This document shows, piece after piece, positions 1 to 64,000 of a stretch of 64,000 bases of DNA. The stretch comes from Clostridia bacterium. Its GTDB lineage: Bacteria > Bacillota > Clostridia > Christensenellales > Borkfalkiaceae. Position numbers and translations under genes: made by a program. The DNA is taken from positions 62,001 to 126,000 of the forward strand of contig JAFXHX010000008.1 in NCBI GenBank assembly GCA_017536205.1. The letters are read 5' to 3'. The notes below the pieces were generated by a model, which did not search any database, was not told the origin of the DNA, and saw nothing but the letters and a program-made list of their open reading frames with translations. Positions within the stretch are counted from its first letter, which is position 1. The number at the start of each line of letters is the position of its first letter.

Positions 1-1
1 T

Positions 2-1792
2 AACGTTACGCTTCATTTATCAACGCAAGCGGGCGTTTGTAATGAATACGGTGCAATTCAAGCAAAAAAATACGGATTTTCACGCGTTATTTTAGCAAGA
101 GAAACAAAAATTAGCGATATAGAGCGCATTTCAAAAATAATTGAAACCGAAGTTTTTATTCACGGTGCGCTTTGCACTTCGCTTTCTGGGCATTGTTATT
201 TTTCATCGTTTATAGGTGGAAATAGTGGTAACCGTGGCTTTTGCAAGCAACCGTGCAGAAAGAAATATTCATACGTTTATAATGGAAAAATTATAAAATC
301 GGGCTACGTTTTATCGCTTGCAGATTTATGTAGCCAAAAAGATATTGTTACTTTAAAAGATTTAGGCGTTAAGTCGTTTAAAATCGAAGGACGTTTGCGT
401 AGCGCAGAATACGTTGCTTCGGCAATACTTTTATACAAATCGGCTTTAAACGGCGAAAACGTTTCGCTTAACAATTTAAAAACTGCATACAATAGGGGCG
501 ATTATACTAGACTTTTAGGTTTTGGGCAAGAAAAATCGTTTATTTCTTCAAATATTCAAGGTCATAAAGGTTTAAGCGTAGGTAAAATTATAAAAGTGGT
601 TAAAGACGTTATTTTTATAAGCCCAACTTACGATTTTAAGGTTGGTGACGCTTTTAAAATTATTAGAAACGGCGTTGAAGTTGGCAACGGAACGTGCTTA
701 AATCAAAACGGCAAAACAGTTTTAAAATGCCACGGAAACGTTTTAGTGGGTGATAGCGTTAACTTAACTAAACGCGTTGATTTACTTGAAAGTTTGTGTA
801 TTAAAGAGCTAAAGGTTAGTATTACTGTTTTAGTTGATGCGTGCGCTAATAAACCTTTAACGTTAACTTGTGGCGATATTACGGTTTCTTCAAGCGATGC
901 GCTTGAACTTGCAAAGAACGCACCGGCAACAAAACAAGACGTTATTAACTCACTTATTAAAACCGACGTTTATCCTTATGAAGTAAGCGTTGACTTTAAA
1001 AGTTTTGATGGTAAATCTTTTATAGTTAAAAGCGTTTTAAACCGTTTGCGCGCAGAGTTATACGCCAAATTATTTTATGGAAAAATATCAAATATTACTT
1101 ATAAAATCGAAAAATATACTAATTTATGCATAACTGAAAACGGTTGCAATAACAGCGCAATTATTACAGATGATTTTAATTATTTAGAAAGTTACGACAA
1201 TATTATTTACGCTCCACAAGATTATAACAACGTAAAATTACCACATAATAAAAAAGTTTGGCTTTACGTTCCTGCGTTTTGCTCGGGTAGCGATTTAGAA
1301 ATTATAAATAAAATTGCTCCACACTTTCACGGCATTTACGGCGAAAGTTACTGGGCGCTTGAATATGCAATTCAAAAAGGCTTTAAACTTTTTGCAGGGT
1401 GTGGGTTTAACGTGTTTAACTCGCAAAACGTAAACGAACTACGTTTAAACGGCGTAAACGAGTTTTGCTATTCTAAAGAACTTTCATTAAGCGAAATTGC
1501 CAGTTTAAACTCTAACGGGTTCGTTTTAACAAACGGCGCAATCGAAGTTTTAGATTTAATATATTGTCCATTTTCTAAAAATTGCAAAAATTGCGAAATT
1601 AACGGCAATTTTGAACTTGTTGATGAAGATAGCAGAAGGTTTCCCGTTATTAAATATAAGTTAAGTGAGTGTAGATTTAAAGTGTTTAATAACGCTAAAC
1701 TTAACTATAATTATAGTGGCAACCAAATTACCGATAATAGAGCATCGTTATCTCTTATTACAAAAGGCAATTTACAAAAAGGCATAAAATGA
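2..1792 (+). CDS. Peptidase U32 family protein (RlhA/YrrO-like), 5' end outside window
   Basis: The reading frame is open from base 2, so the gene is cut by the window edge; at least 596 residues are present. The N-terminal visible part has the U32 core: HGALCTSLSG, then GNRGFCKQPCR with its paired cysteines (about 226-270), and KIEGRLRSAEYV. The rest is a long C-terminal extension with a second U32-like half (GCGFNVFNSQ, then CPFSKNCKNC), as in clostridial members of 700-800 aa. Characterised relatives (RlhA, TrhP) hydroxylate 23S rRNA or tRNA using prephenate-derived chemistry and an iron-sulfur cluster; which RNA is modified here cannot be told. The stop TGA overlaps the mutS2 ATG (ATGA), so the two are co-translated. 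An in-frame ATG at 395 is internal and is not the start. Confidence 0.9.
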   Translation, partial: NVTLHLSTQAGVCNEYGAIQAKKYGFSRVILARETKISDIERISKIIETEVFIHGALCTSLSGHCYFSSFIGGNSGNRGFCKQPCRKKYSYVYNGKIIKSGYVLSLADLCSQKDIVTLKDLGVKSFKIEGRLRSAEYVASAILLYKSALNGENVSLNNLKTAYNRGDYTRLLGFGQEKSFISSNIQGHKGLSVGKIIKVVKDVIFISPTYDFKVGDAFKIIRNGVEVGNGTCLNQNGKTVLKCHGNVLVGDSVNLTKRVDLLESLCIKELKVSITVLVDACANKPLTLTCGDITVSSSDALELAKNAPATKQDVINSLIKTDVYPYEVSVDFKSFDGKSFIVKSVLNRLRAELYAKLFYGKISNITYKIEKYTNLCITENGCNNSAIITDDFNYLESYDNIIYAPQDYNNVKLPHNKKVWLYVPAFCSGSDLEIINKIAPHFHGIYGESYWALEYAIQKGFKLFAGCGFNVFNSQNVNELRLNGVNEFCYSKELSLSEIASLNSNGFVLTNGAIEVLDLIYCPFSKNCKNCEINGNFELVDEDSRRFPVIKYKLSECRFKVFNNAKLNYNYSGNQITDNRASLSLITKGNLQKGIK

Positions 1793-4149
1793 TAAATAAT
1801 AAAGTTTTAAAATCATTAGAATACGATAAAATACTCGAAACTGTGGCATCTTATGCAGTTCTCGGTTATTCTAAAAAGGCACTTTTAAGCGAAGTGCCAG
1901 TTTGTGATTATTTATCAGTTAAGCATAATCTTGATAAAACTTGTGAAGCGTATAACTTATATATAAACGGCGTTAAAGGCGTTATTTATTTCGACGTTTT
2001 AGACGATGCTTTAGAGCGTGCTAAAAAGTTAGCAACGCTTGTTCCTAGCGAACTATTGTCGGTTGCAAGACTACTTCGCTCGGCCAGAATAACTGCAACC
2101 GAAATATTCGAGTTTAGTGAAAACACTAGCATTTTAAGAGATATAGCAAATCAAATATTTTACGATAATTACTTGGAAAATGACATTTTTTCTAAAATAG
2201 TAAACGAAAATGAAGTTGCCGATAACGCTTCACAAAAACTCTACGATTTAAGAAAAAACATAAAAAGAATTAACGAGCGTATTAGAGAGCGTTTACTTTC
2301 ATATATGCGTGCAGGCGCAAACAAATATTTACAAGATAACGTTGTTTCAATGCGAAACGGAAGATACGTCGTTCCCGTAAAAGCAGAACACGTTGGCTCG
2401 CTAAAAGGTTTTATACACGACAGGTCGCAAAGTGGTAGCACGTTTTTCGTTGAGCCACAAGAGATTTTAGATTTAAACAACGAACTTCGCCGTGAAATGC
2501 TTGCCGAAAGCGTTGAAGTAGAGCGTATTTTACAAGAACTTACACAAAACGTTTCGGCTATTTGCAATAATTTAGAAAAAGACGTTGAACTTTTAACCGA
2601 TTTAGACGTTTGCTTTGCAAAAGCCGAATATTCTTATAAAGTTAAAGGTGTTTACCCAAAACTTAACGCAAACGGCGAAATAAGTATTGTTAAGGGTAGG
2701 CACCCGCTTATTGATAAAGAAAAAGTTGTTCCTATAACCATTTCTTTTGGTGAAACTTACAATTTTTTACTAATATCAGGCCCAAATACGGGTGGTAAAA
2801 CAGTTACGTTAAAACTTGTTGGCTTGTTTACACTTATGGCAATGTCTGGCTTATACGTTCCAAGCGTTGAAGGTACAAAACTATCGGTTTTTGATAAAAT
2901 ATTTTGCAATATAGGCGATGAACAAAGTATTGAAAATAGTTTGTCAACCTTTTCATCGCACGTTAAAAATCTAGTTGATATTTTAAGCGGTGCAAACTCA
3001 AAATCACTCGTTTTAATAGACGAAATCGGCTCTGGTACAGACCCTGAAGAAGGCGCAGTTATAGCACAAGCAGTTCTAGAAGAACTTATAAATCTTAAAA
3101 GTTACGGCGTTATTACAACGCACTACTCGTCGCTGAAAGAATACGCTTTAATTGCAAGCCAAATTGAAAACGCTTCTATGGATTTTGACGGCGAAACCTT
3201 TGCACCACTATACAAACTTAACGTTGGCTCGCCGGGAACTTCTAACGCTATTGAAATATCAAGGCGTTTAGGACTTGATGAAAGCGTATTATTGCGTGCA
3301 AAATCGCTACTATCAAGTGAAAAGGTGGCGCTTGATAACGTTTTAAAACAAGCCGAAAAATCAAGAGTTGAAGCCGAAAACCTTAAAACTGAAATCGAGC
3401 GCATTAAAAATGAAGAAGTAAAACTATATAACGAACTTAAAAGTGAACGTGAAAAGTTTGAAAAAGAACGCGAGAAGTTTTTAGTAAAAGCAAAAGCAGA
3501 AGCAAGAAAACTTGTTAACGAAAAATTAGAAAACGCCGAAGAAATGCTTGCCGAAATGAAAGAAGTGTTTAAAAAAGCTGAGTACACTTCAAGCGATTAC
3601 GTTAAAATGGCAACGCTTAAAAACAAAATAGAAAACGAAAAATATAGCGTTGAAAAGGGTGAAGAAACAAGCGTTCCATACAAGCCTGCAATTATTGAAA
3701 AACTTAAAGTAGGCGATACCGTATATTTAAAATCGCTTAACCAAAACGGTGAGATATTAGAAATTAACAAAAAAGGTAAAACTGCTTGGGTGCTTTCGGG
3801 CATTGTTAGAATAAACGCTAAAATTGCCGATATTTTCGTTATTTCTACAAATAATTCAAAGAAAGAAACACCAACGGTTTCCATAAAGCGCGAAAATCAG
3901 TTTGAAATTAAAACCGAACTAAACGTTATTGGTAACAACCTAGACGAAGCGCTTTTAAAATTAGATAAGTTTATTGATAACGCAGTTTTATCAAATTACG
4001 AAGAAATTAGGGTTGTTCACGGAAAAGGTCAACACGTTTTATCTTCAGGCATACACAAATCGCTTAAAAAAGATAGGCGAGTTGACAGTTACCGTTTTGG
4101 CAAATACGGCGAAGGTGAAAACGGCGTTACCATTATAAAGATTAAATAG
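1789..4149 (+). CDS. mutS2: MutS2 family protein (endonuclease / ribosome-collision factor)
   Basis: 786 aa, the usual MutS2 length. It lacks the mismatch-recognition N-terminus of MutS1. It has the MutS core, a Walker A (SGPNTGGKTV, near residue 330), a Walker B (LIDEIGSGTDPEEG, near 408), a long charged coiled coil (about 510-610), a KOW-like strand segment and a C-terminal Smr domain (about 710-786). Family members suppress recombination or act on collided ribosomes (MutS2/RqcU); which applies here is unknown. Oddity: the Smr signature is degraded. LDLRG is LNVIG, and HGKGTGxLR is HGKGQHVLS, with only HGKG retained. The gene overlaps the upstream U32 gene by 4 nt. A promoter for the next gene starts directly after its stop. 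Confidence 0.95.
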   Translation: MINNKVLKSLEYDKILETVASYAVLGYSKKALLSEVPVCDYLSVKHNLDKTCEAYNLYINGVKGVIYFDVLDDALERAKKLATLVPSELLSVARLLRSARITATEIFEFSENTSILRDIANQIFYDNYLENDIFSKIVNENEVADNASQKLYDLRKNIKRINERIRERLLSYMRAGANKYLQDNVVSMRNGRYVVPVKAEHVGSLKGFIHDRSQSGSTFFVEPQEILDLNNELRREMLAESVEVERILQELTQNVSAICNNLEKDVELLTDLDVCFAKAEYSYKVKGVYPKLNANGEISIVKGRHPLIDKEKVVPITISFGETYNFLLISGPNTGGKTVTLKLVGLFTLMAMSGLYVPSVEGTKLSVFDKIFCNIGDEQSIENSLSTFSSHVKNLVDILSGANSKSLVLIDEIGSGTDPEEGAVIAQAVLEELINLKSYGVITTHYSSLKEYALIASQIENASMDFDGETFAPLYKLNVGSPGTSNAIEISRRLGLDESVLLRAKSLLSSEKVALDNVLKQAEKSRVEAENLKTEIERIKNEEVKLYNELKSEREKFEKEREKFLVKAKAEARKLVNEKLENAEEMLAEMKEVFKKAEYTSSDYVKMATLKNKIENEKYSVEKGEETSVPYKPAIIEKLKVGDTVYLKSLNQNGEILEINKKGKTAWVLSGIVRINAKIADIFVISTNNSKKETPTVSIKRENQFEIKTELNVIGNNLDEALLKLDKFIDNAVLSNYEEIRVVHGKGQHVLSSGIHKSLKKDRRVDSYRFGKYGEGENGVTIIKIK

Positions 4150-4177
4150 TTGACTTTTTATCATTTTATGATAAAAT
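4150..4177 (+). promoter_or_regulatory. Promoter of the 4187 gene, near-leaderless
   Basis: TTGACT (4150-4155), 16 bp, TAAAAT (4172-4177), with an upstream TG (extended -10). The ATG lies 9 nt after the -10 box, so the predicted transcript begins about 2-3 nt before the start codon and has no room for an SD site. Confidence 0.65.
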
Positions 4178-4186
4178 TATTGTGCT

Positions 4187-4723
4187 ATGAACGTTTACGA
4201 AATTACAATTGCACCGAAAAACGAGCGTGCAGATAAAATTAAAATGAATATTTTTGCAGTTTTAACTGCAATTAGCGTTACCGGTGCGCTAATTTGCTTT
4301 AACTTTGCATTTATGTGGGAAAATCTTATGTTTATACCCACCGTTTTGTTTGTGATTTTAATATTTGTGTTTCTATACGGAAAGCATCAATATTATAATT
4401 TTTACGACCTTTCGTTTTACGACGGCGAAATTAAAATTGTAAAAGTAAGAAACAATAACAAAAGGTTATTAATTGCTCGCTTTAACGGAAAAAATATAAC
4501 AAAAATAGGTTTAGTTTCAAAAACTAACGTAGATTTTAAAGAATATAAGCGCTTAATAGCAACAAGCAAGATAGAAAGTAATTCACTTTTAATAACGTTT
4601 GAAGACGGGGAATCTAAACTTTTAGTTTTACCGTATGAAGAAGGTTTTTTAACGGCGTTAATAAGATACTACGGCGTTAACAAGTGCGAAAAAGGTTTAA
4701 TTGAGTATATAAAAAGCAAATAA
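4187..4723 (+). CDS. Small two-TM membrane protein of unknown function
   Basis: 178 aa and not recognised as a named family. Two hydrophobic helices sit near residues 21-42 and 48-67. They are followed by a hydrophilic, beta-rich C-terminal half that would face the cytoplasm, an arrangement reminiscent of bacterial PH-like (bPH2) membrane proteins; this resemblance is only structural intuition. It has its own promoter immediately upstream and ends 1 nt before the cysteine desulfurase gene, so it leads an operon with that gene and thiI. No catalytic motif is visible. Confidence 0.8.
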   Translation: MNVYEITIAPKNERADKIKMNIFAVLTAISVTGALICFNFAFMWENLMFIPTVLFVILIFVFLYGKHQYYNFYDLSFYDGEIKIVKVRNNNKRLLIARFNGKNITKIGLVSKTNVDFKEYKRLIATSKIESNSLLITFEDGESKLLVLPYEEGFLTALIRYYGVNKCEKGLIEYIKSK

Positions 4724-4724
4724 A

Positions 4725-5849
4725 ATGAACAACGTTATTTATTTAGACAACGCGGCAACTACAAAACCGCTTAATAGCGCAGTTAAACGTGCAGAACAAT
4801 ATTTATTTGCCGATTTTTATAACCCTTCGGCAAAATATCACGGTGGAATTACTGCAAAAAACGCAATTAAAAACGCTAGGTCGTTAATTGAAAAGCAATT
4901 TGGCATAAATTACGAAGTGATTTTCACTTCTTGTGGCTCTGAAAGCGATAATACCGCTATTTTTTCGTATTTAAAACGTGGAAACGCCGTAACCACACTT
5001 GGCGAACACTCTGCCGTTTACGAGCCGTTTACACACTTTAAAAATAACGGTTACGACGCTAGGTTTGCAAGCCTTAACGAAGACGGAAGCGTTAACGTAG
5101 AAAACCTTTTAAGTTTAGTTGATAATAACACCGTTTTTGTTTCGGTTGTTCACGTTAACAACGAAACGGGTGCAATTAACGATATAAACGATATTGCAAA
5201 AAGGGTAAAAGCAAAAAATCCACGAGTTATCTTTCATAGCGACGGGGTGCAGGCGTTTTTAAAAGTTCCATTTAAGCCAAACGGCTTAATTGATTTATAT
5301 TCAATATCTGCACATAAAGTTGGTGGGTTTAAAGGCGTTGGCGCACTAATTAAGCATAAAAACGTTAAAAACCTTAAACCTTTAATTTTAGGTGGTGGGC
5401 AAGAAAACGCACTTAGAAGTGGAACTGAAAACGTTTACGGAATTAAAACGTTTGAATACGCCGTAGAAGAAAGACAATGCGTTTTAAAAAACTACGAAAA
5501 CGCTCTTGAACTTAAAAATGCGTTTTTAAATAATATTAATTTATCAATTTTTAAAGTTATTTCGTCAAACAACTCGTCGCCATACGTTATTTCAATTTCG
5601 GCGCTCGGTTTAAGGGGCGAAGTTTTGCAACATATGCTAGAAGAAAACGGCGTTATAGTAGGAACCGGCTCTGCTTGTTCTTCAAAGCACCCACATAGCC
5701 GTATTTTAACTGCAATAGGGTACGATAAAAAGGTACTAGACGGCGTTTTAAGAATAAGTTTTTCGCCCGAAACGACAATGCAAGAAGTTTTAACGGCAGT
5801 ACAACTAATTAACGAAAAAGCATTACAACTTAAAAAGGCTATATTATGA
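4725..5849 (+). CDS. iscS: Cysteine desulfurase (NifS/IscS family)
   Basis: 374 aa, a PLP-dependent class V aminotransferase fold. It starts with the diagnostic YLDNAATTKP. The PLP lysine lies in SAHKVGGFKG (near residue 195), followed by the GG..E..LRSGTEN motif. The catalytic cysteine is in GTGSACSSKHPHS (near residue 317). It removes sulfur from cysteine as a protein-bound persulfide. Position directly before thiI, with a 4-nt overlap, indicates it is the dedicated sulfur donor for tRNA 4-thiouridine, as with NifZ-ThiI of Bacillus. An SD is weak or absent because it follows the previous stop by one base, so translational coupling is likely. Confidence 0.95.
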   Translation: MNNVIYLDNAATTKPLNSAVKRAEQYLFADFYNPSAKYHGGITAKNAIKNARSLIEKQFGINYEVIFTSCGSESDNTAIFSYLKRGNAVTTLGEHSAVYEPFTHFKNNGYDARFASLNEDGSVNVENLLSLVDNNTVFVSVVHVNNETGAINDINDIAKRVKAKNPRVIFHSDGVQAFLKVPFKPNGLIDLYSISAHKVGGFKGVGALIKHKNVKNLKPLILGGGQENALRSGTENVYGIKTFEYAVEERQCVLKNYENALELKNAFLNNINLSIFKVISSNNSSPYVISISALGLRGEVLQHMLEENGVIVGTGSACSSKHPHSRILTAIGYDKKVLDGVLRISFSPETTMQEVLTAVQLINEKALQLKKAIL

Positions 5850-7000
5850 ATAAAGTTATAATTATAAGGTGGGGGGAACTTCATCTTAAAGGTAAAAATC
5901 GTGGAATATTTGAAAAAATGCTTGAAGATAACATTAAAAACTCTTTAAGCGGTTTAGATTTTACCTTTAAAAAAATATCGGGTAGATATTTAATTGAAAA
6001 CTTTAATGAATATGACGTAGACGATTTTATTTCAAGGCTTAAAAAAGTTGGTGGCGTTTATTCAGTTTCAGTTGCGCTTGCAGTTAAATCGCAAGTTGAA
6101 CTTATAACTTGCGCATGCCTTGAAACTATTAAAGATAAAGAAGGTACGTTTAAAGTTGAAACTAACAGGGCAGACAAGAAGTTTGAAATGCCTTCGGTTG
6201 ACTTTTCACGTCAACTTGGTGGAAAGATATTAAAGGCTTATCCACACCTTAAAGTTGACGTTCATAGCCCCGACTTTACCGTTCACGTTGATATTCGCGA
6301 AAGTGGCTACACTCTTGTTTATACCGACGTAATTATGATGATGGGTGGTATGCCAAGTGGTTCGTCAGGTAAGGGTTTACTTTTAATTTCGGGTGGTATT
6401 GATAGCCCCGTTGCCGGTTATTTAATGGCAAAACGTGGTATGAAACTTGAAGCGCTACACTTTCACTCTTACCCGTATACTAGTGAATCGGCAAAAGAAA
6501 AGGTTGTAGACCTTGCTAAAATGGTTGGCGCATATACGGGTGGAATTAAACTTCACGTTATAACTCTAACTGAAATACAAGAAGAAATACACAAAAACTG
6601 CCCCGAAGAATATATGATAACGCTCATGCGCCGTTTTATGATGAAAATTGCCGAAATTATCGCAAAAAATAACGGCTTACAAGCGCTTATAACGGGCGAG
6701 AGTTTAGGGCAAGTTGCTAGCCAAACTATTGAAAGCATAACGTCGTCTGGAAGCGTTGTTACGCTACCCGTATTACGTCCGCTTATTGCTTTTGATAAAA
6801 TTGACATAATAAAAATTGCCGAACAAATAGAAACTTATGAAACTTCAATATTACCATACGAAGATTGTTGCACCGTTTTCTTGCCCAAACACCCGTTAAT
6901 TAAGCCAAACCTAAAAAGGGTTATGCAAGAAGAAAGCAATTTAAACGTAGAATTACTTATTGAAAATGCGTTAAGCAGTGAAGAAATAATTGAACTTTAA
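5846..7000 (+). CDS. thiI: tRNA uridine 4-sulfurtransferase ThiI
   Basis: 384 aa. An N-terminal ferredoxin-like and THUMP tRNA-binding region (about 1-165) is followed by a PP-loop ATP pyrophosphatase domain with the P-loop LLISGGIDSPVAGY (about residue 178) and the EDCCTVFLPKHP segment near the C-terminus. It makes 4-thiouridine at position 8 of tRNA, taking persulfide sulfur from the adjacent desulfurase. As in most Firmicutes it lacks the C-terminal rhodanese domain of the E. coli enzyme. The start overlaps the end of the desulfurase gene, and a hairpin terminator follows the stop immediately. Confidence 0.96.
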   Translation: MNKVIIIRWGELHLKGKNRGIFEKMLEDNIKNSLSGLDFTFKKISGRYLIENFNEYDVDDFISRLKKVGGVYSVSVALAVKSQVELITCACLETIKDKEGTFKVETNRADKKFEMPSVDFSRQLGGKILKAYPHLKVDVHSPDFTVHVDIRESGYTLVYTDVIMMMGGMPSGSSGKGLLLISGGIDSPVAGYLMAKRGMKLEALHFHSYPYTSESAKEKVVDLAKMVGAYTGGIKLHVITLTEIQEEIHKNCPEEYMITLMRRFMMKIAEIIAKNNGLQALITGESLGQVASQTIESITSSGSVVTLPVLRPLIAFDKIDIIKIAEQIETYETSILPYEDCCTVFLPKHPLIKPNLKRVMQEESNLNVELLIENALSSEEIIEL

Positions 7001-7029
7001 AAAAATGCAACCAAATAGGTTGCATTTTT
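7001..7029. terminator. Bidirectional terminator between thiI and the PBP gene
   Basis: Inverted repeat with arms 7001-7012 and 7018-7029 (core TGCAACC/GGTTGCA). It is flanked by A-runs and T-runs, so it can end transcription from both convergent genes. Confidence 0.9.
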
Positions 7030-9200
7030 TAATCTAAAAACCACGTTCCGTTTTTAATTATATCTAATTCTTTTGAATATTTAACGCTATTAAAGTTATA
7101 TTCAACGGTTTTATAGCCGTGCGCTATAATTTTATAATTATATATGCCACCAAAATCAAGTTTATCAACTAATAGTGATTTAGGCTCACCTGAATATATG
7201 CAGGTAGTAATTCCGCCGTTTTCTTTATAAATATCAATTTTATTACAGTTTTTTATTATAAAATTAAGAGTAACTTCGTTGCCGTTTAGGTGTATACTTG
7301 CATTTTCAACACTAGGAACTAAATAATCGCTTAAATATTCGGTTGGCTCACTTCCTAAAAGGTAATAAAACGGCTCGCCGTTTTCACAAATTAACTCTCG
7401 CTGTTCAGTTAATAAAGTTTTAGTGTCAATTTGCTTTTTTATAACGCCGTTTGGCTCTTTAATAGGTGGTGGAGTACTATTTTTATAAATATACGATAAT
7501 ATTTCGCTAGAAACAACGGTTGGGTGATTACTTCCCGTAACAACGTTAGGCATAACTTCAGTTTCAGTTGGATAGTACCAAACGCCAACTATTTTGTCGC
7601 TAGTATAACTTACCGATATTGCATCGGTATTTCCGTTTTCAGTGCCACTAGTTCCCGTTTTTGCATAAACGTTAAAGGGGAGCGAGCGCAATTTCTTGCT
7701 AGTTCCGTTTAAAGTGGCTACGTTAAGCATATCACTAACTATAAATGCCGTTTGTTCTGAAAAAACGGGGGTGCTTATGGGCATATGCTCATACGTTTTT
7801 AGTCCGTTAACGTAAACGCATTTTATAAATGACGATTTAGTGTAGTTTCCACCAGAATTAAACACCGAATAAACGTCGCAAAGTTCCTTAATAGTTAAAC
7901 CACCACTTATAGCGCCGAGAGAAGATGGAAGCCCGTCGTTTAATATTGAAATGCCAAACTTGTTTGCATAACGCTCGGCTTTATCTATTCCGTAATCGTT
8001 TAATAGTTTTACAGACGGCACGTTTAAACTGTTTATTAAAGCAGTTCTAGCAGTAACTTTTCCACTATAACTACCGTTGTAATTTTTAGGCGAGTAGCCC
8101 GAAAATGAAATAGGCTCGTCGCTTAAAACCGAACTTTCTTTAATAAACCCGTCGTTAATACAAGGTGCGTAAACAAGCCACGGTTTAACGCATGACGCAG
8201 GCGAGCGCTTTAAGTTAGAATTATTTCCATAATATGCGATAACACCGTTATTTTTACTATCTATTACAATTTTTTGAGTGCCGTATTCTTCACATTTTAA
8301 CGAATAAAGTTCACGTTGTAATTCGGGGTTTAAATAAGTGTATAATCTAACTTTACCATAGCCATACGGCGTAAAATTATATAAACTTTCATATTCGTTT
8401 ATAACTGCGTTTATATAGTCGTTAACAAAATTATCTTCACTTGCAATTTTAACGTTTATAGGTTTTTTCGTTTCACTTTCATAAGTTTTATTATTTATAT
8501 ACCCACACTCGTTCATACATTTTAAAACAACGTTACGCCTATTTAAACAAGCGTTATAATTTTCGGTTGGTTGGTAAGTTGAAGGCGCTTTAATAAGCCC
8601 TGCTAACGTTGCGCTTTCGCTTAACGATAAACTGCTTGCGCTTTTAGAAAAGTACGTTTTAGAAGCCGATTCTATGCCGTAAGCACCTTTTCCAAAATAT
8701 ATAGTGTTTAAGTACAGTTCAAGTATTTTATCTTTTGAAAAATTACGCTCTAATTCAAGCGCTATTTTAATTTCGGCAAACTTTCGCTTTAACGTTTTTT
8801 CGTTTGATAGGTGAGTGTTTTTAACGAGTTGTTGAGTTATAGTTGATGCGCCTTCTTTAAAAGAAAGCGCTTTTATATTTTTTAAAGTTGCGCCTAGCAT
8901 TCTTTTTAAATCAATTCCGTTATGAGAGTAAAAACGCCTATCTTCAATAGCAATAAAGGCGTTTTTAGTGTTTTCGCTCAACTTGTTAAGCGTTATATAA
9001 TCACAGCCTTTAACCATACTTTTTTCTGCTATTAAATCGCCGTTTTGCGAATAGAACTCAAACGTTTGTGCCGATTTTAAAAGTTTGCTTTCGTCAAGTT
9101 TGTAATTTGACACCGATAAAAACATATAAATTACGCTACAAACGCCTATAATTACTACCGAACACAGTAAAAACGATATTATTTTCAACGCTTTTTTCAT
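7029..9200 (-). CDS. Class A penicillin-binding protein (PBP1A type)
   Basis: 723 aa. One N-terminal TM helix (about 5-28) is followed by a GT51 glycosyltransferase domain (EDRRFYSHNGID, GASTITQQLVKN, YLNTIYFGKGAYG; about 50-220). The transpeptidase domain has all three active-site motifs: SCVK (SxxK), SLN (SxN) and KTGTSG. A short beta-rich C-terminal extension of about 110 residues ends the protein. It polymerises and crosslinks peptidoglycan at the outer membrane face. It is monocistronic and convergent with thiI. The promoter is not clear; a TATAAA at 9213-9218 is the best -10 but lacks a good -35. Confidence 0.95.
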   Translation of the reverse strand: MKKALKIISFLLCSVVIIGVCSVIYMFLSVSNYKLDESKLLKSAQTFEFYSQNGDLIAEKSMVKGCDYITLNKLSENTKNAFIAIEDRRFYSHNGIDLKRMLGATLKNIKALSFKEGASTITQQLVKNTHLSNEKTLKRKFAEIKIALELERNFSKDKILELYLNTIYFGKGAYGIESASKTYFSKSASSLSLSESATLAGLIKAPSTYQPTENYNACLNRRNVVLKCMNECGYINNKTYESETKKPINVKIASEDNFVNDYINAVINEYESLYNFTPYGYGKVRLYTYLNPELQRELYSLKCEEYGTQKIVIDSKNNGVIAYYGNNSNLKRSPASCVKPWLVYAPCINDGFIKESSVLSDEPISFSGYSPKNYNGSYSGKVTARTALINSLNVPSVKLLNDYGIDKAERYANKFGISILNDGLPSSLGAISGGLTIKELCDVYSVFNSGGNYTKSSFIKCVYVNGLKTYEHMPISTPVFSEQTAFIVSDMLNVATLNGTSKKLRSLPFNVYAKTGTSGTENGNTDAISVSYTSDKIVGVWYYPTETEVMPNVVTGSNHPTVVSSEILSYIYKNSTPPPIKEPNGVIKKQIDTKTLLTEQRELICENGEPFYYLLGSEPTEYLSDYLVPSVENASIHLNGNEVTLNFIIKNCNKIDIYKENGGITTCIYSGEPKSLLVDKLDFGGIYNYKIIAHGYKTVEYNFNSVKYSKELDIIKNGTWFLD

Positions 9201-9269
9201 ACGTTATTAGTTTTTATAACAAAAAAGATTTTATGCGCGTAAAAAAGCCTTAAAATTAAAGTTATTTGC

Positions 9270-9298
9270 TTGAAAAAAAACGGCGTTACTTGTATAAT
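9270..9298 (+). promoter_or_regulatory. Leaderless promoter of the miaB-mutS-mutL-miaA operon
   Basis: TTGAAA (9270-9275), exactly 17 bp, TATAAT (9293-9298), then 6 nt and ATG at 9305. With the usual spacing of the start point, +1 falls on the A of the ATG. This also shows that an in-frame TTG at 9266, inside the promoter, is not the start. Confidence 0.8.
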
Positions 9299-9304
9299 AT
9301 CACT

Positions 9305-10618
9305 ATGAGATATTATAAAGTAATTACATACGGATGCCAAATGAACGAACACGAGTCGGAAAAACTTGGTGGAATACTCGAAAATATGGGCTATATTGAA
9401 GCCGAAAACACCGAAAGTGCCGACGTTATCGTTTTTAACACCTGCTGTATAAGAGAAAACGCCGAGCAACGCGCAGAAGGCAATATAGGCGCACTTAAAA
9501 AACTAAAAAAATCAAATAAAAACAAAATTATTGCCGTTGGTGGTTGCATGACGCAACAAAAAGGCAGGGCAGAACTTCTTAAAAAGAAGTTTCCGTTTAT
9601 TGATATTATTTTCGGCACGCATAACCTTGCCGATTTTGAAAGCCTTTTAAAGCGCAAACTTGAAACGGGAAAAAGTTTTATTGAAATATCGAGCGACGAA
9701 TATTCAATGAAAGAATGTAACTACGTTTCAAGAAAAATGTTCCCGTCTGCGCTAGTTAACGTTATGTATGGTTGCAATAATTTTTGCTCGTACTGTATAG
9801 TTCCTTACGTTAGGGGTAGAGAAAGAAGTCGCACCCCAGAAAACGTTGTTAACGAAGTTAAATCGCTAGTAGAAAAGGGCTTTAAAGAAATAACACTACT
9901 CGGTCAAAACGTTGATAGTTATGGTAAAGACTTAACCCCGTCTATCGACTTTGCAGACCTTCTTAAAATGGTTAACGGCATAGACGGCAAGTTTAGAATA
10001 AGGTTTATGTCAAACCACCCCAAAGACGTTAACGAAAAACTTTGCAACACCATAAAAGAGTGCGATAAAGTGTGCAATTCAGTGCATTTTCCCATACAAT
10101 CGGGCTCTAGTAAAGTTTTAAAAGATATGAATAGGCGTTACTTAGGCATTGATTCAATGAATAAAATTGAAATGATGCGAAGTATTATTCCTAACGTTTA
10201 CGTTACAACCGATATTATGGTTGGTTTCCCCGGCGAAACCGAAGAAGATTTTAACGAAACATTAGAGTTTACCAAAAAGGCAAGGTTTAACGGAGCGTTT
10301 ACCTTCGTTTATTCGCCTAGAAAGGGAACAAAAGCGGCCGAAATGCCTAATCAAGTTGACGAAAACGTTAAAAAAGAACGAATTATTAAACTCGTTGACC
10401 TTCAAAACTCAATAAACCTTGAACACTCTTTAAACGCAGTTGGCAAGCAAGTTACCGTGCTATTTGAATCGTTTAATGAAAAAGACGGTCTTTTGTCTGG
10501 TCGTGACGAAGGTGGCAAAGTTATTAACGTTTACCATAATAAAAACCTTATAGGTGAGTTTAAAAACGTTAAAATTACAAAAGCAAACGGAATTACCCTT
10601 TACGGAGAAATTATATGA
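9305..10618 (+). CDS. miaB: tRNA-2-methylthio-N6-dimethylallyladenosine synthase MiaB
   Basis: 437 aa from ATG 9305. It has the N-terminal UPF0004 domain with three cluster cysteines (YGCQMNEHES, NTCC, GGCMTQQ). The radical SAM motif is CNNFCSYC, and a C-terminal TRAM segment follows. It adds the methylthio group to i6A37 of tRNAs reading U-starting codons, downstream of MiaA. In the same operon, mutS overlaps its stop by 4 nt and miaA closes the operon, so both A37 enzymes bracket the mismatch repair genes. The start is set by the promoter: ATG 9305 is predicted to be the first base of the mRNA. Confidence 0.96.
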   Translation: MRYYKVITYGCQMNEHESEKLGGILENMGYIEAENTESADVIVFNTCCIRENAEQRAEGNIGALKKLKKSNKNKIIAVGGCMTQQKGRAELLKKKFPFIDIIFGTHNLADFESLLKRKLETGKSFIEISSDEYSMKECNYVSRKMFPSALVNVMYGCNNFCSYCIVPYVRGRERSRTPENVVNEVKSLVEKGFKEITLLGQNVDSYGKDLTPSIDFADLLKMVNGIDGKFRIRFMSNHPKDVNEKLCNTIKECDKVCNSVHFPIQSGSSKVLKDMNRRYLGIDSMNKIEMMRSIIPNVYVTTDIMVGFPGETEEDFNETLEFTKKARFNGAFTFVYSPRKGTKAAEMPNQVDENVKKERIIKLVDLQNSINLEHSLNAVGKQVTVLFESFNEKDGLLSGRDEGGKVINVYHNKNLIGEFKNVKITKANGITLYGEII

Positions 10619-13197
10619 AAACACCCAAAACGTCTCCTATGATGCAACATTATTTAGAGACGAAGGAAAATTACAAAGACTGCGTTTTGTTTTATAGGCT
10701 TGGCGACTTTTACGAAATGTTTTTTGAAGACGCAATAAAAGTTTCTAAAATGCTAGACCTTACCTTAACCGGAAGAGATTGCGGTAGGGAAGAGCGCGCG
10801 CCTATGTGTGGAATACCTTTTCACGCCGCCGATAACTACATAGCAAAACTCGTTTCTCTTGGCGAAAAAGTTGCAATATGTGAGCAAGTTGAAGACCCTG
10901 CAAACGCAAAGGGAATAGTAGAGCGTCGCGTTGTTAAAATCGTTTCGGCAGGTACTATAACTGAAAACTCGCTACTTGACGATAAAGTTAATAACTTTTT
11001 ATCTTCAGTTGCACTTGATAACGATACTTTTTCAGTTTCTTGGGTTGATATAACTACGGGCGAGTTTTTAGTTCAAGCCTTAAAACCAGGTGCAGACGTT
11101 TCGCAAGTTATCGACCTTTTAACACGCATTTCACCCGCCGAAATAATTTGCAATCAAGAAGTTTACAAACTCTTAAAAAGCCAAAACGCTGTAAGTCGTG
11201 GTGGTTTTTACCTTAATTTATACAAAGAATGGTCATTTAACCCAACCCACGCCGAAAAGTCTTTAAAAGAACATTTTGGCGTTTTAAGCCTTGATTCTTA
11301 CGGTATTACGGGCAATTTACCTGCAATATCGTCCTCTGGTGCGCTTATTGAATATCTTAAAGAAACGCAACAACACGGGCTTATTAACGTTAACACCTTG
11401 CGCCTTATAGAAAACGGCAAAAACCTTTTGCTTGACGCTTCGGCTATCAGAAACCTTGAACTTATAAAATCAATGCGTGACGGTAAGCGTTACGGCACGC
11501 TACTTTGGGTGCTAGACAGTACTAAAACGCCTATGGGGTCAAGGCTACTTAATAACTGGATTTTAAACCCGCTTATTTCAAAAGAAAAAATAAATTATAG
11601 GCTTAATGGCGTTGAAGAACTATATAAAAACGCTCTCATTAGAAACGCTTTAACCGATATTTTAGACTGCGTTAGAGATACTGAAAGGCTTTCAGGCAAA
11701 ATATCTAACGGAAATATCACCCCGAAAGACGCTTATATTTTAAGCGAATCGTTAAGCGTTTTACCATCGCTTACCTTTGCGCTTTCTGGCGCTAGTAGTA
11801 CTGCGCTTAACGACGTTATGAAAAACATTTTTGATTTTAGTGAAGTAACGTCGCTTATAAACCTTGCAATTGATAAAGATATTTCGCAAAACGCACTTAA
11901 AGACGGTGGCTTTATTCGCGACGGTTTCGACCGTGAACTTGATAGGCTACGCTCGCTTTATTCTAATTCAAAAGAAATATTAGACGAGATGGAAGAAAGG
12001 GAGCGCAACGCAACGGGCATTAAAAACCTTAAAATTGATTACAATAGGGTTTTTGGCTATTATATTGAAGTTACTAACTCGTTTAAAGATAAAGTTCCTT
12101 ATTCATACGTTAGAAAGCAAACTCTCGTTAACGCAGAACGATATATTACTGAAGAACTTAAAAATCTTGAAGAAGAACTTTTAACTAGTAAAGAAAAAGC
12201 ATATAAACTAGAACTTGAAATATTTAACAAAATTAAAAACGTTTTAGCCGAGCATATCGTTGAAATACAAAAATCTTCAAAAGCAGTTGCCTTTTTAGAC
12301 TGCTTGTATTCACTTGCAACCGTTGCTAAAAAGAACAGTTACGTTAAACCCGTAATAAGCGATAGGGGAACAAAGTTATCAATACTTGGTGGCCGTCACC
12401 CAGTAGTTGAAAAGGTTTCAAGTTCGCAATTTATCCCTAACGACACGAATATGTGTTCTAGTAGCGACCGTATGATGATTATTACCGGGCCTAATATGGC
12501 GGGTAAATCAACGTATATGCGCCAAGTTGCCCTTATTACGATTATGGCTCACATCGGCTCGTTCGTGCCTGCTAAAAGCGCAGAAATACCTATTACGGAC
12601 AAGATATTTACCCGTGTAGGCGCAAGCGACAATTTAATTTTAGACCAATCAACCTTTATGGTTGAAATGAACGAAGTTGCAACTATTTTAAACAAGGCAA
12701 CTAAAGATAGTTTAATTATTTTAGACGAAGTTGGGCGTGGAACTTCAACGTACGACGGGCTTTCTATTGCTTGGGCAGTAGTTGAATACGTTACTAGCGT
12801 AATAAAGGCAAACACCTTATTTGCAACGCACTACCACGAACTTTCTGAACTTGAAGGCAAGTTAGAAGGCGTTAAAAACTATAAAATACTAGTTAAAGAA
12901 TATAACGGAACAGTGATATTCCTTCGCAAAATACAAGAAGGAAGCGCAAATAAGAGTTTCGGTATAGAAGTAGCGTCGCTTGCGGGCGTTCCCAAAGAAG
13001 TAACTACTAGGGCAAAGTCCATTTTAAAAGAACTTGAAAATAAAGACTTAAATAGGCCACAAAACCAAGCCCTTGAAGTTAGCGACAAACCCGATAATAA
13101 CGCTTTAAACGAACTATTAAGCGCTGATTTAGACGCTATGTCGCCAAGAGACGCCCTTGATTTTTTATATTACTTAAAAAGTAAAATTGGAGAATAA
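10615..13197 (+). CDS. mutS: DNA mismatch repair protein MutS
   Basis: 860 aa, typical MutS1. The mismatch-wedging motif GDFYEMF is near residue 28. The Walker A is GPNMAGKSTYMRQ (near residue 623), followed by DEVGRGTSTYDG and an ATHYHEL signature. It recognises base mismatches and small loops and recruits MutL. It overlaps miaB by 4 nt and is followed after 2 nt by mutL, whose SD lies inside the last mutS codons. The C-terminal tail (about 800-860) is short and hydrophilic, as in Firmicutes homologues that carry a clamp-binding motif. Confidence 0.97.
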   Translation: MKTPKTSPMMQHYLETKENYKDCVLFYRLGDFYEMFFEDAIKVSKMLDLTLTGRDCGREERAPMCGIPFHAADNYIAKLVSLGEKVAICEQVEDPANAKGIVERRVVKIVSAGTITENSLLDDKVNNFLSSVALDNDTFSVSWVDITTGEFLVQALKPGADVSQVIDLLTRISPAEIICNQEVYKLLKSQNAVSRGGFYLNLYKEWSFNPTHAEKSLKEHFGVLSLDSYGITGNLPAISSSGALIEYLKETQQHGLINVNTLRLIENGKNLLLDASAIRNLELIKSMRDGKRYGTLLWVLDSTKTPMGSRLLNNWILNPLISKEKINYRLNGVEELYKNALIRNALTDILDCVRDTERLSGKISNGNITPKDAYILSESLSVLPSLTFALSGASSTALNDVMKNIFDFSEVTSLINLAIDKDISQNALKDGGFIRDGFDRELDRLRSLYSNSKEILDEMEERERNATGIKNLKIDYNRVFGYYIEVTNSFKDKVPYSYVRKQTLVNAERYITEELKNLEEELLTSKEKAYKLELEIFNKIKNVLAEHIVEIQKSSKAVAFLDCLYSLATVAKKNSYVKPVISDRGTKLSILGGRHPVVEKVSSSQFIPNDTNMCSSSDRMMIITGPNMAGKSTYMRQVALITIMAHIGSFVPAKSAEIPITDKIFTRVGASDNLILDQSTFMVEMNEVATILNKATKDSLIILDEVGRGTSTYDGLSIAWAVVEYVTSVIKANTLFATHYHELSELEGKLEGVKNYKILVKEYNGTVIFLRKIQEGSANKSFGIEVASLAGVPKEVTTRAKSILKELENKDLNRPQNQALEVSDKPDNNALNELLSADLDAMSPRDALDFLYYLKSKIGE

Positions 13198-13199
13198 TA

Positions 13200-15089
13200 A
13201 TGTCAAAAATAAACGTTCTTGACAAAAAAGTATATACCCAAATAGCAGCGGGTGAAGTTGTTGAAAGACCTTCTTCCGTCGTTAAAGAGTTAGTAGAAAA
13301 CTCAATCGATGCCGGTGCTACCGAAATAACCGTTAATATCGTAGGTGGCGGTAAAGACCTTATTGAAGTTGTAGATAACGGCTCTGGTATACTTAAAGAA
13401 GATATAGAAAAGGCAATACTTCCGCACGCCACTTCAAAAATATCAACAACAAGCGATTTATCTTCAATTAAAACGCTTGGTTTTAGGGGAGAAGCGCTTC
13501 CGTCTATCGCATCGGTTTCTAAAATAAAAATTACTTCTAACACGGGCGCTAGCGAAATAGGTTACACTTTAGAAACTAACGGACTTGATAAGCCCGAAGT
13601 TTACGACTGTCCGTCAAACAAGGGAACTTACGTTACCGTTGAAAACTTGTTTTACAACACTCCTGCAAGGCAAAAGTTTTTAAAAACTGAAAGAAGTGAA
13701 GAAAACGACGTGCAAGACGTTGTTTCTAGATTAATTTTAGCAAACCCAAACGTTTCAATTAAATATTACGTTAAAGACAGTTTAATGATTAACTCTTACG
13801 GCGAAGGTATTGAAGACGCCATCGTTGCAGTTTACGGAAACACCTTTTTAAACGAGTGTTTTAAAATATCTAACTACGTTCACGGCGTTAAAATCGAGGG
13901 TTATATAGGCAAAATTAACCACACGAAATCAAATAGAACGTATCAAACGGTTATTTTAAACGGCAGATACATTGTTAACCAAACTATTCAAACTGCAGTT
14001 TTTAATGCGTATTCCGGCTATTTAATGAAAAGAAGATATCCACAATACGTTTTATATGTAACCGTTCCCGAAGAAATTGTTGACGTTAACGTTACGCCAA
14101 ATAAAACCGACGTCCGATTTATTGATAACTCTGTAATTTACGGCGCAATTTATTCAACTATTAGCAAGGTTTTAGATGGAACAGACACTGCGCTCGACGT
14201 TATTTTAAAACCCGAAGAAGTTTATTTTAAATCGCCAGAAGCGGTTAGAAAAGAGTTAGAAGAAAAGAAAAACGCCCCTAAAGAAGAACTTCGTCTTGTA
14301 ACAACTTACGGCAACACAACCTTTAACACGGGTAGTTATAAGCCCGATAAGTTCGTTGATTTGTTTGAAAACTTTAAGGTGGCCGAAGACGACGACGTTT
14401 GCGAAACTTCTTCGCAAAATAGCCGTAACCCCGAAAAAGAAGACGTTTTTGCCGCAAATAAGCGCTACATTGAAGAATTAGAACTTAAAAAGGCAAAGCA
14501 AGAAAGTATTCCCGTTAACTACGAATTAAAGTACATCGGTCAAGCGCTAAATGCATTTTTAATATTTGAAATGGGTGGCGACCTTTATCTTGTTGACCAA
14601 CACGCCGCTCACGAACGCTTACTTTATAATAAGTTTATTAACCAAAGAAGACTAGGCGATAAGCAAGTTCAACCACTTTTAATTCCTTACGTTTTAAAAA
14701 CCAACTCGCTTGAATATGAGTTTATAATGGATAAACTCTCTTACGTTTTAGACCTTGGCTTTGAAATAAGCCCCGTTGAAGGTGGTAATTTTAACGTTTA
14801 CGCCGTTCCTAACGAGTTTGTAGACATTGATTTTGACAACTTCTTTAACGACGTTTTATCCGATTATCAACTTCGCCGTGAAAATATTCCCGAAGTTATT
14901 AACGATAAAATTATTCAAAAGGCGTGCAAGTCGGCAATAAAAGCGGGCATGAAACTTAACCAAAGTGAAGTTGACGCTTTAATTACGCTTTTAAACGGCA
15001 ATATCAACCTAAAATGTCCGCACGGAAGACCTATTGCAGTTAAAATATCACGCACTGAAATTGACAAGTGGTTTAAGCGAATAGTATGA
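13200..15089 (+). CDS. mutL: DNA mismatch repair endonuclease MutL
   Basis: 629 aa. N-terminal GHKL ATPase with ELVENSIDAGA, DNGSGI and GFRGEAL; acidic linker about 340-440; C-terminal dimer/endonuclease domain. The C-terminus has DQHAAHERLLYN (near residue 465), ACKSAIKAG and CPHGRP, so this is a nicking MutL of the MutH-less type. The second glutamate of DQHA-x2-E-x4-E is replaced by Asn. The start ATG 13200 is preceded by GGAG at good spacing inside the mutS tail. Its last bases overlap miaA (ATGA). Confidence 0.96.
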   Translation: MSKINVLDKKVYTQIAAGEVVERPSSVVKELVENSIDAGATEITVNIVGGGKDLIEVVDNGSGILKEDIEKAILPHATSKISTTSDLSSIKTLGFRGEALPSIASVSKIKITSNTGASEIGYTLETNGLDKPEVYDCPSNKGTYVTVENLFYNTPARQKFLKTERSEENDVQDVVSRLILANPNVSIKYYVKDSLMINSYGEGIEDAIVAVYGNTFLNECFKISNYVHGVKIEGYIGKINHTKSNRTYQTVILNGRYIVNQTIQTAVFNAYSGYLMKRRYPQYVLYVTVPEEIVDVNVTPNKTDVRFIDNSVIYGAIYSTISKVLDGTDTALDVILKPEEVYFKSPEAVRKELEEKKNAPKEELRLVTTYGNTTFNTGSYKPDKFVDLFENFKVAEDDDVCETSSQNSRNPEKEDVFAANKRYIEELELKKAKQESIPVNYELKYIGQALNAFLIFEMGGDLYLVDQHAAHERLLYNKFINQRRLGDKQVQPLLIPYVLKTNSLEYEFIMDKLSYVLDLGFEISPVEGGNFNVYAVPNEFVDIDFDNFFNDVLSDYQLRRENIPEVINDKIIQKACKSAIKAGMKLNQSEVDALITLLNGNINLKCPHGRPIAVKISRTEIDKWFKRIV

Positions 15090-15988
15090 ATAAAAAACTA
15101 ATTATTATTTGCGGACCAACTGCCTCTGGAAAATCGGCGCTCGCTTTAAAACTTGCAAAACTTCTTGACACCGAAATTATATCGGCAGATAGTTTAGCCA
15201 TTTATAAACGCCTTGATATAGGAACGGCAAAGCCAACTATAAAAGAACAAAGCGAAGTTAAACACCACCTTATAAACGTTGTAGAGCCAACCGAAACGTT
15301 TTCAGTTTCAAACTTTGAAGAACTAGCACTACCCATAATTAGCGACCTTTTAAGTAGGGGCAAACACCCCATAATTTGTGGTGGAACGGGTTTTTATATC
15401 AATTCAATTTTATATAAGTTAAGTTACGGCAACGCTCAAGCCAACCTTGAAGTTAGAAAAAAATATCAAGACCTTTTTGAAAAAGAAGGAGCATTAACAG
15501 TTTATAGCGAACTACAAAAAGTCGACCCTGAATCTGCTAAAAAACTTCACGCTAACGACGTTAAAAGGGTAATTCGCGCGCTTGAAATATTTTATTCAAC
15601 GGGCGTTAAAAAGTCCTTGCAAAACGACGTTTTAACCCCACGCTTTGATTACGTTGCAGTTACCCCCGAACTTGATAGACAAACGCTTTATAATAGAATT
15701 GAAAAACGCGTTGATAGTATGATAAGCGACGGGCTTATTAGCGAAGTTAAAGGGCTTATTAGCGACGGAATTAACCTTTCGCATCAAAGCATGCAGGGAA
15801 TAGGTTATAAAGAAACTTACGACGCTGTAATTACAGGCGATTATTCAAGTTTTATAGACCTTATTAAACTTAACACACGCCACTATGCAAAACGCCAAAT
15901 TACCTTTTTTAAGCGCCTTGAAGGGCTTAAAACCGTTAGTTCTAACCCTGATATAGGCGTTCAAGAAATATTGTCGTTACTAAAATAA
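15086..15988 (+). CDS. miaA: tRNA dimethylallyltransferase MiaA
   Basis: 300 aa. P-loop GPTASGKSAL at the N-terminus, followed by SADSLAIYKRLDIGTAKP, GGTGFYINS and QGIGYKE motifs of the DMAPP:tRNA transferase family. It adds the isopentenyl group to A37; MiaB, the first gene of the same operon, then methylthiolates it. The start overlaps the mutL stop by 4 nt, and a strong terminator follows the stop directly. Confidence 0.97.
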   Translation: MNKKLIIICGPTASGKSALALKLAKLLDTEIISADSLAIYKRLDIGTAKPTIKEQSEVKHHLINVVEPTETFSVSNFEELALPIISDLLSRGKHPIICGGTGFYINSILYKLSYGNAQANLEVRKKYQDLFEKEGALTVYSELQKVDPESAKKLHANDVKRVIRALEIFYSTGVKKSLQNDVLTPRFDYVAVTPELDRQTLYNRIEKRVDSMISDGLISEVKGLISDGINLSHQSMQGIGYKETYDAVITGDYSSFIDLIKLNTRHYAKRQITFFKRLEGLKTVSSNPDIGVQEILSLLK

Positions 15989-16017
15989 AAAAATCTCGCT
16001 TGTAGCGAGATTTTTTT
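15989..16017. terminator. Bidirectional terminator between miaA and lexA
   Basis: Perfect inverted repeat AATCTCGCT / AGCGAGATT around 15992-16012, flanked by A-run and T-run. It serves the convergent miaA operon and lexA. Confidence 0.92.
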
Positions 16018-16018
16018 A

Positions 16019-16609
16019 TTAAAACTTGCGGGTTAAACCTTCAACAACACCTAAAATAATTGCGTTATCTAAAACGATATCTTCCATATTGTCGTTTTCA
16101 GGGTGGAGTATAATTTTATTATCTTTTTTATAAAAGCGTTTAACGGTAGCGTCGTCATCGATAAGAGCAACGACTATGTCACCGTTTTCGGCAGTTTCAG
16201 TTTTTCTAACCACTATTTTATCGCCGTTTAAAATGCCGGCGTTTATCATACTTTCACCCTTAACTTTAAGCATAAAAAGCGTTTCTTCACTTTTAAACTC
16301 TTTGGGAAGGGGGTAGTAATCTTCAAGATTTTCAACTGCTAATATGGGCGTTCCTGCAGTTACCGTTCCAACTAGTGGAACTTCAATAAAATCGGCGCGC
16401 TTTTTAACAGAAATTGCACGCTTTTTATCATTATCTTTATTTATTAAGCCCTTATCGCTTAATTTATTAAGGTAGTAATGCGCAGTTGCAGTAGATTTAA
16501 TATTTAAGTCACGGCAAATATCTCTAACCGTGGGCGCATAGCCGTTTTCAGATAAAAACTCTTGAACGTATGCGTATAATTCGTTTAACTTTTGTTCAAT
16601 TTTCCCCAT
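16019..16609 (-). CDS. lexA: LexA repressor
   Basis: 196 aa. Winged-helix DNA-binding domain (about 1-68) followed by the S24 autoprotease domain. The self-cleavage site Ala85-Gly86 lies in GTVTAGTPIL, the nucleophile Ser120 in KVKGESMI and the general base Lys157 in DATVKRFY. It represses the SOS regulon and cleaves itself when RecA is activated. The start is supported by AAAGGTGA about 5 nt upstream. The promoter is TTGCAA-17-TATACT, overlapped by a LexA-box-like palindrome, which fits autoregulation. Confidence 0.97.
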   Translation of the reverse strand: MGKIEQKLNELYAYVQEFLSENGYAPTVRDICRDLNIKSTATAHYYLNKLSDKGLINKDNDKKRAISVKKRADFIEVPLVGTVTAGTPILAVENLEDYYPLPKEFKSEETLFMLKVKGESMINAGILNGDKIVVRKTETAENGDIVVALIDDDATVKRFYKKDNKIILHPENDNMEDIVLDNAIILGVVEGLTRKF

Positions 16610-16629
16610 AATTCACCTTTGTTTTTTAT

Positions 16630-16658
16630 AGTATAACATAAAAAAGTATAAATTGCAA
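16630..16658 (-). promoter_or_regulatory. lexA promoter
   Basis: On the minus strand: TTGCAA (16653-16658), 17 bp, TATACT (16630-16635). The predicted leader is about 15 nt and contains an AAAGGTGA SD site. Confidence 0.75.
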
Positions 16659-16669
16659 ACATTTGTTTA
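16655..16669. promoter_or_regulatory. Candidate LexA operator (SOS box)
   Basis: The sequence CAAACATTTGTTT is close to the Firmicutes/clostridial consensus CGAACnnnnGTTCG / GAACnnnnGTTT, with A for G in the first half. It overlaps the lexA -35 box and lies 20 bp upstream of the divergent -35 box of the Cys-rich gene, so it could control both. Confidence 0.5.
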
Positions 16670-16689
16670 TTTTTTATATTGTAATTTTA

Positions 16690-16718
16690 TTGATTTTATT
16701 TAAAAAGTGTAGTAAACT
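16690..16718 (+). promoter_or_regulatory. Leaderless promoter of the 59-aa Cys-rich gene
   Basis: TTGATT (16690-16695), 17 bp, TAAACT (16713-16718), then 6 nt and ATG 16725. The predicted start point coincides with the start codon. Confidence 0.7.
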
Positions 16719-16724
16719 AAATAT

Positions 16725-16904
16725 ATGAAATGTATTTTGTATGAAAGAGATTGTATAAATTGTGGCGAGTGCGACGAGTTTGAGTATTTAGACGATACTT
16801 GCGATTTAGACCCTAATAAGATTTGCGATAACTGTTGTAAATGTTTAGAAGACGATAACGAGTATCGTGCAATTAAAATAACCGAAATTAAAATTGAAAA
16901 ATAA
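16725..16904 (+). CDS. 59-aa cysteine-rich small protein next to lexA
   Basis: A complete small gene of 59 codons plus TAA. It has nine cysteines in clusters (CINCGEC, then ICDNCCKC) among many acidic residues, and it looks like a small metal-binding or Fe-S protein. Similar Cys-rich peptides with a DLDPNKICDNC-like core occur beside lexA in Clostridia; this is my recollection of context, not a database result. It has a good leaderless promoter and is followed by a terminator hairpin, so it is a transcription unit of its own. It is divergent from lexA across a candidate SOS box, so SOS control is possible. Confidence 0.75.
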   Translation: MKCILYERDCINCGECDEFEYLDDTCDLDPNKICDNCCKCLEDDNEYRAIKITEIKIEK

Positions 16905-16930
16905 AAAAAGCCCTTAAAATAGGGCTTTTT
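16905..16930. terminator. Bidirectional terminator, Cys-rich gene / hflX
   Basis: AAAAAGCCCT (16905-16914), six-base loop, AGGGCTTTTT (16921-16930). It lies between convergent genes. Confidence 0.9.
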
Positions 16931-18158
16931 ATTTTGCTTTAAAATTACTAAACTTATCTAAATGTATTTTTTTAAGCGTTGCCTTGCATAAAACTACGCT
17001 ATCTAAATATTCAAACTCAAAGTCGTCTAAATATTTAGTAAGGGGAGTAAAATCTTTTAATTCGCTATACGAAAGCGAATATGTTTTTTTAACGTAATAT
17101 TTATATAAAACTTTCTCAATAGCCGATAGCAGTGCGTTTATATTTTTACCGTCTTTTGCAGAAATTAAAATATAATCGTTAGGAACTTCTAGAAGGTTTT
17201 CAAGCGCGTCGCATTTATTTAATACGGTTAAAGTTTCGCTAGTTGCGTTAAGACCTTCAAGGGTTGAAGTTGTTACCTTTAACTGCTCGTTATAATCTTC
17301 GGTAGCGTCGCAAACAATAATTATAAGGTCGGCGCTAGTGGCGCTTTCAAGCGTTGATTTAAAGGCGTTTACAAGGTCGTGCGGAATATCTCTTATAAAA
17401 CCTACCGTGTCGGTAATTAAAACGTTTATGCCGTTAATTTTAGCCTTTCTAACCGTTGGGTCAAGCGTTGCAAAAAGTTGGTTTTTAACAAGCACTTGTG
17501 AGCCTGTTAAAAGGTTTAGCAGGGTTGACTTTCCTACGTTTGTGTAGCCTACTAGCGAAATAACGAATTCTTCGTTTTTAGTTCTTCTTGAAGTTTGTAA
17601 GTTGCGCCTTGTTTCAAGTTCTTTTAGTTCGCTTTCAAGTTTGTGTATGCGTTCTTTTATGTGGCGTCTATCAGTTTCAAGTTGCGTTTCACCGGGGCCA
17701 CGAGTGCCTATGCCACCACCAAGCCTTGAAAGCGCTTGACCTTTGCCTTTAAGCCTGGGGTATAAATATTTATTTTGAGCAAGTTCAACTTGCAATTTTC
17801 CTTCGTGAGTCGTTGCCGAGCGAGCAAAAATATCTAAAATAAGGGTAGTTCTATCAATAACATTAACTCCTATTGCTTCTCGTAAATTAAGCGTTTGTGA
17901 AGGGGATAACGCCCCGTCGAAAACAACAGTGTCGGCTTCTAAACTTTCAACTTCAAGGCGTATTTCTTCAACTTTTCCTTTACCTATAAAGGTTGCAGGG
18001 GTAATTTCACGTAGTTTAACGGCGTTAAAGCCAACGGGGCAAGCATCTGCACTTTTTATTAAACTAAATATTTCGTTTTTTAAATAATCTACGCCTAGCG
18101 AGCCTTCTAAAATAGGCTCTATAACGTAAACTTTTTCTATATTTTTAATATCTTCCAT
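16929..18158 (-). CDS. hflX: GTPase HflX
   Basis: 409 aa. N-terminal HflX domain, then the glycine-rich GKGQALSRLGGGIGTRGPGE linker region, a coiled coil, and a GTPase domain with GYTNVGKST (G1, near residue 204), DTVGF (G3), NKCD (G4) and ISAK (G5). HflX binds and splits stalled or heat-damaged ribosomes. It is translationally coupled to the upstream recombinase gene: its ATG shares a base with the recombinase TAA (TAATG). Confidence 0.95.
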   Translation of the reverse strand: MEDIKNIEKVYVIEPILEGSLGVDYLKNEIFSLIKSADACPVGFNAVKLREITPATFIGKGKVEEIRLEVESLEADTVVFDGALSPSQTLNLREAIGVNVIDRTTLILDIFARSATTHEGKLQVELAQNKYLYPRLKGKGQALSRLGGGIGTRGPGETQLETDRRHIKERIHKLESELKELETRRNLQTSRRTKNEEFVISLVGYTNVGKSTLLNLLTGSQVLVKNQLFATLDPTVRKAKINGINVLITDTVGFIRDIPHDLVNAFKSTLESATSADLIIIVCDATEDYNEQLKVTTSTLEGLNATSETLTVLNKCDALENLLEVPNDYILISAKDGKNINALLSAIEKVLYKYYVKKTYSLSYSELKDFTPLTKYLDDFEFEYLDSVVLCKATLKKIHLDKFSNFKAK

Positions 18159-19201
18159 TAGTCGTCTCTTAATTTAACCGATTTTATAGCCCTGCGCTTA
18201 ATATCTTCGCTCGTTGCGGCATAGTGTTTTTTAGTGGTGTTAACGTCGCTATGACCTAAAACGTTTGCAACCATATATATATCTTGAGTTTCACGGTAAA
18301 GATTAGTGCCGAAAGTACTTCTTAACTTGTGCGGAGTTATTTTTTTAAGGGGAGTAATAACTTTAGCGTATTTTTTAACTAGTTCTTGAATAGTTCTAAC
18401 GCTAATTCGTTTGTTTTGAAGGCTTAAAAATAAGGCTTTTTCATCTTCGGGTAAATCTTTAATTGCGCTTCGTTTTTCAAGCCAAGTAAGTAGAGCACGT
18501 TCAACTTCATCGTTGAAATATAAAATAGTTCTGTTTCCGCCTTTTCTAGTAACGGCAAAACTCATATCTTCAAAGTTGATATCGTCAACGTTTAAGCCAA
18601 CAAGCTCGCTATTTCTTATGCCCGTGCCTAAAAACATTGTTAAAATGGCAACGTCACGAATTTTAGTGTTTTCGTGGTACGCTTTTTGTCTACCAGAAAG
18701 TTTATCACCACAATCGGCAAGGTTTAAAAGCCTAACAACTTCGTGAATATCAAGCCTTATAATTTCTTTATCGTGAAGTTTTGGCGTGTTAACTTTACTT
18801 GCGTTGTTGTAGGGGAGTTTTCCCTTATTAAAAAAATACTTAAAAAACGCTCTAACCGTTGCAAGTTTTCTTGCTTTAGCGCGCTCGTTACAAGTTTCTT
18901 CTTTTCCGTTTATTTCATAAAGCGATAAATAGGCTAGGTAATTTTCAAACACCGTAACGTCAATTTTAGCTATATCTTCAAGGTTAAGTTCGTAAATTAA
19001 CTTACTTTTAAACACTTTTTTGGTTAAAAAATCGAAAAATATGCGTAAATCATAGGTGTAGTTAAGCCTAGTTAGGGGCGAAGTATATTCGGTAATACCC
19101 AAAATAAACTCGGTTGCCATATAAGGCATATCTTCAAGCATATTATCAATGCGTTTTATGCAGTTTTTTTCACGTTCTTTATAATAATTTTCGGTTGCCA
19201 T
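18158..19201 (-). CDS. Tyrosine recombinase/integrase (XerC/D-like, chromosomal)
   Basis: 347 aa. N-terminal SAM-like core-binding domain (about 30-150) and a C-terminal catalytic domain. The first Arg lies in GTGIRNSELVG (near residue 195), HxxR in HKLRSTFG (near 292), the His in LGHSDVNTT and the nucleophilic Tyr in KKHYAA (near 326); a beta-hairpin Lys is plausible. No flanking att sites, phage genes or excisionase are present, and it is in operon with hflX, so a housekeeping role is likelier than a mobile element. It could be the dif recombinase or a Clostridia-specific paralogue. Confidence 0.88.
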   Translation of the reverse strand: MATENYYKEREKNCIKRIDNMLEDMPYMATEFILGITEYTSPLTRLNYTYDLRIFFDFLTKKVFKSKLIYELNLEDIAKIDVTVFENYLAYLSLYEINGKEETCNERAKARKLATVRAFFKYFFNKGKLPYNNASKVNTPKLHDKEIIRLDIHEVVRLLNLADCGDKLSGRQKAYHENTKIRDVAILTMFLGTGIRNSELVGLNVDDINFEDMSFAVTRKGGNRTILYFNDEVERALLTWLEKRSAIKDLPEDEKALFLSLQNKRISVRTIQELVKKYAKVITPLKKITPHKLRSTFGTNLYRETQDIYMVANVLGHSDVNTTKKHYAATSEDIKRRAIKSVKLRDD

Positions 19202-19207
19202 AGTATA

Positions 19208-19235
19208 ATTTTACCATACTTTTCGCAAAATACAA
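19208..19235 (-). promoter_or_regulatory. Leaderless promoter of the recombinase-hflX operon
   Basis: Minus strand: TTGTAT (19230-19235), 16 bp, TAAAAT (19208-19213) with an extended TG, then 6 nt and ATG (19201). No SD site can exist upstream of the start. Confidence 0.7.
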
Positions 19236-19272
19236 CAATTTTACGCAAAGATAAAATAATTTTTCAATTCGA

Positions 19273-19301
19273 TTGTAAAATAATTAAGTAGGTGATATAA
19301 T
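19273..19301 (+). promoter_or_regulatory. Leaderless promoter of the 19308 operon
   Basis: TTGTAA (19273-19278), 17 bp, TATAAT (19296-19301) with extended TG, then 6 nt and ATG 19308. Confidence 0.75.
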
Positions 19302-19307
19302 TCATAT

Positions 19308-19601
19308 ATGGAAGAATTGTTAGACTTTATTATTGAGTTCACGCTCGACGTTTATTGCGACCTTGTTACCGAACTTATCCCTAGCAAAAACCTTACTAAA
19401 AAGCAGGTTAAACTTTTAAAACTACTAGGGGGAATAGTTTCGTTTATAATAGTTTTAGTTATTATTACAGGTGGTGTTTTAGTAATAAACCAAATTAAAT
19501 ACGGCTTGTTAATTTTAATTATAGGAATAGTATTATTACTAGCACACGTTATAACCGCAATAGTTTTATACGTTAAGAAAAATAAAAAAACTATCGAGTA
19601 G
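19308..19601 (+). CDS. 97-aa two-TM membrane protein, unknown function
   Basis: The amphipathic, acidic N-terminal segment (about 1-38) is followed by two strongly hydrophobic helices (about 39-62 and 66-90) and a Lys-rich tail, predicting an inner-membrane protein with a positively charged cytoplasmic end. No family is recognised. It is the first gene of a small operon with two further mini proteins (19632 and 19880). Confidence 0.75.
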   Translation: MEELLDFIIEFTLDVYCDLVTELIPSKNLTKKQVKLLKLLGGIVSFIIVLVIITGGVLVINQIKYGLLILIIGIVLLLAHVITAIVLYVKKNKKTIE

Positions 19602-19631
19602 GGTACTTGATAATTTAAAAAGGGGATTATT

Positions 19632-19883
19632 ATGGATTTAGCTATTATTTTAATCGTTGCAATTATTGCCATAATTTGTGGTATAAAATACGAAGCAAAA
19701 AAGAACTTATATAAAGAAGCGTTTATCGAGGCACTTGAAGAATACGAAGGAAAACCAAGGTATGACGAAAACGCACCTGAAGAAAACGAGTGCCCTTGTT
19801 GTTTTCACGAAATAAAAGAAGGCGATAAAGAGTGTAGTTATTGCGGTCACGTTTTAGATGAAGAAAAAGGAGGTAACCTATGA
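19632..19883 (+). CDS. 83-aa membrane-anchored zinc-ribbon protein
   Basis: An N-terminal TM helix (about 3-18) is followed by an acidic linker and a C-terminal zinc ribbon with two knuckles, CPCC and CSYCG, about 16 residues apart. This matches small zinc-ribbon anchors of unknown function common in Clostridia. The SD (AAAAAGGGG region) lies just upstream. Its TGA overlaps the ATG of the next mini gene. Confidence 0.75.
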   Translation: MDLAIILIVAIIAIICGIKYEAKKNLYKEAFIEALEEYEGKPRYDENAPEENECPCCFHEIKEGDKECSYCGHVLDEEKGGNL

Positions 19884-19987
19884 ATATTATAAGTCTTAGT
19901 ATGATTGCTAACATTTTTAACGTAGCGCTGAAACTTGTATTATTTATTGCTTGTATAAAGTTTATCTTTACTAAAATAGAGAAATAA
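19880..19987 (+). CDS. 35-aa hydrophobic peptide
   Basis: A short gene: ATG 19880 is preceded by AAAGGAGGT at ideal spacing, one of the strongest SD sites in the window, and overlaps the zinc-ribbon stop (ATGA). The peptide is one hydrophobic helix with a basic tail (FTKIEK). A terminator follows at once. The RBS and operon fit make it likely translated; its role is unknown. Confidence 0.6.
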   Translation: MNIISLSMIANIFNVALKLVLFIACIKFIFTKIEK

Positions 19988-19989
19988 AT

Positions 19990-20022
19990 TAAAAAGTTGT
20001 TTGATTTTCAAACAACTTTTTT
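19990..20022 (+). terminator. Terminator of the 19308-19987 operon
   Basis: Arms AAAAAGTTGTTTGA (about 19991-20004) and TCAAACAACTTTTT (20008-20021), loop TTT, followed by T residues. Confidence 0.9.
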
Positions 20023-20058
20023 AGTGTAGGGCAATAAAATATTAATTTTTGATAGTTA

Positions 20059-20098
20059 AATATCTATGCGCAAAAGTCTTGTTTTACGCATAGATATT
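20059..20098. repeat. 12-bp perfect inverted repeat (AATATCTATGCG)
   Basis: AATATCTATGCG (20059-20070) and CGCATAGATATT (20087-20098) with a 16-nt spacer whose A4/T4 can extend the stem. It lies in the intergenic space downstream of the minus-strand metallopeptidase gene. It has no T-tract directly after the stem on either strand, so it is not a typical terminator. Confidence 0.7.
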
Positions 20099-20135
20099 AT
20101 TAAAAATTGCCGATTGTATCGAAAATTATAATTTT

Positions 20136-20723
20136 TCACTTGTAATCAATTTTTGTTAAATACGACATTTGTTTTAAGCGTTTATTTAGTTCGTTTGCGT
20201 TTTTAATTAAACTTTTAAGCATTTTATGAAAATCTTGTTTATGGTTAAAATGAACCGTGTGGCAAAGTTCGTGAATTATAACGTAATCGATAAGTTTATT
20301 ATCTAGCGCCATAAGCATTACGTTTAACGTTACGTTTTTATTTTTATCGCACGAGCCCCAGCGAGATTTATATTTTCTAATTTTAATTTGGTTAATCGTA
20401 AATCCGTAATACCTTGCTAAAAAATTAGCGCGCTCTACTAGATAACGTTTTGCTAAACTTTTAAGGTCTTTATAGTAATTTTTTGAATAAATTACTTCAT
20501 TTCCGTTAAAATACGCCGTTTTTTTGGTTAAAATGCTTTCATTTTTAGCGTTTTGAGCATTTATTTCGGCTATTTTTTCGTTAATCCACGCCCTTTTTAA
20601 GTTTAAAAATTCAAAAATCTTATTGTCACTTAAAAATACGGGTGCTTTAACGGTAACTTCGCCGTTATTTTCTATTTTTATCACCGTTGTTTTTCGTATT
20701 GATTTTAAAACGTTAATTTTCAT
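20136..20723 (-). CDS. YgjP-type metal-dependent hydrolase (M48-like, DUF45)
   Basis: 195 aa, the usual length of YgjP/SprT-like zinc hydrolases. It has the zinc motif HELCH (near residue 150-154) with the third-ligand segment NHKQDFH, preceded by the RKYKSRWGSC signature. Relatives are associated with restriction or DNA-repair loci or stand alone; the substrate is unknown. It has its own leaderless promoter. Confidence 0.88.
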   Translation of the reverse strand: MKINVLKSIRKTTVIKIENNGEVTVKAPVFLSDNKIFEFLNLKRAWINEKIAEINAQNAKNESILTKKTAYFNGNEVIYSKNYYKDLKSLAKRYLVERANFLARYYGFTINQIKIRKYKSRWGSCDKNKNVTLNVMLMALDNKLIDYVIIHELCHTVHFNHKQDFHKMLKSLIKNANELNKRLKQMSYLTKIDYK

Positions 20724-20729
20724 ATTTTT

Positions 20730-20758
20730 ATATTATCACATAATTATATTTTAATCAA
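20730..20758 (-). promoter_or_regulatory. Leaderless promoter of the YgjP-like gene
   Basis: Minus strand: TTGATT (20753-20758), 17 bp, TAATAT (20730-20735), then 6 nt and ATG (20723). Confidence 0.65.
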
Positions 20759-20768
20759 ATAATTTATA

Positions 20769-20797
20769 TTGACAATATTAACTTATAGTGATATAAT
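20769..20797 (+). promoter_or_regulatory. Promoter of the PadR-membrane regulator gene
   Basis: TTGACA (20769-20774), 17 bp, TATAAT (20792-20797). The leader is about 49 nt and carries a GGAGA SD before ATG 20853. A TTG start at 20769 would be the -35 box itself and is rejected. Confidence 0.85.
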
Positions 20798-20852
20798 ATT
20801 ATTGTTACTAGATAGAATAATTTTAAAAATCCCCTATTTTATCGGAGAAAAT

Positions 20853-22034
20853 ATGAATAATACTGAAAAGTTTAAAGGTCAAACCGTTGGCATAATTTTA
20901 TTCATTTTACAAAGTGGCGACCGCCATACCGACGAACTTAAAGAACTAATTGATTCAAAGTTTAGCGAAGTTAAAATCGGCACGCTATATTCGATTATAG
21001 CCCGCATGAAAACCCAAAACTTAATAAGCGAATATCGCGCAAGTTCTAACGACGGTTCTCGCCGTAAATACTATAAAATTACTAACGACGGGGCTAAACT
21101 TTACGATAGCGATTATAAAGAGTTGTTTAGTGACGTTGAGCCCATAGAGCAAAAAGCCGTTATTAAAGAAACTCCCGCTTCTCAAAAAGAAGAAAGCGAA
21201 ACTGAAAACGTATTTTTAGAATACGTTAAAAAAGGTAGCGAAAGCGATTTTGCAGGCGATATTGATTTTTCTAACGTTGTTATAGAAAAACCTACCCCAC
21301 AACCCCTGCCCGAGCCTGAAATTGAAACTAAACCCGAGCCACTTTACGTTTCTAACGATGAAATTGCAGTTCAAAACGAACACCCCGTTGATTTTGACAG
21401 TTTAGTTAGCAGTGAATACGAATATAAAAGCGTTTTAAATAAATTATTCCCAAAAGCAAACTCAAATTACGATTTTACTGAAGAAACTGCCGTTACTGAA
21501 GCAGTTGAAAGTGAAACTAGCACCGATTTTACCGATATCTACGAGTTTTCTGAACGTGAAAATATTAAAATTAGAACTTCTGGCGACACAAACAGATATC
21601 AAGGCACAAAAATACTTGCAAACAAATTGCGTTTTCACGCATCGGTTATAACTCTTGTTCTTTCAGTTTTAGAGTTTTTAATTTTAAGTTTAATATTTGC
21701 ATCTAGCGTTCCGTTTAACGGCGCTATGCTTGGAAGAATTGCAATAATATTCGGTGCGTTCGTGGCCGTTATGTTTATAGTTTACGTTCTAGACCCGTCT
21801 AGCGCTGTAAAAGACTTGCCAAAGTTTATAAACGCATTTGAAATTGCGCTTGTAATTACTATTGCAACGGCAATAATTACCTTTGCAGTAGGCTCTATAA
21901 ACGGTATAGATTACCTAAACGCAAACCAAGTATTAAACGGTTTAGTTTTACCGATAGTAATGTCGGTTAACTGCCCGTTATACGTTACCACTGTTGAACT
22001 TTTATCTAAACTCGATATTTACCATACTGTATAA
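20853..22034 (+). CDS. PadR-like winged-helix protein fused to a four-TM domain
   Basis: 393 aa from ATG 20853 (SD CGGAGAAAAT). Residues 1-95 are a PadR-type winged helix with the typical LKELIDSKF..VKIGTLYSIIARM segment. Residues 96-250 form a long acidic, Pro/Glu-rich linker. Residues 260-385 contain four hydrophobic helices. The architecture is a one-component regulator held at the membrane, with DNA binding at one end and a possible membrane sensor at the other. Typical PadR proteins are soluble and about 110-190 aa. It is monocistronic, with its own promoter and terminator. Target genes and ligand are unknown. Confidence 0.85.
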   Translation: MNNTEKFKGQTVGIILFILQSGDRHTDELKELIDSKFSEVKIGTLYSIIARMKTQNLISEYRASSNDGSRRKYYKITNDGAKLYDSDYKELFSDVEPIEQKAVIKETPASQKEESETENVFLEYVKKGSESDFAGDIDFSNVVIEKPTPQPLPEPEIETKPEPLYVSNDEIAVQNEHPVDFDSLVSSEYEYKSVLNKLFPKANSNYDFTEETAVTEAVESETSTDFTDIYEFSERENIKIRTSGDTNRYQGTKILANKLRFHASVITLVLSVLEFLILSLIFASSVPFNGAMLGRIAIIFGAFVAVMFIVYVLDPSSAVKDLPKFINAFEIALVITIATAIITFAVGSINGIDYLNANQVLNGLVLPIVMSVNCPLYVTTVELLSKLDIYHTV

Positions 22035-22035
22035 A

Positions 22036-22062
22036 AAAACGCCTGCTGCGCAGGCGTTTTAT
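22036..22062 (+). terminator. Terminator after the PadR-membrane gene
   Basis: AAAACGCCTGC (22036-22046), loop TGC, GCAGGCGTTTT (22050-22060). Confidence 0.92.
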
Positions 22063-22071
22063 AATAAAATA

Positions 22072-22100
22072 TTGTAACCTTATACTAAACGTGTTATAAT
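22072..22100 (+). promoter_or_regulatory. Promoter of the 22128 gene
   Basis: TTGTAA (22072-22077), 17 bp, TATAAT (22095-22100). The leader is about 21 nt with a weak TTAGG SD before ATG 22128. Confidence 0.8.
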
Positions 22101-22127
22101 ATTAAAAATTAACTTTTAGGTTTTATT

Positions 22128-22967
22128 ATGAAAATAGGCGTTACTAGTTACAGTTTTAATAATTACGTTAATCAAACGGGCGCAAACTTGCTTTCGCTAT
22201 GCGATAAAGCAAAAGAACTTGGCTTTGATTATATAGATTTTACTGCAATCAAAACGGATAATCCACTAAAAACTGCAAAGGAATTAAACGAATATTGCAA
22301 AAAAATAGGTTTAGAAATTGTTGCATATACGGTAGGAGCAAACTTTTTAGCAGACGATATAAATAAAGAAGTTCAAAGACTTAAAGAAGAAATTAACGTT
22401 TGTAAAGCATTAGGCGCAAAAATATTTAGGCACGACGTTTGTTATAAATTAAAAACCACCCCTAACTACGATTATAAAAGCGCAATTCAAGAAATGACGC
22501 CTTATATAAAAGAACTTACGCTTTACGCAAAAAGCCTTGGCATAGAAACTTGCTCTGAAAATCACGGATTTATTTTTCAATCACCAAACCGAGTTGAAGA
22601 ACTTATTCTATCTGTAAACGAGAAAAATTACGGTTGGCTATTAGATATAGGAAACTTTTTGTGTGATGACGTTAGCCCCGAACTAGGAACTATCGCAGCC
22701 TTAAAATACCTAAAACACGTTCACGTTAAAGACTTTTTGTTTAAAAGTTCAACTGAAAAAATGCCAAACGGCTATCAAATAACCACAAACGGTGGCAACT
22801 TTTTAAGGGGTACAATTTTAGGCCACGGCGTAGTTCCCGTTGAAAAATGTATAAACATTTTAAAAAATTATGGTTATAACGGCACTTTAACTATTGAGTT
22901 TGAAGGTTTAGAAGATAATATTAGCGCATTAAAACTTGGGCTTGAATATTTAAAAACCATTATTTAA
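22128..22967 (+). CDS. Sugar phosphate isomerase/epimerase family TIM barrel
   Basis: 279 aa, xylose-isomerase-like TIM barrel (IolE/IolI/UlaE superfamily). Metal-ligand segments are visible: SENHG near residue 145, LLDIGNF near 180, HVHVKDF near 202 and the terminal IEFEG. Members isomerise, epimerise or dehydrate ketoses and inososes; the exact substrate cannot be told. It stands alone between its promoter and terminator and converges with the M24 gene. Confidence 0.88.
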   Translation: MKIGVTSYSFNNYVNQTGANLLSLCDKAKELGFDYIDFTAIKTDNPLKTAKELNEYCKKIGLEIVAYTVGANFLADDINKEVQRLKEEINVCKALGAKIFRHDVCYKLKTTPNYDYKSAIQEMTPYIKELTLYAKSLGIETCSENHGFIFQSPNRVEELILSVNEKNYGWLLDIGNFLCDDVSPELGTIAALKYLKHVHVKDFLFKSSTEKMPNGYQITTNGGNFLRGTILGHGVVPVEKCINILKNYGYNGTLTIEFEGLEDNISALKLGLEYLKTII

Positions 22968-22993
22968 AAAACGCCTTTTTTAAGGCGTTTTTT
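22966..22993 (+). terminator. Terminator of the isomerase gene
   Basis: AAAACGCCTT / AAGGCGTTTT hairpin with a T4 loop, beginning within the stop codon. Confidence 0.92.
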
Positions 22994-23003
22994 ATTACAA
23001 TTA

Positions 23004-23034
23004 AAAACTTGCAAGCATTTGCTTGCAAGTTTTA
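23004..23034 (-). terminator. Terminator of the M24 peptidase gene
   Basis: ACTTGCAAGC / GCTTGCAAGT hairpin with a 4-nt loop. On the minus strand it is followed by a T-rich tract. Confidence 0.85.
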
Positions 23035-23039
23035 TTGTT

Positions 23040-24215
23040 TTAATTAAAGTTAAGTTCGATAATGCCTTTCTTAAGGTAATCGGTATAAGATTCAACACCG
23101 CCTTCCTTAATTGCAATACCCTTTTCCCAACGGCAACCGAAGGTTGAGCCAGAAATGAAGGTGTCAACTTGGAAAGTCATATTTTCTTTAAGTGTGTAAT
23201 CTGAAGAAGTTTCCATCCAAGGTGCTTCAACTTCAATCATACCGGTACCGTGGCAAGGTCCGTAAACGTAGTTCTTTTCATAACCAGCATCTTTAAACAT
23301 TTGAAGGAACTCTCTGGGAACTTTGTTTGCGGGAATACCTGCTTTAAGGTTTGCAGTAGTCCAATCGTGCATTTTAAGACAGAACTCAACAAGTTCTTTC
23401 TTTTCGCCTTCTGCTTTACCCATAAATACGGGAAGACCAATTGCGGGTGAATACCCGTCAATTTTAGCAGAAAGGTTAAGTTGAACGATATCGTCTTTAC
23501 CAATTACTTTATAGGTTGAACGGCTAATTGCGTGGCGAGTTGAAGATTCGCTAAATACGTACATAGGAAGACCTTCGTATTCTGCGCCAAGTTCGTAAAT
23601 AACTTTTTGAGCAACACCAACCATTTGAAGTTCGGTAACGCCGGGCTTTAACGCCTTAATAACTTCATCGGTAGCAACTTCAACGATTTCAAAGCCTTTT
23701 CTAATGCAAGCAAGTTCGTTTTCACTCTTAATGCTACGAAGAGCAACCATGATGTCACTGCAAACAGATATTTCTGCTTTGGGGAACGTGTCTTTAAGAC
23801 CGTCTAAAATAGGAAGCGTGCATTCAACGTAACTACCAAGACCAATTTTGATGTTTTCGCCGGTTACGCCAATATATTTGAACGCATCTGCAAACGTGTC
23901 AGGTACAAGTTCGGGATAAGCAGGGTCTGCCGATTCACGGAACTCTTTAAGTACCATAACTTTATCAATTTTACCAAAGTCTTTTGCAAAAATTGCCGAT
24001 TCGGGTCCAACGAGTAAAACGCATTTACCGTTAGCGCCGATTAAAACGCCTGCACGTTCGAATAAGGGCCAGAAACCCGAGAAATATCTTGCGTTAGCAT
24101 AGTCACTTTCAGTAGAAACAACGAGCATAGCGTCAAGACCTTTAGCCGCAACGAGTTTAGCGGCTTTTGCAATTCTTTCCTGATATTCATAATCAGGGAT
24201 ACATACTCTTTGCAT
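23040..24215 (-). CDS. M24 family (prolidase/creatinase-like) protein with altered metal site
   Basis: 391 aa. An N-terminal creatinase/prolidase domain (about 1-145) is followed by a pita-bread M24 domain. The HGTGM histidine is kept. In the strand pair that normally supplies the two metal-binding aspartates (DLGA..DGYxSDxTRT), the sequence reads LNLSAKIDGYSPAIG, so the first Asp is Asn and the second is gone. The first C-terminal Glu is Asp (FQVDTF) and the last Glu is present (RWEKG). This resembles metal-free creatinase-type enzymes more than aminopeptidase P. Strong SD (AGGAGATAAATT). A neighbouring AraC regulator is transcribed divergently. Confidence 0.88.
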   Translation of the reverse strand: MQRVCIPDYEYQERIAKAAKLVAAKGLDAMLVVSTESDYANARYFSGFWPLFERAGVLIGANGKCVLLVGPESAIFAKDFGKIDKVMVLKEFRESADPAYPELVPDTFADAFKYIGVTGENIKIGLGSYVECTLPILDGLKDTFPKAEISVCSDIMVALRSIKSENELACIRKGFEIVEVATDEVIKALKPGVTELQMVGVAQKVIYELGAEYEGLPMYVFSESSTRHAISRSTYKVIGKDDIVQLNLSAKIDGYSPAIGLPVFMGKAEGEKKELVEFCLKMHDWTTANLKAGIPANKVPREFLQMFKDAGYEKNYVYGPCHGTGMIEVEAPWMETSSDYTLKENMTFQVDTFISGSTFGCRWEKGIAIKEGGVESYTDYLKKGIIELNFN

Positions 24216-24235
24216 AATTTATCTCCTAAAATTAT

Positions 24236-24256
24236 ATTGATATTTATAATATCAAT
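24236..24256. promoter_or_regulatory. Inverted repeat ATTGATAT-n5-ATATCAAT upstream of the M24 gene
   Basis: Perfect 8-bp arms (24236-24243, 24249-24256) in the 150-bp region between the divergent M24 and AraC genes. It may be an operator or an mRNA hairpin; no T-tract follows, so it is not a terminator. Confidence 0.4.
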
Positions 24257-24331
24257 TTAATTATAATACTAAGCGCCCTACTTGTATTTATAAAATCGTT
24301 AAATATTTTTGCACTTTCGTAAATATATTTA

Positions 24332-24360
24332 TTGACGGTTAGGTTTTAATGTAGTATAAT
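24332..24360 (+). promoter_or_regulatory. Leaderless promoter of the AraC regulator gene
   Basis: TTGACG (24332-24337), 17 bp, TATAAT (24355-24360), then 6 nt and ATG 24367. It is a near-consensus promoter with no room for an SD. Confidence 0.82.
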
Positions 24361-24366
24361 TTAGTT

Positions 24367-25224
24367 ATGGAGTTCAAAATTAAAAAATTAAGCGACCAAT
24401 TTAAAATTACGGGCGTTGCAAACGTGCATTTTTTTGAGTTTGAAAACAATTTTGAAACGGTTTACGATAAGCACCCTTTTTACGAACTAGTTTTCGTTTC
24501 TAGTGGAACTCTAACCGTTATTGCCGACGAGTATAAGGGCGCGCTTGAAAAATACGAAATTATAATTCACCGCCCTAACGAAAACCACTCACTACTTTCA
24601 AGCGATTCTTCTGCAACGGTTATAATTATAGGCTTTACTTGCGAAGGCATGCCCGAAAACTTTTTATCAAAACCTTTAAAATTAAGCGAAAATAACGTTA
24701 AAAAACTTGCTGAAGCCGTTAAGGAAGGAAGAAGCGTTTTCGAGCCACCACATAACGTGCCCGTTTACGATATGAAAAAAAACAAAAACCAACCCTACGG
24801 CGCCGAACAAATGCTTAAACTTTCGCTTGAATATTTTTTTATTAGCATTATACGCGAACACTTCGTTAACGAAAGTTTGCAAGACGTAACTTATCAACGT
24901 TTTAACGCTAGCGAAATAGTTAGGTATTTAGACGATAAATATAAAGAAAAAATAACACTTAACGAACTTTCGTTTATATTCGGCACTAATAGAACAACGC
25001 TTTGCAAAGAGTTTAAAAACGTTACGGGAACTACGGTTAGCGAATACGTTTCAACAAAAAAATTAGAAGATGCAAAACGCAAAATTATCGATACAAACGC
25101 AACTTTTACAGAGATTTCTAATTTGTTAAACTTTGAAAGCATACATTATTTTACACGATTTTTTAAAAAGAGAACGGGGCTTTCCCCCAAGGAATATAGA
25201 AACAAATACCAGGTGAAAAAATGA
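24367..25224 (+). CDS. AraC family transcriptional regulator
   Basis: 285 aa. N-terminal cupin-like sensor (HPFYELVFVSSG, IHRPNENH; about 15-150) and a C-terminal double helix-turn-helix (about 185-283) ending with FTRFFKKRTGLSPKEYR, the AraC signature. It is probably a ligand-responsive activator. Divergent from the M24 gene and overlapping the DUF1295 gene by 4 nt (ATGA), so either or both could be targets. Its mRNA is predicted to be leaderless. Confidence 0.93.
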   Translation: MEFKIKKLSDQFKITGVANVHFFEFENNFETVYDKHPFYELVFVSSGTLTVIADEYKGALEKYEIIIHRPNENHSLLSSDSSATVIIIGFTCEGMPENFLSKPLKLSENNVKKLAEAVKEGRSVFEPPHNVPVYDMKKNKNQPYGAEQMLKLSLEYFFISIIREHFVNESLQDVTYQRFNASEIVRYLDDKYKEKITLNELSFIFGTNRTTLCKEFKNVTGTTVSEYVSTKKLEDAKRKIIDTNATFTEISNLLNFESIHYFTRFFKKRTGLSPKEYRNKYQVKK

Positions 25225-26060
25225 AAAGAAGTACTAGTTTTATAATTGTTACGATAGTTTACGTTTTAGCAAGTATATTAGGCATTATTACATACTTATT
25301 GCTACCCTTTAAGCCTTGGCTAAACCTTTTAATTGCCGACGTTTTAGCAACGGTTTTAACGTTTATTTTTAGCGTTATATTTAAAAACGCATCGGTTTAC
25401 GACCCTTACTGGAGCGTTCAACCCATAGTAATTTTACTTGCGTTTGCAACTGCTTGCGAGTTAACGCCTGTTAAACTTGCTTTTATTATTGTAGTTTTAA
25501 TTTGGGGCGTTAGGCTTACTGCCAACTGGGCATATACGTTTTTAGGGCTTAACCATCAAGACTGGCGATACACTATGCTTAAAGAAAAAACGGGCGACTT
25601 TTACCCTATTATAAACTTCGTTGGCATACATTTAGTTCCAACGCTAATAGTTTACGCAGTTACTTACCCCGCCGTTGAAGTTTTATTATCAAGCAAGCAT
25701 ATCAGCGCGTTAGCATTACCGTTTTTACTTTTATCGCTACTTGCGGTAATTTTACAAGGCACGGCAGACGTTCAAATGCATAGATATAGAAATAATAGAG
25801 AAACGCCCTTTATAAGAACGGGGCTTTGGAAATATTCGCGCCACCCTAACTACCTTGGCGAAATACTTATGTGGTGGGGAATTGCATTAGCATCGGTGTT
25901 CGGTTTAGGTGGAAAGCCTTATTTAATTATAGGCGCAATTTTAAACACTCTACTGTTTATTTTCGTTTCAATACCTCTTGCAGATAATCGCCAAGCCAAA
26001 AAAGAAGGCTTTAATGAGTATAAAAAACAAACTCACGCGTTAATTCCCATAAAAAAATAA
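25221..26060 (+). CDS. DUF1295 (steroid 5-alpha-reductase-like) membrane protein
   Basis: 279 aa with seven or so hydrophobic helices. The C-terminal signature KYSRHPNYLGEILMWWG places it in the DUF1295/isoprenylcysteine methyltransferase-reductase superfamily, whose members act on lipid or steroid-like substrates with NAD(P)H or SAM. No reaction can be assigned. It is co-translated with the AraC regulator and closes that operon. Confidence 0.9.
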   Translation: MKRSTSFIIVTIVYVLASILGIITYLLLPFKPWLNLLIADVLATVLTFIFSVIFKNASVYDPYWSVQPIVILLAFATACELTPVKLAFIIVVLIWGVRLTANWAYTFLGLNHQDWRYTMLKEKTGDFYPIINFVGIHLVPTLIVYAVTYPAVEVLLSSKHISALALPFLLLSLLAVILQGTADVQMHRYRNNRETPFIRTGLWKYSRHPNYLGEILMWWGIALASVFGLGGKPYLIIGAILNTLLFIFVSIPLADNRQAKKEGFNEYKKQTHALIPIKK

Positions 26061-26082
26061 AAGAGCCGTTAGGCTCTTTTTT
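26059..26082. terminator. Terminator between DUF1295 gene and azlD
   Basis: AAAAGAGCC (26059-26067), loop GTTA, GGCTCTTTT (26072-26080) followed by TT. Confidence 0.9.
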
Positions 26083-26404
26083 AAATAATATAAAGTATTC
26101 CTTCGCTTAAAAGCACTGCAATTACTGCAAGTAACGCAACAACAACCATCATAGTTTTTTTATTTAGCGCAGAAACTATTGCAACCACCGTTCCTACGAT
26201 AGACGTAATCGCATTACCCGTAACTGAAAACACGGTTGGAAAAGTCATAGCAATTAAAACGGCGTAAGGAACGTAATATAAAAAACTTTTAATAAAACGT
26301 GATTTTATTTTCTTTCTAAAAAATACGAACGGTGTAACCCTAATTATATAGGTTACAATAGCCATTACGGCAACTAGTATAAGTGAGTAAAGCGTTTTAT
26401 CCAT
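26081..26404 (-). CDS. azlD: AzlD family branched-chain amino acid transport subunit
   Basis: 107 aa, four hydrophobic helices, with the RVTPFVFF segment typical of AzlD. It is the small subunit of the AzlCD exporter of branched-chain amino acids (and leucine analogues). Its start overlaps the azlC end by 8 nt, and the terminator lies inside its last codons. Confidence 0.92.
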   Translation of the reverse strand: MDKTLYSLILVAVMAIVTYIIRVTPFVFFRKKIKSRFIKSFLYYVPYAVLIAMTFPTVFSVTGNAITSIVGTVVAIVSALNKKTMMVVVALLAVIAVLLSEGILYII

Positions 26405-27119
26405 TTTGCTCCCCCTCTTCCTTTATAGGAAACATGAGCGCGCCAAAAACGCTTGCTACTATTCCACAAATAACGCACGAAACTTCGCTAAGTGGCGCAA
26501 AAATGGGAACGTAATATAATACACAACTTAGAATTGCGCTTATAATTACTACGGGAAGTATTTTAACGTCGTTAAAAAGCGCAGTTATTACAATGCTTAT
26601 AAACATAGCATATATTGCAATTGAAAGTGCGCTTACTATAACGGTAGGCAAAACGTCGCCCATAAAAACGCCGAGTAGCGTTCCCGAAGTCCAACCAAGC
26701 CACGGTAGCGATATAAGCCCTAACATATACCACTTCGTAACGTATTCTTTTTTAGAAACTGCAATAGCAAAAATCTCGTCGGTAATGCCAAAAGCGATTA
26801 AAAGCCTTTCAAGTAGCGTAATTTTAGGGTCTAAGCGTTGAGATAAACTTAAACTCATTAAAAAATAACGAGCGTTTATTACAAGTTGAGTAAAAATTAT
26901 TTCAATTACCGTTCCAGACGCCGCAATAATTAAAATGCCTGCTTGTTGCCCTGCCGAAGTTAAGTTTGTCATAGACATTATAACGGTAACAAACCATTTT
27001 AAACCTAAATTAGACGCAGAAACGCCAAGCGCAAACGAAACTGCAAGGTAAGCAAGCGCAACGGGAACTGAATCTTTAACGCCGTTTATAAAGTTTTTCT
27101 TGTTTTGAACTTTTAACAT
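26397..27119 (-). CDS. azlC: AzlC family branched-chain amino acid transport protein
   Basis: 240 aa with about seven TM helices. Family motifs include VPVALAYLAVSFALGV near the N-terminus and NARYFLMSLSLSQRLD. It is the large subunit of the AzlCD exporter. The promoter is TTGACA-17-TATAAT with only 12 nt before the ATG, so the leader is about 5 nt and without an SD. Confidence 0.93.
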   Translation of the reverse strand: MLKVQNKKNFINGVKDSVPVALAYLAVSFALGVSASNLGLKWFVTVIMSMTNLTSAGQQAGILIIAASGTVIEIIFTQLVINARYFLMSLSLSQRLDPKITLLERLLIAFGITDEIFAIAVSKKEYVTKWYMLGLISLPWLGWTSGTLLGVFMGDVLPTVIVSALSIAIYAMFISIVITALFNDVKILPVVIISAILSCVLYYVPIFAPLSEVSCVICGIVASVFGALMFPIKEEGEQNG

Positions 27120-27131
27120 AATTACTTGAAA

Positions 27132-27160
27132 ATTATAAACGCTAATGCACGTTTTGTCAA
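27132..27160 (-). promoter_or_regulatory. azlCD promoter with very short leader
   Basis: Minus strand: perfect TTGACA (27155-27160), 17 bp, perfect TATAAT (27132-27137). The start codon is 12 nt after the -10 box, so the predicted 5' leader is about 5-6 nt. Confidence 0.85.
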
Positions 27161-27163
27161 GTT

Positions 27164-27189
27164 AAAAGCACCACTAATGTGGTGCTTTT
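27164..27189 (-). terminator. Terminator of the thrE-lipoprotein operon
   Basis: AAAAGCACCAC / GTGGTGCTTTT hairpin with loop TAAT. It lies between the lipoprotein stop and the azlC promoter. Confidence 0.9.
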
Positions 27190-27190
27190 A

Positions 27191-27793
27191 TTATTCTACT
27201 TTAATATTTACTTGAGTTCCAGATAGGCCCGTTATAACGATTAAACTTGCATTTTCGGTGCTAACGGGTTGACCTAGCCATTTAGTTGGCGTTGAATCGT
27301 AATCGTAAAGATTATAACCGTCAAATCTAATAAGTTCAATATTATTACAATATCCACCCGTTAACGTTACCTTTGAATAACTATAAACGGGAGTTTTTGC
27401 GGGAACGTATATAAACATCATTCCACTATTAACGGTAATATCAAGCCCCGTGCTCGACCAGTTGTATAAGTTTTGGTTTTGAGCGTTAAACACGTTAGAA
27501 TCGTTGCGTAAACTATATTTAGCATATAAGGTAACGTTACCTGTAAAAACGCGTGGAAGTTCAACTTTATTATTAAGCGTGCTATCAAAACACCAACAGT
27601 CAAAATCAAAAAAGGTTCTTTCAGGCGTTGGAAGTTCGGTAATTTCTTGCTTTCCAAAATATTGCCTAGTTGAAATAGTGCCTGCGCCGTTACTTTCAAA
27701 CATTATATTCGTAACCGAAATACAACCGTAAAAATTAAAAGTAAAAAGAGCCAAAATTACACTAATAATCAACGATTTTAACAATTTTTTCAT
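27191..27793 (-). CDS. Lipoprotein with an InlB-type (Flg_new) repeat
   Basis: 200 aa. N-terminal signal with lipobox FYGC (Cys near residue 23). Residues 30-95 match the Listeria-Bacteroides/InlB B-repeat pattern (FESNGAGTIS ... FDFDCWCFD ... VTLYAKYS), a small beta-grasp domain of surface proteins. The C-terminal half is an unrecognised beta-rich domain. It lies 4 nt downstream of the exporter gene with its own SD (TAGGTGATTAT), hence an operon. Function unknown. Confidence 0.85.
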   Translation of the reverse strand: MKKLLKSLIISVILALFTFNFYGCISVTNIMFESNGAGTISTRQYFGKQEITELPTPERTFFDFDCWCFDSTLNNKVELPRVFTGNVTLYAKYSLRNDSNVFNAQNQNLYNWSSTGLDITVNSGMMFIYVPAKTPVYSYSKVTLTGGYCNNIELIRFDGYNLYDYDSTPTKWLGQPVSTENASLIVITGLSGTQVNIKVE

Positions 27794-27797
27794 ATAA

Positions 27798-29033
27798 TCA
27801 CCTACTGTTTATTTTGTTTGTTTTTACTTTATTTATAAGCGTTAAAACAATTTTTGTTAATGCAGTTGCAATTATAATACCTAGCGCAAGTGCAATTGAA
27901 AGTGATAAGGTTACCGTGCCTGTTTCTAAAAAATTATTAACGTTGCCCCCTATTAAATGCGACATAGTATAGTAAAGCGAGCCACCGGGTATTAACGGAA
28001 TTAACGAAGTCATAATAAACGTTGTAGTTGGCGTTTTTATAACCCTTGCCATAATTTCAGCATAAATTGCAATTGAAAGCGCTACTATAAAATAACAAAC
28101 CGATTCACTTGGAATAAACAACGTTAATAATAGAAAAAGCGACCATGAAATTAAACCGCCAAGCCCTGCAATCACAAAGCGTAAGCCTCGAATATTAAAT
28201 AAAAATGCAAAGCCAACCGAGCCTATAAAGCCCGTTATAATTTGAACTAATTCGTTGGGCTCAACGCTTCTTATAACAAGGTGTGAGCCAGACCTATCTA
28301 TTAACACTGCAATGAAATAACCTGCCGCTATTGCAATAGCCGTTAAAACGGCTTCAACGGTGCGTAAAATGCCCGCAATGCTATCACCGATAAACAAATC
28401 GCGAAAAGCATTTGTTAAGCCTATACCGGGAATTAAAGTCATTATATTACCTATAATAATTTTATCTACCCCTTCAACTATTTCAAGCCTAACTGCAACT
28501 AGTGCAAGAAATGATGCTATAACCGACGATAAAAACTTTGAAAATATTCTATTATTTATAACTTTATCGGTAAAAAATATGCCAAAGCGAACTACTGCAC
28601 CTATAAATAACGACACAAGCGATTCAATTAGCGTTCCGCCGAAGAATAAGGTAAACGCCCAAGCAATAACTGCGTATGCTATAACTTCTATCCAAAACGG
28701 ATACATCGTTATTTTTTTAATGCGTTCAAGTTCGTTTAAAGCGTTATCGTCTATAGTTTTTTTAGCGCAAATATTTCTTGAAAGAGAGTTGAGAGCGTGT
28801 ATTTTTTCAACGCTAGTAGTTGACGTGGTAATTCGCCTAGTTTGCGTGAACGACTCGCCGTTTTCTAGGCGAATTGTTGCTATTATATTGCTAGTTATAA
28901 TAAAAACGTCGGTTTTAATAGCGCCTAATGCAGTACACATTCTAACAACGCTTTCTTCAACCCTATGAACTTCTGCACCCGAAATAATCATTTCTTCGGC
29001 AATATTCATAACGCAAGTTAATTCTTTTTCCAT
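27798..29033 (-). CDS. thrE: Threonine/serine exporter family protein (ThrE/YjjP-YjjB fusion)
   Basis: 411 aa from ATG 29033, chosen because AAGGTG sits 5 nt upstream; an upstream in-frame start at 29063 would lie between promoter and SD. Residues 1-230 are the DUF1212 (YjjP) half with the GAEVHRVEES motif; residues 260-410 are the DUF3815 (YjjB) half. These are two polypeptides in many bacteria and one here. About ten TM helices. It exports small amino acids or dicarboxylates by family analogy. Confidence 0.9.
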   Translation of the reverse strand: MEKELTCVMNIAEEMIISGAEVHRVEESVVRMCTALGAIKTDVFIITSNIIATIRLENGESFTQTRRITTSTTSVEKIHALNSLSRNICAKKTIDDNALNELERIKKITMYPFWIEVIAYAVIAWAFTLFFGGTLIESLVSLFIGAVVRFGIFFTDKVINNRIFSKFLSSVIASFLALVAVRLEIVEGVDKIIIGNIMTLIPGIGLTNAFRDLFIGDSIAGILRTVEAVLTAIAIAAGYFIAVLIDRSGSHLVIRSVEPNELVQIITGFIGSVGFAFLFNIRGLRFVIAGLGGLISWSLFLLLTLFIPSESVCYFIVALSIAIYAEIMARVIKTPTTTFIMTSLIPLIPGGSLYYTMSHLIGGNVNNFLETGTVTLSLSIALALGIIIATALTKIVLTLINKVKTNKINSR

Positions 29034-29053
29034 AGTACACCTTAAATAAATTA

Positions 29054-29082
29054 AGTGTAACATCGCTTATTTTCGTTGTCAA
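29054..29082 (-). promoter_or_regulatory. thrE promoter
   Basis: Minus strand: TTGACA (29077-29082), 17 bp, TACACT (29054-29059). Leader about 14 nt, with the SD AAGGTG. Confidence 0.75.
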
Positions 29083-29098
29083 GCGATTTTGTAAATTA

Positions 29099-29131
29099 AA
29101 AAACCTTGACTTAGAGTCAAGGTCTTTTTTA
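29099..29131 (-). terminator. Terminator of uraA-upp
   Basis: ACCTTGACT (29103-29111), loop TAG, AGTCAAGGT (29115-29123). On the minus strand it is followed by a T-tract. Confidence 0.9.
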
Positions 29132-29135
29132 TAAA

Positions 29136-29777
29136 TTATTTAGTGCCGAAAAGCCTATCACCTGCATCGCCAAGACCAGGTAAAATATAGCAATTTTTGT
29201 TAAGGCATCTATCAAGCGTAGAAACGTAAATATTTACGTCGGGGTGTGCTTCTGCAACCCTAGAAACGCCTTCAGGAGCACCGATAATTGCCATAAACTT
29301 AATGTTCTTGCAACCACGTTTTTTAAGTTCGGCAATAGCGTCACACGCGCTACCACCCGTTGCAAGCATGGGGTCAACGACTAGAACAAGCATATTTTCA
29401 ATGCCTTCTGGAAGTTTGCAATAATACGACTGTGGCTCGAAGGTTTCTTCGTCACGGTACATGCCAATGTGCCCTACTCTAGCCGATGGGAATAAAACGT
29501 GTATTCCGTTTACCATACCAAGACCTGCGCGGAGTATAGGAACGATTGCAATAGAATTGTCTTTAACAATTTGTTGTTTACACGTTTCAAGTGGAGTTTT
29601 AACTTCAACTTCAACGGTAGGAACACCATCTTTAAGGCACTCGTAGGTCATTAAAGTAGTAATTTCTTCAACGAGTTCCCTAAACTCTTTCATGCTTGTT
29701 TTTTCGTCGCGCAAAATTGCAATTTTGTGTTTAATTAAAATATGGTCGAAAATAACAACGTTATCGTAATTTTTCAC
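29136..29777 (-). CDS. upp: Uracil phosphoribosyltransferase
   Basis: 213 aa. PRPP-binding loop VVDPMLATGGSA and the C-terminal YILPGLGDAGDRLFGT signature of Upp. It converts uracil and PRPP to UMP (pyrimidine salvage). The start is GTG (29777) behind a GGGAG SD. Two nt separate it from the uracil permease gene upstream, giving an uptake-salvage operon. Confidence 0.97.
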   Translation of the reverse strand: MKNYDNVVIFDHILIKHKIAILRDEKTSMKEFRELVEEITTLMTYECLKDGVPTVEVEVKTPLETCKQQIVKDNSIAIVPILRAGLGMVNGIHVLFPSARVGHIGMYRDEETFEPQSYYCKLPEGIENMLVLVVDPMLATGGSACDAIAELKKRGCKNIKFMAIIGAPEGVSRVAEAHPDVNIYVSTLDRCLNKNCYILPGLGDAGDRLFGTK

Positions 29778-29779
29778 TA

Positions 29780-31258
29780 TTATTCTCCCTTTTCTTTGCC
29801 GAGTTTAGATTTTTCAATTTTAGTAAGAACAAAGTTTGTTAAAACACCTAAAATAAGCGCTGTAGCAATAGGAGTTACAGTAATAACTTTTGCAAATCCA
29901 CTTGCAACTTCAGCAATATAAGGAATACCAAATTCATTAAACTTTATAATTAATTGCGAAGCAATATCGCTTGAATAAGGTATTTGAATAGTTAATCCAC
30001 CAATACCAGCAATTAAAATTGCCGAAACTACGAAAAGGTTTTTATTTTCATTAAGGTCAACGTCTTTAAACATTTTAAGACCAGAAACTGCAATAAAACC
30101 ATATAAAGTTAAGCAAACGCCACCCATTACGCAAGAAGGAATAGTTTGTAATAGCGCCATTATAGGACTAATGAACGAAAGAATCATACACATAATAGCA
30201 GTTGTCGTAATAGTAGCAACCGATGCGTTTTTAGTTATTGCTACGCAACCAACCGATTCGCCGTAGGTAGTGTTGGGGCAAACGCCGAATAAGGTACCCA
30301 TAATAGAGCCTACACCGTCACCAAGTAAAGTTCTTTTAAGACCGGGGTCAGTAATTAAATCTCTATCAATAATAGTAGAAAGGTTTTTATGGTCTGCAAT
30401 GTGTTCTGCAAATACAACTAACGCAACGGGAAGGAATGCAATAATAACTTCTACAATAGCGCCACCAGTAAGTAACGATTCGCCTGAAGAAAGTTCTTTA
30501 ATTGCTTCAACGATAGAGAAGTTGGGGGCTGTTAAGAATGCAGAAAGACCAGTAAACTTACCTTCTGCGTCAACAAAGTTGTTAACGATGGGTTGCCAGT
30601 TAATAATTTGTAAATATTCAACTTTGAATATAATGCCGATAAGTGTAAATAAAGTTGCAAGAACGTAACCTGCGCCAATACCTATAATGAACGGAATGAG
30701 TTTAGGCATAGTAAAGCGTTTTTGAGTTGTACAAATGACAACGGTAGCAAAAGTTACTAAACCACAAAGTAGCGCAATAAGGTTATAAGAACTGTGAGTA
30801 GATGCAACGTTCGACTTAACTAAATCACCCATTGCGTTTACTGCAAGTGAAAGACCGATGAGTGCTACGGTAGGTCCAATAATAACCGGTGGCATAAGTT
30901 TAGAAACCCAGTTAGTTCCAACGAAGTGAATAACTATTGCAATAACAACGTAAACAAGACCTGCAACTATCGAGCCTAAAACTATACCGCAGTAGCCGTA
31001 TGCAAGCGCAGCGCCAAGCGAACTTAAAAACGCAAACGAACTGCCTAAAAATACAGGGCTTTTAAAGCGTGTAAATAGTTGATAAACTATAGTACCAACG
31101 CCTGCGCCAAAGATAGCGGCGGGTATTTGTGTTGGCAAACCTATAAAAGTGGGAACTGCAATAGTTGCCGCTAAAATTGCCAAGAGTTGCTGAAGCGCAA
31201 AAATTAACATTTTGTTAAACTTTGGCTTGTCGTGGATGTCATAAACTAATTTAGCCAT
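29780..31258 (-). CDS. uraA: Uracil permease / NCS2 nucleobase transporter
   Basis: 492 aa with 12-14 TM helices. NCS2 features include GLPTQIPAAIFGAG near the N-terminus, the PVIIGPTVALIG loop and the VFAEHIADHKN and CPNTTYGESVG motifs that bind the nucleobase. Co-transcribed with upp, so uracil is the likely substrate. SD AGGAGT before ATG. The 52-nt leader shows no PyrR-type antiterminator hairpin. Confidence 0.95.
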   Translation of the reverse strand: MAKLVYDIHDKPKFNKMLIFALQQLLAILAATIAVPTFIGLPTQIPAAIFGAGVGTIVYQLFTRFKSPVFLGSSFAFLSSLGAALAYGYCGIVLGSIVAGLVYVVIAIVIHFVGTNWVSKLMPPVIIGPTVALIGLSLAVNAMGDLVKSNVASTHSSYNLIALLCGLVTFATVVICTTQKRFTMPKLIPFIIGIGAGYVLATLFTLIGIIFKVEYLQIINWQPIVNNFVDAEGKFTGLSAFLTAPNFSIVEAIKELSSGESLLTGGAIVEVIIAFLPVALVVFAEHIADHKNLSTIIDRDLITDPGLKRTLLGDGVGSIMGTLFGVCPNTTYGESVGCVAITKNASVATITTTAIMCMILSFISPIMALLQTIPSCVMGGVCLTLYGFIAVSGLKMFKDVDLNENKNLFVVSAILIAGIGGLTIQIPYSSDIASQLIIKFNEFGIPYIAEVASGFAKVITVTPIATALILGVLTNFVLTKIEKSKLGKEKGE

Positions 31259-31316
31259 GATTTTTTTACTCCTATTAATTTTTATTTAATAATTTCACTA
31301 AATTATCATCTTTTAC

Positions 31317-31345
31317 ATTATATAACACAATTCGACAAGTGTCAA
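31317..31345 (-). promoter_or_regulatory. uraA-upp promoter
   Basis: Minus strand: TTGACA (31340-31345), 17 bp, TATAAT (31317-31322). A 14-bp perfect palindrome CACAATATATTGTG (31383-31396) lies upstream and could be an operator. Confidence 0.8.
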
Positions 31346-31382
31346 TATATAGTTTTAAAAATTAATAAGATATTTGCTACCC

Positions 31383-31396
31383 CACAATATATTGTG
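31383..31396. promoter_or_regulatory. 14-bp palindrome upstream of uraA
   Basis: Perfect palindrome CACAATATATTGTG, about 37 bp upstream of the uraA -35 box. The form suits a dimeric regulator, but AT-rich palindromes also occur by chance. Confidence 0.35.
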
Positions 31397-31450
31397 ATAA
31401 AAGTTATTTTTCTTTTGTTAACGTTTATCTATATATTATACATAATTAGA

Positions 31451-31510
31451 GGAGGCTGAGGGATACAGCCACACCCTACTATCGTAGGAACACCCAAACC
31501 GAATAGCACA
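31451..31510 (-). pseudogene. Remnant of a tRNA-Ser 3' half
   Basis: GGAGGCTGAGGGAT (31451-31464) repeats exactly the 3' acceptor/T-stem end of the intact tRNA-Ser at 31548-31561, in the same orientation. Next to it, CCTAC-n4-GTAGG can form a stem like the long variable arm of a serine tRNA, and AGGG/CCCT a degenerate T stem. The T-loop TTCGAAT and the CCA are lost. It is likely a decayed copy or a scar of integration at the tRNA 3' end. Confidence 0.45.
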
Positions 31511-31543
31511 ATAAAAGAGCACCAAGTAGGTGCTCTTTTATTG
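31508..31543. terminator. Terminator downstream of tRNA-Ser
   Basis: Long perfect hairpin: ACAATAAAAGAGCACC / GGTGCTCTTTTATTGT with loop AAGTA. It ends the minus-strand tRNA transcript directly after the CCA. Confidence 0.9.
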
Positions 31544-31631
31544 TGGCGGAGGCTGAGGGATTCGAACCCCCGTGGCTTTTGGCCAAACGGTTTTCAAGAC
31601 CGCCTCGTTGTGACCGCTTCGATAAGCCTCC
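31544..31631 (-). tRNA. tRNA-Ser (anticodon TGA)
   Basis: On the minus strand the 88-nt sequence has paired acceptor ends GGAGGCT / AGCCTCC, a D arm (AAGCGGTC region), an anticodon stem-loop CTTGAAA (anticodon TGA, reading UCA), a long class II variable arm (TGGC..GCCA), the T arm GGGTTCGAATCCC and an encoded CCA. A long variable arm with TGA anticodon defines serine. Confidence 0.96.
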
Positions 31632-31650
31632 AAATATTTAATTCCACACT

Positions 31651-31679
31651 ATTATAAATAAAAGATTTAAAAAATGCAA
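31651..31679 (-). promoter_or_regulatory. tRNA-Ser promoter
   Basis: Minus strand: TTGCAT (31674-31679), 17 bp, TATAAT (31651-31656); start about 13 nt before the mature tRNA 5' end. Confidence 0.8.
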
Positions 31680-31734
31680 GCGATTTTAAGCAAAAAAACA
31701 AAATTAAGATTTTTAGTTTATTTTTGCTTATAAG

Positions 31735-31763
31735 TTGATAAATATATTTAACTATGATAAAAT
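31735..31763 (+). promoter_or_regulatory. Promoter of the Cys/His-repeat lipoprotein gene
   Basis: TTGATA (31735-31740), 17 bp, TAAAAT (31758-31763) with extended TG. The in-frame ATG at 31754 lies inside this box, so translation begins at ATG 31793, behind TTTAGGAA. Confidence 0.8.
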
Positions 31764-31792
31764 ATTATATATCAATTTTTAGGAATAAAGTT

Positions 31793-34700
31793 ATGAAAAA
31801 AGTTTTAACCTTATTACTTACAATAACAGCCCTTACCTTTGGGCTATTAACGGTAACTTCGTGCACTCCGAGCGAGCCACACACGCACGCAGTAACATTC
31901 GTTGAAGCGCAAGAATCTACTTGCTCTGAAAACGGAAATATCGCTCACTACGTTTGCAGTTGTGGTAAAAAGTTTGAAGATTTAAACGCTACGATAGAAA
32001 TTACTTTAGTAGCGTCGCCTTTAAACCCAAACAATCACGTTTCGCTCACTTTTAAACCACAAACAAACGCAACTTGCGTAAGTTTAGCAAGTGTTGAACA
32101 CTATGCTTGCAGTGGTTGCAACAAACTATACTCCGACCAGTTAGCAACTAACGAAATACTGCAATCTGATATATACTTTGGCGAATTAGGTACTCACGTT
32201 AACGTTGAGTTTCAACCTGCAAGCGCGCCGAAATGCAACGGCGAATTAGGCAATTACGAACACTTTAAGTGCTTAGACTGCCACAAACTTTCGTTAACTG
32301 AAGATTTTTCTAAAGAAGTTGAAGAGTTCGACGTTATCGACAGTTCGTCTCCACCTATTCACGCTAACGCCATTAAAACCCCCGAAGTTAAAGCAACTTG
32401 CAATTCTTACGGCGTTAAAGAATATTACCGTTGCGAAGGTTGTTCTAACTTGTTTTTAGACGAGTTTTTAACGATGCGAACATACGAAGGCTCTTACGAA
32501 CTTGTTTTAGAGTACGACTATTCTAACCATCCATCGTTAAACTTTATTCCCGGCGTTAAAGCAACGTGTATGCAAAGTGGTGTTAAAGATTATTACGAGT
32601 GCGTTTCATGCTATAGAAAGTTTGAAGATCAAACGGGAACGATAGAGATTTTTAACGATAGTGATTTATTCCTTCCAAACACTTCACATAACGCAACTTT
32701 CTACCCCGAACAAACCCCGTCTTGCAAAAACGGTTTTGTTGGACATATGCCCTATTATTATTGCGGTGATTGTGGGCAAAACTACGACTCTCCCGATAGT
32801 TCTTTGCCCATATACGACTTTAATTATAACGGCGACCTTTACGACGTTAACTGCCACGAATTAACCTTTGTTGACGCTAAAAAGCAAACTTGCGTTCAAG
32901 ACGGTAACTCTGTATATTTTTACTGTGACTGTGGCGCATATTTCGACGAGTGGAATTATTATTACTCAACGCCCGAACAGTTCTTCGTTGGATACGAGAA
33001 AAACGAATATAGCCACTCGCTTATATATTTAGCACCAAAGAGCGCAGACTGCAAACAAGGCAATATCGAGTGCTATAAATGCGAATATTGTAGCACTTAT
33101 TATAGCCTTTCGGTTGACCCGATGATGCCATCTCCCGAATATATAATTGATAAAAGCCAAGCAATAATTCCGTCAACTGGTAGACATAACCTTACAGAAT
33201 ACGCCTATATTGCTCCAACCTGCACGCAAAGTGGTAAATCTGCGCACTGGAAATGCACTTCTTGCTTAAAATATTTTAGAGATGAAGCAGGCCTTAACGA
33301 AATGGACGAATGTTTAATTACACTTGCACCAACGGGCCACTCTTTTACTCATTACGATTACACACCTTCTACCTGCTTAACTCAAGGTAATATCGCCTAC
33401 TCTCACTGCAAAAACTGCAATAAAGACTTTAACCTAGTTTCTTCACCCATTGAAGACGTTACAGGTAGCACCTTACTCCCCCTTTCTGGGCACGATACGA
33501 CCTTTATTGAAGGAATTAGCGCAACTTGCACCGAATCGGGCGTTAAAAACTCTAATTTATGCTCGGTTTGCAATAAACACTTTGAAAACGATTTAACTAC
33601 CGAAATAACTAACCTTGTTATTCCCGCAACGGGCCACTCCTATGAAGAAAAATGGAGTTACGACGAAACTTCTCACTGGCACGAAGCAAATTGCGGGCAC
33701 GACGTTACTAGCGAGCATATATCCCATAATTTAGACGGTTACAAAATTATAACCCCATCAACTTGCACGGCAAAAGGCGTTGCACAAGTATATTGTACCG
33801 ACTGTGAACGCGTAAATAACGCCGTTGAAGTTGAACTTAAAAATCACGTTTATATTTTAGTTCCTACCGTCGATTCAACTTGCGCAAGCGCTGGCGTAAG
33901 CGAGCACTACACCTGCTTTAACTGCGATAATTGGTTTGACGCTGATAAAAATATTCAAGATAAATCATATTTTGAAATACCTTTAAGTAGCGACAAGCAC
34001 GACTATAAAACCGAGTCGGTAAACGGAACGTGCCAACAACAAGGCTACACTAAAAAGACTTGCTCTATTTGTAACGACGAACAAATTACTTATAACGGTT
34101 ACGGCTACTGCTCGTTTAAGTTTACGTCGCTTGACGATTATTATCACCAAAGCATTTGCATTTACTGTGGCAACGAAAACGGCGAAAAACAAAGCCACAA
34201 CATTAACAATAGCAACCACTGTGGCATTTGTGGTGAAGAATTCGATTTCGTAACCTACTTAAATTATAACGTTGGTAGAATTGATAATACTTCCACTCAA
34301 TACGCATTTATTACGGGTATTACTTCGCAAACCGTACTTGGTAGCGAACTTAAAATACCGTCAATGATAGGAACGTATCAAGTTTATTCTATTGAAGATT
34401 ACGCTTTTGACAACTATTTAATAACTTCACTTTATATTCCAGAAAGCGTTAGACAAATAGGCAGTAACGCGTTTAAAAACTGCACTAGTTTAGAAAGCGT
34501 TTACTTTACTGGCAACTCGAAACTTCAAGTGATAGGTGGAAGCGCATTTGAAAACTGCTCTAAACTTTCAAATATTACCCTTCCTCAAACCGTTACCACC
34601 ATTAAAAACTACGCATTTAAAAATACGGCAATAAAAGAATTAGAGTTTTATAACCTTATTGATGGGGTTATGGGCGAATCGGTGTTTGAAGGTTGCACTT

Positions 34701-35482
34701 CACTTGTAAGAGCTTATTTCTACGATACTTGTACCCTTTCAAGCATTAAGGCTAGCACCTTTAAAAACTGCTCATCTTTAAAATCTGTAAGGCTTTCAAG
34801 TTCAATTAAAACTATCGAAACTTACGCCTTTAATAGATGCTCTGCGCTTGAGGGAATTGATTTCCCCGAAACGCTTGAAGCAATTCAGAGTTACGCATTT
34901 ATGTATGCGTTTGATAGTAACGCTAAGCCTAGCATAACAATTCCTAGTTCAGTTAAAGAAATGGGTTATTACGCGTTTGGTTACTCTAACGTTTCTGAAG
35001 TTTACTTGTTAGGCTTTAGTTCGTATGATAACTATATTACAAACAATTCAACTTACGGCGACTGTACTTTCTATTTATGTACTCGCCTTGAAAGAGTCGT
35101 TATAGGCAGTAGCGTTGAAATTATTTCTAAATCAATGTTCTACGGAAGTGCCGTGCTTAATGAAATAGTGTTTGAAAATAGTAAAAACGTTAAATATTTT
35201 GGCGAACGGGCGTTTGAAGGAAAATCAATTCCCGAAATGACCGTAACGTTTGGTAAAGACGTTAAGTTTATAGGTTACAGACCTTTTTATAAAACGACCA
35301 CCGAAAGCACCGAAGTTAGTTACTGCCCTGTAACGTTTGAGTTTGAAGATTATTCAAATCTTATTCTTTACGATACGTCGGAAAGTTCAATCGTTTTAGA
35401 AATTACAAGCGATTCGGAACTTCAGTCTGCAATCAATTTACTAATTCAAAATAAAAACTACGTTATTAAAACATCAATCTAA
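31793..35482 (+). CDS. Lipoprotein with about 14 Cys/His modules and BspA-like leucine-rich repeats
   Basis: 1229 aa from ATG 31793. Signal peptide with lipobox VTSC (Cys near residue 24). Residues 30-820 hold about fourteen degenerate modules of roughly 45-65 aa, each with a His, then T-C-x4-G, an aromatic-rich strand and CxxC followed by an aromatic (for example HYACSGCNKLY, YYRCEGCSNLF). One His and three Cys per module suggest a small metal site or disulfide knot. Residues 830-1220 are LRR_5/BspA repeats (AFKNCTSLESV, AFENCSKLSNI, SVFEGCTSLVR). Surface-exposed and likely adhesive or protein-binding. Monocistronic, with a terminator after the stop. Confidence 0.88.
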   Translation: MKKVLTLLLTITALTFGLLTVTSCTPSEPHTHAVTFVEAQESTCSENGNIAHYVCSCGKKFEDLNATIEITLVASPLNPNNHVSLTFKPQTNATCVSLASVEHYACSGCNKLYSDQLATNEILQSDIYFGELGTHVNVEFQPASAPKCNGELGNYEHFKCLDCHKLSLTEDFSKEVEEFDVIDSSSPPIHANAIKTPEVKATCNSYGVKEYYRCEGCSNLFLDEFLTMRTYEGSYELVLEYDYSNHPSLNFIPGVKATCMQSGVKDYYECVSCYRKFEDQTGTIEIFNDSDLFLPNTSHNATFYPEQTPSCKNGFVGHMPYYYCGDCGQNYDSPDSSLPIYDFNYNGDLYDVNCHELTFVDAKKQTCVQDGNSVYFYCDCGAYFDEWNYYYSTPEQFFVGYEKNEYSHSLIYLAPKSADCKQGNIECYKCEYCSTYYSLSVDPMMPSPEYIIDKSQAIIPSTGRHNLTEYAYIAPTCTQSGKSAHWKCTSCLKYFRDEAGLNEMDECLITLAPTGHSFTHYDYTPSTCLTQGNIAYSHCKNCNKDFNLVSSPIEDVTGSTLLPLSGHDTTFIEGISATCTESGVKNSNLCSVCNKHFENDLTTEITNLVIPATGHSYEEKWSYDETSHWHEANCGHDVTSEHISHNLDGYKIITPSTCTAKGVAQVYCTDCERVNNAVEVELKNHVYILVPTVDSTCASAGVSEHYTCFNCDNWFDADKNIQDKSYFEIPLSSDKHDYKTESVNGTCQQQGYTKKTCSICNDEQITYNGYGYCSFKFTSLDDYYHQSICIYCGNENGEKQSHNINNSNHCGICGEEFDFVTYLNYNVGRIDNTSTQYAFITGITSQTVLGSELKIPSMIGTYQVYSIEDYAFDNYLITSLYIPESVRQIGSNAFKNCTSLESVYFTGNSKLQVIGGSAFENCSKLSNITLPQTVTTIKNYAFKNTAIKELEFYNLIDGVMGESVFEGCTSLVRAYFYDTCTLSSIKASTFKNCSSLKSVRLSSSIKTIETYAFNRCSALEGIDFPETLEAIQSYAFMYAFDSNAKPSITIPSSVKEMGYYAFGYSNVSEVYLLGFSSYDNYITNNSTYGDCTFYLCTRLERVVIGSSVEIISKSMFYGSAVLNEIVFENSKNVKYFGERAFEGKSIPEMTVTFGKDVKFIGYRPFYKTTTESTEVSYCPVTFEFEDYSNLILYDTSESSIVLEITSDSELQSAINLLIQNKNYVIKTSI

Positions 35483-35483
35483 C

Positions 35484-35512
35484 AAAAAACTCGGCATAAT
35501 GCCGAGTTTTTT
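35484..35512. terminator. Bidirectional terminator after the LRR lipoprotein gene
   Basis: AAAAAACTCGGC / GCCGAGTTTTTT with loop ATAAT. It overlaps the stop of the convergent 45-aa peptide gene. Confidence 0.92.
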
Positions 35513-35648
35513 ATTTCATTTTTACCGCTAAAATTAAACTAGAAAGTTTGTTAAGTTTAGTAACGTAATGTTTAGCGCTAATAAATATTGCAATGCAAAT
35601 TAGCAAAACTGCAACTGCAATTAGTATTTTTACACCGTTTTTTTGCAT
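35511..35648 (-). CDS. 45-aa single-TM peptide downstream of rluB
   Basis: ATG 35648 is preceded by GGAGG at 9-nt spacing. The product has a basic N-terminus, one strong hydrophobic helix (about 8-28) and a basic tail. It is 36 nt after rluB on the same strand and ends in the terminator, so it is the last gene of the scp-rluB region. It looks like a genuine small membrane protein of unknown role. Confidence 0.6.
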   Translation of the reverse strand: MQKNGVKILIAVAVLLICIAIFISAKHYVTKLNKLSSLILAVKMK

Positions 35649-35684
35649 ATAATTCGCCTCCAAAATATGTAAGCAAACGGTTAG

Positions 35685-36389
35685 TTAAAGATTTTTTAAG
35701 TACTCCACTTCTTGTTCGGTAAGTTTTCTAACTGCGCCACGGTCAAGCCCGCCCATTCCTAAATCGCCTATTTTAATGCGCTTTAAAAACTTAACTTCTT
35801 TGCCGGCAGTTAAAAACATCTTTCTAATTTCACGGTTTCTACCTTCCGTAACCGTAACGTGATATTTAGTAAACGATTTAGTTTCATCAACCACTTTAAT
35901 ATTACACTTTTTAGTTTTAACACCGTCTATAACAACACCACGCGAAAGTTTTAAAACCGAAGCATCGTCAAGCGTACCTTCAATTTTTACAAGATAAGTT
36001 TTTGGTATTTCGCTTGAAGGGTGAATAAGTCTATTAGAAAAATCGCCGTCGTTTGTAAAAATAAGCATACCTTCGCTATCATAGTCAAGCCTACCAACGG
36101 GGAAAACCCTATCAATTCCCGAAGGAAGAAGGTCCATAACGGTTTTTCTACCCTTTTCATCACTAACCGTACAAACGTAGCCTTTCGGCTTATTCATAAC
36201 GTAGTACGAAAACTTTTTAAGTTTGCTTATACGCTTGCCGTTAACTGCTACTGCATCGTTAAACTCGTCTATATCTTCGCCAAGTGAACAAACCCTGCCG
36301 TTAACGGTTACAAGCCCGTCTGCAATAAGTTTATCGCAATTTCTTCTACTTGCAACGCCACTTTCGGCTAAAAACTTGTTAATTCTCAT
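35685..36389 (-). CDS. rluB: Pseudouridine synthase RluB/RsuA family
   Basis: 234 aa. N-terminal S4 RNA-binding domain (about 1-60) and a catalytic domain with the GRLDYDSEGMLIFTNDG motif containing the catalytic Asp. RNREIRKM near the C-terminus is also typical. It makes a pseudouridine in 23S rRNA (RluB, position 2605 by E. coli numbering). SD AGGTG. It follows dacF by 17 nt, as in many Firmicutes. Confidence 0.95.
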   Translation of the reverse strand: MRINKFLAESGVASRRNCDKLIADGLVTVNGRVCSLGEDIDEFNDAVAVNGKRISKLKKFSYYVMNKPKGYVCTVSDEKGRKTVMDLLPSGIDRVFPVGRLDYDSEGMLIFTNDGDFSNRLIHPSSEIPKTYLVKIEGTLDDASVLKLSRGVVIDGVKTKKCNIKVVDETKSFTKYHVTVTEGRNREIRKMFLTAGKEVKFLKRIKIGDLGMGGLDRGAVRKLTEQEVEYLKNL

Positions 36390-36406
36390 AAAACACCTAT
36401 AAAGAT

Positions 36407-37468
36407 TTAATTATCTATTATAGTAAATATTTTTTTAGAAAAAATCAACTTATTTTCGGCAAAAACTTCAAAATCGGCAGTTTTTGTGGCATTTTCTATA
36501 AAATCATCTAGCGTAGCGCCGTTAAACTTATAAGTTACACTAGAACTTTCTTTACTAGTTAACGGAAAATAAACGTCGTTTGCTATACATATTTTAACCT
36601 TTTTCCCACGTTTGCCAGCAAAAACCCTATCAAAATCAAGCGCATCAACTATTTTAACTAAACTGTAACTATTAAATGCATTATCTAGTAGTTCAGTAGA
36701 GCGCTCCCACATTTGCGGGCTATTTATTACAACCGAAACAACTTCCATACCGTTTCTATTTGCTGAAGAAACCAAGCACCTACCCGCCTTTTTAGTAAAA
36801 CCTGTTTTTACGCCGGTTGCGCCGTCGTAATTAAATAAAAGTTTGTTCTTGTTAATTAGCACTCTATCGTAATCGTAGCCGTCGTTTGATATTTTTATAC
36901 GTTTTGTTGAACAAATCTCCTTAAAAACGCTATTTTTAAGCGCACGGCAAGTAATTTTAGCAAGGTCGTGTGCAGTAGTATAATGATTTTTATCGTGAAG
37001 ACCGTGTGGATTTACAAAATTAGAGTTTATAACACCTGCCTTTCTAGCAGTTTCGTTCATAAGAGCAATAAACTTACTTCTGTCAACAAGCGAAATCGCC
37101 AAACACTCGGCACAGTCGTTACCACTTCTAAGCATTAGCCCGTACAATAGTTCTTTAACCGTTAATTTTTCACCTTCACGAAGATATATGCTAGAACCTT
37201 CTACACCCGTAGCCTTTTTAGGAACGGTTATTTCTTTATCTAAATCAAAGTTTTCTATAACGGTAAGCGCAGTCAAAATCTTGGTGGTCGATGCCATAGG
37301 AAGTTTTTTGTCGCTTGAATATTCACTTAAAACTCTACCAGTACTCACTTCCATTACACACTCGCCACTCGATACGGTATAAGCGCTTGCAACGTCTATT
37401 TTTGAAAATTGAAAAATACCAAATATTGCCGTAATTATCGCAAAATATAAAGATAATTTAACTTTCAT
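36407..37468 (-). CDS. dacF: D-alanyl-D-alanine carboxypeptidase (DacF-like, S11)
   Basis: 353 aa. Signal peptide (about 1-29), then the S11 peptidase domain: STTK (SxxK, near residue 61), SGN (SxN, near 116) and KTG in GVKTGFTKKAG. A C-terminal beta domain ends with a possible amphipathic anchor. It trims D-Ala from peptidoglycan pentapeptides; DacF in Bacillus acts in the forespore. It overlaps ytfJ by 11 nt. Together with ytfJ it suggests a sporulation-linked operon. Confidence 0.93.
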   Translation of the reverse strand: MKVKLSLYFAIITAIFGIFQFSKIDVASAYTVSSGECVMEVSTGRVLSEYSSDKKLPMASTTKILTALTVIENFDLDKEITVPKKATGVEGSSIYLREGEKLTVKELLYGLMLRSGNDCAECLAISLVDRSKFIALMNETARKAGVINSNFVNPHGLHDKNHYTTAHDLAKITCRALKNSVFKEICSTKRIKISNDGYDYDRVLINKNKLLFNYDGATGVKTGFTKKAGRCLVSSANRNGMEVVSVVINSPQMWERSTELLDNAFNSYSLVKIVDALDFDRVFAGKRGKKVKICIANDVYFPLTSKESSSVTYKFNGATLDDFIENATKTADFEVFAENKLIFSKKIFTIIDN

Positions 37469-37820
37469 AATTGAGTGCCTTTTTTAGTAATTCAGTTGAT
37501 TTTTCAAACATGGTTTCGGTAATATCAAGTGGTACTTTTATAAACTCGCATGCACCGTTATTAAAAATGAAAAAACCACAAGGCGCCATATTAACCACAG
37601 TTCCAACACCACCTGCAAACGGGTGAGTTTTATCGCCTGCAAACAGTTTAACCTCGCCGTACTCTCCACCACCACCTAAGTATACCGTTGTTATTTTGCT
37701 AACTGGAATTATAGTAACGCTATCGCTAATTTGAACGGGTGAGCCAACAATAGAGTTTGGGTTTAAAGCGTTTTGTAGTTCGCTAACCGTGCTTGAAATA
37801 AACTTATTTTTATCTTTCAT
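37458..37820 (-). CDS. ytfJ: GerW/YtfJ family spore protein
   Basis: 120 aa, the YtfJ (GerW) family, with GSPVQISDSVTIIPVSK and the glycine-rich AGGVGTVVNMAPCGF segment. In Bacillus it is needed for lysozyme-dependent germination responses of spores. It lies between a DUF2953-like gene (11-nt overlap) and dacF, the conserved Firmicutes order. This is evidence for sporulation ability in the lineage. Confidence 0.93.
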   Translation of the reverse strand: MKDKNKFISSTVSELQNALNPNSIVGSPVQISDSVTIIPVSKITTVYLGGGGEYGEVKLFAGDKTHPFAGGVGTVVNMAPCGFFIFNNGACEFIKVPLDITETMFEKSTELLKKALNYES

Positions 37821-38346
37821 AAACTACTTCCTTACTGCTTTTAGAGTTTGCAATTATTGCCCTAACTATACAAAACAGGTTAAAAAACACGCCTAATTTT
37901 AATTTTATAGCCTTTAAATCATCAAAATCGGTGTAAACGTTAAAATTAGGGTTAAAATCAACGTGCGAGCGATTATATAATTTTGTCTGCAAAATTGTAT
38001 TTGTTAGAGTATACACACCGTAAAATGCAATTAGTTCGTTTAGGTTTTTAAGCCCAACGTCAAATACGTAACTAATTGAAAACAAACTAAAAGAAGAAGT
38101 AATTCCCTTGCCACCGTTTAAACCTTTAATAGTTTTCGTGTCTATAATAATTGCTTTTTCGTTTGATATATGAATATAAAACCCGCCCCTGTTTCTACCT
38201 TTAACGTAGCCCGAAACAATGCGAATAAAACCAAACAAATAAAAAGCAAAGTACAACCGTTTAGCGCTATCATCATAAAAAATATAGGTTGTAATAAATA
38301 TAGGAATAAACAAAATAATTGTTAAAATAAAAACACCTAAAATCAC
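37810..38346 (-). CDS. DUF2953-like membrane protein
   Basis: 178 aa. One N-terminal TM helix (about 2-24) and a second hydrophobic stretch; the soluble part is basic and beta-rich. Position between scpB and ytfJ is that of DUF2953 proteins in Firmicutes, and that, rather than a strong motif, is the main reason for the call. The start is GTG 38346. No SD is present, and AATACT lies exactly 6 nt before the GTG, but there is no good -35. A terminator separates it from scpB. Confidence 0.7.
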   Translation of the reverse strand: MILGVFILTIILFIPIFITTYIFYDDSAKRLYFAFYLFGFIRIVSGYVKGRNRGGFYIHISNEKAIIIDTKTIKGLNGGKGITSSFSLFSISYVFDVGLKNLNELIAFYGVYTLTNTILQTKLYNRSHVDFNPNFNVYTDFDDLKAIKLKLGVFFNLFCIVRAIIANSKSSKEVVYER

Positions 38347-38371
38347 ACTATAAGTATTTAGAAAAACAATA

Positions 38372-38398
38372 AAAAAATGCGTTAGAAACGCATTTTTT
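38372..38398 (-). terminator. Terminator after scpB
   Basis: AAAAAATGCGTT / AACGCATTTTTT hairpin with loop AGA. It separates scpAB from the DUF2953-ytfJ-dacF-rluB genes. Confidence 0.9.
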
Positions 38399-38403
38399 AA
38401 ATA

Positions 38404-39141
38404 TTATTTAATTACTTCAACCGACTCGCCACGCAAGTGTTCGGGAAGTTCTTCGGCTTCGATATCGGGAAGTTCAAAATCACCTTCGCTAACAGTAACT
38501 TCAGGCTCGTTATCGTTTAAACTTTCAGTTTCTTCAACTGCTTTTTGAAGTGGGTTAACTTCACCTTCAACGTACTCGTCTTTCTCAAATAGATAAGCAC
38601 TATCGTTTGCAGGGCTACGAAGCGCAACGATTTTTTGCATAAGTTCTTCATAATCGGGTAAGTCTTCAAGCGAAGATATTTGAAAGCGTTTTAAAAACTC
38701 GTCTGTCGTGCCAAATAAAACGGGTTTACCAACCGTATCTTTACGGCCAACAACTTCAATAACGCCAAGTTTTAAAAGGTTTTGAAGCGCAAATTCACTG
38801 TTAGACCCCCTTAACTCTTCAAGGTCGATACGAGTTACGGGTTGTTTATAAGCAATAATAGCGGCAACTTCAAGCATACTTTTTGAAAGTTCACGCTCTT
38901 TAATGGGGTTTAAAACGTTAGAAACAGCGTCGGCATAATTTGAGTTCGAGCAAAATTGAAGTTTTTTATTAAAAACTAAAAGGTTAATACCACTTTCGCC
39001 CGAATATTTATCTTGCAAAGTTTTAACGGCGTTTAAAACGTCTTTTTCAGTTACGTTTGACTTTTCGGCAATATCTTTAATAGCAACGGCATCGCCCGAA
39101 ACGAATAGTATTGACTCAATTATATTCGCTAAGTTCTCCAA
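38404..39141 (-). CDS. scpB: Segregation and condensation protein B
   Basis: ScpB: two winged-helix domains (about residues 5-75 and 80-160) with SMLEVAAIIAYKQPVTRIDLEELRG and an acidic C-terminal tail. With ScpA and SMC it forms the condensin that compacts and segregates the chromosome. The start needs care: ATG 39165 has no SD, while TTG 39141 sits 6 nt after GGAGGAG, so I prefer TTG 39141 (245 aa). A start at 39189 is unlikely. It overlaps the scpA end in either case. Confidence 0.93.
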   Translation of the reverse strand: MENLANIIESILFVSGDAVAIKDIAEKSNVTEKDVLNAVKTLQDKYSGESGINLLVFNKKLQFCSNSNYADAVSNVLNPIKERELSKSMLEVAAIIAYKQPVTRIDLEELRGSNSEFALQNLLKLGVIEVVGRKDTVGKPVLFGTTDEFLKRFQISSLEDLPDYEELMQKIVALRSPANDSAYLFEKDEYVEGEVNPLQKAVEETESLNDNEPEVTVSEGDFELPDIEAEELPEHLRGESVEVIK

Positions 39142-39895
39142 TTTCTTCTCCTCCGTTGTTTTCATTATAATAAAGCGTAATATCGCCAAAAGTATCGTCT
39201 TGCATAAAGGTTAAATACTGGTGCTTTAAAAGTTCTAAAAGCGCCTGAAACGTAGTAATCATTTCAGTTTTAGTGCTATAACGCGTGAATAAATCGTAAA
39301 AACTCATTTCTTTACGCTCTAAAAGTTGGGAGCGAATAAAATAAATCTTATCTGCAACCGTAAACACTTCGCGTGGAACTTCTTTTTCGGTATTTTCAAT
39401 GGTATCTCTAACGTCAACACGCTTTAAAAGGTTGGTAAACGCGTTTATAAGCCCGCCAAGATTAAAATCGGTATAAACGATTTTGACCTTGCTAGCGTCG
39501 TTATCGGGTTTTTTATAAAACTTGTTAACGTCTTCTAAGTTTTTAAGTTTTTCAGCCGATTCTTTATAAAGCTTATATTCTTCAAGCCTAGAAATTAAAA
39601 GCCTACCTTCTTCTTCGGCTTCAAGTTGCGCTTCTTCATTAGGAATAATGGCTTTTGACTTAATTTCTAAAATAGTTGCCGCAATAGACAAATAATCGCT
39701 TTCAGTTTCCATATCGATTTCGGAATTGTAAACGTACTCTAAAAACTGATTAGTTACTTCAGAAACGAAAATATCTTTAACGTCGATTTCAGCACGGTTA
39801 ATTAAATAAAGTAATAAATCAAGCGGACCTTCAAAGTCAAGACTAGATAATTTAGTTGTATAGTCAACCCTTGACTCAAAGTTATTACTTGCCAT
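39116..39895 (-). CDS. scpA: Segregation and condensation protein A
   Basis: 259 aa, kleisin of the SMC-ScpAB complex. N-terminal segment FEGPLDLLLYLINRAEIDVKDI is diagnostic, and a C-terminal winged helix with FQALLELLKHQ follows. SD AGGGG before ATG. Likely promoter TTGCAT-17-TACAAT in the upstream gap, directly after the carboxypeptidase terminator. Overlaps scpB. Confidence 0.96.
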   Translation of the reverse strand: MASNNFESRVDYTTKLSSLDFEGPLDLLLYLINRAEIDVKDIFVSEVTNQFLEYVYNSEIDMETESDYLSIAATILEIKSKAIIPNEEAQLEAEEEGRLLISRLEEYKLYKESAEKLKNLEDVNKFYKKPDNDASKVKIVYTDFNLGGLINAFTNLLKRVDVRDTIENTEKEVPREVFTVADKIYFIRSQLLERKEMSFYDLFTRYSTKTEMITTFQALLELLKHQYLTFMQDDTFGDITLYYNENNGGEEIGELSEYN

Positions 39896-39950
39896 AAAAC
39901 CCCTAAAAATTACTGAAAAATCTACACTTTTATTGTACTATAAACTCAAA

Positions 39951-39980
39951 AAAAATGCAAGAACTTTTACAGTTCTTGCA
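39951..39980 (-). terminator. Terminator of the second carboxypeptidase gene
   Basis: TGCAAGAACT (39956-39965) / AGTTCTTGCA (39971-39980) hairpin, followed on the minus strand by eight T. Confidence 0.9.
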
Positions 39981-39985
39981 AAATA

Positions 39986-41125
39986 TTAAACTGCCCATTT
40001 CCCTGCAATTTCTTTAACGTAATCAATAAAGCCCATTTTACCAGAATCGCACGCCGACACAAGCCTTACACGCCCCTTTTCAACGCCCGAAACGTAAATT
40101 ATCGCCTCGCCAACAACGTTGCCACGCTTAATAGGCGCACGCACTTCGCTGAATACGTATTCCACTTCGCAGTCAATCTTTTCGCCCTTTTTAGAAAGTA
40201 CGAAAAAGTTATTTTCAGGCAACACTTCAATTTGTTTAACCTTACCACCTAACACGCTAACCGTGCTATCTAGTGGAACGCTTTTATCAAGTACGGCTTT
40301 GTTTTCATAACCGTTAAATCCAAGGTTTAACATATTAGAAACTTCACTAAACCTACTTTTAGAGTCGCTTGCGCCAATTACAGCCGATATAAGGCGCATA
40401 TTTCCCCTTTTAGCAGTTGCAGTTAGGCAAAACCCTGCCTCGTTTGTAAAGCCCGTTTTACCGCCGTCACAACCGTTATAAAACTTAATTAACTTGTTAG
40501 TGTTGGTAATTTGGGTGCTATTTTTACTATGCTTAATCTCATCAAGCCACACGCCCGAAAACTCAAAGTACTGTTCGTGTGAAATTAGGTCGGCAAAAAT
40601 TAACGTTATATCTTTAGCGCACGAATATTGCATAGGCTTTGGAAGCCCCGTGCAGTTAGCAAATAGCGTGTTTGTTAGCCCAAGCACCTTAACTTTTTCG
40701 TTCATTTTCTTAACGCACTCTTCTTCACTGCCGTAAAGCCTTTCAGCGATTGCAACTGAAGCGTCGTTAGCAGAAGCAACCGTAATAGATTTTACAAGGT
40801 CTTTAACCAAATACGACCCGTTTGCCTCTAAAAACACTTGGCTACCACCCATACCAGACGCCTTTTCGCTAATTACAACGCTTTCTTCAAGCGATAAAGC
40901 ACCGTTTTCTACGTTTTCGTAAATAAGGTCAAGTAGCATAATTTTAGTCATACTGGCAATAGGCAGTCTTGCGTTTTCGTTGCGAGCGTAAATTGCGGTT
41001 TTAGTGTTAAAATCGTATAAATACGCCGATTTTGCTTGCGATTTTTCTTCGGCAAACACCGTTACGGGCGAAATGCACGCACACGCCAAAATTGAAACTA
41101 TAAATAACTTAATAAACTTTTTCAT
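39986..41125 (-). CDS. D-alanyl-D-alanine carboxypeptidase, second S11 paralogue
   Basis: 379 aa from ATG 41125. A signal peptide (MKKFIKLF.., cleavage after VFA near residue 24) fits this start; the in-frame TTG at 41149 lies 3 nt after a TATAAT box and is rejected. Active-site motifs are SMTK, SAN and KTG (GGKTGFTNEAG). The C-terminal beta domain is followed by a possible amphipathic helix. A DacA/DacB-like peptidoglycan trimming enzyme. Adjacent to sporulation genes, so a DacB-like role in spore cortex is possible. Confidence 0.93.
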   Translation of the reverse strand: MKKFIKLFIVSILACACISPVTVFAEEKSQAKSAYLYDFNTKTAIYARNENARLPIASMTKIMLLDLIYENVENGALSLEESVVISEKASGMGGSQVFLEANGSYLVKDLVKSITVASANDASVAIAERLYGSEEECVKKMNEKVKVLGLTNTLFANCTGLPKPMQYSCAKDITLIFADLISHEQYFEFSGVWLDEIKHSKNSTQITNTNKLIKFYNGCDGGKTGFTNEAGFCLTATAKRGNMRLISAVIGASDSKSRFSEVSNMLNLGFNGYENKAVLDKSVPLDSTVSVLGGKVKQIEVLPENNFFVLSKKGEKIDCEVEYVFSEVRAPIKRGNVVGEAIIYVSGVEKGRVRLVSACDSGKMGFIDYVKEIAGKWAV

Positions 41126-41160
41126 AGTAACAGTTTTAGTAGTTACCAAAAAATTATACT

Positions 41161-41742
41161 TTAATAATAAAAACTTAACGGCCTAAACAAAAACACTAAA
41201 AGCAAAAACTCTATTATAGCCCCAACCGCCGAAATTATAAACGCTAGTATAGCCTTTTTAAAAAACTTTTCAGCGTAGCATTTTTCGCACTGCTTTTTAT
41301 ATGTAGAAAGTAAATATAGCGATGCACCCACATAAACGAACACGCCTTGTAAAAAGACTAAAAACAAGTACGAAAACACACCGAAAACACCTAGCGCCGA
41401 AATAATAATTCTTGCCGATAGCCCTAAAAAATACGCCCTTAAAAACATAAGTGCAAAGCATGCGTAATACAAAACTTTGTTAAGCGATAGTAGATATAAT
41501 GCACCTATAAAACAAAGAGAGTATATAAGCCGTTTAACTAAAAACGAAAACGCCGAACTATCAGGGCTTAAAACGGCTTTAAAATAGATTAACCCAAAGT
41601 CGCTAAAGTACTTACTAAAAATGCTAAAAACGGGCGTTAAAAGCCCAAGAACTACCCCAAAAACAAAAACACCCACTAAAACCCAAAACAAAATTAGGTT
41701 GTTTTTTATTAAATTAAAACAATCGGCTACAAAACTTTTCAT
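41161..41742 (-). CDS. Polytopic membrane protein, SpoIIM-like (tentative)
   Basis: 193 aa from ATG 41742 (GGAG 9 nt upstream). Five hydrophobic helices, with the N-terminal hydrophilic cap and GVVLGLLTPV turn reminiscent of SpoIIM/DUF95, and location next to spoIVB. SpoIIM is part of the forespore-engulfment peptidoglycan machinery. The sequence match I can see is weak, so this is mostly context. Its SD lies inside the 3' arm of a terminator-like hairpin. Confidence 0.5.
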   Translation of the reverse strand: MKSFVADCFNLIKNNLILFWVLVGVFVFGVVLGLLTPVFSIFSKYFSDFGLIYFKAVLSPDSSAFSFLVKRLIYSLCFIGALYLLSLNKVLYYACFALMFLRAYFLGLSARIIISALGVFGVFSYLFLVFLQGVFVYVGASLYLLSTYKKQCEKCYAEKFFKKAILAFIISAVGAIIEFLLLVFLFRPLSFYY

Positions 41743-41747
41743 AAAAA

Positions 41748-41773
41748 AATCTCCATAAATATATATGGAGATT
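41748..41773 (-). terminator. Terminator-like hairpin after spoIVB that contains the next gene's SD
   Basis: AATCTCCATA / TATGGAGATT with a 6-nt loop. On the minus strand it is followed by a T-tract and then ATG 41742. The GGAG SD of the downstream gene is in the 3' arm. Confidence 0.7.
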
Positions 41774-41782
41774 AAGTTTAAG

Positions 41783-42775
41783 TTATTCCGCAAGCATATT
41801 TAGTATTGATATTCCGTAGCCACGAGTTGAGTCGTTTAAAAAAACGTGAGTGACTGCACCAACTAATTTTCCGTTTTGAATTATAGGGCTACCACTCATG
41901 CCTTGAAGTATTCCACCCGTAATTTTAATAAGTTCTTCATCGCAAACGTGAATAACCAAGTTTTTGTTTTGCCCGTTTTTATGGTCCGTTTTAACTATAT
42001 CAACGTCGTAATATTCGGGTGTAGAGCCGTTAACTGTTGAATATATTTGAGCCTTACCTTGCGTTGCAACTCCACACTCTATAAGCCTATAACCAAACCT
42101 ATTAAACTTTTCAATTTTGCCGTAAAGCCCAACTTTAGAGTTTTTACTAATTTTACCGATAGTAGCGTCTTGCAAAAATGTTCCCCTAAGTTCACCTGCT
42201 TTTCCACGACTAGCCTTGTTAACCCCTATAACGGTAGCAGAATAAACGCTACCAGAGTTAACGCTTATAATACTGCCGTTTTCGTTTATTACGGGGTGAC
42301 CAAGCGATGCAAAACTGCCGTCGCTAGTATAATAAGTAACAGTGCCAAGTCCCGTTAAATCGTTGCGAATAAACACGCCAAGCCTATAAAGCCCGTTAAC
42401 GTCTTTAGCGGGCGTAACGTTTACAATATGCGTTTTACCGTCTCTTAAATATTCTAAAACTATAACGTTACCTTTACTTTTAATTGTTTCGGCGTTAACG
42501 TCGCTAGCAGAATTAACGGCGTTTCCGTTCATTTTTATAATAACGTCACCTTGCAAAACACCTACACTTTTAAGTGGAGAAACAAGCCCGTTTTCGGTAA
42601 TAACGTCGCAAGTGCCAACAACGGTTGCACCTTCGGTTTTAATGGTAAAACCTAAAACGTTACCACCTAAATATAAAGTAGTTACGTTAGCACTAGCATA
42701 ATTAAATGAAAAATTAAGTAAAACTACTAACAAAAAGCAAATTATTGCCTTTTTAAACAAGTAAAATCTTTTCAT
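41783..42775 (-). CDS. spoIVB: SpoIVB peptidase (S55)
   Basis: 330 aa from ATG 42775. An N-terminal membrane anchor/signal (about 5-27), a PDZ domain (about 80-150) and the S55 serine peptidase domain: SFASLGHPV (catalytic His) and GMSGSPIIQNG (catalytic Ser, near residue 293), ending with THVFLNDSTRGYGI. In Bacillus SpoIVB is secreted from the forespore and signals sigma-K activation through BofA/SpoIVFA; it also shows the lineage can sporulate. Unlike many Clostridia, spo0A is not the next gene; a SpoIIM-like gene is. Confidence 0.95.
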   Translation of the reverse strand: MKRFYLFKKAIICFLLVVLLNFSFNYASANVTTLYLGGNVLGFTIKTEGATVVGTCDVITENGLVSPLKSVGVLQGDVIIKMNGNAVNSASDVNAETIKSKGNVIVLEYLRDGKTHIVNVTPAKDVNGLYRLGVFIRNDLTGLGTVTYYTSDGSFASLGHPVINENGSIISVNSGSVYSATVIGVNKASRGKAGELRGTFLQDATIGKISKNSKVGLYGKIEKFNRFGYRLIECGVATQGKAQIYSTVNGSTPEYYDVDIVKTDHKNGQNKNLVIHVCDEELIKITGGILQGMSGSPIIQNGKLVGAVTHVFLNDSTRGYGISILNMLAE

Positions 42776-42818
42776 AATAATAAGTGTTTGCAAAACTACG
42801 CCGTTTATTCAAAACGAT

Positions 42819-42847
42819 TTGACAAATTATAGTAATTCTATTATAAT
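42819..42847 (+). promoter_or_regulatory. Leaderless promoter of the TetR gene
   Basis: Perfect TTGACA (42819-42824), 17 bp, perfect TATAAT (42842-42847), then 6 nt and ATG 42854 (a second ATG follows directly). Confidence 0.85.
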
Positions 42848-42853
42848 TTTAAT

Positions 42854-43444
42854 ATGATGATTTTTAAAAACGATAAACGCAGTTTACGCACTCGCTCGCT
42901 TATTAAGCAAGCAGTAATTAAACTTTTAAAATCTAAACTCCCAGAAGATATAACCGTAAGCGAAGTTACCAAACTTGCCGACGTTAGCCGTAACAGTTTT
43001 TACACGCACTATAAAAACGTTTCAAACGTTTTATACGACGTGTATAGTGACATTATTGCTAGAATTGACGGTATTATTGCAAATTACAGTTATGAAGAGT
43101 TTATTTTAAACCCCTACCCAATGCTTTACGAGTTTACTCGCCCGTTTACTGAAAATACAACGTTTACAGAATATATTGTATTTTCTAAAAACTCAAGTAT
43201 GTTTATTCAAGGGTTTATCGACGCGCTTACCGAAAGGTTTTTAGCAGTTTATTATAAAGAACGTGGCAATAACAACCCGGCAATGCCGTATCTTATAAAC
43301 TTTTTAATTTCGGGCGTTATAGGCTTTATTTATAAGTGGTTTAGAGATAATAAGCCCGTTCCTTTTGAAGACGTTATGCGCCAAGCATCAATACTTATAA
43401 AACAAACAGTCGTTACTATACGCGACGTTAAAAAAGAAATATAA
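42854..43444 (+). CDS. TetR/AcrR family transcriptional regulator
   Basis: 196 aa. N-terminal HTH (about 10-60) with LADVSRNSFYTHYKN, the TetR signature; the C-terminal ligand domain is divergent and helical. A monocistronic gene with its own leaderless promoter and terminator. The target is unknown: it is divergent from spoIVB and convergent with the giant secreted gene. The near-consensus promoter suggests steady expression unless it is self-repressed. Confidence 0.92.
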   Translation: MMIFKNDKRSLRTRSLIKQAVIKLLKSKLPEDITVSEVTKLADVSRNSFYTHYKNVSNVLYDVYSDIIARIDGIIANYSYEEFILNPYPMLYEFTRPFTENTTFTEYIVFSKNSSMFIQGFIDALTERFLAVYYKERGNNNPAMPYLINFLISGVIGFIYKWFRDNKPVPFEDVMRQASILIKQTVVTIRDVKKEI

Positions 43445-43455
43445 TTTTAACAATT

Positions 43456-43481
43456 AAAGCACTGCGTTAGCAGTGCTTTTT
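43456..43481 (+). terminator. Terminator of the TetR gene
   Basis: AAAGCACTGC / GCAGTGCTTT hairpin with loop GTTA, followed by T residues. Confidence 0.92.
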
Positions 43482-43490
43482 TATTATAGT

Positions 43491-43551
43491 AAAAAAAGAC
43501 CTTGGAAAAATCCAAGGTCTAATTTTGTTGTTATACAGCTAATTATTATGC
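43491..43551. repeat. 61-bp direct repeat, copy 1 (stop and terminator of the 2548-aa gene)
   Basis: Identical over 61 bp to 51636-51696. It comprises the terminator hairpin AGACCTTGGA / TCCAAGGTCT (43497-43520) with its T-tract on the minus strand, and the stop codon of the giant gene. Confidence 0.95.
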
Positions 43552-46500
43552 TTGTGCATATCTAGCCCAAGAAATAGTACCGTTTTCAACGTTAACGTTC
43601 CATACACTTGAAGTGAAGTTTGCAAGAATTGAAGGAGCAAAATCTTTATCAGCAGCAAGTTTATTTTTATCGTCGTAACGAAGAACGTTTGCAAACTTAT
43701 ACATACCACCGTTAGTAATAAACGAAGTATCGCCTGCGGTTACGTTAGTAAGGTCATCTTTAGCCCAGATTTGGTAAGTACCGTAAGTTGTATTAGTTAA
43801 ATCTGCAAGAACTAAATCGTAAGTAGCAGTATCTTTATAGCCTTGATACATATTGTACGTACCAGTGGTTTCGTTAGCACCGTAGGTAAGAACACCAAGA
43901 GCGCTTGCGTTGTTAGCAGCGTAAGACGAAGTACCACGTTTCCAAGCAACGAATTCACCAGATGCAGTTGAAACTTCATCGATACCTTTCTTAATATTAT
44001 AGTTAGCAAGTTGGCTTGAAAGAAGTTGCTTAGTAACAAATATTACGTTAGTGCAGTTAGCATCAACATCTGCAGGGTTAACACCTAATTCAGGTTTATA
44101 TAACGCACCGGTAATGTTAGTTGCACCCGCACCTGCTACTTGCGAGCAGTAATTCGATTCGTATAATACGTTAATAAGTTTAATGCCATCTTGTCTGCCG
44201 TTAGGAATTAAACCACTTGGCGAGTATGCGTTAGCATTACCTAATTTATTGAAGGTTACGTTATTTGGTTCTTCTTCAGTGCCAATATTTACAGTTTCAG
44301 TACCTGCTTTATATGCTTGACACATAAGGCTAATATAAACGTTTTCAAGAACAAGATGTTTTTCAGTACCGTGTAAATGTTGAGCAAATATCGAACCACT
44401 ATCACCAATAATGTTAGTGAATGCAACGTTCTTCATAATAACGTCGTGGCCTTTTAATAAGTTAATAGAGTTGAATGCACCACCAACCATATATAAAGTG
44501 CCGTAAGAGTTTTTATCAAAACCGCTAATATAGTCAACACCATAACCACGACCATCGATATAACCTGCAAAACCTGCCCAAGTTGAACCCCAAGACTGGC
44601 TATAACCATTCTTAGTTGCAAGATAAGCACCAGGAGCCCAAGCAACACCATCGCTACTTACACCAACGTTAAAGTTTACGTAAACAACATAATCTTTAAT
44701 GTCTTCGGTTACTTCATCAACTTTAAACGAAATATTGTTAGATAACGTAATGTAATCTTCTAAAATACCATCTTGTTCGGTAGGTATATAACCAAATATA
44801 TCAAGCCATTCAATTGCAGAGTCAACAACGTGGTCGAAATAATTTACGTTAGTAAACTTAACAACGCCGTTATTAAGTAATACGTCTACTGTGTAAACGT
44901 TTTCGCCATAAACTTCAGGTCTAGTAAGAACTATATTACCATCAACAACGTTAACTTCTTTTCCGTTTGCCCATGCGCCTTCAACGGTAGCACCTTCATC
45001 AAAGGTGTAAGTGAATCCGTTACCCTTTGCATCGTAAAGAACGTAAGAACTATTTTCATTACCTTCGTTATCGAGTACTAAATTAGTAAATCTATATTCT
45101 TGCGTTGCAGTAGAAAGACTAATATAGTCGGCATCAAACGCAACTTCAGGAATAATTAAACCATAAGTAATATCAAACTCGGTTTCGGTTTCGCCCGTTA
45201 CGTATTTAGCAGAAACGATTTCATCAGCAAAATCAAAATCAACTTGCTTAATTAATGAGTAATAAGGAACTTGGCTATCAACTATGATAGGCGCAGCCAT
45301 AACGTTAAGAGTAAACGACTTAGTTAAGGTAGTATCGCCACCTGCGTAAGTTACGGTTACTAATGTTGTGCCAACGTTTGCAACAGTTAATTTAGAACCG
45401 CTTTCAGTAGCAACTTCGCCATTTGCAACAGCAATAGAAGATACCGTTAAGTTAAGGTTACCAGCAGTAACTGCAACGTTTAATTCGCCAGCATCGCTGT
45501 AAACAGAAAGAGCATTATCAACTTTATTACCATTTACAGTAATTTGTGCAGACGTGCCTGCAATACCAGCCCAGTTGATAGCAATTTTATCCATTACAGT
45601 ATTAGTAGTATAAAGCGAATTATTAGCAAATTGTTCTTCTAATAACGTTATAATAGATGGATTTTCACGGTTACCGTTAGCAGACCTTAAATCGCCTTCG
45701 CTATTATAGTGATATACGTTTTCAAACCTATACATACCTTTGCTTGCCAACGCAGAAATATTACCGGCAACTAAATCGTCAATATTGTCTGCTGCTTTAT
45801 TAATAGAACTACCGTCAGCAGTATATGATTGTGGAGTTGCAGCAGAACATTGTGCAGTTCTGAAGTCGTTACCGTAAGCAACGTAACTCTTTTCACCACG
45901 TCCGTTAGTATCAAGTGCAGCAGCATGACCGACTGTACTATACATATAAGCTGTAGTTAAGAATTGTGGCGAAACGATTATAACGTTAGAAAGGTAATTA
46001 GCATCATACGAAGCAATGGTTTGAGTTTCATCTACTTTGTTGTAAGTTGAAGCAAGCGAACCTTGTTGAGTAGTATCGGCAGAGTTACCAGGATATACGT
46101 TATACGAGAAGTTTGCTTGATTTTTAAACTTAGCAACAACGTTAGTCATATAAGTGTGGCCAACGTTTCTAACGATACCTGCTAAAGCGTATGCAGAGTT
46201 GTTATAGAAACTACCAGCAGAAGTAACGTTAGTAGCAGTTATAGCGTTAAGTTGAACGTAAGAATGCGCTTTGTTAGCAAGGTAAACGTTTTCAATGCGT
46301 TGAACGCCAACGTTACTTACGCAGTCTGCAAGAACAGACGAACCAGAAGTAGTAATCATATCAAGAAGCGCAAAGTTCTTTACAACAGGGGTTGTAGTTT
46401 CGGTTGAATAAAGTTTGCCGAATAAACCGTCTGCACCTGTAGTTAACGAATTACTATATCTATAAAGGCTTAAGAAGTTATACATTGCATAGCCTTTACC

Positions 46501-49500
46501 GTCAAACATACCACCAAAACCGCTATTAGAAGTTGCAGTAAATGGGTCTGATTTTCCGTAACCATTGAAACGGTCAAGAATATAGTAAATACCTTTGAAA
46601 TCGCCTACTTGAATATCATATTCGTGCTTAAGGTCTTGAATAACGTATGCATCGTTATCTGCAAGGCGGAAGTTAATATCGTTGCCAAGAGCATACCAGC
46701 CAAGTACCGCTTTATCAGAAGAAGTATAGTCTAATACACCAGTAAGATCGCGAACTTCGTAAATAATCTTATCCCAATATTCAACGTTAGTAAGTTCTAA
46801 CACTTCGTTATTAGTAATAACGGTTATTGAAATAACGTTATTATTAGAATTATTATATTCAATAGCAGGAATATCAAGTTTACCATCAACAACGTTAATT
46901 GCAACCTTTTCGTTACCAATCGTGTAATATGCAGCTGCAACAGTTGCGTCAAATTCGTAATCAAGGTTTAAAGTTGATTTATTATAAGTTATATTAGAAG
47001 TTACCTTTGTGGGCTCTTCTTCTGAATAAGCAATATTGTTAAAGGTGTAAACTGCAGTTTCGGTGTTAACAACAAGTTGTAATGGAAGTTCAGTAAGAAT
47101 TATACCGTTAGAAACGTTGAGTTCTTCTTCGCCATCAGCGTAAGTTGCGGTTGCAGAAACGATTGTACCTTCGATATTAAATCCAAAATAGTCAACCGAC
47201 TTGAAGTAGTTAACTTCATCACTTACAACAATTTGCTTTTTATTAACGGTAAGAGCGCCTTCATAAGAAAGTTCAACACCGTTAACAGTTGCGGTTACAA
47301 CGTAAGTTGCAGTGCCGGGTTTAACAGCAGTAATAACGTTACCATCAACGGTAGCAACGTTGCCGTTAACTACTATTTCAACGCTTGAAGCATATTCAGA
47401 ATTAATGGTTACGGTTGCAGTTTGGTCAACTTCAAGTTCGCAAGGAACTTCGGTTGAAACGGGCGCACCGTTAATGCTTGCAGACGTATATGCTTTTGCA
47501 GCGCCTGCCCATTTAAGAATGCCGTTATTTACTACCCAATATTTAGTGTTTGTAAATCCGCTAAAGTCACGGCCAGCATCATTTGCCATTTCGGTAGTAC
47601 TACTATAACGAAGAAGGTTCTTCATTTTGTAAACGCCCGATGCAATTGTAGATGCGTCGCCTGCTGTAAGTCCACTAATATCAGCATTAAGTTGAGTAGT
47701 AGTGCCACCAATTCCGTGATAGAAGGTTTTATAAGTAGTAGTATCGTTTGCACCAAATACTAATAAAGCATCAGCAGGATATTTTCCTTCAGAAATTGCA
47801 GTATCAACTTTAGCAGAGGTTGTTGCGAAACCATACCTATAAAGGTCGCTATTAGTAAGGTAAACTACGTTAGAAACATGTTCGTCATAATACTTAACGT
47901 CTGCAGTTGGAGCAACTTCAAACTTACCGCTAGAAGGATTAACAGTGTTATGCGAGCCTGCAGTAAGGAACAACGTAGCGTTTCTAGCAACTTCGTCTCT
48001 ATAATTAATGTTAAGCGATTCGTAGTAAACGTTATTCATTTTAACGTTAGCAAACTCTGTAAACAACGCGTTGGGTGCGTAAACGTTAACGTTACCATTT
48101 GGAGTGTTTAACACGCCATTTGCATCAAGACCGTTAGTCCAAGAGTGAGCAAGTAAATGAATATAAACGTTTTCAACTAAAATCTCTCTATTTGTGTAGT
48201 TATTGCAAAGGTGACCTGCAATAAGAGCAGACGAACCCGATGCAACCATATTAGTATAAGCAACGTTTTTAAATACTGGTGCAAGTTGTTCAGTTACTGT
48301 AACTTGGTGTAAAACACCTTCAACGTAAACGATTTTAAGAGTTCCATCAGTATTCTTTTGAACCATAAAGTTTACAAAGTTATCAACAGTATAACCTTTA
48401 CCATCGAACACACCAACGAAACCACGCGTGTCGGCATGGCCCCAACCACCATCGTGGTTAACGGTACGGTATGCACCTGCTTTAATGGTTTTTTGATTGC
48501 CAAGAAGTAAAACTCTATCTTCATAAGAAGTTACGTAGCCCGTAGTATCGGCACTGATAAGCATGTCAACATCGTTACCAAGTGCAATATATTTCTTATA
48601 CATATTGCCAGCACCACCAGTGTAACTCATTGCTTCAGAATATTCTACGTTATCTTCAATAACGAAATCCCAATATTCAAATGCGTTAAACTTATAGGTT
48701 GCGTTTGCAGTAGTAACGTATGCAACAAACACGTTAGAAGAGTTAGTTTCTGAAACGTAAGTAAAGCCGTTTTCTAAATTGAAATCAACTTTGCCGTTTT
48801 CAGTAATAACGTAACCAGAAATAATATCTCCATCTAAATCGTAGAAGAGTTTATTATCGCTAGCATCATACATAACGGTTTGGTTAACTTCTATAACAGA
48901 TTGAACAACGTTAATAGTTACAACTTTTTCGAAAGACTTGCCACCAAAAGTATAGTTAATGGTTGCAGTGGTTAAGCCTGCGCTTACACCAGTAACATCG
49001 TTGCCATCAACGGAAACGTAATCGTCATTTGCAACAGTTATAGAATTAACAGTTGCATTTGCGCCACCAACTTTAACAGAAATAGCAGTTTCAACGTTAG
49101 TTGAAATGGTTACGTAACCTGCGCTACCTGCAAGTTCAGTTTCGCCAACAACAACGTTTGCAACTTTATCTACTTCGCCTGCCCAAACGGGGCAACCGTT
49201 AACAACTGACCAGTACTTGCTATTTTCAAAAGCAGAAAGGTCGTTATTAGCCTTTGACATTTCGGCATAAGTATTATAGCGGTTAAATCCACTAGTAATA
49301 CGTTTTGCTTTTGTATCATTTTTATTGTCAACTTCAGAATATTTAATAAAGTCGTCTACCTTAAGGTTTTCAGGGTCGAATTCATATTTTTCTTCTGCAG
49401 TTTTATTATATTCATTAAGAACGCTAACAATATCTTCTGGATAACCAATTCTCTTATGCGTTAAAGAACCATCACCATTAATAGTAGTGGTTAAATAAGG

Positions 49501-51192
49501 CATTTCGTTATCGTTAGAAGCAAATACAACTTCATAATTAAGGTTAGTTCCATCGGTAACGTGAGTTTCGCTATAATTAGACATTCCGTAAGAAGATGCA
49601 ATGTATGGCGATACCATATAAACGTTTTCTGTAACACCGAGCACATTACCAACTAAACCTTGGTATGAACCAATACCACCAGTAACAGCACCACCAGTTA
49701 CAGGGTCAGCATAACCTTGACCTTTATAACTACCAATTGAAAGTTTAAGGTTACGGTAATTATTTATATGATTACCATTAGAGTCTAATTCGGTACCATC
49801 GGGTTGATAATCGAACACAACGTTTTTAAAGGTGGTTTCTTCAGTAGAAAACATACCAAATATAGAAACACCGTTAATACCAGGCCTTGGCCTTGCGTAA
49901 ACGTTTTCAACAGTAGCGTTAGAGATTTTGCTTGCAATTATTAAAGCAGTCCAAGCGTAGCCATTATCCCAGAAGTCGGTAACAGCAAGGTTTTTAATAA
50001 CAGCACCACCGTGAACGTTACCAAAAATACCTACGGTTGAGTTGTTGTTGTAAAACTTAAAGTTTTTAATTGCATAACCACGACCGTCGAACGTGCCGGT
50101 AAGACCATGGCTACCCGCAACACCAGCAGTGTCTTTATATGAAGGTGTAAAATTAACGCCTTCAAGGTCGATATCGTTACCTAAAGCGTAGTAACCTTCA
50201 ACGTTTGCTCTATCAACTTGGAAAGTTTGAGCAAATTCTTCAGCAGTGGTAATAACTTTATCTGCAAGAGTGAAGGTAATTTTATAAACAACGTTATCGT
50301 AAACATCAGCGTCGTTACCATCTATAAATAAGTATGCAGTAGCATCACCCGAAGCAATGTTTTGTAAAACTGCGGGGTCGTCTGCAGTTAAAACACCGTT
50401 TACAACTGAAACGGGAATAGAAACTTTGCCAGTAGTGTAAAGTTCGTATTTACCATCTTCAACGTCGAGTTCGAAGAACTTACCAGTATCTTTAGCAACA
50501 ACGGGAGCGATATCGTGCTCGCTTATAATGTTGGTATAATCATCGTAAATGCCAATAATATCTTCGTTGGGGTTTTCTTTGCTTTCTTCTTCTGCGATTG
50601 AAAGTAATGCGGTTTTACGCATTGAAGTAGCATAAGTAGTGTCTGCCCAAATGATTTCATCACCAACTTGAGCGTAAGCCCTTGCTTCCATTTCGATTGA
50701 ATAGAAGTAGTTGAGCGCATCTTCTATACGTTCTTCTTGAACGCCACCAGCTAAAAGCCTGTTTCTGCTATAAGTAACAGCACCGGTGAAGTAGTAAGAA
50801 CCGTTAACAGACTCTCTTGGATAAGCGAACTTAACAGCCGATAATGCAGTTTCGTAAGCGTCGATAGTTAAAGTAGTATCTGCAAAGTCAACGCCAGTAG
50901 CGTTAGCCTTGGGGTACACCAAAAGACCGAAGGTTACACTTTCGCCTTCAGCAACGTTCGCAGTATACCACGCGCCGTTTACGGTTGCAGAGAACTTTAA
51001 GCCGTACGCATCGTCGTTATTAACACCTGTGGGCATACGAACTGCCGTTGTTTGGTTAACAACAAAACTTGGCGATGCGCTAGAATCGTCTGCTTTAGCC
51101 AAGTTCGTTGAAAGCGTTGCAACAACGGCAAATGCCGAGATTGCAAAGACAAACGAAAAGGCTTTTAACAAAATCTTTTTCAATTTAGCCAT
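43546..51192 (-). CDS. Giant secreted repeat protein (2548 aa) with beta-helix and Ig-like modules
   Basis: Signal peptide about 1-34 (ending NLAKA). Residues 40-215 resemble the N-terminal domain seen in other clostridial surface proteins (YGLKFSATV, TFGLLVYP, SIEMEARAY). Four large modules follow near residues 310, 840, 1470 and 2117. Each starts with a lead strand and a YxALGNDID/YITLSNNI-type segment, then a FDGRGY or FDGKGY turn and NVxI runs, a GLUG-like right-handed beta-helix pattern. Bacterial Ig-like (Big) segments lie between them, and modules 2-4 open with a YWD or YFD motif. No catalytic motif, LPXTG or lipobox is seen. Perfect SD (AAGGAGG). Co-transcribed with a 42-aa peptide. 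Confidence 0.88.
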   Translation of the reverse strand: MAKLKKILLKAFSFVFAISAFAVVATLSTNLAKADDSSASPSFVVNQTTAVRMPTGVNNDDAYGLKFSATVNGAWYTANVAEGESVTFGLLVYPKANATGVDFADTTLTIDAYETALSAVKFAYPRESVNGSYYFTGAVTYSRNRLLAGGVQEERIEDALNYFYSIEMEARAYAQVGDEIIWADTTYATSMRKTALLSIAEEESKENPNEDIIGIYDDYTNIISEHDIAPVVAKDTGKFFELDVEDGKYELYTTGKVSIPVSVVNGVLTADDPAVLQNIASGDATAYLFIDGNDADVYDNVVYKITFTLADKVITTAEEFAQTFQVDRANVEGYYALGNDIDLEGVNFTPSYKDTAGVAGSHGLTGTFDGRGYAIKNFKFYNNNSTVGIFGNVHGGAVIKNLAVTDFWDNGYAWTALIIASKISNATVENVYARPRPGINGVSIFGMFSTEETTFKNVVFDYQPDGTELDSNGNHINNYRNLKLSIGSYKGQGYADPVTGGAVTGGIGSYQGLVGNVLGVTENVYMVSPYIASSYGMSNYSETHVTDGTNLNYEVVFASNDNEMPYLTTTINGDGSLTHKRIGYPEDIVSVLNEYNKTAEEKYEFDPENLKVDDFIKYSEVDNKNDTKAKRITSGFNRYNTYAEMSKANNDLSAFENSKYWSVVNGCPVWAGEVDKVANVVVGETELAGSAGYVTISTNVETAISVKVGGANATVNSITVANDDYVSVDGNDVTGVSAGLTTATINYTFGGKSFEKVVTINVVQSVIEVNQTVMYDASDNKLFYDLDGDIISGYVITENGKVDFNLENGFTYVSETNSSNVFVAYVTTANATYKFNAFEYWDFVIEDNVEYSEAMSYTGGAGNMYKKYIALGNDVDMLISADTTGYVTSYEDRVLLLGNQKTIKAGAYRTVNHDGGWGHADTRGFVGVFDGKGYTVDNFVNFMVQKNTDGTLKIVYVEGVLHQVTVTEQLAPVFKNVAYTNMVASGSSALIAGHLCNNYTNREILVENVYIHLLAHSWTNGLDANGVLNTPNGNVNVYAPNALFTEFANVKMNNVYYESLNINYRDEVARNATLFLTAGSHNTVNPSSGKFEVAPTADVKYYDEHVSNVVYLTNSDLYRYGFATTSAKVDTAISEGKYPADALLVFGANDTTTYKTFYHGIGGTTTQLNADISGLTAGDASTIASGVYKMKNLLRYSSTTEMANDAGRDFSGFTNTKYWVVNNGILKWAGAAKAYTSASINGAPVSTEVPCELEVDQTATVTINSEYASSVEIVVNGNVATVDGNVITAVKPGTATYVVTATVNGVELSYEGALTVNKKQIVVSDEVNYFKSVDYFGFNIEGTIVSATATYADGEEELNVSNGIILTELPLQLVVNTETAVYTFNNIAYSEEEPTKVTSNITYNKSTLNLDYEFDATVAAAYYTIGNEKVAINVVDGKLDIPAIEYNNSNNNVISITVITNNEVLELTNVEYWDKIIYEVRDLTGVLDYTSSDKAVLGWYALGNDINFRLADNDAYVIQDLKHEYDIQVGDFKGIYYILDRFNGYGKSDPFTATSNSGFGGMFDGKGYAMYNFLSLYRYSNSLTTGADGLFGKLYSTETTTPVVKNFALLDMITTSGSSVLADCVSNVGVQRIENVYLANKAHSYVQLNAITATNVTSAGSFYNNSAYALAGIVRNVGHTYMTNVVAKFKNQANFSYNVYPGNSADTTQQGSLASTYNKVDETQTIASYDANYLSNVIIVSPQFLTTAYMYSTVGHAAALDTNGRGEKSYVAYGNDFRTAQCSAATPQSYTADGSSINKAADNIDDLVAGNISALASKGMYRFENVYHYNSEGDLRSANGNRENPSIITLLEEQFANNSLYTTNTVMDKIAINWAGIAGTSAQITVNGNKVDNALSVYSDAGELNVAVTAGNLNLTVSSIAVANGEVATESGSKLTVANVGTTLVTVTYAGGDTTLTKSFTLNVMAAPIIVDSQVPYYSLIKQVDFDFADEIVSAKYVTGETETEFDITYGLIIPEVAFDADYISLSTATQEYRFTNLVLDNEGNENSSYVLYDAKGNGFTYTFDEGATVEGAWANGKEVNVVDGNIVLTRPEVYGENVYTVDVLLNNGVVKFTNVNYFDHVVDSAIEWLDIFGYIPTEQDGILEDYITLSNNISFKVDEVTEDIKDYVVYVNFNVGVSSDGVAWAPGAYLATKNGYSQSWGSTWAGFAGYIDGRGYGVDYISGFDKNSYGTLYMVGGAFNSINLLKGHDVIMKNVAFTNIIGDSGSIFAQHLHGTEKHLVLENVYISLMCQAYKAGTETVNIGTEEEPNNVTFNKLGNANAYSPSGLIPNGRQDGIKLINVLYESNYCSQVAGAGATNITGALYKPELGVNPADVDANCTNVIFVTKQLLSSQLANYNIKKGIDEVSTASGEFVAWKRGTSSYAANNASALGVLTYGANETTGTYNMYQGYKDTATYDLVLADLTNTTYGTYQIWAKDDLTNVTAGDTSFITNGGMYKFANVLRYDDKNKLAADKDFAPSILANFTSSVWNVNVENGTISWARYAQA
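46748..46784. repeat. 37-bp identical coding block, copy 1
   Basis: Identical to 55001-55037. It encodes the start of the EYWDKIIYEVRDL module shared with the neighbouring giant gene. Confidence 0.9.
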
Positions 51193-51203
51193 CTTTTTCC
51201 TCC

Positions 51204-51332
51204 TTACGATAAACCGTTAATCCAATCTTCAGGTAGCCAATCTACCCTAGCATCGGCAAACGATTCGGTTACTATATCAACCTTGTTATATTCAATAACA
51301 AGTATTGATGGTGCAAAGTATTTTTTCTTCAT
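51204..51332 (-). CDS. 42-aa short peptide upstream of the giant gene
   Basis: ATG 51332 is preceded by AGGAGGG at good spacing. The peptide begins MKKKYFAPSILVIEY and continues with DIVTESFADAR and DWLPEDW. This MKKxYxxPxxxVxxxxxxDIxTxS layout recalls a family of short orphan peptides in gut Bacteroidota and Clostridia (my recollection). No signal peptide or TM. It ends 11 nt before the 2548-aa gene, with that gene's SD in the gap, so both are one operon. It could be a RiPP-like precursor, a leader peptide or a small protein; no modifying enzyme is nearby. Confidence 0.7.
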   Translation of the reverse strand: MKKKYFAPSILVIEYNKVDIVTESFADARVDWLPEDWINGLS

Positions 51333-51635
51333 ACTTTCCCTCCTGTTTTAACAAGAATTATAATTTTTTACACAATAAGCCCATTAAAACATAATTATAA
51401 AATTACACAGTATTATTTTATCACTGATTATAAGCGTTGTCAACCCTTTTATCAGTTTATTTTTTAAAATATTTAACAATTTTATAATATTATTATAATA
51501 TGGTTTTTTTAAAGCGATATTTTAGCGATAATTTTTGATTTTTGGGCAGTAAACGAGCGAGATTTAATATCAATATTTATTATATTATATTTAATTTTAT
51601 AAATACTATTCCCCTATCCTTATTATATTATAAAT
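51333..51635. other. AT-rich intergenic region with the promoter of the peptide-giant operon
   Basis: About 300 bp without a gene on either strand. It contains one good minus-strand promoter (51415-51443) and many chance TATAAT-like strings around 51480-51500 and 51580-51630. I see no other structured element. Confidence 0.7.
51415..51443 (-). promoter_or_regulatory. Promoter of the 42-aa peptide / 2548-aa protein operon
   Basis: Minus strand: TTGACA (51438-51443), 17 bp, TAAAAT (51415-51420) with an extended TG. Leader about 75 nt. Confidence 0.8.
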
Positions 51636-51696
51636 AAAAAAAGACCTTGGAAAAATCCAAGGTCTAATTTTGTTGTTATACAGCTAATTATTATGC
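51636..51696. repeat. 61-bp direct repeat, copy 2 (stop and terminator of the 2130-aa gene)
   Basis: Identical to 43491-43551. It carries the terminator hairpin (about 51642-51665) and the stop codon of the second giant gene. Confidence 0.95.
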
Positions 51697-54600
51697 ATTA
51701 GCAAGGCTAGCCCAAGAAATAGAGCCGTTTACTGCATCTACTTTCCAAACAGTTGAAGTGAAGTTTGCAAGAACTGAAGGAGCATAAGTCTTATCTTCTG
51801 CAAGTTTAGCCTTAGTGTCGTAACGGATAACGTTAACCATCTTATACATACCACCGTTTGCTACCTTAGAAGTGTCACCAGCAACTAAAGTTGAAAGGTT
51901 ATCGTAATCCCAAACTTGGTAAGCACCTGCGGCACCTGCGGTAATTAAATCGTAAGTTGCATCTTGCTTATAGCCTTGATAGAACTTGTAAGTACCTTTA
52001 GTTTCGTTAGCACCGTAAGAGATTACGCCGTATGCATCAGTGTTTTTAACGTGATATGGAGCGCTACCACGAACGAACGGAACGAACGAGCCACTAGCAG
52101 TTGAAAGCGTATCAATATTCTTTTTAGCATCTGCATCGCCACCAGCGAACGAGCCTGCAATAAGTTGTTTAGAAACAACTATAACGTTCGAGCAGTTAGC
52201 GTCGATTGTTGCAACGTTAGTTTTTGCAGTGGGTTTAAAGATTGCACCAGTAATAGTGGTTGCACCAGTACCGGTTACTTGCTCGTTAACAAGTGATTCG
52301 TATAAGAAGTTGGTAAGCTTAATTTGTTCTTGCCACTTATCGTAAACAACGTAACCACGAGCACCTATAAGACCGTTTGGCGAGTATGACTTACCATTAA
52401 TGAAGTTATAGGTAACGTAATTATCACCAGCAACAGAAAGACAATCACCTTCAGCAGCAGCGTTGCACAAAAGATTTAAGTAAACGTTTTCAACGTTAAG
52501 GTTGTTGGTTTCAAATTCGTCACAAACTAAATGCTGAGCAAGCACCGAAGCACTATCTGCAATAACGTTAGTGAACGCAACGTTTTTAATAGTAACGTCG
52601 TGACCTTTAGTTAAGTTGATAGAGTTGAATACGCCACCAGTTAATTTAAGGCCTAAAATGTTACCATCTTTATCACGATTGTAGTCAAAGCCGTGAGCAT
52701 TTTCAACTGCAAAGCCACGACCATCGAGATGACCAGCAAAGCCTGCCCAGCTTTCTGCCCAAGATTGACTAAAGCCATTTTTAGTTACAAGGTAAATGCC
52801 AGTGTGGAAAGGAGTGTCGCCAATAGGAGTAGACGTCTTATCATCCCAGTAACCGTTACCGTTGTGGTAAATAGCAACGTGAGCAGCATAGTCCTTAATA
52901 TCGTCGGTTATAGCGTCAACTTTGAAGTTGATGTTGTTTGCTAAAGCAATAAACTCTTCAGATACTTTAGAACCGTCGCTTGCGGGGGTTTGACCAAAGT
53001 AGTCAAGCCATTCGATAGCAGAAGTGATAACTACGTCGAAATATTTAACGTTGTTAAGTTTAACAATACCATCGGTAAAGTATGCGGTTAATACAAACTC
53101 GTTAGAAGAAGGCATTTTAATTTCAGGAAGAATAATTTTGCCATCATCAATTTCGAGTGCAAGTTCACCGCTACCTGCCGACATGGTTGCTAAAACAAGG
53201 TCTCTGTCACCAAAGTCATATTGTAATCCACCATTTGCAAGGTAAAGAACTTCGGTATCAATTTCGGTTGCATCGTTATCAAGTTTAATAATGTTAGTAA
53301 ATCTAAACTCTTGATACTCAGTTGAAAGCGCAATATAGTCTGCATCAAACGCTGCGTCGGGAAGAACAATACCGTAAGAAATATCAATTTCGGTTTCAGT
53401 TTCGCCAGTAACGTATTTAGCAGAAACTATATCGTTGCTAAACGCGTATGCAACGTGATTGATTGATGCGTAGTAATAAACTGCATCTTCAACAGTGAGA
53501 GGATCACCTAACACGTTAAGAGTAAACGTTTTGGTTAAAATAGTTTCGCCTGCTTTGTAGGTAACGATAATATCTGCACAACCAGAGTTAACAAGAGTTA
53601 AATAGCTACCATTTACTTTTGCAACGAATTCGTTGCTTGATTCAAGTGAAACTAAGCTTAATGAGCTGTTGCCAGTGCCAGAAACTGGATTTACTTTAAC
53701 TTTGCCAAGTTTTACGTGAACGTCGATTTCATCAGCAACAATAGTATCGCCAACCTTAACGTTAGTTACTTCAGCAGATTTACCCTTCCAGTTAATTGCA
53801 TATTCGCCATCGGTTGTGTTAACGTCGTAGAACGAGTTGGTTGCAAATCTTTGTAATAAAGGTAAGGTTTCGTTAGTTTCGTTTCTGTTATGAGCAATAA
53901 GATGACTTAAACCATTGTAGTGATATACGTTTTTGAACTTGTAAATACCTTTGGTTGCTAACGAAGATATATCACCTGCTTCAATACCGGTAAGGTCGTC
54001 GTATGCCGTTTTATATCTATTTATACCATTACTATCTTCGTAAGTCTTGCTAGTGTCGTAAGGAAGAAGGGCACGGCTTGATTGTTCATCGTTAGAAGTG
54101 TCGAAACCATAAGCAGCATAACTCTTTTCACCACGGCCATTTGTATCTAATGAACCAGGTTGACCAACACGGTCGTCAAGATATGCTACAGTGGGTAACG
54201 TGCTTGAAATAAGCAATACGTCAGAAACATAAGTTTCATCGTAAGATGCTATAGTTTGATCTTCAAACACATAGTTGTATGCCGAAGCAAACGAGCCTGC
54301 AGCAAGATTTGAAGTACCATCACCTACATAGCCAGGTAATACACCCCAAGCGTTTGCGGGTGACCATTCGGTTTGTTTAAGAACAATGTTAGACATATAA
54401 GTATGACCAACGTTTCTTACAATACCTGAAATGAAGTAAGATGCAACTGAAAGTTGTTGAGTCATTACGTGAGTAGTTGCATTGTAAGAGTATCCCGAAT
54501 AGAAAGTACCCTTGTTAGAAACATAGATATTTTCAATGTGTTGAACGCCTACGTTAGAAACGGTATCGGCAATGATGGGCGAGTCGCACGACATCATCAT

Positions 54601-57600
54601 ATCAAGAAGTGCAAAGTTCTTAACTACGGGAGTAATTTCTTCGGTTGAGTAAAGTTTGCCAAATAAACCAGCACTCATAGTGTATAAGTGAGTTGAGTTA
54701 GCAAAAAGGTCAACGTAATTATACATTGAATAGCCTTTACCATCGAACACACCACCAAAGCCGTTTACAGAAGTTGGAGTAAAGCCGTCTGCTTTTTTAC
54801 CATCATCAAAACGGTCAAGAAGATAATAAATACCGTCAGTGTATTGACCGTTTTTGTTATCTACAAGTTGCCATTCGTGCTTAAGATCGGTAATCACATA
54901 TTCATCGGCATCGGCAATACGGAAGTTGATATCGTTGCCAAGAGTGTACCAGCCGGTAACTACACCGTCTTTAGAAGTGTAGTCTAAAGCACCACTAAGG
55001 TCGCGAACTTCGTAAATAATCTTATCCCAATATTCAATATTGTTAAAGGTTATAGTATTGTAACTGGTGTTAACAACAAGTTTAACAAGGTTGCTTGCGC
55101 CGTAAGTTGCCTTAGGAGCAGTAACACCAAAAATCTTATTATCTTTAACGGTTAATTCAACAGGGTCTTGACCATCAACAATAAGTTGCGCATCAAGCAC
55201 TACCCTATCGTCTAAATCGTCGTAAACGATAGAACCATCGTATGCATTGTATAAAACAACGTTATCTTCGGTAGAAGGTGCTGCCTTAACGTAAATAGTA
55301 ATAGGAACGATGTATTCAGATTCGTTATAAGTGAAGGTTACGGTTGCAACAGTTTGACCTGCTTGAACACCGGTAATAGATGCACCACTTGCGGTTAAGA
55401 GTGAATTATCACCAGAAACTACGCTAGTAATTTCGATATTATCAGTGCCGTAAACTGCGCTAAACGCCAAGGTTTCGTCAATATCGATTTCACCGTAAGT
55501 TACAATATTTTCGGTTTCGCCAAGTTTTAAGTTAACGTCGATTAAAGGTTTAATTACAAAGGTTTCGGTAACGCCTAATTCTTCGTTTGCAACGGTAACC
55601 GTAACAGGTTGAGCCGAGTATTTAGCAACGGTAACGCTTGCACCGTCGATAGTTAAAATACCGGTATTATCACTAGAAGTAATAGTAGTTCCAGGAACGA
55701 GTACGCCGTATTTAGAAAGACCAACGGTAACTGATTCGCCTTTAACAACTTCAACAGCCGACTTAGGAGTTACACCGTCAACCGAAAGGGTTACACCGTC
55801 TTGTTTGAAGGTGTGCCATACGGGAACGCCGGTAGAAGTATTCCAGAATCTAGAATCAAACGAAGTTAAATCGTTTTCTGCTTGAGCCATTTGATTAGCG
55901 TTATTATATTGCTTAATGCCGGTATATCTAAACGCACCTATTGAAGACGTTTCTTTGTCGTACTGAATTTGTTGGTTTTCAGAGTTGAACGAAGACATAT
56001 CTTCACCAAAGTAAGTGGTGTTAATATTTTCAGCGTATGCAATATACCATTGATAATAATTACCGTTTGCATCGTTTAAAACGGTACCAGGTCTGGTATT
56101 TAAATCTTTACTTCCCCTATAGTTTCCTAAAGCGAAGCCAGAAAGAACGTAAGTATCTTTAAAGAGTGATTCTTGAATTTCTTTCTTAGGATTAATGGTT
56201 GCTTTAGGACTAGCAACAAGAACGCCGTGAGCATAACCATTGACAGCATATCGAGAACTATTAACGTCGTAAGGAGTTTCGTTATTATATTCAACAACAA
56301 CGTTGGTAAGATTTATATTTTCGCCAGCTTGATAGAATAAGCCTTGAAGGTCATACGAGTCAGACCTATAGCTAATATAAACGTTTTCTAAATCGCCGTA
56401 GCCAAGGAATGCAAGCGAGCTACCCCTATAAGTATAAATATTGGTAATAGCAACGTTTTTCAAAACTGCATCTTTAGAGAAGTGGTGGAATAAACCAACA
56501 CGGTTACCTTGGTGTGCAACAGTAAAGTTCTCGGTGTCAATGTTAGAAATAACGTGGCCGTTACCATCGAAGGTTGCAGCAAACGATAATTCTTCAGCGT
56601 GGTGATATGCAGAAGCAGATGCCGAGTGATAAACTACGAGCGTAGATGCATCGATATCGTTTAAAAGGTAAACGTATGCTTCTTTACGATATGGGTCGTT
56701 ATATTCGGCTTTAGAAGCACACACGTCTTCGCGCTTATCGTCAGGACCTTTACCTTCGTTTGCTTTTGCGTTTGCCCTTTCACGTTTTGCAAGCATTTCT
56801 GCCGAAGCGCGAAGTTCAACAGCGTCTTTAAGGTCTTCAACGGTTGAAACGAAAGCACCAGCTGCACGAACTGAAACTTCGTATATTTCAGTTTTTGAAC
56901 CTACTAAAATAGTAGTATCGGTAAAGTCGTGTGCGTTAGCAACAACGCCGGTAATGTAGTTTTCGTTAACGTTAAGAACATTTTCACCTTGCCAAGCATC
57001 GATAATTTCGGTTTCAGTACCCCAAATGAAGTTATCAATAGTTAAGTTGGTGTTAAGGTCGCTTTCTTCTTTATAAGTACCCATGTAAGTTGAGAAGTAT
57101 TCAACTTTACCTTCTTTCTTAGCAACGGGACGAATAATTCTTGCATTAAAGTTTTTAAGGTAGGTTTTACCACCTACTTCGTAACCGAACGAAATTACGG
57201 TAGTACCAACCGATTTACCAACTATTTTGCCATCTTCTATATAAGCAATATCTTCGTTGGCACTTGAAGCAACGTTAGCAGGGATTTCTGCGCCACCGTT
57301 AATAGTTACGGTAGGAACAAAATCAAAGGTGTTAACGTAAGACGAGCCTTCGAACGAAGCCCTAGTATAAAGTTCAATGTCTTTAGCGATGTTACCATTT
57401 ACGTAGAACGAGAAGTTATCTTGAACGGTAACTTTAATCGTTTTAGACATAAGGAAGGTGTTAGAAGCGTCTTTTGTTCTCCACGAAGCGCTAACAACAA
57501 CATCTGCCTCACCGTTTTCTAAAGTAGTGAGTAAACCGTCGTTAGTAGCGGTTACAACGCTAGCATTGCTAGAAGTAACAGTGAACGTTGCGTCGGTATA

Positions 57601-58083
57601 GTCGGTACGATTATTAAATCTTACGATGGGAACGAAATTGAAGGTATCGTTGTTAGATAAAATAATTTCGTCTTTGATGCCACCAAGAACGTCAACTTCA
57701 GGTGTTTGACCACCGAAAGAAACGTTTAATTCGCACTTCTTAACTAAATCGCCACAAGTTGCAACGATGTTGGTTATACCTTCGCTAATTGCTTCGATTT
57801 TACCAGTAGTTTGGTTAATAGTTGCAATATCAGCATTTTCAGACGACCAAACGACTTTATTAGTAGTGTTGGTAGTTGTTGCTGAAAGCGTAAAATAATC
57901 GCCTATGGTAAGAGAAAGAGCACTGCGCGCTAAAGTTAAAGTAGCAGCGGGAGGTTGCGGAATATAAATATCTGGTTGACCGTCGTCAGTTTCTTCCTCC
58001 TTCTTACAACCGGTGCCTACCGCCGTTAATGCGACGGTAAGCGATAATACGAGAACAAGTAATCTTTTAAATAATTTATTCAT
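51691..58083 (-). CDS. Giant lipoprotein (2130 aa), paralogue of the 2548-aa protein
   Basis: Start at ATG 58083, because GGAGG lies 6 nt before it and would abut the alternative ATG 58089. Lipobox VGTGC (Cys near residue 26), then an acidic KKEEETDDG spacer. Three Ig-like (Big) segments follow, then a beta-helix-like module near residue 420 (DATFDGNGHVISNI-type) and more Ig-like repeats. Two C-terminal modules (near 1020 and 1685) match modules 3 and 4 of the 2548-aa protein, for example YWDKIIYEVRDL, DTNGRGEKSY and TSAIEWLDYFG. No enzyme motif is seen. Last gene of the ABC-DUF4838 operon. Likely a cell-envelope anchored binding protein. Confidence 0.88.
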   Translation of the reverse strand: MNKLFKRLLVLVLSLTVALTAVGTGCKKEEETDDGQPDIYIPQPPAATLTLARSALSLTIGDYFTLSATTTNTTNKVVWSSENADIATINQTTGKIEAISEGITNIVATCGDLVKKCELNVSFGGQTPEVDVLGGIKDEIILSNNDTFNFVPIVRFNNRTDYTDATFTVTSSNASVVTATNDGLLTTLENGEADVVVSASWRTKDASNTFLMSKTIKVTVQDNFSFYVNGNIAKDIELYTRASFEGSSYVNTFDFVPTVTINGGAEIPANVASSANEDIAYIEDGKIVGKSVGTTVISFGYEVGGKTYLKNFNARIIRPVAKKEGKVEYFSTYMGTYKEESDLNTNLTIDNFIWGTETEIIDAWQGENVLNVNENYITGVVANAHDFTDTTILVGSKTEIYEVSVRAAGAFVSTVEDLKDAVELRASAEMLAKRERANAKANEGKGPDDKREDVCASKAEYNDPYRKEAYVYLLNDIDASTLVVYHSASASAYHHAEELSFAATFDGNGHVISNIDTENFTVAHQGNRVGLFHHFSKDAVLKNVAITNIYTYRGSSLAFLGYGDLENVYISYRSDSYDLQGLFYQAGENINLTNVVVEYNNETPYDVNSSRYAVNGYAHGVLVASPKATINPKKEIQESLFKDTYVLSGFALGNYRGSKDLNTRPGTVLNDANGNYYQWYIAYAENINTTYFGEDMSSFNSENQQIQYDKETSSIGAFRYTGIKQYNNANQMAQAENDLTSFDSRFWNTSTGVPVWHTFKQDGVTLSVDGVTPKSAVEVVKGESVTVGLSKYGVLVPGTTITSSDNTGILTIDGASVTVAKYSAQPVTVTVANEELGVTETFVIKPLIDVNLKLGETENIVTYGEIDIDETLAFSAVYGTDNIEITSVVSGDNSLLTASGASITGVQAGQTVATVTFTYNESEYIVPITIYVKAAPSTEDNVVLYNAYDGSIVYDDLDDRVVLDAQLIVDGQDPVELTVKDNKIFGVTAPKATYGASNLVKLVVNTSYNTITFNNIEYWDKIIYEVRDLSGALDYTSKDGVVTGWYTLGNDINFRIADADEYVITDLKHEWQLVDNKNGQYTDGIYYLLDRFDDGKKADGFTPTSVNGFGGVFDGKGYSMYNYVDLFANSTHLYTMSAGLFGKLYSTEEITPVVKNFALLDMMMSCDSPIIADTVSNVGVQHIENIYVSNKGTFYSGYSYNATTHVMTQQLSVASYFISGIVRNVGHTYMSNIVLKQTEWSPANAWGVLPGYVGDGTSNLAAGSFASAYNYVFEDQTIASYDETYVSDVLLISSTLPTVAYLDDRVGQPGSLDTNGRGEKSYAAYGFDTSNDEQSSRALLPYDTSKTYEDSNGINRYKTAYDDLTGIEAGDISSLATKGIYKFKNVYHYNGLSHLIAHNRNETNETLPLLQRFATNSFYDVNTTDGEYAINWKGKSAEVTNVKVGDTIVADEIDVHVKLGKVKVNPVSGTGNSSLSLVSLESSNEFVAKVNGSYLTLVNSGCADIIVTYKAGETILTKTFTLNVLGDPLTVEDAVYYYASINHVAYAFSNDIVSAKYVTGETETEIDISYGIVLPDAAFDADYIALSTEYQEFRFTNIIKLDNDATEIDTEVLYLANGGLQYDFGDRDLVLATMSAGSGELALEIDDGKIILPEIKMPSSNEFVLTAYFTDGIVKLNNVKYFDVVITSAIEWLDYFGQTPASDGSKVSEEFIALANNINFKVDAITDDIKDYAAHVAIYHNGNGYWDDKTSTPIGDTPFHTGIYLVTKNGFSQSWAESWAGFAGHLDGRGFAVENAHGFDYNRDKDGNILGLKLTGGVFNSINLTKGHDVTIKNVAFTNVIADSASVLAQHLVCDEFETNNLNVENVYLNLLCNAAAEGDCLSVAGDNYVTYNFINGKSYSPNGLIGARGYVVYDKWQEQIKLTNFLYESLVNEQVTGTGATTITGAIFKPTAKTNVATIDANCSNVIVVSKQLIAGSFAGGDADAKKNIDTLSTASGSFVPFVRGSAPYHVKNTDAYGVISYGANETKGTYKFYQGYKQDATYDLITAGAAGAYQVWDYDNLSTLVAGDTSKVANGGMYKMVNVIRYDTKAKLAEDKTYAPSVLANFTSTVWKVDAVNGSISWASLANA
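55001..55037. repeat. 37-bp identical coding block, copy 2
   Basis: Identical to 46748-46784, in the homologous module of the paralogous gene. Confidence 0.9.
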
Positions 58084-58096
58084 ATTCATCCTCCTA

Positions 58097-60397
58097 TTAT
58101 AAAGTAAGTAACCAGTTAAGTATTAAGCCTTCACTTGAACAGTTGTAACTCATAAGCGGATACTGAACTGATATTTCGTAAAGTCTATTCTTGTAATATC
58201 TAAACTTTTCAAGCGAAAGTTGACTGGTGCCTTTTTCTGCACCATCACCGTAAAGTTTAAGAACGATGTATAAAGGAGTCATCGATTCAACGTCGATACG
58301 GTCTTTTAAAACGAGATAAAGGTTATTATTAGTAACTTGATAATGAGAAATCTCTTCAATCGCTTTGTCAAATAATCCAACCCAACCTTCAACCATTTGT
58401 AACGGCCAATATACAGTAGATTTTACCCAGCTATCGTGCGCGCTACTCTTATTAGGACGCATTCCGTATTCTGAATAAGTGGTTTGAACGTGTGTTTGAT
58501 AAAGTTTTAATATATTAAGCATAGTATCAGACGCATCTTGATACATAGCGTCAAAATACCTTTGAGTAAGAGCGTCGTAATCTTGTGATGAATCCCACAT
58601 AAGTTGTGATTCCATCCAACAAGCATAGCTTTGGAACGAAGTTGCGTTATCGCCGTAGTCTTGAGATTCAAGGAATACGTATTGAACGTCTTTATACGCA
58701 AAGAATTGGAAAAGGTCGCCGTTAAAGAACGCAAGTGAATCGTGAGGGAAAATAGTAGCGTGAGCGTAAGTAGGATAACCCCAGAACCAGAAATAATCAA
58801 TACAAGCATCCCAAGCGTCGAACATATCTATACCTATTTGGTTTTCGGGAGCGTATAACGCCGTGTAATAGTTAAAGTAACGAGTGTCAGCGTAATACAT
58901 ACCAACACCATCGTCAGCAATTACTTGGTCGTTACAAGGAACGTATTTACCTTCTGCTTCACTGTAAACTGCAGGTGGAGCACACAAAGTATTGTAAGCA
59001 AACGAAACGACGTGGAAATCTTCTCTCTTATAAGCTGCGTTTTCAGGTTTGTTCATCCAATCGCGAACGTATTTGTTAACAGCGTTTAAAAGTTTAATAA
59101 CTGAACCTGAAGACGTAAAGTTTTCAGCTTCACGTTCAATCGTGCATTGTTCACATCCACATAAAGCACCTAAGTCTTCCATAGTAATGGTTACCGTATT
59201 ACGGAAAGGATATTCTTCGGGAGGGAATGCAACGAGCGAATATTCAATCATTTCTGCACAGCGTTTTGCAAGCGCTCTAAACGAATCGGCGTTACCTCTT
59301 GCAGTGTAGCATATTTGGTCACCCGTAGTAGCGTACCAGTCTTCATGAGTGTGTTTATCGTCTGAACGGTTTGGGTTATCTGCATTTTTTATAGTCCAAC
59401 CTGCAACGTCGCGCATATTCGTAGAATTAAACTCTAAATCACCATAGCTATCAATCCAAGATTGTGGAACGCGAGCTGCGTCGGGCTCATATTCTTCAAA
59501 ATAATATTTTAAATAGTCAATGGGTTTACCGTCAACGTCAGTTGCTCTAGGAAGATATTCCATTGCGTTGTGAATATAACCATTTTGAGCAGCAAGTGAT
59601 TTACGGTCGTGAACTATAGGAAGTAAGTCTTCTTGGTGACCACCGTTACCAACGTTTAAACGCCATTTACGGTATGCAACGTCTTGTGAAGTAATATCTT
59701 CAACGAGTGGGTCAACGGTCTTCATACCGTCGAAACCAACACCGTACCAAGCAACGTTATACGACCTTCTTTCAATGTCAGGTGCGTCCATAACGGTTAA
59801 GTTTAAAAACTTAGCGTCGGTAACGTTTTTATCGATTGTCCAACAGTTTCTATAATAATATTGAAAATTAAAATAGATTTCAAGAAAATTATAAACTGCT
59901 TGAATTACACCAGTTCCATAAGGTGCGTTTAAAAATACGTTTTGGTTTTTCGTGCGAATAAGATATCCGTCGTAATCAAGAGAATCCATATCTTCTTCAG
60001 TAACGTTAAGGTTAGCCGCTTGATATAAACGGTTATCTGCTAAAGATATATATTTACCGGTTGCAACAGTTTCGGTAAGGTCTTCAGGAAGTTCATTTTC
60101 GTACTTTGCAGTAATTGAAATACCAGTTGCCCTTTTGAAAAGCAATTGTAATTCTTCTTTTGCAATTTTAACGTAACTATCAACAACGTCAGGAAGAAGT
60201 ATCGTATAATCGCTAAGCCCGTCTTTAACAAGCCAAGTGTCAGTTTCAACTATATCGAACTCGTGAACGCCGTCGTAAACGAAAGGTGTAAACTCGGCGT
60301 AAGTCGTTGCTTCGTCTTCTTTTTTACAAGCAAATACGGATAAGGAAATGCTTAAAATAAGCGTAGAAAGAACAAGTAATTTAATTAATCTTTTCAT
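58097..60397 (-). CDS. DUF4838 family lipoprotein
   Basis: 766 aa. Lipobox SVFAC (Cys near residue 24). The N-terminal third has the GH-associated beta-alpha domain that precedes DUF4838 (LLFKRATGISI, YGTGVIQAVYNFLE). The DUF4838 core, near residues 200-560, has ERRSYNVAW, ITMEDLGALCGCEQC and YADTRYFNYYTALYAPENQ. These proteins are found in polysaccharide utilisation loci and are thought to be glycoside-hydrolase-like; no reaction is proven. SD AGGAGG 9-10 nt before ATG. Lies between the 1108-aa and 2130-aa genes in the same operon. Confidence 0.92.
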   Translation of the reverse strand: MKRLIKLLVLSTLILSISLSVFACKKEDEATTYAEFTPFVYDGVHEFDIVETDTWLVKDGLSDYTILLPDVVDSYVKIAKEELQLLFKRATGISITAKYENELPEDLTETVATGKYISLADNRLYQAANLNVTEEDMDSLDYDGYLIRTKNQNVFLNAPYGTGVIQAVYNFLEIYFNFQYYYRNCWTIDKNVTDAKFLNLTVMDAPDIERRSYNVAWYGVGFDGMKTVDPLVEDITSQDVAYRKWRLNVGNGGHQEDLLPIVHDRKSLAAQNGYIHNAMEYLPRATDVDGKPIDYLKYYFEEYEPDAARVPQSWIDSYGDLEFNSTNMRDVAGWTIKNADNPNRSDDKHTHEDWYATTGDQICYTARGNADSFRALAKRCAEMIEYSLVAFPPEEYPFRNTVTITMEDLGALCGCEQCTIEREAENFTSSGSVIKLLNAVNKYVRDWMNKPENAAYKREDFHVVSFAYNTLCAPPAVYSEAEGKYVPCNDQVIADDGVGMYYADTRYFNYYTALYAPENQIGIDMFDAWDACIDYFWFWGYPTYAHATIFPHDSLAFFNGDLFQFFAYKDVQYVFLESQDYGDNATSFQSYACWMESQLMWDSSQDYDALTQRYFDAMYQDASDTMLNILKLYQTHVQTTYSEYGMRPNKSSAHDSWVKSTVYWPLQMVEGWVGLFDKAIEEISHYQVTNNNLYLVLKDRIDVESMTPLYIVLKLYGDGAEKGTSQLSLEKFRYYKNRLYEISVQYPLMSYNCSSEGLILNWLLTL

Positions 60398-60414
60398 AAT
60401 CTAATTTCCCTCCT

Positions 60415-63400
60415 TTATGAAACGTGAATGGTAAACGTTGCAAGCGTAAAGTTACCAACTGAATCGTATGCGTAAATACGAACTTCATAATCGCCTTTTC
60501 TGTTAATCGCACAAGTATCGGTTATTTCAACAACGTCTGACAAAGACTCAACTTCGATATAATCAAAAGGCTCTGCAGTATGAATGAGATAACCGCGATG
60601 TTTATGTCTAATCATAACGCTAACGATTAAATCTTCTAATAAAGTATTATCGTCGCTAACGGTAAACGGAATTGTAAAGGTTTCGCCAATACCAACGTTC
60701 ATAACCGACTCTGCAACGATGCCGTTACCAAGAGTAATAACGGGCGCTTTATCGTTAATTACTTTAATGTTATAAGTATCCCTTGCCTCTTTAGTAAGTG
60801 CAGTGGTGTTTTGTTTAGAAACGTCTCTAACATATAAAATAACTTGATAGGTAGCGTATTCATTAAGCACTAACGTGTAGTCTTTAGTTGGGTCGTTAGC
60901 AATACCGTCGCAAACTACTTCGTTACCGTTTTCATCTAAAACTTTTACGTGATTACCCGTGTCTTTATTAATTATTTCAAGCGAAACGTAATTTGTCGGG
61001 TTTTTCTTACACGCAACACATTGACAATTATCTTTACATTTTTCGTAATTGAAATAACGAGTAGGAGTTAAAATATCCGCAACAGACGGAGCGTAAATAG
61101 TTACGCTATCACCTATTATATGGTTACCATGGTCACGCGTAATGTAATAGTTAGACGTGGTTTTATCTGAAGTAAGGTTACTACTAAACACAACGTTAGC
61201 AAGTTTATCAGGTCTAAAGGTAACCGTACCGGTAACGTCAACTAATTCAATATCAAGATAAGCAAGTTCGGTAGTAAAGTCTATAAGGTAATCGACTTCA
61301 GTTTCGCCGTAAGTTGCTTTTCTATAGTTGTGGTCGTAGGTAAACATTTTATCCATGGTGTTTAAAAGCGAAATGTCTGCTAATAAAACACCGTCTTGAG
61401 TTTGGTCGGTAATAAAGTAATATTTATCGTTTTGTTCGTAAATGGTAAATACCGCTTTGTTTTCAGTGTTATAAATATCGGTTAAAATAATATTTATAGC
61501 TGAAATGCTACCAACGTTACCAGATTTTATATAGGTGTAGAACGTGAAGTTGAAAGAGCCAACTTGGATTGGGTTAACAAACGAAATTACGTTCGTACCT
61601 TCATTTACAGTATCGTAAGTAAGGTTACGACCAACTACTCCATTAAACGGAACGTCACCTATAAAATAATTTTGTGGAATAAGCGCAGTACCACCGCCAA
61701 CGTTAACGACATTTGCAACGTCGCTAAGTGCATATGGAGCGTCTTGACCAGGCATTGCTTCAGTTGCAACGTATTTAAATTGTAATGAAGTTGCAGTTGA
61801 AGAAACAACGAATTTTTCAATATCGGTAACTTCGGTCCATTCACCTTCACCGTCGTATTGAACGTAAACTTTCGATGCTACAGGAGTAGCAAAGTCAACG
61901 TATTTATACGCTGATAAAGGTTTAAGTTCGTAAGTAAAGCCTGCTAAGTAATTGCGATAAGCAAACGGTTTTTCTACAAAACGAATAATTCCGTTAGAAA
62001 CACATTCTACGCTATAAGTTAACACTTTAGAAACAGCGTTATCGCTAATAGCGTAAGTTATTTGATAAGTACCGGTAGTTGACGGAATAAACTCTAAAGT
62101 TTCAGGGTCGATATTATAAGTTTTACCTTTGCAGGTTGCAGTAATATCGATTTTTAACGCGCTATCTAAGTTATACGTTGAAAGAGTATAAGCAGGAAGC
62201 GTTACCGTTTCACCTGAATATATTTGAGTAAGTTTATCAGTTTCAAAGGTAAGAGTACCTATATGATTAAGTGCTTTAGATGAAGTAATACCACTAACGT
62301 CAACGGGAATAACGTCGAAATAAGACTTACCAACGTTGCCTGCATAGTCTTTTGCAGAATATTCAACGGTATAAACTTCGTTATCGCGCACGTTAAACAT
62401 ACCACCGGTTATAGTAATCGGGGTTCTTTGATTATCGCTATAATAATCTTTATAAACGTTAACGCGAATATCGGTTGCAAGGTTAACGTCGTAAACGTTA
62501 GCAGTAGGAAGAACGAAGTTTTCGCCTATTGCACAGTAAACGCTGTTGTTTTCGGTAAGGTCAACGTCAACGTAAACGTCGGGCGCTCTTTCATCTTTAT
62601 AGTTTTCTTCCCAGTTAGTACCGTTAAAGTTTTTAATAAGTTCGGTACCAGACATATCGCCAACGCTGGTAATATCAACTTGATAACCAGTGCCTTCATA
62701 GTTTTCAACTTTTAAAGACACGAAAACTTCGCCCGTGGTGAAACCTTGGAACATTTTAACGCCGGTAGTATAACAAGCAGGGTTTTGAAGTTGTGAAATT
62801 AAAATATCTTTAACACCGGTACTAACGTAAGTATAGTTATTCTTAAAGTCATATTTTAAGTAATAAATACCGTTTCTTTGAGCACTACCACCCGATTGAG
62901 CACCTTGGGTAGAACCGAAGTGGTTAACGTGTCTTACACCGTCGATATAAGCAACAACACGGTCCCAACGGCCAGTCAACGTTTCGTTAACGATTAAACC
63001 ACTATCTTGTTGAGAGTTTGTACCCGAACGAATATAACCGTAACCGTTTTGGTTTTTAACGCAAAGGCGATAGAAAACGTAAATAGACGGATCGTATGCG
63101 TCGGTTAAAGTAACGGTAACGAACTCTGCGTTGGTTTTGTATATACCACTATTTGCTAATAAATCGTGGTCGTAACCTTCGGGGTCGAAACTAATAATAT
63201 CAACAAGCCCTTCTTTATTAAGGTCGATAGGTTTATTGAAAACGAATTCACAACCGTCGTTAAGGTTAACTGAAATACCATCTTCTTTAGAACCTAAGGG
63301 ATTTTCTGGGCTAGAAGCGGTTATAGTACTACCATTTTCGTTAGAAAGGTAGAAATATTCGCTCATAACGTCGAACGTATCGTAAACGGTAATAGTTTTA

Positions 63401-63741
63401 CCCAAACTATCAACAAACTTATACGAAACGGTGTACTCACCTACTTGGTTAAGTACGTGGCCGATTTCGTCGTTTGCTTCGTAAATCATACCGTTAGGAT
63501 AGGTTATTGAACCCTCGGTAATAACGAGAGAATTACCATAGCCGTCAATAGCAACACCGGTAAGCCTATCGTCAAGAAGTAAGGTCGAGTTGAAAGCATA
63601 CTTTTCTTCAATTTGGGTTAATTCTATTTCTTTAGAATTAGCGTTAACGCTAGAAATGTTAGCAACGCCGAAACCCAAACCGAACATCATAATTGCAGAT
63701 AGGCAAATAACTGCAATTTTTTTGTTGATTGTAGTTTTCAT
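60415..63741 (-). CDS. Secreted 1108-aa protein with Ig-like domains and a Cys cluster
   Basis: Signal peptide (about 1-34, ending SVNA). Residues 60-130 and the C-terminal 150 residues are Ig/cadherin-like (EYTVSYKFVDSLGK; KGDYEVRIYAYDSVGN). Residues 130-380 look like a beta-sandwich (LamG/CBM-like). Near residue 905 a compact CKDNCQCVACKK cluster interrupts the beta-rich pattern. It has no lipobox or LPXTG. In the operon it is the first secreted gene after the sugar ABC permease and just before the DUF4838 gene, so it may bind the same extracellular polymer. SD AAAGGAG. Confidence 0.85.
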   Translation of the reverse strand: MKTTINKKIAVICLSAIMMFGLGFGVANISSVNANSKEIELTQIEEKYAFNSTLLLDDRLTGVAIDGYGNSLVITEGSITYPNGMIYEANDEIGHVLNQVGEYTVSYKFVDSLGKTITVYDTFDVMSEYFYLSNENGSTITASSPENPLGSKEDGISVNLNDGCEFVFNKPIDLNKEGLVDIISFDPEGYDHDLLANSGIYKTNAEFVTVTLTDAYDPSIYVFYRLCVKNQNGYGYIRSGTNSQQDSGLIVNETLTGRWDRVVAYIDGVRHVNHFGSTQGAQSGGSAQRNGIYYLKYDFKNNYTYVSTGVKDILISQLQNPACYTTGVKMFQGFTTGEVFVSLKVENYEGTGYQVDITSVGDMSGTELIKNFNGTNWEENYKDERAPDVYVDVDLTENNSVYCAIGENFVLPTANVYDVNLATDIRVNVYKDYYSDNQRTPITITGGMFNVRDNEVYTVEYSAKDYAGNVGKSYFDVIPVDVSGITSSKALNHIGTLTFETDKLTQIYSGETVTLPAYTLSTYNLDSALKIDITATCKGKTYNIDPETLEFIPSTTGTYQITYAISDNAVSKVLTYSVECVSNGIIRFVEKPFAYRNYLAGFTYELKPLSAYKYVDFATPVASKVYVQYDGEGEWTEVTDIEKFVVSSTATSLQFKYVATEAMPGQDAPYALSDVANVVNVGGGTALIPQNYFIGDVPFNGVVGRNLTYDTVNEGTNVISFVNPIQVGSFNFTFYTYIKSGNVGSISAINIILTDIYNTENKAVFTIYEQNDKYYFITDQTQDGVLLADISLLNTMDKMFTYDHNYRKATYGETEVDYLIDFTTELAYLDIELVDVTGTVTFRPDKLANVVFSSNLTSDKTTSNYYITRDHGNHIIGDSVTIYAPSVADILTPTRYFNYEKCKDNCQCVACKKNPTNYVSLEIINKDTGNHVKVLDENGNEVVCDGIANDPTKDYTLVLNEYATYQVILYVRDVSKQNTTALTKEARDTYNIKVINDKAPVITLGNGIVAESVMNVGIGETFTIPFTVSDDNTLLEDLIVSVMIRHKHRGYLIHTAEPFDYIEVESLSDVVEITDTCAINRKGDYEVRIYAYDSVGNFTLATFTIHVS

Positions 63742-63779
63742 ATAGTCTCCTTTAAAATTAATGTTTTCAAAGCGTAATA

Positions 63780-64000
63780 TTATTCTTTAATACCACCCAT
63801 TGAAATATTGCCTAAAAGTCTATCTTTAACGCAGATAAACAATATAATCATAGGTAATGCAACGGTCATCGTCGCAGCAATTTTTGCAGGTGTACCAGTC
63901 ATACCCTCAATGTTTGACCCTTGAATAACCTGTTGAACTGCCAAAGATAAAGTTGGGTGCGAAGGTAAGTATAATAAAGGTGTAGCATAGTCGTTCCAAC
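63780..64000 (-). CDS. Carbohydrate ABC transporter permease (MalG/LplC-like), 5' end outside window
   Basis: Only the C-terminal 73 residues are present, in frame to the window end. They include the EAA-loop-adjacent segment WNDYATPLLYLPSH, one TM helix (IAATMTVALPMIILF) and the C-terminal GNISMGGIKE, which is typical of the second permease of sugar (often oligosaccharide) ABC importers. It starts the operon part seen here. 38 nt separate it from the 1108-aa gene. Confidence 0.9.
   Translation of the reverse strand, partial: WNDYATPLLYLPSHPTLSLAVQQVIQGSNIEGMTGTPAKIAATMTVALPMIILFICVKDRLLGNISMGGIKE

Follow-up and report, generated by a model that had tools for sequence, protein, structure and literature searches.

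A predicted six-gene glycan-utilization operon joins a GH163-type lipoprotein and large extracellular proteins to a sugar ABC transporter in small-genome Clostridia

Introduction

At the end of a 64,000-nt stretch of a Clostridia genome (G000:C6:62001-126000, hereafter the window), part of a sugar transporter gene is followed on the minus strand by contiguous genes for an Ig-like secreted protein, a DUF4838 lipoprotein, and a giant lipoprotein. Do these genes make up one system that captures a polymer and imports its products, as an earlier note on the window proposed, and how much of such a system would be new? The genome is 1.39 Mb in 14 contigs and 94% complete. Our main reading, to which we give a probability of roughly 70%, is a six-gene glycan-utilization operon in a Clostridia lineage that has small genomes and sporulation genes, predicted to combine surface cleavage, capture, and ABC import.

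Results

Operon Structure

Judged by sequence, the four genes described earlier are the 3′ part of a six-gene operon with the order solute-binding protein (SBP), permease, permease, Ig-like protein, DUF4838 protein, giant lipoprotein (Table 1). This is supported by a single promoter and a single terminator, with gaps of 7–118 nt across the whole run, the widest lying between the SBP and permease genes. The short gaps and single transcription unit proposed by the earlier note agree with this, the three gaps in the window measuring 7 (giant/DUF4838), 17 (DUF4838/Ig-like), and 38 nt (Ig-like/permease); its strong SD sites hold for most of the operon genes, where clear sites are seen. In the giant lipoprotein gene there is no spacing between AGGAGG and the annotated ATG, and the proteins of several relatives begin with the corresponding MNK; the true start is probably the third codon (Met3). 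At the end of the gene run there is just one good minus-strand terminator, AGACCTTGGA-tttt-TCCAAGGTCT-TTTTTTATTT, which closes the unit as the note had expected, although at 51665..51642 and not at 51636.

The earlier note also proposed extending the sequence upstream to find an SBP and a regulator. Extension of the sequence recovered an SBP lipoprotein gene and a further permease gene, but no regulator gene adjoins the operon: upstream is a sporulation-gene cluster that we take, by eye, to be spoVA / sigF / spoIIAB / spoIIAA and that ends in its own terminator (68319..68302) before the operon promoter, and downstream is a paralogue of the giant protein. GTGCAC sites close to the promoter were rejected as candidate operators for lack of conservation.

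Table 1. Positions of the operon, its signals, and the neighboring giant paralogue. Positions above 64,000 are extended coordinates (the window, then L003).
Feature	Position	Strand	Basis or remark
Sigma-A-type promoter, TTGACA-17-TATAAT	68187..68159, beyond window	-	12/12 consensus match
Leader hairpin	68036-68072, beyond window (L002 18036-18072)	-	Invariant 21-nt block at 68046-68066
Solute-binding lipoprotein (SBP)	65938-67959, beyond window	-	Profile vs. PDB sugar-binding SBPs; invariant Cys20
UgpA-like permease	64773-65819, beyond window	-	BPD_transp_1
ABC permease, UgpE/MalG-like, 3′ part	63780..64000, runs on to 64760 beyond window	-	BPD_transp_1
Secreted Ig-like protein, 1108 aa	60415..63741	-	Ig-like and other predicted beta-rich regions; partner of DUF4838
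DUF4838 (GH163-type) lipoprotein, 766 aa	58097..60397	-	Pfam DUF4838 E 8.9e-10
Giant Big_2 lipoprotein, three internal repeats	51691..58089 (start probably 58083)	-	Big_2 E 1.7e-7
Intrinsic terminator at operon end	51665..51642	-	10-bp stem, then T-run
Second giant paralogue, 2548 aa, four repeats; not in operon	43546..51192	-	37% identity to the operon's giant lipoprotein

Two other features were seen apart from the operon: a 1242-aa BspA-type leucine-rich-repeat protein at 31754-35482 (LRR_5 E 3.5e-53), and a Lysine riboswitch upstream of dapA/dapB-like genes at L003 11877-12042.

Transporter Components

Both permeases match BPD_transp_1 (E 5.9e-12 and 3.7e-10) and are CUT1-like. The SBP sequence itself has no Pfam match. 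Against the PDB, the profile of its family hits sugar-binding SBPs (best 9h0n, E 2e-20) and, more weakly, xylo-oligosaccharide, MBP1, and chito-oligosaccharide binders; all sequences in the SBP alignment keep the lipobox cysteine. Like many CUT1 systems, the operon has no ATPase gene. An ATPase of UgpC/MsmX type is encoded at G000:C1:64422-65573 (469.5 bits against a curated cut-off of 432), so that the SBP, two permeases, and shared ATPase of a CUT1 sugar ABC transporter are all present in the genome.

The DUF4838 Protein

The DUF4838 domain named by the earlier note and the Big_2 domain are both real Pfam matches, at the E values in Table 1. The DUF4838 match is above cut-off and covers model positions 98-323 of 325. 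All 29 aligned members carry the domain, 15 also match Glyco_hydro_67N, and nine Glyco_hydro_20b. In published annotation, a DUF4838 protein is assigned to the endo-beta-N-acetylglucosaminidase family GH163 (PMC9870897), in which BT_1035 is also listed (PMC12834350); a GH163 enzyme from Bacteroides thetaiotaomicron cleaves LacNAc antennae off complex N-glycans (PMC10154615). On this homology, the operon's central enzyme falls in a known family of sugar-cutting enzymes, and the view that no classical glycoside hydrolase is visible and that any activity is undescribed therefore does not hold; relatives moreover have a GH67N/GH20b-like N-terminal domain.

W354, D408, Y468, and P475 are invariant in the alignment, and E407, beside D408, is a glutamate in only 16 of the 29 members. 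Four cysteines (C363, C413, C415, and C418) each occur in 28 of 29 members, and their joint loss in the one exception points to one metal or disulfide site. That exception, L052 2478-4382 (G056), is a natural test of the putative site. We found no solved structure related to the DUF4838 catalytic domain; there is a weak profile match to alpha-glucuronidase structures, and a structure prediction made with one relative in the alignment gave a pLDDT of 32.

The Ig-like and Giant Proteins

The Ig-like assignment is sub-threshold in the window protein (P0003), and Bact_surface_Ig-like is matched by 8 of 20 members of its family. Counted from the hit tables, 38 of the 40 family matches of at least 200 bits directly adjoin a DUF4838 gene, on its upstream side, and one of the two exceptions (G002:C171) stops at a contig end. 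Outside family f1, the search matched short Ig repeats only. The genomic position of these genes thus indicates that the Ig-like protein is nearly always a partner of DUF4838. It has a cleavable-type signal peptide, and its sequence shows no lipobox, LPxTG, or C-terminal membrane segment; the anchoring assumed earlier has no visible signal here.

The giant lipoprotein combines a lipobox and an N-terminal Big_2 domain with three imperfect repeats. Among 20 aligned members of its family, Big_2 occurs in 16 and HL_N-beta in 14, and none matches a Pfam family of beta-helix type, the fold that the earlier note had proposed for the giant protein. One repeat was modeled with AlphaFold2; the model is poor (mean pLDDT 42.6) and has no PDB match below E 0.001. 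The identity between this protein and the paralogue at 43546-51192 extends over about 1,900 aa. The paralogue has no lipobox at its N-terminus and has its own promoter-like site (51443..51415), placing it, by sequence, outside the operon.

Recurrence and Co-evolution of the Cassette

DUF4838 relatives were found in 25 of the 101 genomes searched. The complete order, from SBP through to the giant protein, recurs in about 20 loci within the same family; some cassettes carry two DUF4838 genes in tandem, and several diverged copies occur per genome in some cases. The same order is seen in L005 (Clostridia bacterium RGIG3957, from roe deer cecum), on a contig that starts within the first permease gene; GH130 and phosphohexomutase genes follow this cassette. 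L005 is the only real relative among the named genomes. L006 was considered as a second and rejected, since only residues 2-57 match, probably spuriously.

Pairwise distances among 17 cassettes are correlated across the five proteins tested (r 0.80–0.92, with 0 of 2,000 permutations reaching any of these values), and the highest correlation is that of the Ig-like with the DUF4838 protein (r = 0.92). Paralogous cassettes from one genome (L043 and L044) are 22–37% identical, far more diverged than orthologous cassettes from different genomes (L044 and L045; 65–81%). Together with the correlated distances, this indicates a cassette that is inherited as a block and whose parts co-evolve.

A Conserved Leader Hairpin

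The block TTCCTTTGGGGGAATTATGCG is located between the promoter and the SBP start. Five genomes of the genus (G000, G003, G004, G005, and G007) have exactly one copy each, identical at every position. It is upstream of the operon's SBP gene and beside spoVA-like genes in all five, even though the SBPs of G004 and G007 share only about 30% identity with that of G000. A search allowing one mismatch found the block nowhere else among 297 genomes sampled from the order, a reversed-pattern control gave no matches, and no Rfam family matches it. A hairpin fold is predicted in all five genomes (z -1.9 to -3.0). Pairing is kept in 98% of cells, through one-sided changes only; no compensatory changes on both sides were found in the leader hairpin, and covariation therefore gives no independent support for the hairpin. 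The block may function at the RNA level, serve as a DNA operator, or be a leader-peptide start (GGGGG-AATT-ATG), and we infer a regulatory role.

Neighboring Genes and Substrate Clues

The same genome has matches to GH20, GH130, and NagB (glucosamine-6-phosphate deaminase). The best NagB match (G000:C6:187665-188393) is over the cut-off but contains two in-frame TAA stops, which could reflect decay, an assembly error, or a boundary effect. GH38 and GH125, mannosidase families that are typical of N-glycan processing and intracellular in the pneumococcal-type pathway, have no match in this 94% complete genome. Genes near the relatives' cassettes include GH130 (directly downstream in two of them), GH29, GH20C, GH123, GH38, GH31, GH36, GH1, and GH94.

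At L040 (G008:C109) and L037 (G005:C15), DUF4838 genes lie in apparent rhamnose-catabolism clusters, recognized from an FGGY-family kinase (Pfam) and, by eye, isomerase- and aldolase-like genes. These neighbors suggest other substrates within the DUF4838 family, which is probably multi-specific. N-glycan was rejected as an established substrate because neighbors across the family are too diverse.

Discussion

The mechanism that we propose begins at the cell surface, where the lipid-anchored DUF4838 (GH163-type) enzyme would cut a HexNAc-containing or otherwise complex glycan, both activity and substrate being predicted by homology and context. The secreted Ig-like protein and the giant Big_2 lipoprotein may keep the substrate near the enzyme. 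The released oligosaccharide would be captured by the SBP lipoprotein and imported through the two CUT1 permeases, with the shared MsmX/UgpC-type ATPase supplying the energy. Capture, cleavage, and import thus remain the best reading of the earlier proposal, in a unit that recurs and whose parts co-evolve; what the analysis does not support in that proposal are the anchoring of the Ig-like protein, the beta-helix fold, and the undescribed activity.

Two alternatives depart from this reading. The transporter genes and the large-protein genes could be separate transcripts that merely adjoin, and the 118-nt gap after the SBP gene, like the permease–Ig-like gaps of 171–429 nt in some relatives, leaves room for internal promoters. 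Given that the permease–Ig-like gap here is 38 nt and contains no terminator, that gene order is conserved, and that distances co-vary between the transporter and the surface proteins, we regard separate transcription as quite improbable. It is somewhat less improbable, yet still unlikely, that the DUF4838 and giant proteins serve mainly for adhesion to mucus, fiber, or other cells, with DUF4838 as a binding protein and co-transcription only coupling attachment to nutrient supply. Two very large Big_2/repeat proteins do stand side by side, the giant paralogue next door is separately promoted, and E407 is not conserved; against this, DUF4838 keeps its four invariant residues, its four-cysteine set goes missing only as a whole, in one sequence, and throughout the family the protein has kept its linkage to a complete sugar transporter.

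If the operon is one for glycan utilization, as we prefer, the leading guess for its substrate is N-glycan or another GlcNAc/Man glycan, cut by DUF4838 as a GH163 endo-beta-N-acetylglucosaminidase and imported by the transporter in the manner of the pneumococcal system discussed below. DUF4838 is assigned to GH163 (PMC9870897), GH163 acts on complex N-glycans (PMC10154615), GH130 lies directly downstream of two relatives' cassettes with GH29, GH20C, GH123, and GH38 among other neighbors, and the host genome has GH20 and GH130. The guess is nonetheless a doubtful one, with the odds against it, in view of the rhamnose-type neighbors in G008 and G005, the presence of GH31, GH36, GH1, and GH94 in the family neighborhoods, and the lack of GH38 and GH125 in the host genome.

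Gram-positive polysaccharide utilization loci (gpPULs) are strictly defined by an enzyme, a transporter, and a regulator, and Gram-positive gut bacteria are described as having no separate surface glycan-binding protein in such loci (PMC10318527). The present operon resembles examples such as the mixed-linkage beta-glucan locus of Blautia producta (PMC10318527) in joining a surface enzyme, here a predicted one, to an ABC carbohydrate transporter without SusC/SusD. It differs in that the enzyme is, by homology, of DUF4838/GH163 type, that two very large extracellular proteins are a fixed part of it, and that there is no adjacent regulator gene. On its predicted functions the operon works like a gpPUL, but lacking the regulator gene it is not filed as one under the strict definition.

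By analogy, the closest functional counterpart is the N-glycan system of Streptococcus pneumoniae, EndoD with the transporter ABC-NG (NgtS-NgtP1-NgtP2), in which an endo-hexosaminidase is likewise paired with an SBP and two permeases that import the released glycan (PMC5215778); here these roles are assigned by homology. The pneumococcal GH85 enzyme is encoded apart from its transporter and works with GH92, GH38, GH125, and GH29 helpers (PMC5215778), whereas the GH163-type enzyme lies inside the transporter operon. The B. thetaiotaomicron GH163 enzyme shares its family with the operon's enzyme by annotation of a DUF4838 protein, and differs from it in that the latter is a Gram-positive lipoprotein within an ABC operon, with predicted activity. 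GH67 alpha-glucuronidases and GH20 hexosaminidases resemble DUF4838 relatives in the N-terminal domain (Glyco_hydro_67N and Glyco_hydro_20b-like, respectively); the catalytic domain of DUF4838 is another one and has the conserved four-cysteine set.

As the central enzyme falls in a described family, the kind of system, a Gram-positive glycan-utilization locus, is known. We found no published description of its unusual partner proteins or of the conserved leader hairpin. On sequence comparison the hairpin is new, its 21-nt block occurring once and unchanged in each of five species of the genus. More tentatively, and at less than even odds, the Ig-like proteins would form a new family of obligate partners that work outside the cell with DUF4838/GH163-type enzymes, as Gram-positive counterparts of surface glycan-binding proteins, and with new cis-regulatory control by the leader hairpin in the genus would define an undescribed class of Gram-positive operon for glycan uptake.

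These results would place GH163-type enzymes in Gram-positive transporter operons and show two large extracellular proteins kept beside such an enzyme and its ABC transporter, in contrast to the reported absence of a separate surface glycan-binding protein from the utilization loci of Gram-positive gut bacteria (PMC10318527). The operon offers a defined unit for how small-genome Clostridia may harvest complex glycans, with the leader hairpin as a candidate regulatory element.
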